A stretch of DNA of 21,083 nucleotides from Xanthomonas cassavae CFBP 4642. GTDB taxonomy: Bacteria; Pseudomonadota; Gammaproteobacteria; Xanthomonadales; Xanthomonadaceae. This document shows positions 1-21,083 of the stretch, in pieces. The notes beneath the pieces were generated by a model. It was not told the DNA's origin. It was given only the letters and a program-made list of their open reading frames with translations, and searched no databases. Both the position numbers and the translations under genes were made by a program. The stretch lies in the NCBI RefSeq assembly GCF_000454545.1, contig NZ_CM002139.1, positions 2,458,822 to 2,479,904 on the forward strand, written 5' to 3'. Each line of letters opens with the position of its first letter. Position 1 is the stretch's first letter.

Positions 1-988
1 GTGCCAGACGCAGCAGGTTATGGCCGGCAACCTTCAATCCGATGACCACCTTCGCACGTGCCAAGCCGAGCGTGCGTAGACACTTGCCACCTTGTTGCGT
101 CAGTCGCGCGAATGCGTGCTCGACAAACACCCGATCTTTCGCGATGCGCTGATTGCGCCGCTGCTGGGCCGAGCTCAATGCGTTGCCGCGTGTACCTTTG
201 TGCTGGATGTCCACACGATATCCCTCTTGCTTCAAGCGGGCTTCACGGTCCCGGTCGGCATAAGCGCTATCGGCACGAAGTATGCGTGCGGTATTACCCG
301 CATCCAGCAACCGCTCGAAGTACCGGCTGTCATGCACGTTCGCGCTGCTGACCTCGTGCACGCGAATGAATCCCCAGCGACGATCGACATTGGCGTGCAA
401 CTTGTAACCGTAATAGGAGCTGCCGTGCTTGCTCGTCCAGCGCGCATCCACGTCCTTCTGCGCGCGCTTGGCATCGCTCCAATCCTCCGGGATGTCGTTC
501 TGCTTGATGCGCGCGTTTTCCTCGCGCGTGTTGCGCTGGATCGGCGCACTGACGATGCTGGCATCAATGATCTGCCCGCCACGGGCAATGTAACCGGCGC
601 GCGCCAGTTGTCCGCTGATCGCCGCATCGATATCTCCGATCACGTCATTGTTCTTCAGCCGCTCGCGCCATACCCAGATCGTCTTCGCATCCGGCACCTT
701 GCCGCTCTTCTCCAGACCGACGAACCGAACGAAGCTACGCCGATCCAGCAACTGATACTCCAACGCATCGTCGGAAAGGTTGTACAACTGCTGCAACAGC
801 AACACCCTGATCATCACCTCAGTCGGCCACGCTGGCCGGCCACCCTTGGCCTTCGGCCCGAGCGACAGCCTCGCATCCACCGCACGGGCAATACCGCCAA
901 AGTCGATGTGACGCGACAACACGGCCAGCGGATCACTCAATTGCTGACGTTTAGCATCACGTTCTTCACCGGCGAACAAACTGATCAT
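1..988 (-). CDS. IS5-family transposase, partial (C-terminus beyond the window)
   Basis: The minus strand is open from an ATG at 988 to the window edge, giving about 329 residues that begin MISLFAGEERDAKRQQLSDP. A purine-rich GGAGG lies about ten bases upstream of the ATG. The N-terminal half has the IS5-type helical domain (GGRPAWPTEVMIRVLLLQQL). The DDE catalytic core follows with IIDASIV, then RADSAYAD, then FVEHAFARL, supplying the expected Asp, Asp and Glu. It would cut and join the IS ends during transposition. No frameshift is visible, so the enzyme may be intact; only the extreme C-terminus is missing. The long plus-strand frame across the same bases is an antisense shadow. The family call is firm; the specific IS name is not assigned. 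Confidence 0.9.
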   Translation of the reverse strand, partial: MISLFAGEERDAKRQQLSDPLAVLSRHIDFGGIARAVDARLSLGPKAKGGRPAWPTEVMIRVLLLQQLYNLSDDALEYQLLDRRSFVRFVGLEKSGKVPDAKTIWVWRERLKNNDVIGDIDAAISGQLARAGYIARGGQIIDASIVSAPIQRNTREENARIKQNDIPEDWSDAKRAQKDVDARWTSKHGSSYYGYKLHANVDRRWGFIRVHEVSSANVHDSRYFERLLDAGNTARILRADSAYADRDREARLKQEGYRVDIQHKGTRGNALSSAQQRRNQRIAKDRVFVEHAFARLTQQGGKCLRTLGLARAKVVIGLKVAGHNLLRLA

Positions 989-1057
989 CTGTAGCACCCT
1001 CCGCTAGCATCGCATTACGTCAATGATGACAGGATCCTGGGGTTTTTAGAGGTTTCC
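1..1057 (-). mobile_element. IS5-family insertion sequence, cut by the left window edge
   Basis: The element contains the minus-strand transposase described separately. Read on the minus strand, its visible end starts GGAAACCTCTAAAAACCCC at 1057. This resembles the GGAA-starting terminal repeat of the second IS5-family element at the right edge of the window (GGAAACTCTGAACAACTCC). The exact end is a guess to within a few bases, because the other terminus and the target duplication lie outside the window. The element abuts a truncated reading frame to its right (see 1058-1383), which fits insertion into a gene. Confidence 0.7.
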
Positions 1058-1383
1058 TACAGTATCACTGGAGGTGGCATTACCACTATGGGGTATACGA
1101 TGGTGGTCAACTGATTATTGGTGGCGTCACCGTTACACTGACAGGTGCGCCGGCTTTTACTGCCTTTACTAACGTTGGTCGCGTTGGTAGCATAAATGGC
1201 GGTGACAGCGTGTTTACCTTCTCCGGAGCGGCCACGGGTCAGCGGTATCAAATATACACAAATGGGGTGATTTGGGTTAACGGAAAAGGTCCAAATGTCT
1301 TTCCGGGAAACGCGGCGGGAATGGTTGTTGCCGGCGGCACTTACTTACTGATGTCAGAATTTTTGAAGGCTGTTCGTTCGTAA
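1058..1383 (+). pseudogene. Orphan C-terminal coding fragment of unknown function, truncated by the IS5-family element
   Basis: A plus-strand frame runs without stops from the IS boundary to TAA at 1381-1383. It has no usable start codon on the left. The translation is Gly/Val/Thr-rich and repetitive, for example GGQLIIGGVTVTLTG, then GGDSVFTFSGAATGQRY and GNAAGMVVAGGTYLL. This composition suggests a beta-rich surface or phage-tail-like protein, but I do not recognise the family. The left part of the gene was probably removed or separated by the IS insertion at about 1057. It could also be a chance open frame, although the composition argues against that. Confidence 0.45.
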
Positions 1384-1790
1384 AGACCTGCAGTCCTCAT
1401 TCAGAACGGCGATTTGCCAAGCTGGCGCGCTGCGAGCCCGGCTCACGTACGCCCTGCGGGAAATCGATATAGCCCTAATTGCCAATGCTTGGCTGGTTGC
1501 TGGCGGCAAACGGTGAATGGAGCTGCCAGCAACCTGGGCGCCAGCACCCCTCAATGACGGCTTTGGCATTGGTGTCGACTCGACGCGCCCCACCGTTGAG
1601 GTCGCACGTGCCGAGGTATTCCACTACCTTGAGATGTCCTAAAACCCAAGACGCAATGTTCCAATGGCGATCTGTCATCGGTAGAGTTCGAATGGCTACG
1701 CGCACCACTGTCCTGCGTGTCTACAAACCCTGGGCATATCAGGTGAACTCCAACCAGTTCCGAGTAGTACGGATCAATCGGGAAGAGGCA
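1384..1790. other. Stretch without a recognisable gene
   Basis: Short open frames exist on both strands (for example 1475-1708 on the minus strand), but none shows a recognisable motif, a ribosome binding site or a link to the neighbouring genes. The stretch lies between the orphan fragment and the stop codon of the sulfotransferase-like gene. It may be remnant DNA from earlier rearrangements. No terminator hairpin with a T run was seen. Confidence 0.5.
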
Positions 1791-2719
1791 CTAGAACAGA
1801 TACCGGCGCAGTTCGTCCATATCCAGCAAATCGTCGGCGATTCCGTGCGTCGCGATCAGTTCGCTGTATTGCTGGGTATCGTAAGCGAGGGCGCCACGTA
1901 CCGCTTGCAGTTCCGCCGCCGCGAAGTCCGGAGCTGGCTCGTCGAAAGCGAGTTCGCCACAGGAAAAGACGAATGGAACCGGCTCCGTGTCAGGCACATG
2001 GCCGATCAGACGCGTCAGGAACGTGGCGCGGTAATGCGGCTCCTTCAACCGGCCGAGCGACACCAGTAGAATGTCCTCGGGCTGATAGCGCGCGACGAAC
2101 GCGCGTAAACCGATGTAGTAGAAGCTGGCTTCGAGCATCGACAGGAAGGGGAACTGACGCCGCGACATCAGGAACTGCATTTCGTAGTCGGCGCGTTCGG
2201 TGAAGGTGGTCGTGCGTAGCCGTGTGGTCTCGGCCTGGAAATGGCGTTGCACATGCGGAAAGGACTTGCGTGGAAAGGATAACGCAGTGATGTCTCTCAG
2301 TAAATCCAGGGGGACCACGTCCGAGCGCGAGCCGGCTGGTGTTCTATCAGTGATGCAGCCGCCATGCTGGTGATAATCGGCAAACATTTGCGTAGCCCTA
2401 GCGCCGCCAAGTGCTGCAATCTTCTTAAAGCGATACGCGCTCCAGGCCCGTTCCAGGGGGTTCCTCAGGCACAGGACGATCTTGGTTCGCTGCTCCGGGA
2501 GACGCGCAATCACGTGTGGGCTCATCGCATAGGCGACGCTGGCATCGAGCCAGGGCCGCTCTGCCGGCAATGGTTGTGTCGCACCTTCCGCGAGATAAGT
2601 ATATGGCTCCTTGATGCCAGGTAGGATGAAGCGGGCGAGGCCATTGCTGTCGATCCAGCTGGCCAAGGCTGTGGTACCGCCTTTTTCTACGCCAGCTAAA
2701 AAATGTAATCGGGCTTCAT
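1791..2719 (-). pseudogene. Sulfotransferase-like gene with a one-base frameshift near the start
   Basis: The main frame (TTG at 2666 to 1791, 291 residues) contains KIVLCLRNPLERAWSAYRF. This matches the 3'-phosphate PAPS-binding motif RxPxxRxxSxY of sulfotransferases. A PAPS-loop-like segment (LAGVEKGGTTAL) lies upstream of that TTG in the same frame. A better start is ATG at 2719, preceded by AAGGAAGGA, but it reads MKPDYIF and then stops at TAG. The run at 2698-2703 is six T on the coding strand; seven would join MKPDYIF to LAGVEKGGTTAL and give a 309-residue protein of normal length. The gene is therefore probably frameshifted, unless the homopolymer is a sequencing error. Its role would be to transfer sulfate to a glycan, presumably in the flagellin-glycan island. 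The target is inferred. Confidence 0.8.
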
Positions 2720-2931
2720 TGTGCCATCCTTCCTTGCCGGATACCGATCGAGGGAGGCGTGTATCGATTTGCTTGCATAGTCTTCGCTAACTCCACTCTA
2801 TATAGAGGGTGTGGCGGAAAATAAATTCGAATAGCTTCGCCAAATTCAAGCATTACCATGTCTTTACTGTCTGTGTGATTAAGTCGCATGCCTTTATCGG
2901 TGTTATCAACGGGTAGCTATGAATGATGCGG
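2720..2931. other. AT-richer intergenic spacer with a short palindrome
   Basis: This spacer separates the sulfotransferase-like gene from the C-terminal remnant of the methyltransferase gene. It carries a perfect 12-base palindrome, CTCTATATAGAG, at 2796-2807. No gene is supported. The spacer could hold a promoter for the sulfotransferase-like gene, but no convincing -35/-10 pair was identified. Confidence 0.4.
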
Positions 2932-2972
2932 CTAGAAACAATAAAGAACCATCGCATCGGGGCATAACCGAT
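2932..2972 (-). pseudogene. Detached 3' end of the FkbM methyltransferase gene
   Basis: Read on the minus strand, this segment begins with the 8-bp target duplication and continues as codons for CPDAMVLYCF followed by TAG at 2934-2932. The interrupted gene body at 4045-5194 ends in the same 8 bp (ATCGGTTA at 5187-5194) and in the matching phase. Joining the two gives ...RQHNRLCPDAMVLYCF and a stop. The piece was separated first by insertion of IS copy 1 and then placed on the opposite strand from its gene body by the inversion. Confidence 0.85.
2965..2972 (+). repeat. Target-site duplication TAACCGAT, left partner
   Basis: These eight bases border the left end of IS copy 1. Their partner is not at the right end of that copy. 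It appears in reverse complement (ATCGGTTA) at 5187-5194, next to IS copy 2. Eight bases is the usual duplication length for the IS1595 family. The swapped partner is the signature of inversion between the two IS copies. Confidence 0.9.
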
Positions 2973-4044
2973 CCTGATTAGCCCTGACCATCAGCCGCCT
3001 GTCGCAGGATCTGCGCCGCGCTGGGTGGATGCTGCTGTCACCTGAAGCCAACGAGGTGGCGTGATGAGTATCAATGCCGTGCAGTTCCAAGCGGGATTGT
3101 CGATGCCTGAGTTCTTCGCGTCCTACGGCACCGAAGCCAAGTGCTATCGCGCGCTTTACAAGTGGCGCTGGCCGCAAGGCTTTCGTTGCCCTGTTTGTGC
3201 CGGACGCGTGCGCTCGCGTTTCAAGCGGGGTGCTGCGATCTACTACCAATGCAGCGCGTGCCGGCATCAGACCAGCCTGATTGCAGGCACGATGTTCGAA
3301 GGCACCAAGCTGCCGCTGCGCACCTGGATGCTGGCGTTGCACCTGCTGACCTCGACCAAAACCAACATGGCCGCGCTGGAGTTGATGCGGCATCTGGGCG
3401 TCAACTACAAGACGGCCTGGCGGATGAAACACAAGATCATGCAGGTTATGGCCGAGCGCGAATCCATGCGGAAACTGGCGGGTTTCGTGCAGATCGACGA
3501 TGCCTATCTCGGCGGCGAGCGTAACGGTGGCAAGGCCGGACGCGGATCGGAGAACAAACAAGCGTTCCTGATTGCGGTGCAGACCGATGCCACCTTCACC
3601 GCGCCGCGCTTTGTGGTGATCGAGCCGGTGCGCAGCTTCGACAACACCTCGCTGCAGGACTGGATTGCCCGTCGCTTGGCGCCCGAATGCGAGGTCTACA
3701 CCGATGGGCTGGCCTGCTTCCGCCGGCTAGAAGACGCCGGCCACGCGCACACCACGCTGGACACTGGCGGTGGTCGTGCCGCGACCGAAACGGCCGGTGC
3801 ACGTTGGCTCAACGTGGTGCTGGGCAATCTCAAACGCGCCATCAGTGGCGTGTATCACGCCATCGCGCAAGGCAAATACGCAAGGCGTTACCTGGGAGAA
3901 GCGGCCTATCGTTTTAATCGTCGATTCCGCTTGCGCGAGATGCTGCCACGACTTGCCACGGCCATGATGCAATCCACACCATGCCCAGAGCCGGTTTTAC
4001 GTGCAGCGAGCAATTTTCATGGCTGAGAGTCGGGGCTAATCAGG
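2973..4044 (+). mobile_element. IS1595-family insertion sequence (ISXo type), copy 1
   Basis: The element is 1072 bp with imperfect terminal inverted repeats of about 24 bp. The left end is CCTGATTAGCCCTGACC... (2973-2996). The right end, in reverse complement, is CCTGATTAGCCCCGACT... (4021-4044). The two match at 21 of 24 positions. The flanks differ (TAACCGAT left, AAAATTTA right), so this copy lacks its own duplication. Both flanks reappear inverted at copy 2. It carries one transposase gene and interrupts the 3' end of the methyltransferase gene. The name ISXo5/ISXo2-like is from memory of X. oryzae elements. Confidence 0.92.
3064..4026 (+). CDS. IS1595-family transposase, copy 1
   Basis: This 320-residue protein starts MSINAVQFQAG; a GTG at 3061 one codon earlier is the alternative. 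The N-terminal region has the IS1595 zinc ribbon with CPVCAG near residue 40 and CSACRHQ about 25 residues later. This is followed by helices with the LNTSTK-like segment LLTSTKTNMAALELMRHLGV. The ISXO2-like DDE domain starts at QIDDAYLGGERNGGKAGRG, continues with VYTDGLACF, and ends with a late segment containing RWLNVVLGNLKRAISGVYH. It mobilises the element. The reading frame is intact and identical in translation to copy 2, so the duplication is recent. Confidence 0.93.
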   Translation: MSINAVQFQAGLSMPEFFASYGTEAKCYRALYKWRWPQGFRCPVCAGRVRSRFKRGAAIYYQCSACRHQTSLIAGTMFEGTKLPLRTWMLALHLLTSTKTNMAALELMRHLGVNYKTAWRMKHKIMQVMAERESMRKLAGFVQIDDAYLGGERNGGKAGRGSENKQAFLIAVQTDATFTAPRFVVIEPVRSFDNTSLQDWIARRLAPECEVYTDGLACFRRLEDAGHAHTTLDTGGGRAATETAGARWLNVVLGNLKRAISGVYHAIAQGKYARRYLGEAAYRFNRRFRLREMLPRLATAMMQSTPCPEPVLRAASNFHG

Positions 4045-4052
4045 AAAATTTA
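4045..4052 (+). repeat. Target-site duplication AAAATTTA, partner of the one at 6267-6274
   Basis: This 8-bp sequence follows IS copy 1 and is the reverse complement of TAAATTTT, which follows IS copy 2. It is the duplication originally made by copy 2 and was moved here by the inversion. Confidence 0.88.
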
Positions 4053-5186
4053 TTGTTTGCGGATCGGTTTGCAGATCCGAGATTCGAGTGTTGGCAAAAT
4101 CAGCCAATGTTATTGCCATTGTTGATGACTTCCTGCGCGAGCGTCAGAGTCACATATTCGGAATACCCGTCATCAGCTCGGACACCTGGATCGAGTTGGC
4201 CGTAGGCCAAGGCGATGTGACGTCTTGCATTCTGACTCCAGGCGGAACTGCTTTTCAGCATTTCATTAAAATAGCCAATCAGTGGAACCTGCCAACACTA
4301 CTTCCGTTGCAGTTTTTGCATTTATTGGAAATATGCGGCATCGACCATAGCGGGGAGACTGGCCGCTTTTTCTGGTATGGTTACGAATTCTTCAATTCCA
4401 CCTTTGACAATGTCGATTGCCTAGTTAAATTTACCGACAATCTTGCTGATCAACATTCGCAAATTTCATGGCTATGCATCTTGCTTTATAGGCTAACACT
4501 GAATCCATTTTATCTTGAAGCATGTGCTGTAGGCCATGGCGCAGACGATTTCAACCTCAACTCATACTCCACCAACCGCCAATTCTTCAAGTTCAATGAT
4601 CGAGAGGTTTACGTTGATGGTGGCGCCTTCAACGGCGACACGATCGAGGGTTTCTTGCGCGCATGCAAGGGACAGTTCAAAAGAATCCACTCTTTCGAAC
4701 CATCCAATCAGAATAACAATTTAATCCGCTCGCGCCTCAATTTACTTCAGGATCAATATCTTAAGCCATTGGCACCAGCCATTACTTTGCATGAGAAAGG
4801 GTTGTGGGATAGCAGTACGACATTGAAATTTAACCCAGGACAAATTGTTCCAGATTTCGAAATTCCCGGCTTTGTTCAAACCCAGTCCGCGCACCTAGTG
4901 GAATCGAACATTATCAGCCATATATATGAAAAATCGCGCGAAGAAGATATAGCGATAACCGTGCCGGTCACGACTATTGACGAGGCCACGGAAAGGGCAG
5001 CGACATTCATCAAACTGGAGATCGAGGGGTCCGAGCTCAAGGCGCTGCATGGCGCACGAGAGACAATCCTGAAAAACCGCCCCCAAATGGCGATCTCCGC
5101 TTATCATAAGCCCGAGGATCTGTTGACGCTAACCAATTTCGTTACTGAAATGGAAAAGGACTATGAAATTGGCTTCAGGCAACACA

Positions 5187-5194
5187 ATCGGTTA
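5187..5194 (+). repeat. Target-site duplication ATCGGTTA, partner of the one at 2965-2972
   Basis: This 8-bp sequence precedes IS copy 2 and is the reverse complement of TAACCGAT in front of IS copy 1. It codes for part of the methyltransferase C-terminus and lets the interrupted frame be rejoined. Confidence 0.9.
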
Positions 5195-6266
5195 CCTGAT
5201 TAGCCCCGACTCTCAGCCATGAAAATTGCTCGCTGCACGTAAAACCGGCTCTGGGCATGGTGTGGATTGCATCATGGCCGTGGCAAGTCGTGGCAGCATC
5301 TCGCGCAAGCGGAATCGACGATTAAAACGATAGGCCGCTTCTCCCAGGTAACGCCTTGCGTATTTGCCTTGCGCGATGGCGTGATACACGCCACTGATGG
5401 CGCGTTTGAGATTGCCCAGCACCACGTTGAGCCAACGTGCACCGGCCGTTTCGGTCGCGGCACGACCACCGCCAGTGTCCAGCGTGGTGTGCGCGTGGCC
5501 GGCGTCTTCTAGCCGGCGGAAGCAGGCCAGCCCATCGGTGTAGACCTCGCATTCGGGCGCCAAGCGACGGGCAATCCAGTCCTGCAGCGAGGTGTTGTCG
5601 AAGCTGCGCACCGGCTCGATCACCACAAAGCGCGGCGCGGTGAAGGTGGCATCGGTCTGCACCGCAATCAGGAACGCTTGTTTGTTCTCCGATCCGCGTC
5701 CGGCCTTGCCACCGTTACGCTCGCCGCCGAGATAGGCATCGTCGATCTGCACGAAACCCGCCAGTTTCCGCATGGATTCGCGCTCGGCCATAACCTGCAT
5801 GATCTTGTGTTTCATCCGCCAGGCCGTCTTGTAGTTGACGCCCAGATGCCGCATCAACTCCAGCGCGGCCATGTTGGTTTTGGTCGAGGTCAGCAGGTGC
5901 AACGCCAGCATCCAGGTGCGCAGCGGCAGCTTGGTGCCTTCGAACATCGTGCCTGCAATCAGGCTGGTCTGATGCCGGCACGCGCTGCATTGGTAGTAGA
6001 TCGCAGCACCCCGCTTGAAACGCGAGCGCACGCGTCCGGCACAAACAGGGCAACGAAAGCCTTGCGGCCAGCGCCACTTGTAAAGCGCGCGATAGCACTT
6101 GGCTTCGGTGCCGTAGGACGCGAAGAACTCAGGCATCGACAATCCCGCTTGGAACTGCACGGCATTGATACTCATCACGCCACCTCGTTGGCTTCAGGTG
6201 ACAGCAGCATCCACCCAGCGCGGCGCAGATCCTGCGACAGGCGGCTGATGGTCAGGGCTAATCAGG
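5195..6266 (-). mobile_element. IS1595-family insertion sequence (ISXo type), copy 2
   Basis: The element is 1072 bp, the same length as copy 1 and in the opposite orientation, with the same terminal repeats at 5195-5218 and 6243-6266. Its flanks are ATCGGTTA and TAAATTTT, which do not match each other but match the flanks of copy 1 in inverted form. It was inserted in the 5' part of the methyltransferase gene. With copy 1 it forms a pair of kilobase-long inverted repeats around about 1.15 kb. Confidence 0.92.
5213..6175 (-). CDS. IS1595-family transposase, copy 2
   Basis: The translation is identical to that of copy 1 over all 320 residues, including the zinc-ribbon cysteines and the DDE-domain segments QIDDAYLGG and VYTDGLACF. 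The start is ATG at 6175, with a GTG one codon upstream. The frame is intact, so either copy could supply transposase. Identity in the overlapping shadow frames as well indicates that the two copies are essentially identical in DNA sequence. Confidence 0.93.
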   Translation of the reverse strand: MSINAVQFQAGLSMPEFFASYGTEAKCYRALYKWRWPQGFRCPVCAGRVRSRFKRGAAIYYQCSACRHQTSLIAGTMFEGTKLPLRTWMLALHLLTSTKTNMAALELMRHLGVNYKTAWRMKHKIMQVMAERESMRKLAGFVQIDDAYLGGERNGGKAGRGSENKQAFLIAVQTDATFTAPRFVVIEPVRSFDNTSLQDWIARRLAPECEVYTDGLACFRRLEDAGHAHTTLDTGGGRAATETAGARWLNVVLGNLKRAISGVYHAIAQGKYARRYLGEAAYRFNRRFRLREMLPRLATAMMQSTPCPEPVLRAASNFHG

Positions 6267-6274
6267 TAAATTTT
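6267..6274 (+). repeat. Target-site duplication TAAATTTT, right partner
   Basis: These eight bases follow the right end of IS copy 2. The second copy is found inverted at 4045-4052 beside IS copy 1, as expected after recombination between the two elements. Confidence 0.88.
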
Positions 6275-6405
6275 TGATTTTTAAGGAAGTCCGGTGGCGC
6301 CCGATCAAACCACGCAGGAAAAATTCCATGTGGTTGCGCAAGCGAATCACGAAGTTCACAAAGACATCTCTAATAAGCTGTTGCTTGGAAAAAAAAAGGA
6401 TACAT
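6275..6405 (-). pseudogene. Detached 5' end of the FkbM methyltransferase gene
   Basis: Read on the minus strand, this segment encodes MEFFLRGLIGRHRTSLK from ATG at 6329, with GTG at 6359 and ATG at 6405 as alternative starts. Joining it to the inverted body gives ...RHRTSLK followed by NQKFIVCGSVCRSE, but only if the A tract at 6278-6282 (five A on the coding strand) had one more A. With that base the reconstructed gene from 6329 is exactly 413 codons including the stop. ATG 6405 would be in the same frame only if the nine-T tract just after it (6389-6397) were eight. The real start is undecided. The fragment has lost its gene body and cannot make an enzyme. Confidence 0.65.
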
Positions 6406-6511
6406 AAACACAGGCTCTATTTAGATGATGGGGAGTTTTGATAAAAAAATCGTATGGAAGGCCGGTATATACTTCCAGGTGTTAAGTCTGGGGAATGAGG
6501 CTTTCCACTAG
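6406..6511. other. AT-rich spacer between the acyltransferase and the methyltransferase 5' remnant
   Basis: This short AT-rich spacer follows the last intact gene of the glycan operon. No terminator with a clear stem and T run was found. It may have carried a weak promoter or the ribosome binding site for the methyltransferase. Confidence 0.35.
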
Positions 6512-7129
6512 TCAGGAGAGGACGCGCGCGCCGTCCGGCATAAGGGCGTCATAGAAACATCGGTCAGGCAGTACATCGGGCAACACGGAATGCAGCAGCC
6601 ATTCACAGCGCCGACCAATGCGTGCCTGGCGAGGTGCCACACTGCCACTGCCTAGGGTGCTGCCCTGGCCGATTTGCGCGCCTTGCCCTAGTTGTACGCC
6701 GGCATGCAATGTCACACTGGAGCCTACGCGGACATCCGCCTCAACGATAATTTGGCGATCCAGCCAGCTACCTGCACCAATGCGGCTACGCGGTGCCAGA
6801 TTGCAGCCTGGGCCGATGTATACATTGCCCATCAGTTCCACTCCATCAGCAATGATGGTCTGCGGCGAAATCAGATTAATCGTGCGATAGCCAGCCAATC
6901 TCACCTCGGCGAGCAGCTTATGCCGGGCATAGTTCACCGCGCGCTCGTCCAGCGCTACGAACACTTCGGTCTGTGCCGCAGGAAAACGGGCGAACAGTTC
7001 CTCCAGATCGAAGGTGTGGCGATCAGTGGTCGGCAGTTCGAGCGTGGTGTGTTCCAGGCTACAGGCCTGCGCAGTAGCTTGGGCTTTTGCGAGCGCCGCG
7101 CCATGGCCTAACAACACTAGCGCTTTCAA
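6512..7129 (-). CDS. NeuD/PglD-like sugar acyltransferase with left-handed beta-helix
   Basis: This 205-residue protein begins MKALVLLGHGAALAKA, a short Rossmann-like N-terminal part as in NeuD/PglD enzymes. From about residue 85 it has hexapeptide-type repeats (IIADGVELMGNVYIGPGCNLAPRS and onward) that form a left-handed beta-helix. Such enzymes move acetyl or longer acyl groups from CoA or ACP to an amino or hydroxyl group of a nucleotide sugar. The start overlaps the stop of the Rieske gene by four bases, which indicates translational coupling. It is the last intact gene of the operon. Given the upstream ACP and KAS III genes, it or its paralogue at 8294-8941 may use an acyl-ACP donor; that is inference. 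Confidence 0.82.
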   Translation of the reverse strand: MKALVLLGHGAALAKAQATAQACSLEHTTLELPTTDRHTFDLEELFARFPAAQTEVFVALDERAVNYARHKLLAEVRLAGYRTINLISPQTIIADGVELMGNVYIGPGCNLAPRSRIGAGSWLDRQIIVEADVRVGSSVTLHAGVQLGQGAQIGQGSTLGSGSVAPRQARIGRRCEWLLHSVLPDVLPDRCFYDALMPDGARVLS

Positions 7130-8256
7130 GCAGTCTCTCCCAGCACGTTTTCCCGATACCAGAGATGCTGCTGCACCAGATGCGCTTCGTAGTCACCATG
7201 CATGAACGAATTGGAATAGGGGCCAAGTCCCTGCTGTAGGCGTTCCAGTACTAGCGTGTCTTCGGCGATAACGGTTCGTTCGCCGCGAATCAGCGTACTC
7301 AGCAGCGCGGTAAAGTCGGTGCTCGCGCTCTTGCGACGGGCGGTCATCATCCACAGGTGGTAGTTAGTCACGCCTGGAGACACCGGTTCGTATTGCTGCA
7401 ACAGGAAGTGCTCACCGCGGACGCTGCAGAAGTTGACGTTCGGATAGATGAACCAGTTGTAATAGATATGATCAGCGCCATAGGTGTCGCACAGCGCGTT
7501 GAACCACGATACATAAGGTTGCAGGGGCGCTTTCGTCGGGTAGCTGAGCGTGCTCAGTGCTGGCGCCTGGCCATGTTGAATCAATTGCTTCACGATCGAT
7601 GGCGCATCTGTGGCAGTGCCTGTCGATTTGACCTGTGTCGTCAGGGCGGGCAGGAAGGTCTTCGGATGCACGAATGGGACATGGTTGTAGTCCTTCACGT
7701 TCTCCATATTGAGCTTCCAGTTGTAGTGAACCCGATGCTGGCTATGGATCACCTGCGTGTCCAGGTGCGAGGACGCTTCGCGCAACTGCTGCAGGAAAGG
7801 AGCGGTGAACTGCGTCTCCAGTGGCAACGGTTGCTCAGCCAGGTTGACGAACAACAACCCGCCAACTTCCTCCAGCGCCAACTTGCGCAGGCAGATGCCC
7901 GCACGTTCGTGCTCATCGAAGCGATAGAGCTCGGCGTTGGGCATGGCACGCAGCTCGCCTTCCGGGCCAAACGACCAGGCGTGGTAGGGGCAGACGAGCG
8001 GGCGCTGGCCGACATCGCTGATCTGGATCGCAGACAACCGGTGCGGACATTGGTTAACGAAGGCGCGCACACCTGCGCTGGTTCGCTGCACCAGCACCGG
8101 GATACCTGCGATCGTGCGGGTGAAGAATTGATTGCGCTCGCGCACCATCGTGCTGAAACCAACAAAGTTCCATAGCTGTCCGAACAGGCGCTCGCGTTCC
8201 AACGCGAAGGTCTTTTCGCTGGTGTAGTGCCGCGCGTCCAGCACGTGGCGCGTCAT
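7126..8256 (-). CDS. Rieske non-haem iron oxygenase, alpha-subunit type
   Basis: The 376-residue protein starts at ATG 8256 (MTRHVLDARHY). A longer frame to 8367 would overlap the upstream gene by 74 bases and adds an unconserved-looking Arg-rich stretch. The Rieske [2Fe-2S] ligands are CPH near residues 70-72 and CPYH near 89-92. The mononuclear iron site has NWKLNMENVKDYNHVPFVH with His near 192 and 197 and the bridging Asp near 189. The family hydroxylates or demethylates small molecules, using electrons from a separate reductase. No reductase gene lies in the window. Its place between two sugar acyltransferases suggests oxidation of the glycan or its acyl group, as CMP-sialic acid hydroxylase does. 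The substrate is not known. Confidence 0.88.
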   Translation of the reverse strand: MTRHVLDARHYTSEKTFALERERLFGQLWNFVGFSTMVRERNQFFTRTIAGIPVLVQRTSAGVRAFVNQCPHRLSAIQISDVGQRPLVCPYHAWSFGPEGELRAMPNAELYRFDEHERAGICLRKLALEEVGGLLFVNLAEQPLPLETQFTAPFLQQLREASSHLDTQVIHSQHRVHYNWKLNMENVKDYNHVPFVHPKTFLPALTTQVKSTGTATDAPSIVKQLIQHGQAPALSTLSYPTKAPLQPYVSWFNALCDTYGADHIYYNWFIYPNVNFCSVRGEHFLLQQYEPVSPGVTNYHLWMMTARRKSASTDFTALLSTLIRGERTVIAEDTLVLERLQQGLGPYSNSFMHGDYEAHLVQQHLWYRENVLGETA

Positions 8257-8293
8257 CGCCCGCACCGGCGCGGGCAGTCTGGCGTCCTCATGC

Positions 8294-8941
8294 TCATGAG
8301 CTGGAGACCGGTTTGTTGAAGATCGCGCGTGCCGGGTTGCCGACCACAGTCTGGCCCGGCGCGACATCGTGAAACACTACAGCTCCCATGCCCACCACCG
8401 ATCGTTCGCCGATGGTGATGCCTCGTGCTATCAGGGCTCCGGAATTGATCACCGCGCCATGGCCGACGGTGACGTGGCCGGCGAGCACGCAGCGAGGTGC
8501 GATGTGTGCGTAATCGCCGACCACCACGTCGTGGCCCAGCAACACTTCCTGGTCGATGAAGGCATAGCTGCCGATGCGACAATCGACGCCACAGTTCACG
8601 TCATAGCCGAAATAAGTCGGCCCGTACACGGTGCGTGTGCCGAGGCTGCAGCGGGTGCGGATCGAGACGAACTCGGCTCCCGCTGCCACCAGTGGTGTGA
8701 CCTGACGTTCGCGTGAAAGCGGGTCGCCGATCGCGGCAACGAACAATTGATCCGCACGCGGAGCGAACTCGGCCGGGTGGCCCAGCCAGGGGTAGTACAG
8801 CGCGGCTGGCACAGTGTCTCGGCCACGCTCGTCCAAGAAGCCGGCAATGACCCACTCGATGCCATGGCTATAGTCCACCTGCAGTTGCGCCAAAACTTGG
8901 CGTCCCAATCCGCCGGCTCCGAGGATGACGATCTGCTTCAT
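8294..8941 (-). CDS. NeuD/PglD-family sugar acyltransferase
   Basis: The 215-residue protein starts MKQIVILGAGGLGRQVLAQL, the Rossmann-like nucleotide-sugar-binding module of the NeuD family. It continues with a left-handed beta-helix from about residue 95 (GPTYFGYDVNCGVDCRIGSYAFIDQ and on) that includes the conserved His-containing segment VLLGHDVVVGDYAHIAPRC. It ends with the usual VVGNPARAI tail. The length and domain order are those of complete NeuD/PglD acetyltransferases, which N-acetylate 4-amino sugars or O-acetylate sialic acids. Nine bases separate it from the reductase stop. It is the better candidate for N-acylation of the amino sugar made by the aminotransferase at 11088-12197. 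The acyl donor is unknown. Confidence 0.88.
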   Translation of the reverse strand: MKQIVILGAGGLGRQVLAQLQVDYSHGIEWVIAGFLDERGRDTVPAALYYPWLGHPAEFAPRADQLFVAAIGDPLSRERQVTPLVAAGAEFVSIRTRCSLGTRTVYGPTYFGYDVNCGVDCRIGSYAFIDQEVLLGHDVVVGDYAHIAPRCVLAGHVTVGHGAVINSGALIARGITIGERSVVGMGAVVFHDVAPGQTVVGNPARAIFNKPVSSS

Positions 8942-8950
8942 GTGTGCTCC

Positions 8951-9718
8951 TCAGCTGATTGTCAGGCCGCCGTCCATCACCAGGCTGGTGCCGGTGATCC
9001 AGCGGCTGGCACCGGACAGCAGAAAGATGGCGGCGTTGGCTACGTCGTCGGGTTGCCCGAAACCAAGCGGATAACTGCTGCGTTCGGTCTCCAGCGAGCC
9101 CACCACCTGGGCAGTGGCGTCTAGCAACGGGGTATCGACCAGCGCCGGCGACAGGCAGTTGACGCGGATGTGCCGCTTGACTACTTCCATCGCCAGGCAG
9201 CGCGCGTAGGCGATCAACGCGGCCTTGGAGGCAGAATAGGCACCCACGCCTGCCACGCCGATATGCGCCGCGATCGATGCGATGAACACGATGGCGCCAT
9301 CGGCGGCGATCAGGTTGCGTTTGAGCAGACCCTGGGTCAGCAGAATTGGCGCGTCGACGTTGGTCGCCTGGACCTCGCGTAGGTGAGCCTCACCGACCAT
9401 CCGTGCTGGACATAGCCGCGAGATGCCGGCGCTATGAACCACGCCATGCAGCGGCGCCGAAAGCGAGTCGACGAGCGAAGCGCGCTCAGTGGGCACTGTC
9501 AGGTCGGCACGCAGCGCCTGGTGCGGCCGCTCGCTGATGGCCCGGAGATCAGCCAGGGTGGCGTCCAGGCGTTGCGGATCGCGTCCATTGACGATCAACT
9601 CGCCGCCCATGCGTGCGCAGCCCAGGGCGATCGCGCGGCCCAGCCCTGAACTGGCGCCGCTGACCAGGATGCGCTTATCGGCAAGGCTGAAGGGATTGAA
9701 GGATAGGGAGTCGTTCAC
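8951..9718 (-). CDS. Short-chain dehydrogenase/reductase (FabG-like)
   Basis: The 255-residue protein starts at GTG 9718 (MNDSLSFNPF). The cofactor loop is SGASSGLG at about residues 20-27. The NxAG equivalent is HSAG, and the catalytic residues are Ser near 148, Tyr161 and Lys165 in YSASK. The C-terminus ITGTSLVMDGGLTIS is typical of classical SDRs. In this operon, after an ACP and a KAS III, the simplest role is NAD(P)H reduction of a 3-ketoacyl group to a 3-hydroxyacyl group on the carrier protein. Reduction of a keto-sugar is the alternative. It lies 34 bases downstream of the KAS III stop. Confidence 0.87.
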   Translation of the reverse strand: MNDSLSFNPFSLADKRILVSGASSGLGRAIALGCARMGGELIVNGRDPQRLDATLADLRAISERPHQALRADLTVPTERASLVDSLSAPLHGVVHSAGISRLCPARMVGEAHLREVQATNVDAPILLTQGLLKRNLIAADGAIVFIASIAAHIGVAGVGAYSASKAALIAYARCLAMEVVKRHIRVNCLSPALVDTPLLDATAQVVGSLETERSSYPLGFGQPDDVANAAIFLLSGASRWITGTSLVMDGGLTIS

Positions 9719-9752
9719 GGGATCTCTTTTTCTGCAGCGGCGACCGGCGAGC

Positions 9753-10793
9753 TCAGGATTCGATCAAATCAGGAAACACTGCGCCGTCGATATCCACCAG
9801 GCACGTGCCCCACGACAAGCCAATGCCGAAGCCGCACAGCAGCACGCGCTTGGGCCCGGCTTCCAGTTCCTTGTTGATCCGCGCGGTCATCGTGACCGGC
9901 AGCGAGGCGCCGCTGGTGTTGCCGAAGTCGCGCAGCGTCGAAGGCACTTTTTCCGCCGGCAGGCCGAGCTTCTTGCGAATGGTCTCGTTGATCATGCGGT
10001 TGGCCTGGTGGAACACGAAGTAATCCACCTCCTCCTTGGACACGCCGGTGTAGTCGAGCAGTTTCTGTACCGCCGGCGGCACCCGCTGGGTGGAGAAGCT
10101 CAGCACTGCCACGCCGTCCAGGATCAGGTCCACACCGCGCCGCCAGGGACCATCGGGCCCTTCGCGGAAGGGCATCAGGTGCTGCATTGCGACCGGTTCG
10201 CGGTGGCCGCCGACCGGCAGGATGATCGCCCTGTAGCCGCTGCCATCGCTGTTGAGGTCGAAATGCATCGGCGGCGCGTCGGCGCTGAATTCCAGCGCAG
10301 TGGCGGTGCCGGAGTCGGAGAAGATCGGGTCTTCCAGGTTGGCGCTGCGGTCGCCCACCAGCAGCAGGCCCTTCTTGACGCCGCCGGCGGCGATCATCGA
10401 GCCGAGCAGGTTGATGCCGAACGGGTAGGCCGAGCAGCCCAGGTTGACGTCGAAGGCCACCGTGGCGTGCGACAGGCCCAGCCGGTCCTGCAGGATGATG
10501 GCGGTGGCCGGAATCGGGTAATCCGGCGATTGGGTCACCACGATCAGCGCATCGATCTCCTCGCGCTTCCACTGCAGTTTTTCCAGCAGCACTTCGGTTG
10601 CATCGAACGCCAGGTCCGAAAAGCATTGCCATTCGCTCGCCATGCGCCGGGTCTCGATACCGACGTTGCGCACCAAACGCTCGCGTTCTGAGCGAATCTG
10701 CGGCCGGCAATCGGTGAGGTTGGACACGACCCGCTTCGGCACGCAGGTCGCCATGCCGGCAAAGCGGACGTTGTGCAGCGTGGAGGTCGGCAT
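9753..10793 (-). CDS. 3-oxoacyl-ACP synthase III (FabH-like)
   Basis: The 346-residue protein begins at ATG 10793 (MPTSTLHNVRFAG). A longer frame exists but overlaps the ACP gene and reads as Arg/His-rich out-of-frame sequence. The thiolase-fold catalytic triad is visible as Cys120 in VNLGCSAYPFG, His262 in FHQANR and Asn292 in FGNTSGASLP. KAS III enzymes condense acyl-CoA with malonyl-ACP to give a 3-ketoacyl-ACP. Five bases separate it from the ACP stop, so the two are very likely partners. Within this island it probably makes a short acyl group for a sugar rather than a membrane fatty acid. That role is inferred from context. Confidence 0.92.
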   Translation of the reverse strand: MPTSTLHNVRFAGMATCVPKRVVSNLTDCRPQIRSERERLVRNVGIETRRMASEWQCFSDLAFDATEVLLEKLQWKREEIDALIVVTQSPDYPIPATAIILQDRLGLSHATVAFDVNLGCSAYPFGINLLGSMIAAGGVKKGLLLVGDRSANLEDPIFSDSGTATALEFSADAPPMHFDLNSDGSGYRAIILPVGGHREPVAMQHLMPFREGPDGPWRRGVDLILDGVAVLSFSTQRVPPAVQKLLDYTGVSKEEVDYFVFHQANRMINETIRKKLGLPAEKVPSTLRDFGNTSGASLPVTMTARINKELEAGPKRVLLCGFGIGLSWGTCLVDIDGAVFPDLIES

Positions 10794-10798
10794 GGTGC

Positions 10799-11023
10799 TT
10801 ACGCCTCGGTCAGTTTGTAGAGATCGCCCACGGTGGTGGCGGCAGTGAGATCTTCGCCGGTGATGGTCTTGCCGTACTCCATGTCGAACATGACGATCAC
10901 GCCCAGCGCGGCCAGCGAATCCCACTCCGGCAATTCCAGCAGCACGGTGTCCAGCGTCACCTCCACCGGCTCCTGGAAGTCGGTGGCGGAAAGGAAGTTC
11001 TCGATAAACGTTGCCTGGGTCAT
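10799..11023 (-). CDS. Acyl carrier protein
   Basis: The 74-residue protein starts at ATG 11023 (MTQATFIENFL). It is small and acidic with the phosphopantetheine site at Ser36 in EWDSLAAL, the standard DSL motif. It ends in TTVGDLYKLTEA as in other ACPs. It would carry the growing acyl group for the adjacent KAS III and reductase. It is separate from the housekeeping ACP, as expected for a specialised pathway. The frame is open further upstream to 11110, but that extension overlaps the aminotransferase gene and has no matching sequence. Confidence 0.92.
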   Translation of the reverse strand: MTQATFIENFLSATDFQEPVEVTLDTVLLELPEWDSLAALGVIVMFDMEYGKTITGEDLTAATTVGDLYKLTEA

Positions 11024-11087
11024 GCGATCTCGCCTGGTTGCCTGTTGAAGAGATGGGAGTCTGGAATGCAGGTGCAGCGTGTTGCGA

Positions 11088-12197
11088 TCATGCTGCCTGT
11101 TGACCGGCAATCAGATCGGCAATGGTATCGACCTGGTCGCGGGTCAGGCCGGGAAAGATCGGTAGGCACAATACTTGGGCGGCCACCGAGCGCGCCACCG
11201 GCAGCCACGCCGGCGCCGACGAGGGCAGGGCGCGATACATCGGGAAGTCGCTGATCAATGGATAGAAGTAACGTCGTACCAGGATGCCGTGCTCGCGCAT
11301 CAATTGGTATAGCGCATCGCGCGCCAGCGGGTAGTCGTCCTGCACCAGGATCGGAAAGTACGCATAGTTGGGCGTGGAGTGATCGAGCCGCGCAACGCAA
11401 TGGATGCCGCGAATGTCGCTCAATCGTTGCCGGTACTGCGCATCGATGGTGCTGCGTTGCGCAATGGCCTCGTCGATGTGCTTGAGCTGCAAGAGACCGA
11501 ACGCTGCGCTGATCTCGTTCATCTTGCCGTTGATGCCGGGCGCCACCACCGTGGTCTCGTCGACGAAACCGAAGTTCTTCAGATGCCCGATACGTTGATA
11601 GGTCTTTTCGTCGGGGCACACGATTGCGCCGCCTTCGAAGGTGTTGAACACCTTGGTTGCATGAAAGCTCAACACGCTCAGGTCGCCGTGGCGCAGGATC
11701 GAGCCGCCGTCATCGCGCACCCCGAAGGCGTGTGCGGCGTCGTATATCACCTTGAGGTTGTAGATGTCGGCGATGCGGGTGATGGCGCTGGTGTCGCAGG
11801 CGGTGCCATAGCAATGCACCGGCATGATCGCGGTGGTCTGCGGGGTGATGGCCGCTTCGATCTTGGACGGGTCCATGTTGAGCGTTACCGGGTCGATGTC
11901 CACGAACACCGGGGTAATGCTCTTCCACAGCAACGAATGTGCGGTGGCCACGAACGAGTAGGGCGTGGTGATCACCTCGCCGGTGATGCGCAGCGCCTGC
12001 AAGGCAGTGATCAGGGCGGTGGTGCCGTTGGTCAGCAGTGCCAGGTGCGGGACGCCCAGGTAGGCGCACAGCGCCTGCTCCAATGCCCGATGCATCTCGC
12101 CACCGTTGCTGACGATGCGGCTGCTCCAGATCCGTTCCAGATAGGGCAGGAACTCTTCCAGCGGCGGCAGCAGCGGACTGGTGACGGGGATGGGCAT
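11088..12197 (-). CDS. DegT/DnrJ/EryC1-family sugar aminotransferase
   Basis: The 369-residue protein begins at ATG 12197 (MPIPVTSPLLPPLEEF), the usual start for this family. An ATG at 12275 is too close to the candidate promoter to be likely. The PLP-binding lysine is Lys182 in SFHATKVFNTFEGGA, and the PLP-nitrogen Asp is in YDAAHAFG near residue 153. These enzymes transaminate 3- or 4-keto-6-deoxy nucleotide sugars. VioA-type members make dTDP-viosamine (4-amino-4,6-dideoxyglucose), the sugar of Pseudomonas syringae flagellin glycans. The exact position aminated cannot be read from sequence. It is the first gene of the glycan operon, next to fleQ. Confidence 0.9.
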   Translation of the reverse strand: MPIPVTSPLLPPLEEFLPYLERIWSSRIVSNGGEMHRALEQALCAYLGVPHLALLTNGTTALITALQALRITGEVITTPYSFVATAHSLLWKSITPVFVDIDPVTLNMDPSKIEAAITPQTTAIMPVHCYGTACDTSAITRIADIYNLKVIYDAAHAFGVRDDGGSILRHGDLSVLSFHATKVFNTFEGGAIVCPDEKTYQRIGHLKNFGFVDETTVVAPGINGKMNEISAAFGLLQLKHIDEAIAQRSTIDAQYRQRLSDIRGIHCVARLDHSTPNYAYFPILVQDDYPLARDALYQLMREHGILVRRYFYPLISDFPMYRALPSSAPAWLPVARSVAAQVLCLPIFPGLTRDQVDTIADLIAGQQAA

Positions 12198-12270
12198 CAA
12201 TGCCTCGCTGGTGCGGGTGGATGTCGGGATTCCGCCGCAGCCGATGGCCGCGGGCAGTGTACCCGGAGGA

Positions 12271-12286
12271 AGCAAGCGCTATGCCG
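12271..12286 (-). promoter_or_regulatory. Candidate sigma-54 promoter of the glycan operon
   Basis: Read on the minus strand, the sequence is CGGCATAGCGCTTGCT. It keeps the GG-N10-GC spacing and the TTGCT of the consensus TGGCAC-N5-TTGCW, with mismatches at the first and sixth positions of the -24 element. It lies about 75 bases upstream of the aminotransferase start in the 119-base gap after fleQ. RpoN and FleQ are both encoded just upstream, so the glycan operon may be co-regulated with the flagellum. No experimental support is available here. Confidence 0.5.
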
Positions 12287-12316
12287 GCGAGCGGAACCTC
12301 ACGTGCGTCGGCACGC

Positions 12317-13801
12317 TCAGTTCGCCAACTCGGTCTGTTCGCGGTCGATGCCGTACTTGCGCAGCTTCTCGACCAGGGTGGTGCGGCGCAGGCCTAGCAG
12401 CTGCGCCGCGTGGGCGACCACGCCCTGGGTACGTTCCAGCGCCTCGTTGATCAGCGCCAGTTCGATGTTGGCCATGTGCCCACGCAGGTCGATACCGTCG
12501 TCGGGCAGGCTGGCTGCCGAGGCCGGCTCGGCATCGGTGGGTTTGGGCTGCAGCGTCACCACATTGCTGGGTAGCGCTGTGGCGTCGGTGGGCGCGGCGA
12601 CCAACGCCGGCTCCGGCGGCAACTCGACCGGAATGGACGAGGCAAAATCACCGCGATAGCGCGCCGGCAGATCCTGCACGCGCACCAGTCCACCGGGATG
12701 CAGCACCGCCAGGCGCTCCACCAGGTTGGTCAGCTCGCGCACATTGCCGGGCCAGTCGTAGCTGCGCAGTGCCTGCAAGGCTTCGTCGGCAAAGCGCACT
12801 TCGCCGCGGCCGGTGCGTGCCAGCTGGCCGGCGATGGTCTGCACCAGCATGGCCAGATCGTCAACGCGCTCGCGCAGTGCGGGCATTTCGATGGGGAACA
12901 CGTTGAGACGGTAGAACAGGTCCTCGCGGAACTGCCCGTCGCTGATGCGCGCTTCCAGGTTGCGGTGGGTGGCGGCGATCACGCGCACGTTGCAGCGGAT
13001 GGTCTGGCCACCGCCCACACGCTCGAAACTGCGCTCCTGCAGGACGCGCAGCAACTTGACCTGCATTGGCAGGCTCATGTCGCCGATCTCGTCCAGCAGC
13101 AGGGTGCCGCCTTCGGCCATTTCGAAGCGGCCCTTGCGCGCACTCAGGGCGCCGGTGAAGGCGCCTTTCTCGTGGCCGAAGAGTTCGCTTTCCAGCAGGT
13201 CCGGCGGAATCGCGCCGCAATTGATCGCCACAAACGGGCCATCGCGGCGCGGCGAATGTTGATGGATGGCACGCGCCACCACTTCCTTGCCGGTGCCGGA
13301 TTCGCCCAGGACCAGCACGGTGGTGTCGAATGCGGCCACCTGGTCGATCAGGCGACGCAGCCGCGTCACCGCTTCGCTGTTGCCGGTCGGGCCGGTGTCC
13401 TGCTGTACGCCCGCCTGGTGCTCGGCATCCAGCCGCTTGAGGCTGGCACGGCGCAGCAGCGCTTCCAGCTGCGCATGCCGCAGGGGAGTGTCCAGCGCCC
13501 AGACGTTGGCCTCGTGCAGGCCATGCGATTGCGCAAACTCGCTCGGGCTGCCTTCCATCAGCAGCACGGGGGGAGGCAGCTTGGCGTCGGCCAGCCAGTC
13601 GAAGAATTTGTCTGCCTGCGCGGCGTCCTGCGCCGAGCCCACCATCACCGCCATCCATTCGTCGTGGCGATGACGGCCAGGGTTGATGTCGGCGCCGTCG
13701 GTGACCCAGCGGGGATTGAAGTCCATGAATTCGAGCAGCGAGACGGTGCGCTCGGCGCGCACGGCGTCGCTGTCGATCAACAGAATGCGTGACTCACTCA
13801 T
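12317..13801 (-). CDS. fleQ: Sigma-54-dependent flagellar regulator FleQ
   Basis: The 494-residue protein has three parts. Residues 1-125 form a receiver-like FleQ domain ([20 protein letters not shown]) in which the usual phosphoacceptor position is occupied by a VMVGS segment, so it is probably not phosphorylated. The central AAA+ domain has Walker A GESGTGKE at 166-173 and the sigma-54-contacting GAFTGA at 213-218. The C-terminal Fis-type helix-turn-helix is seen in [21 protein letters not shown]. FleQ activates flagellar promoters with RpoN and binds cyclic di-GMP in Pseudomonas and Xanthomonas. It overlaps the end of the CheY-like gene by eight bases, so the two are co-translated. Confidence 0.95.
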
Positions 13802-14177
13802 TCCTGGCTCCTTCCGTCAGGCCCTCCAGGATTGGCATGACTTCCTGGATATAGGACAGCTTGCTGACAAAATTGTCAGCACCCGCGCGAAGAGCGTGTT
13901 CACGATGCTCGGCATCGTCGAAGTGGCTCGCAATCACAATATACGGCGGATCGTCCTGCGTCTTGATCAGACGCGTTGCCTGCAGGCCGCCCATCTCCGG
14001 CATGGCCAGGTCCATCAGCACGACATTGGGGCGCAGCGACTCAGAGCGCTCGATCGCTTCCAGTCCGTTGGCGGCACTGCCCACGATGTTGAGCCACTCC
14101 ACCTTGCGAAAATGACGCATCGCAGCGTTGATGAAGCCCTCGTGGTCGTCGACCAGCAGCACGGTGAGTTTGCTCAT
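13794..14177 (-). CDS. CheY-like single-domain response regulator
   Basis: The 127-residue protein is a lone receiver domain. It has the acidic pair in LLVDDHEG (residues 10-11), the phosphoacceptor Asp56 in VVLMDLAMP, and the conserved Lys in FVSKLSY. There is no output domain, so it would act by protein contact. The gene lies eight bases after rpoN and overlaps fleQ, placing it in an rpoN-receiver-fleQ operon. Its partner kinase is not in the window. It may tune sigma-54 or FleQ activity; that is inference from position. Confidence 0.9.
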
Positions 14178-14185
14178 AGTAGTCC

Positions 14186-15589
14186 TTATCCCGCTCGCGC
14201 GAGCAGCGGTTTGGTGGTGCGGCGGCGCTCGCGGGCCGGGGCGATATCCAGTTGTTCGCGGTACTTGGCCACGGTCCGGCGCGCAATATTAACGCCCTGA
14301 CGCGACAGCAGGCCGGCAATGGCTTCGTCGGCCAGCGGCCGGCCGGCCGGCTCGCTCTCGATCAGGCGGCGCACCATGGCCTTGACCGCCTGGCCGGAGA
14401 CGCTGGCGCCTTCCAGGCGCACCGCGAAGAAGTGCTTGAGTTCGAAGGTGCCGCGCGGAGTCTGCAGGTACTTGCCGGTGGTGATGCGCGAAATCGTCGA
14501 TTCGTGCATGCCGATCTCGTCGGCGATTTCCTTCAGGGTCAATGGCGCCATGGCTTCCTCGCCGCGGGCCAGGAAGGCGGCCTGGCGCTCGACGATGGCA
14601 CGGGTGGCGCGCAGCAGGGTTTCGTAGCGCATCGACAGGCCACGGGTCAGCCAGCGGGCTTCCTGCAGCATGTCGCGCAGCGGCTGGGCCGCGTCACCGG
14701 CATCGGCCAGCGCGCGTTCGTGCACCGGGTTGATGCTGACCCGATGGGTGGTGGCCGGGTTCAGCGCCACGCGCCAGCTTCCGTCGGCATGCCAGGCGAG
14801 CACGTCCGGGATCACGCTGGCATTGCTTTCCTGCAGCAGGTCGTCGCCGGGGCGTGGTTGCAGCGACAGGATCAGCCGCACCGCCTCGCGCGCATCGTCC
14901 ACTTCGGCGTCGTGCGCGCGCGCCAGCAGTGCGTAGTCGTGGCTGGCCAGCAGGTCCAGATCGCCGGCCAGGATGCGCGCGGCGAGGTGGCGGGCCGGCA
15001 CGCGGCCGGGCAGGGCGCTCAGCTGCGCCTGCAGGCACTCGCGCAGGTCGCAGGCGGCCAGGCCGGCGGGGTCGCCGTGCAGCAGGCGCTGGCGGACCGC
15101 TTCGACGGCCTGCGCAGTCATCCCCAACCGCGTGGCGCCAAGCTGCTGCAGCGTGGGCAGTGCGTCGGCCAGGTAGCCGGCGTCGTCGGTGTGCTCCAGC
15201 CAGAACGCAGCGGCCCCCAACGCCGCCTCGTCCAGGTCCAGCGCCAGTTCGCGCAGGATGCGCACGTGCGGGTCGGTGGATTCGCCGGCTGCCACGCGCT
15301 GCATGCGGTCGTCGTCGCCCTCGTTCCAACTGCTGCTCTGCACGTCCCACATCGTGCTTTCCGGCAGCTCGTCGAACGCGGCGACATCGGTGGCGCCATC
15401 GTCGTTGGTGGCCGCCTCGTCCCCGTGATCGGCCAGCTCTTCCAACTCCAGCAACGGATTGGTTTCCAGCGCGCGACGAATTTCCAACTCCAACTGCATG
15501 CCGTCCAGTTGCAACAGACGGATCGACTGCAGCAGCTGTGGGGTGAGGTGCAGTTGCTGGCCAAGCTGGGCGGAAATAGTCGTCTTCAT
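14186..15589 (-). CDS. rpoN: RNA polymerase sigma-54 factor RpoN
   Basis: The 467-residue protein starts at ATG 15589 (MKTTISAQLGQQLHLTPQ). Region I is Gln/Leu-rich (LLQSIRLLQLDGMQLELEI), followed by an acidic region II (residues about 50-100). The core-binding and DNA-binding domains follow, with DEIGMHESTISRITTGKYLQTPRG and the RpoN box ARRTVAKYRE near residue 440. Xanthomonas carries two rpoN paralogues, and the flagellar-cluster copy is usually called rpoN2. It is needed for transcription of the early flagellar genes together with FleQ. The gene is intact. Confidence 0.96.
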   Translation of the reverse strand: MKTTISAQLGQQLHLTPQLLQSIRLLQLDGMQLELEIRRALETNPLLELEELADHGDEAATNDDGATDVAAFDELPESTMWDVQSSSWNEGDDDRMQRVAAGESTDPHVRILRELALDLDEAALGAAAFWLEHTDDAGYLADALPTLQQLGATRLGMTAQAVEAVRQRLLHGDPAGLAACDLRECLQAQLSALPGRVPARHLAARILAGDLDLLASHDYALLARAHDAEVDDAREAVRLILSLQPRPGDDLLQESNASVIPDVLAWHADGSWRVALNPATTHRVSINPVHERALADAGDAAQPLRDMLQEARWLTRGLSMRYETLLRATRAIVERQAAFLARGEEAMAPLTLKEIADEIGMHESTISRITTGKYLQTPRGTFELKHFFAVRLEGASVSGQAVKAMVRRLIESEPAGRPLADEAIAGLLSRQGVNIARRTVAKYREQLDIAPARERRRTTKPLLARAG

Positions 15590-15747
15590 AGAAGCGCTTC
15601 CGAAGGGCACTGCACGCAGCAGCGATGGAACGCATCTTGCAGGACAAAGCGACGGGTTTCTAATCGGGGAGTTGGGTGAGGTGGCTCGTGATTTTCCCGA
15701 CAGCGTGTGGGGAATCCCCTGACGTTTTTGGCGAACTGAAGCGTGCC

Positions 15748-15763
15748 TGACGGAATCCCGTCA
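15748..15763. promoter_or_regulatory. Short inverted repeat upstream of rpoN
   Basis: TGACGG-AATC-CCGTCA forms a perfect six-base stem with a four-base loop in the gap between the response regulator stop and rpoN. On the plus strand it is followed by CTGTTTT, but no plus-strand gene ends here. It could be an operator, or part of a weak terminator for the regulator gene at 15838-16470. The function is unknown. Confidence 0.3.
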
Positions 15764-15837
15764 CTGTTTTAGGCCGACGTGGCCCGAATGCACCTTTCAC
15801 CATCCTGACAGCCGGGCAAACAGCCTGCGGGAGTTGC

Positions 15838-16470
15838 TCAGACCAGCTCGTTGTGGTGCTTGGCCGCCAGCAGCACCAGATCGTTCGCACGCCGGCAGCC
15901 CAGCGACTCCATCATGCGCGCGCGATGGGTTTCCACCGTCTTGACGCTGATGCCAAGGTCTGCAGCGATTTCCTTGTTGCTCTGGCCGCGACCGATCTCG
16001 CGCAGGATCTCGCGCTGGCGCGGCGACAGGGCCGCGATACCGACCGGTTTCTCGCGGCCCAGCATCGGGGCGATCATCTTGGAAGAAATCTGCGGGCTCA
16101 GGAACACCTGGCCGGCGGCCGCGGCGCGCAGCGCCAGTTCCAGCTCCAGCGGGGCGGCATCCTTGACCACGAAGCCGACGGCGCCACGATCGAGCGCGTC
16201 GCGCACATGCACCGGGTCGTCGTGCATGGACATCATCACCACATGCGTGCGTGGCGCGGCGCGCAGCACATCGGTCATGGCGTCCAGTCCGCTGCGCCCG
16301 GGCAGCGACAGGTCCATCAGCACCAGATCGGGGCGATGCAGGGATGTCATATCCAGGGCTTGTTGCGCGTTGCTCGCCTCGCCGACGACATCGATGCCGG
16401 CGAAGGTTTGCAGCAGCCTGGACAGGCCTGCACGGACAAGGGTGTGATCGTCGACGATGATGACTCGCAC
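15838..16470 (-). CDS. LuxR/FixJ-type response regulator
   Basis: The 210-residue protein starts at GTG 16470 (VRVIIVDDHTLVRAG). The frame is open upstream, but the receiver fold begins exactly here. The N-terminal receiver has Asp53 in LVLMDLSLPG and the Lys in FVVKDAAP. The C-terminal LuxR helix-turn-helix runs from LSPRQREILREIGRGQSNKE to VKTVETHRARMMESLG. It would bind DNA when phosphorylated by an unlinked kinase. It sits between the PilZ-like gene and rpoN in the flagellar cluster. Its targets are not apparent from the sequence. Confidence 0.9.
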   Translation of the reverse strand: MRVIIVDDHTLVRAGLSRLLQTFAGIDVVGEASNAQQALDMTSLHRPDLVLMDLSLPGRSGLDAMTDVLRAAPRTHVVMMSMHDDPVHVRDALDRGAVGFVVKDAAPLELELALRAAAAGQVFLSPQISSKMIAPMLGREKPVGIAALSPRQREILREIGRGQSNKEIAADLGISVKTVETHRARMMESLGCRRANDLVLLAAKHHNELV

Positions 16471-16539
16471 GGCGCAGAAGGGACCTTTTTCGGTATAGGG
16501 CACCTTAGCCGACCAGGCGCCTGACGCCAACTGGCAGCG

Positions 16540-17106
16540 TCAGCGCTGGCGCCTGGCCTCGGCGATCTGGCGGCGGTGCAAACGAAACAGATGACGTTCC
16601 AGAGCATCCTGCAACCCAGGTGCAAGCGGTGCGAAGCGCAGCCACACCCACTGATCGTGACCGTCGTTCGCGCTTGCCAGCACCTGTGCTGGAAGCTGTA
16701 CAAGTTCAGGAAGCCAGTCGGACGGTTGCAGGCACACCACGCCCGTGGTGCCCGCCGCATGGCTGGTTGCGCAATTCAGCCGGATGCCGCGCACCGACCA
16801 GTGCACCAGGTTCTGGATCAGGCCACTGTCGCCCTGGCGCACCAGGCGGCCGATCAGCGCCAGCATCAGATCGAGCTTGGCGTCCATGCGCTGCACCAGC
16901 AGCGGCAGTTCGCCGCGGTCTTCGCTGGCTTCTTCGCTGCGCAGGTCCTCGACCTGGCCAAGACTGCGCAGCAGGGTTTCCGCGGCACTGGGGGCGCCGG
17001 CGTCGCCACCGACGTTGAAGCCGGCCGGCAGGCGCAATTGGCAGCTGAGCGTGTCGGCAAACAGCTCGGCCTCTGCCGCCGGCGCGAGTGTGCCGAGCGC
17101 GGACAT
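16540..17106 (-). CDS. PilZ-like domain protein with an N-terminal helix
   Basis: The 188-residue protein has a long amphipathic helix around residues 65-92 (LVQRMDAKLDLMLALIGRLV) and then a beta-rich segment with NLVHWSVRGIRLN. That segment resembles the (D/N)xSxxG turn of PilZ domains, but the RxxxR c-di-GMP-binding motif is not clearly present. Xanthomonas has a known tetrameric, non-canonical PilZ protein built on such a helix, and this may be the same family. The start codon overlaps the stop of the FliT-like gene (TGATG), which indicates coupled translation. It probably links flagellar regulation and second-messenger signalling without binding c-di-GMP itself; that is inference. Confidence 0.7.
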   Translation of the reverse strand: MSALGTLAPAAEAELFADTLSCQLRLPAGFNVGGDAGAPSAAETLLRSLGQVEDLRSEEASEDRGELPLLVQRMDAKLDLMLALIGRLVRQGDSGLIQNLVHWSVRGIRLNCATSHAAGTTGVVCLQPSDWLPELVQLPAQVLASANDGHDQWVWLRFAPLAPGLQDALERHLFRLHRRQIAEARRQR

Positions 17107-17399
17107 CAGATCCGGCCGACCCGGGCGTAGGCGCGGCTGGCTGACGACGAGGTCCGCTGCGCGCGGATCAGATCCAGCAACTTGCGCTGACGCTCGCGCA
17201 TCAGCCGCATCAGGTCCTGGTGCATCGTCAGCAGCGTCTGCAGGGCATCGCGGTCCTGGTCGAGGTCCACGTGCTGCGCATACTGACGCAGGTGCAGGTC
17301 GTGCGCATCCAGCATCAGCGGCATGACTTCGAATTCCTCGTTCGCCATGGCGATCCGGATGTCGGCCATTTCGGCCTGAAGGCTTTGCACGCTATGCAT
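17106..17399 (-). CDS. FliT-like small flagellar protein
   Basis: The 97-residue protein starts at ATG 17399 (MHSVQSLQAEMADI), eight bases after the fliS stop. It is predicted to be almost entirely helical, with Leu/Arg-rich heptads (DALQTLLTMHQDLMRLMRERQRKL). Size, helical content and position directly after fliD and fliS fit FliT-type chaperones, which bind FliD and sometimes regulators. Sequence similarity to FliT cannot be confirmed by eye. It could instead be an unrelated helical protein of the cluster. Confidence 0.6.
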   Translation of the reverse strand: MHSVQSLQAEMADIRIAMANEEFEVMPLMLDAHDLHLRQYAQHVDLDQDRDALQTLLTMHQDLMRLMRERQRKLLDLIRAQRTSSSASRAYARVGRI

Positions 17400-17407
17400 G
17401 GTTGGAC

Positions 17408-17821
17408 TCACGAAACGGCGGAGAGGCCGCGTTGTTCGAGGGGAATGGAGTTCCACGCCGAATCGATTTCGCTGAGCAGATCCAGCGCTTCGGTCAAGGC
17501 GGTGTCGTCGTTGTGCAGATTGGCTGCGGTCAGGCGCTGCATGACGTAGTCGTACAGGGCCGACAGGTTACCGGCAATCTCGCCACCGGCTTCGTGATCG
17601 AGCGAGCCGTTCAAGTGACCGACGATCGCGCAGGCTTCGCCGATGGCCTTGCCCTTGCGCGCCTGGTCGCCCTGCACCAGGCAGGCCTGGGCCAGACGGA
17701 TGCGCTGGCAGGCGCCGGCGAACAGCAGCGACACCAGCTTGTGCGGGTCGGCTTCGGTCACGCTGGTGGACACGCCGACCTTGCGATATTGCTCGGCGTA
17801 CTGACGATTGGAACCGTACAT
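17408..17821 (-). CDS. fliS: Flagellin export chaperone FliS
   Basis: The 137-residue protein starts at ATG 17821 (MYGSNRQYAEQYRKVGV), behind GAGGAG. The open frame extends upstream to 17935, but the family begins at this MYGSNR-type start. The segment TEADPHKLVSLLFAGACQRI is the typical FliS core, which binds the C-terminus of flagellin and prevents early polymerisation in the cytoplasm. The length matches the family. It lies downstream of fliD with its own candidate promoter in between. Confidence 0.94.
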   Translation of the reverse strand: MYGSNRQYAEQYRKVGVSTSVTEADPHKLVSLLFAGACQRIRLAQACLVQGDQARKGKAIGEACAIVGHLNGSLDHEAGGEIAGNLSALYDYVMQRLTAANLHNDDTALTEALDLLSEIDSAWNSIPLEQRGLSAVS

Positions 17822-17925
17822 GGATGACTCCTCAATGGGCTGACCTTCGCGGGTCCCGGAGCGCTGCGCTCCTGCGACGACGCTCCTGCCGACAGGCAAG
17901 GCCGAAATCACGATAGGCCCTTCTT

Positions 17926-17953
17926 GTATCGGCAATACCCTGACAGGACTTGA
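17926..17953 (-). promoter_or_regulatory. Candidate sigma-28 promoter for fliS
   Basis: On the minus strand, TCAAGTCC is followed after 12 bases by GCCGATAC. The -10 element is identical to that of the fliD promoter. The -35 differs from TAAAGTTT at three positions, and the spacer is one base longer than the usual 11. It sits just after the fliD stop, so fliS may be transcribed both from here and by read-through. Confidence 0.5.
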
Positions 17954-17971
17954 GGATCTGCATCACGGAAA

Positions 17972-19297
17972 TCAGCTTGTCAGCAGGCTGCTGAGCGAGC
18001 TGGTGCTGCCCTGCAACTTGCTGATCATGGTTTCCATCGCGGTGAACTGGGCGGTGTAGCGGTCGCTGAGTTTTTCCATGCGCGCATCGAGGTCGTCCAG
18101 CTCCGATTCGTAGCCCTTGATGGCCTTGTTCAAACTGTCCGAGCGCAGGGTGAGGGTGCCGTTGGTCACATTGACGTTGCTGTCGAGCAGCTTGGTCAGG
18201 GTGCCGCCGAACTTGCTGTCCTTGCCGAAGGTGTCGGCCGCGGCGCCACCGTCGGCGGCGATGGCGGTGTCGAACTTAGCGCCGTCGAAACTCATCACGC
18301 CATCCTTGTCGATGGTGAGGCCCAGGGCCTTGAGTTCGTTGACGTTGCCGCTGACCTGGCCACGCAGCTGTTGCTGCAGGCTGCGCACCAGCGAGTCGCC
18401 GGTCAGTGCCGAAGCGGTCTTGGTCGTCGCGTCGTAGCTGCTGCTCTTGGCCAGCAATGTGTTGGCAGTGTTGTAGGCGGCAGCGAAGGCGGTGAGGTTG
18501 CCCTTGAGGCCGCTGGTGTCGGCGGCCACACCCAGATTGAACTTCGTACCTTCGGCGGCCTTGGTGAGGGTGAGTACCACCCCTGGCACAATGTCGCTGA
18601 CGGTATTGGAGCTGGAGGTACGCTCGAAGCCGTCCACACGCACCAGTGCGTCGGCTGCGGCCACGGTCTGGTTCAGTCCGCCGGTGACGCCGGGGCCATA
18701 GGCGAGGCCGCTCAGGCTTGGGTCGCTGGCACTGATGGTCAGCGCACCCTTGGTGCCGGAATCGACTGCATTGAAGACCAGGTGTTGGCCGTCGTTGGCG
18801 GTGACCACGCTGGCGGTGACGCCTTTGCCGCCTGCAGCCTTGTTGATGGCCGCCGCGATGTCGGTGAGCTTGTCGGTGCCGCTGATGTCCACAGTGACGC
18901 TGGCGTCGCCATAGCCGATCGTCAGCGTGCCGCTGCCCACCGTGGCATCGGCAGTGAACGCGCCCGAGGCCAGTTTCTGCGCAGTTGCCAGCGCCACCAC
19001 TTCGACCGAATAGTTGCCCGGTGCCGCCGAACTGGTGGTGGTCGCGGTGAAGCCGGCATCGGTGGGCACCGTGGCCTTGTAGGCATTGGTGTCGGCGCTG
19101 CCGACCACCTTGTCCAGCGCGGACTTGAGCGTGGTCATGCTGCTCTTGATCTGGCTGATGGCCGACAGCTGCGTCGTCGCCGTGGTACCGGCCCTGTTGA
19201 TGCGGTTCTGTTGGGGATTTTTCTCCGCGGCCACCAGCTTGGACACCAATGTGGGGATGTCCAGTCCAGAGGTGGACGTGCTGACCAACGATGCCAT
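17972..19297 (-). CDS. fliD: Flagellar filament cap protein FliD
   Basis: The 441-residue protein starts at ATG 19297 (MASLVSTSTSGLDIPTLVSK). The N-terminal FliD domain includes the LVAAEKNPQQNRINR segment. The middle is Ala/Gly/Thr-rich with SVEVVALATAQKLASGAF, and the C-terminal helical region ends in DDLDARMEKLSDRYTAQF. FliD caps the growing filament and helps flagellin fold into place. The size and domain order are normal. A clear sigma-28 promoter lies about 60 bases upstream. Confidence 0.95.
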   Translation of the reverse strand: MASLVSTSTSGLDIPTLVSKLVAAEKNPQQNRINRAGTTATTQLSAISQIKSSMTTLKSALDKVVGSADTNAYKATVPTDAGFTATTTSSAAPGNYSVEVVALATAQKLASGAFTADATVGSGTLTIGYGDASVTVDISGTDKLTDIAAAINKAAGGKGVTASVVTANDGQHLVFNAVDSGTKGALTISASDPSLSGLAYGPGVTGGLNQTVAAADALVRVDGFERTSSSNTVSDIVPGVVLTLTKAAEGTKFNLGVAADTSGLKGNLTAFAAAYNTANTLLAKSSSYDATTKTASALTGDSLVRSLQQQLRGQVSGNVNELKALGLTIDKDGVMSFDGAKFDTAIAADGGAAADTFGKDSKFGGTLTKLLDSNVNVTNGTLTLRSDSLNKAIKGYESELDDLDARMEKLSDRYTAQFTAMETMISKLQGSTSSLSSLLTS

Positions 19298-19353
19298 GGT
19301 GCATTCCTCGTCTGGGCGTCCGAAACAGAAGGACGCGTGGGATTACGAAGCGG

Positions 19354-19380
19354 GTATCGGCCGCATCCGCGATGACTTTA
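19354..19380 (-). promoter_or_regulatory. Sigma-28 (FliA) promoter of fliD
   Basis: On the minus strand, TAAAGTCA is followed after exactly 11 bases by GCCGATAC. The consensus is TAAAGTTT-N11-GCCGATAA, so both elements and the spacing fit well. The start of transcription would be near 19347, giving a leader of about 50 bases. Confidence 0.85.
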
Positions 19381-19494
19381 GCGGCATCGAAGCGTCTCGC
19401 TCACGGCATCACACAATGCAATTTCCATGCCGCAGAGGCCTCAAGAAACCCGCGCCGGTAATCCGTGCTGCCGCCTCGTCTCGATCTGCGGGCA

Positions 19495-19522
19495 CAAAAA
19501 AGCCCCTCCGAAGAGAGGCTTT
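19495..19522 (-). terminator. Intrinsic terminator of fliC
   Basis: On the minus strand, AAAGCCTCTC-TTCG-GAGGGGCTTT forms a ten-pair stem (one G-T pair) with a stable TTCG tetraloop. The T run overlaps the end of the stem and gives six T in all. It lies about 50 bases after the fliC stop and separates fliC from the fliD promoter. Confidence 0.93.
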
Positions 19523-19569
19523 GGACTTGCTGCGAAGCGCTGCCGGAGTGTTACGGCAGATGACTGCGG

Positions 19570-20769
19570 TTACTGCAGCAGGCTCAGCACGTTCTGCGGA
19601 ACCGACTTGGCCTGGGCCAGCATGGCGGTACCGGCCTGCTGCAGGATCTGCGTACGGGTCAGCTCGGCGGTGGTCTTTGCATAGTCCGTATCAGCGATCC
19701 GGCTGCGCGAGGCGGTGAGGTTCTCCGAAGTGGCAGCCAGATTGGCGATGGTGGAGGTGAAGCGATTCTGCACTGCGCCCATGTCGGCGCGCGAGGAGTT
19801 GACCGCAGTCAGCGCCTTGTCGACGATTTCCAGGGCCTTCTGCGAACCGGAGAACGTGGAAATATCCAGGCTGCTAAGCGTGACGGCGGTACTACCGGAC
19901 GCGGCAGAGGCGGTGGTGAGGCCGGCGCTAGCGGTGATGCCCGCAGCGCTGGAGCTGCCGCCGGTCAGCGCAGTGAAGTCCTGGCCTGCCTTCAGGGACT
20001 CAAGCTTCAGATTGCCGCTGGTGTCGATCGAGGCATACATGCCGGTCTGATCCAGCTTTTCGTTGATCGCCGAGGCGACCTTCTTGTTGACGTCGGCTGC
20101 GGTGTCGCCGGAAGCGATCTTGACGTCTCCGATGGTGACGCTCTTGGCAGCGCCGCTGGCGTCGTTGAAGGACAGTGACATGCCGCTGATGGAGCCGGAG
20201 GCAGTGGCGGTACCGGTGACGCCTGCACCACTGACCGCGGCGGCGAAGCTGGCCTTGCCCAGCGAGTCGATGTTGGCATCGACGATGTTGCTGACGCCGA
20301 TCGTCTGACCGGCATCGGCGCCGACCTGGAACAGCGCACCGGTGAACGAGCCGTCCAGCAGCTTGGTGCCGTTGAAGCTGGTCTGGTTGGCGACGCGATC
20401 GATTTCGGCGGTGAGCTGCTTGACTTCTGAGTTCAGCGCGTCGCGGTCGGTCTGCGAATTGGTGGCGTTGGACGACTGCACCGACAGTTCGCGGATACGC
20501 TGCAGGTTGTTGCCGATTTCCACCATGGCGCCTTCGGCGGTCTGGGACAGAGAGATACCGTCGTTGGCGTTGCGCGCGGCAACGTCCACGCCACGGATCT
20601 GCGTGGTGAAGCGCTCGGAGATGGCGAGACCAGCGGCGTCCACCGAAGCACTGACAATGCGCTTGCCGGAGGACAGCTGCTGAATGCTCAGCGCCATGCT
20701 TGAACTGTTGGTGTTGAGGTTACGCTGAGCATTCAGCGACATTACGTTGGTGTTGATTACCTGTGCCAT
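19570..20769 (-). CDS. fliC: Flagellin FliC
   Basis: The 399-residue protein starts at ATG 20769 ([20 protein letters not shown]) behind AGGAGA. The conserved N-terminal D0/D1 domain contains the flg22-equivalent stretch [20 protein letters not shown]. The central domain is Ser/Ala/Gly-rich, which would offer many O-glycosylation sites. The C-terminal helix ends in [16 protein letters not shown]. Residue 43 is Val, which in X. campestris separates flagellins that escape plant FLS2 detection from those that trigger it (Asp43). It has its own sigma-28 promoter and terminator. It is the likely target of the glycan operon at 6.5-12.2 kb. Confidence 0.97.
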
Positions 20770-20967
20770 TTTGATCTCTCCTAAGCGATTTTTCCGGCAA
20801 GGGGGACTTGCCTGGAGCCTCCGCAGGGGGGCCATCAAGTTGGCCGTTGCCGCTGCTGAGATGAATAACGGCGTTGCGTCGGGAACCTTTAGCGGAATTC
20901 AGTATTTTTTTACTGTTTTCTGCGTCAGGACGAAAAGCATAAGCGTTGTGCGACAAGGGGTTTGGTT

Positions 20968-20994
20968 TATTCGGCAGCACCCCGAAGATCTTTA
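20968..20994 (-). promoter_or_regulatory. Sigma-28 (FliA) promoter of fliC
   Basis: On the minus strand, TAAAGATC is followed after 11 bases by GCCGAATA, a close match to TAAAGTTT-N11-GCCGATAA. Transcription would start near 20961, giving a leader of about 190 bases. The upstream edge of the -35 element lies within one or two bases of the IS5-family element, so all sequence further upstream has been replaced by IS DNA. Confidence 0.85.
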
Positions 20995-20995
20995 G

Positions 20996-21083
20996 GGAAA
21001 CTCTGAACAACTCCCCCTGATCCTGCGACAATCGCACAGAGGCACCAGGACGATGACGATGCAACTGACCTTCGGCGACGCGG
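20996..21083 (+). mobile_element. IS5-family insertion sequence, cut by the right window edge
   Basis: The end reads GGAAACTCTGAACAACTCC, which aligns with the classic IS5 terminus (GGAAGGTGCGAACAAGTCC). The four bases in front, TTAG at 20992-20995, fit the YTAR target preferred by the family and would be its duplication. The other end lies outside the window. It is a different element from the IS5-family copy at the left edge. Confidence 0.82.
21053..21083 (+). CDS. IS5-family transposase, N-terminal fragment
   Basis: ATG at 21053 opens MTMQLTFGDA before the window ends. This is the start I know from a common Xanthomonas IS5-family transposase (MQLTFGDAE...). Only ten residues are visible, so the call rests mainly on this start and on the IS terminus about 57 bases upstream. 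An ATG two codons later is the alternative start. Confidence 0.65.
   Translation, partial: MTMQLTFGDA

What the first reader, a model, noticed from the sequence alone, without database searches (positions are those of the whole stretch)
2932..6405. A glycan methyltransferase gene split by two IS copies and then inverted between them
The 8-bp flanks of the two 1072-bp elements do not match within each copy. They do match crosswise in reverse complement: TAACCGAT (2965-2972) with ATCGGTTA (5187-5194), and AAAATTTA (4045-4052) with TAAATTTT (6267-6274). This is the expected result of two independent insertions followed by homologous recombination between the inverted copies. Coding evidence agrees: the FkbM body at 4045-5194 lacks its C-terminus, and the missing codons (CPDAMVLYCF, stop) are on the opposite strand at 2932-2964 in the matching phase. 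The body once pointed the same way as the rest of the minus-strand island.
Basis: partly seen in the sequence, partly recalled or inferred. Interest (0 to 1): 0.85.

Follow-up and report, generated by a model that had tools for sequence, protein, structure and literature searches.

The report
Sugar-methylating gene broken and flipped
A jumping DNA element sits in two places inside one sugar-modifying gene of a Xanthomonas bacterium and the stretch between the two copies is turned around; the gene is broken, and a second, separate flip by the same kind of element in another Xanthomonas suggests that it may make such inversions by itself.

Summary
Two identical 1072-bp IS1595-family elements (2973-4044 +, 5195-6266 -) split an FkbM-type methyltransferase gene into three pieces. 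Their 8-bp flanks match crosswise, not within each copy. Placed separately, the pieces lie side by side in five relatives, with the middle piece reversed against its neighbours. Three of the five have one intact 436-aa frame and X. bonasiae the same with a longer start; X. phaseoli has the gene in the same place on the operon strand. So the deposited sequence is inverted relative to the relatives.

The proposed route (two insertions, then homologous recombination) is not the only one: one-step intramolecular replicative transposition leaves the same scar. A second crossed pair of this IS type lies in a one-contig genome (G020) with three full copies listed, which favours the one-step route. 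Caveat: 16 of 34 copies in the home assembly sit beside N gaps, so mis-orientation of the 1.15-kb piece is not excluded. IS-made inversion and gene loss are known kinds; interest is modest.

The parts
2932..2972 (-). 3' end piece of the FkbM gene (last codons and stop), including the 8-bp site
   Evidence: In X. phaseoli (L012), X. pisi (L010), G007 (L017) and G020 (L015) it lies directly after the body, in the body's direction; the X. bonasiae frame ends WPDAMVLYCF
2965..2972 (.). 8-bp flank TAACCGAT, partner of 5187-5194
2973..4044 (+). IS1595-family element, copy A (1072 bp)
3061..4026 (+). transposase ORF of copy A (321 aa; DDE_Tnp_IS1595, Zn_ribbon_IS1595)
4045..4052 (.). 8-bp flank AAAATTTA, partner of 6267-6274
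4045..5194 (+). body of the FkbM gene, inverted relative to both end pieces
4088..5203 (+). remaining 371-aa ORF in the body; Methyltransf_21/FkbM domain; both ends missing
5187..5194 (.). 8-bp flank ATCGGTTA, partner of 2965-2972
5195..6266 (-). IS1595-family element, copy B (1072 bp, identical to A)
5213..6178 (-). transposase ORF of copy B (321 aa)
   Evidence: same translation as copy A
6267..6274 (.). 8-bp flank TAAATTTT, partner of 4045-4052
6267..6405 (-). 5' end piece of the FkbM gene
   Evidence: lies directly before the body, in the body's direction, in all five relatives

Best explanation
Shown: an FkbM methyltransferase gene (436 aa in intact relatives) in a glycan island next to flagellar genes is broken by an IS1595-family (ISXO2-like) element present in two inverted copies, and the middle of the gene is inverted between them in the deposited sequence. 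Inferred and committed to: one copy inserted first (8-bp duplication at one site); then the same element transposed replicatively into a second site about 1.15 kb away in the trans configuration. That one step made the second copy, inverted the DNA between, and left one copy of each 8-bp duplication at each element. The gene is not whole in either orientation of the middle piece; the 1072-bp inverted repeats may let RecA flip it further.
For: Crossed 8-bp flanks. In five of five relatives with the full body the 5' piece lies in opposite relative orientation to the window; the 3' piece was placed by DNA match in four of five and by frame end in the fifth. The 9 placed junctions all fit an 8-bp overlap: 3 directly (one junction each in X. 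phaseoli, X. pisi, G007), 6 after extending alignment ends by 1 to 37 bases. An independent crossed pair in G020, a one-contig genome with no N in the 20 kb fetched: copies 764 bp apart, 1 mismatch between them, duplications AAAACCGA/TCGGTTTT and TAAACTCT/AGAGTTTA; its middle piece is reversed against both flanks in G023 and G015, with an 8-bp overlap at one junction. Three full copies are listed in G020, the third about 93% identical to the pair; two of three so close by chance: about 0.002. Read in IS orientation, all four sites have 5' CA and 3 of 4 have 3' TG, like 16 of 29 and 17 of 29 ordinary insertions. The footprint fits the trans pathway drawn in PMC5142620 (legend).
Against: Nothing here shows that IS1595 elements transpose replicatively, and the passages that I read do not say so. 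20 of 29 readable home copies and 9 of 9 G021 copies are simple insertions, so inversion is at most a side route. With 34 copies, about 0.5 pair this close is expected by chance, and the body is AT-rich (46% GC against 64% for window 7126-21083), as are the duplications (66% AT), so two independent hits are plausible. Two neighbouring inverted pairs in G021 have matching, uncrossed flanks. In the G020 case the second junction has about 270 unmatched bases in the relatives and the left flank matches over only 47 bases.
Confidence: 0.45

Rival explanations
1. Two independent insertions in inverted orientation, then RecA-dependent homologous recombination between the 1072-bp copies inverted the body. 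The body would keep flipping and a culture may be a mixture.
For: Same crossed-flank footprint. Perfect 1072-bp inverted repeats 1150 bp apart are a good recombination substrate (established knowledge). About 0.5 close pair is expected among 34 copies. Uncrossed close inverted pairs exist in G021, so neighbouring insertions do occur.
Against: Needs three events. In G020 the two nearly identical copies are a close pair and the only other full copy listed is about 93% identical, so two independent hits are improbable there.
Confidence: 0.34
2. Assembly mis-orientation: both insertions are real, but the scaffolder or gap closer placed the small unique piece between two identical repeats backwards.
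For: 16 of 34 copies of this IS sit beside runs of N, in a pattern of contig tails of about 100 bp into the IS around a collapsed copy. The window is one gap-free contig between NNN (C6:2458819-2458821) and 100 N (C6:2479905-2480004). Two pairs of copies share an identical 480-bp flank. The piece is only 1150 bp.
Against: 20 of 29 readable copies join matching flanks, so joins across the IS are mostly right. No N inside the window. A crossed pair exists in an independent one-contig genome.
Confidence: 0.2
3. A functional invertible switch (phase variation) of a glycan-modifying gene.
For: Inverted repeats flank a coding segment, as in recombinational switches.
Against: In both orientations the gene stays interrupted by two 1072-bp elements, so neither state gives a whole protein. 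The repeats are transposable elements found 34 times in the genome. Of 10 window ORFs scanned with Pfam, of 79 listed, only the IS transposase is a recombinase-like enzyme; the other ORFs were not scanned.
Confidence: 0.01

Closest known systems
Intramolecular replicative transposition in trans (as drawn for IS26 and other replicative elements)
   Same: Inverted DNA bracketed by inverted IS copies; target duplication in inverted orientation with one copy at each IS (Fig. 1 legend of PMC5142620; passage of PMC7986276)
   Different: The element is of the IS1595 family; replicative transposition is not demonstrated for it here
IS1595 family, ISXO2-like
   Same: DDE_Tnp_IS1595 and zinc-ribbon domains, one transposase ORF, 8-bp duplications (family description in passages of PMC8101967)
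   Different: An ordinary member by these tests; inversions by this family were not described in the passages that I read
Homologous recombination between inverted IS copies
   Same: Would give the same crossed flanks
   Different: Needs a prior second insertion
FkbM-family methyltransferases (PF05050/TIGR01444)
   Same: Domain in the body and in three 436-aa relatives scanned
   Different: This copy is in three pieces

Membership tests
IS1595-family insertion sequence | Transposase with DDE_Tnp_IS1595 domain (and zinc ribbon) | tested here: met
   PF12762 E 1.4e-38, PF12760 E 3.7e-14; NF033547 194.4 bits over cut-off 75
IS1595-family insertion sequence | 8-bp target duplications | tested here: met
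   20 of 29 readable copies in the home genome, 9 of 9 in G021
IS1595-family insertion sequence | Terminal inverted repeats | tested here: met
   Both ends begin CCTGATTAGCCC when read inward
IS-made adjacent inversion | Inverted copies with crossed target duplications | tested here: met
   second case
IS-made adjacent inversion | DNA between copies inverted against IS-free relatives | tested here: met
   five relatives; second case in two relatives
IS-made adjacent inversion | Dependence on transposase and independence of RecA | not testable with these tools
   needs a laboratory transposition assay
FkbM methyltransferase | Methyltransf_21/FkbM domain | tested here: met
   relatives
FkbM methyltransferase | Whole open frame | tested here: not met
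   three pieces on two strands

The most novel reading that the evidence does not exclude
IS1595/ISXO2-type elements of Xanthomonas carry out intramolecular replicative transposition and so make short local inversions (and probably adjacent deletions) by themselves, as IS26 does, in addition to ordinary insertions.
Probability: 0.45. Interest if true: 0.45.

Novelty: new member of a known kind. Interest (0 to 1): 0.3.

Why it matters
It shows one glycan-modifying gene lost by IS action and gives two natural cases, in two Xanthomonas genomes, in which the same IS type lies at an inversion with crossed target duplications. If the one-step route is right, this IS family reshapes genomes locally without host recombination. 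It also warns that small IS-flanked pieces in gapped assemblies need their orientation checked.

Tried and rejected
Phase-variation switch: rejected, because the gene is interrupted in either orientation. Chance 8-mers: rejected. A second FkbM body in the home genome: none listed (1 match). Naming the strain: not achieved. The closest held genome at the 12317-13801 gene is G017 at 95%. X. hortorum was a lead from a plasmid hit; I saw passages only of PMC9062649 and PMC8995068 and could not identify the strain from them. Other mismatched IS copies: L025 lies at a site whose flanks are about 8-10 kb apart in three genomes (its right flank contains a repeat); L003 and L008 gave no two-sided mapping; the other four were not tested.

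Literature: searches. On the IS1595 mechanism: 8 papers listed and 2; passages seen of PMC7986276, PMC3281130, PMC8101967 and PMC9366087, the other six not opened; nothing seen on cointegrates or inversions by this family. Siguier et al. 2009 on the family appears only in reference lists. PMC11708052: abstract and passages; the word inversion does not occur in it.
Full report
What is there. The window contains two copies of a 1072-bp element in inverted orientation, 2973-4044 (+) and 5195-6266 (-), with no difference between them. Each has one 321-aa transposase ORF; copy A was scanned and has the IS1595 zinc-ribbon and DDE domains. The home genome (7 contigs, 5.27 Mb) gives 34 copies or copy-like hits at over 99% identity, 19 over the full 1072 bp and 15 over 1021-1026 bp. 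Between the two window copies lie 1150 bp with a 371-aa ORF carrying an FkbM methyltransferase domain.

Flanks. The 8-bp flanks of each window copy differ, but match crosswise as exact reverse complements. Of the 34, 20 have matching 8-bp flanks, 7 do not match, 2 (this pair) are crossed, and 5 have an unreadable end. None of the 7 forms a crossed pair; in 2 of the 7 one flank is identical over 480 bp to that of another copy.

Ancestral state. In the genus search 8 of 35 genomes match: the home genome, 4 over the full body, 3 over short stretches; 27 have no match. A more distant sixth, Methylovorus mays, matches at 64% protein identity; of its DNA only the body was placed, the 3' piece giving a 23-base match at the expected spot with E 0.16. 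In all five relatives the 5' piece lies before the body in the body's direction; in four the 3' piece was placed directly after it by DNA match, and in X. bonasiae by the end of the frame. The nine placed junctions all fit an 8-bp overlap, as expected for target duplications: three directly, six after extending alignment ends by 1 to 37 bases. X. pisi, G007 and G020 have a single 436-aa frame, X. bonasiae the same with a longer possible start (442 aa). X. phaseoli has the gene in the same place and on the operon strand (94.6% over 2738 bp on the 5' side), but in two overlapping frames of 266 and 236 aa.

Mechanism. Two routes leave this footprint. (a) Two insertions and recombination between the copies. 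(b) One insertion, then intramolecular replicative transposition in trans, which inverts the DNA between IS and target, makes the second, inverted copy, and puts one target duplication at each copy. The Fig. 1 legend of PMC5142620 states this (passage); PMC7986276 says that intramolecular replicative transposition gives deletion or inversion (passage).

A second case. In G020, which is one contig and has no N in the 20 kb fetched, two copies of this IS (96% to the window copy; 1 mismatch between the two) lie inverted, 764 bp apart, with crossed 8-bp flanks. In G023 and G015 the middle piece matches at 90-91% and is reversed against both flanks; on one side the placements overlap by exactly 8 bp, though the left flank matches over only 47 bp, and on the other side about 270 bp have no match. 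Three full copies are listed in G020, the third about 93% identical to the pair; the tool scored 40 of the candidates of its first look, so this is a lower bound. By chance two of three would be so close with probability about 0.002. This favours (b) for G020 and makes (b) my choice for the window, at moderate confidence. Against it: most readable copies are ordinary insertions; two neighbouring inverted pairs in G021 have matching flanks, as have 9 of 9 full copies there; about 0.5 close pair is expected by chance in the home genome; and the body is AT-rich (46% GC against 64% for window 7126-21083), like the 29 ordinary target duplications (66% AT), so it may simply be a good target.

Assembly caution. 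16 of the 34 copies lie directly beside runs of N, in the pattern of a collapsed repeat placed in gaps. The window is one gap-free contig between two gaps. The identity of the copies therefore says little, and the orientation of a 1.15-kb piece between two identical inverted repeats could be a scaffolding mistake. I put this at 0.2; the two insertions would then still be real, but not the inversion.

Function. The body, its operon neighbours (aminotransferase, FabH-like, SDR, NeuD-like and hexapeptide transferases, Rieske oxygenase) and the flagellin gene at 19570-20838 suggest a surface-glycan, probably flagellin-modification, island; the link to flagellin is inference from position. The gene is not whole in either orientation, so the simple reading is gene loss. 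The body ORF starts 61 bp after the end of the copy A transposase ORF on the same strand, so a truncated product could be transcribed; not tested.

Verdict. Observation confirmed; inversion relative to relatives confirmed in the deposited sequence; route undecided between two known mechanisms, with a lean to the one-step route; orientation in the living chromosome unproven. Ordinary in kind, with a small mechanistic lead.

Noticed in passing
window 1-21083 (G000:C6:2458822-2479904): The window is exactly one gap-free contig between NNN and a 100-N gap in a scaffolded assembly.
   Followed up: partly
window 6267-9000: This part is 94.6% identical to X. phaseoli over 2738 bp, while the gene at 12317-13801 is 89% to G027 (taken to be that genome) and 95% to G017; in the 40 kb of G017 fetched there is no match leftward of window 8967: a mosaic, probably exchanged glycan island.
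   Followed up: partly
L012 5830-7138 (X. phaseoli CP094243): The relative's FkbM gene is in two overlapping frames (266 and 236 aa), so this gene may be lost repeatedly, or the sequence has an error.
   Followed up: no
L025 (G000:C6:1814640): IS copy with non-matching flanks; the flanks lie about 8-10 kb apart in G017, G020 and G034: an IS-associated deletion is likely.
   Followed up: partly
G000:C6:2002668-2005683 and 2423647-2427062: A second IS, 75% identical, lies 0.9 and 1.3 kb from a copy of the main IS in two of its four full-length places: possible insertion hot spots.
   Followed up: partly
G021:C1:4246359-4253723 and 2913063-2917588: Five of nine nearly identical copies of this IS are clustered within a few kb, all with matching 8-bp flanks.
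   Followed up: yes
L006/L032 and L034/L038: Pairs of IS copies share an identical 480-bp flank: duplicated DNA or contig re-use by the assembler.
   Followed up: no
window 1791-2666 (-): ORF with only weak sulfotransferase similarity (PF00685 E 0.0036, below the curated cut-off).
   Followed up: no
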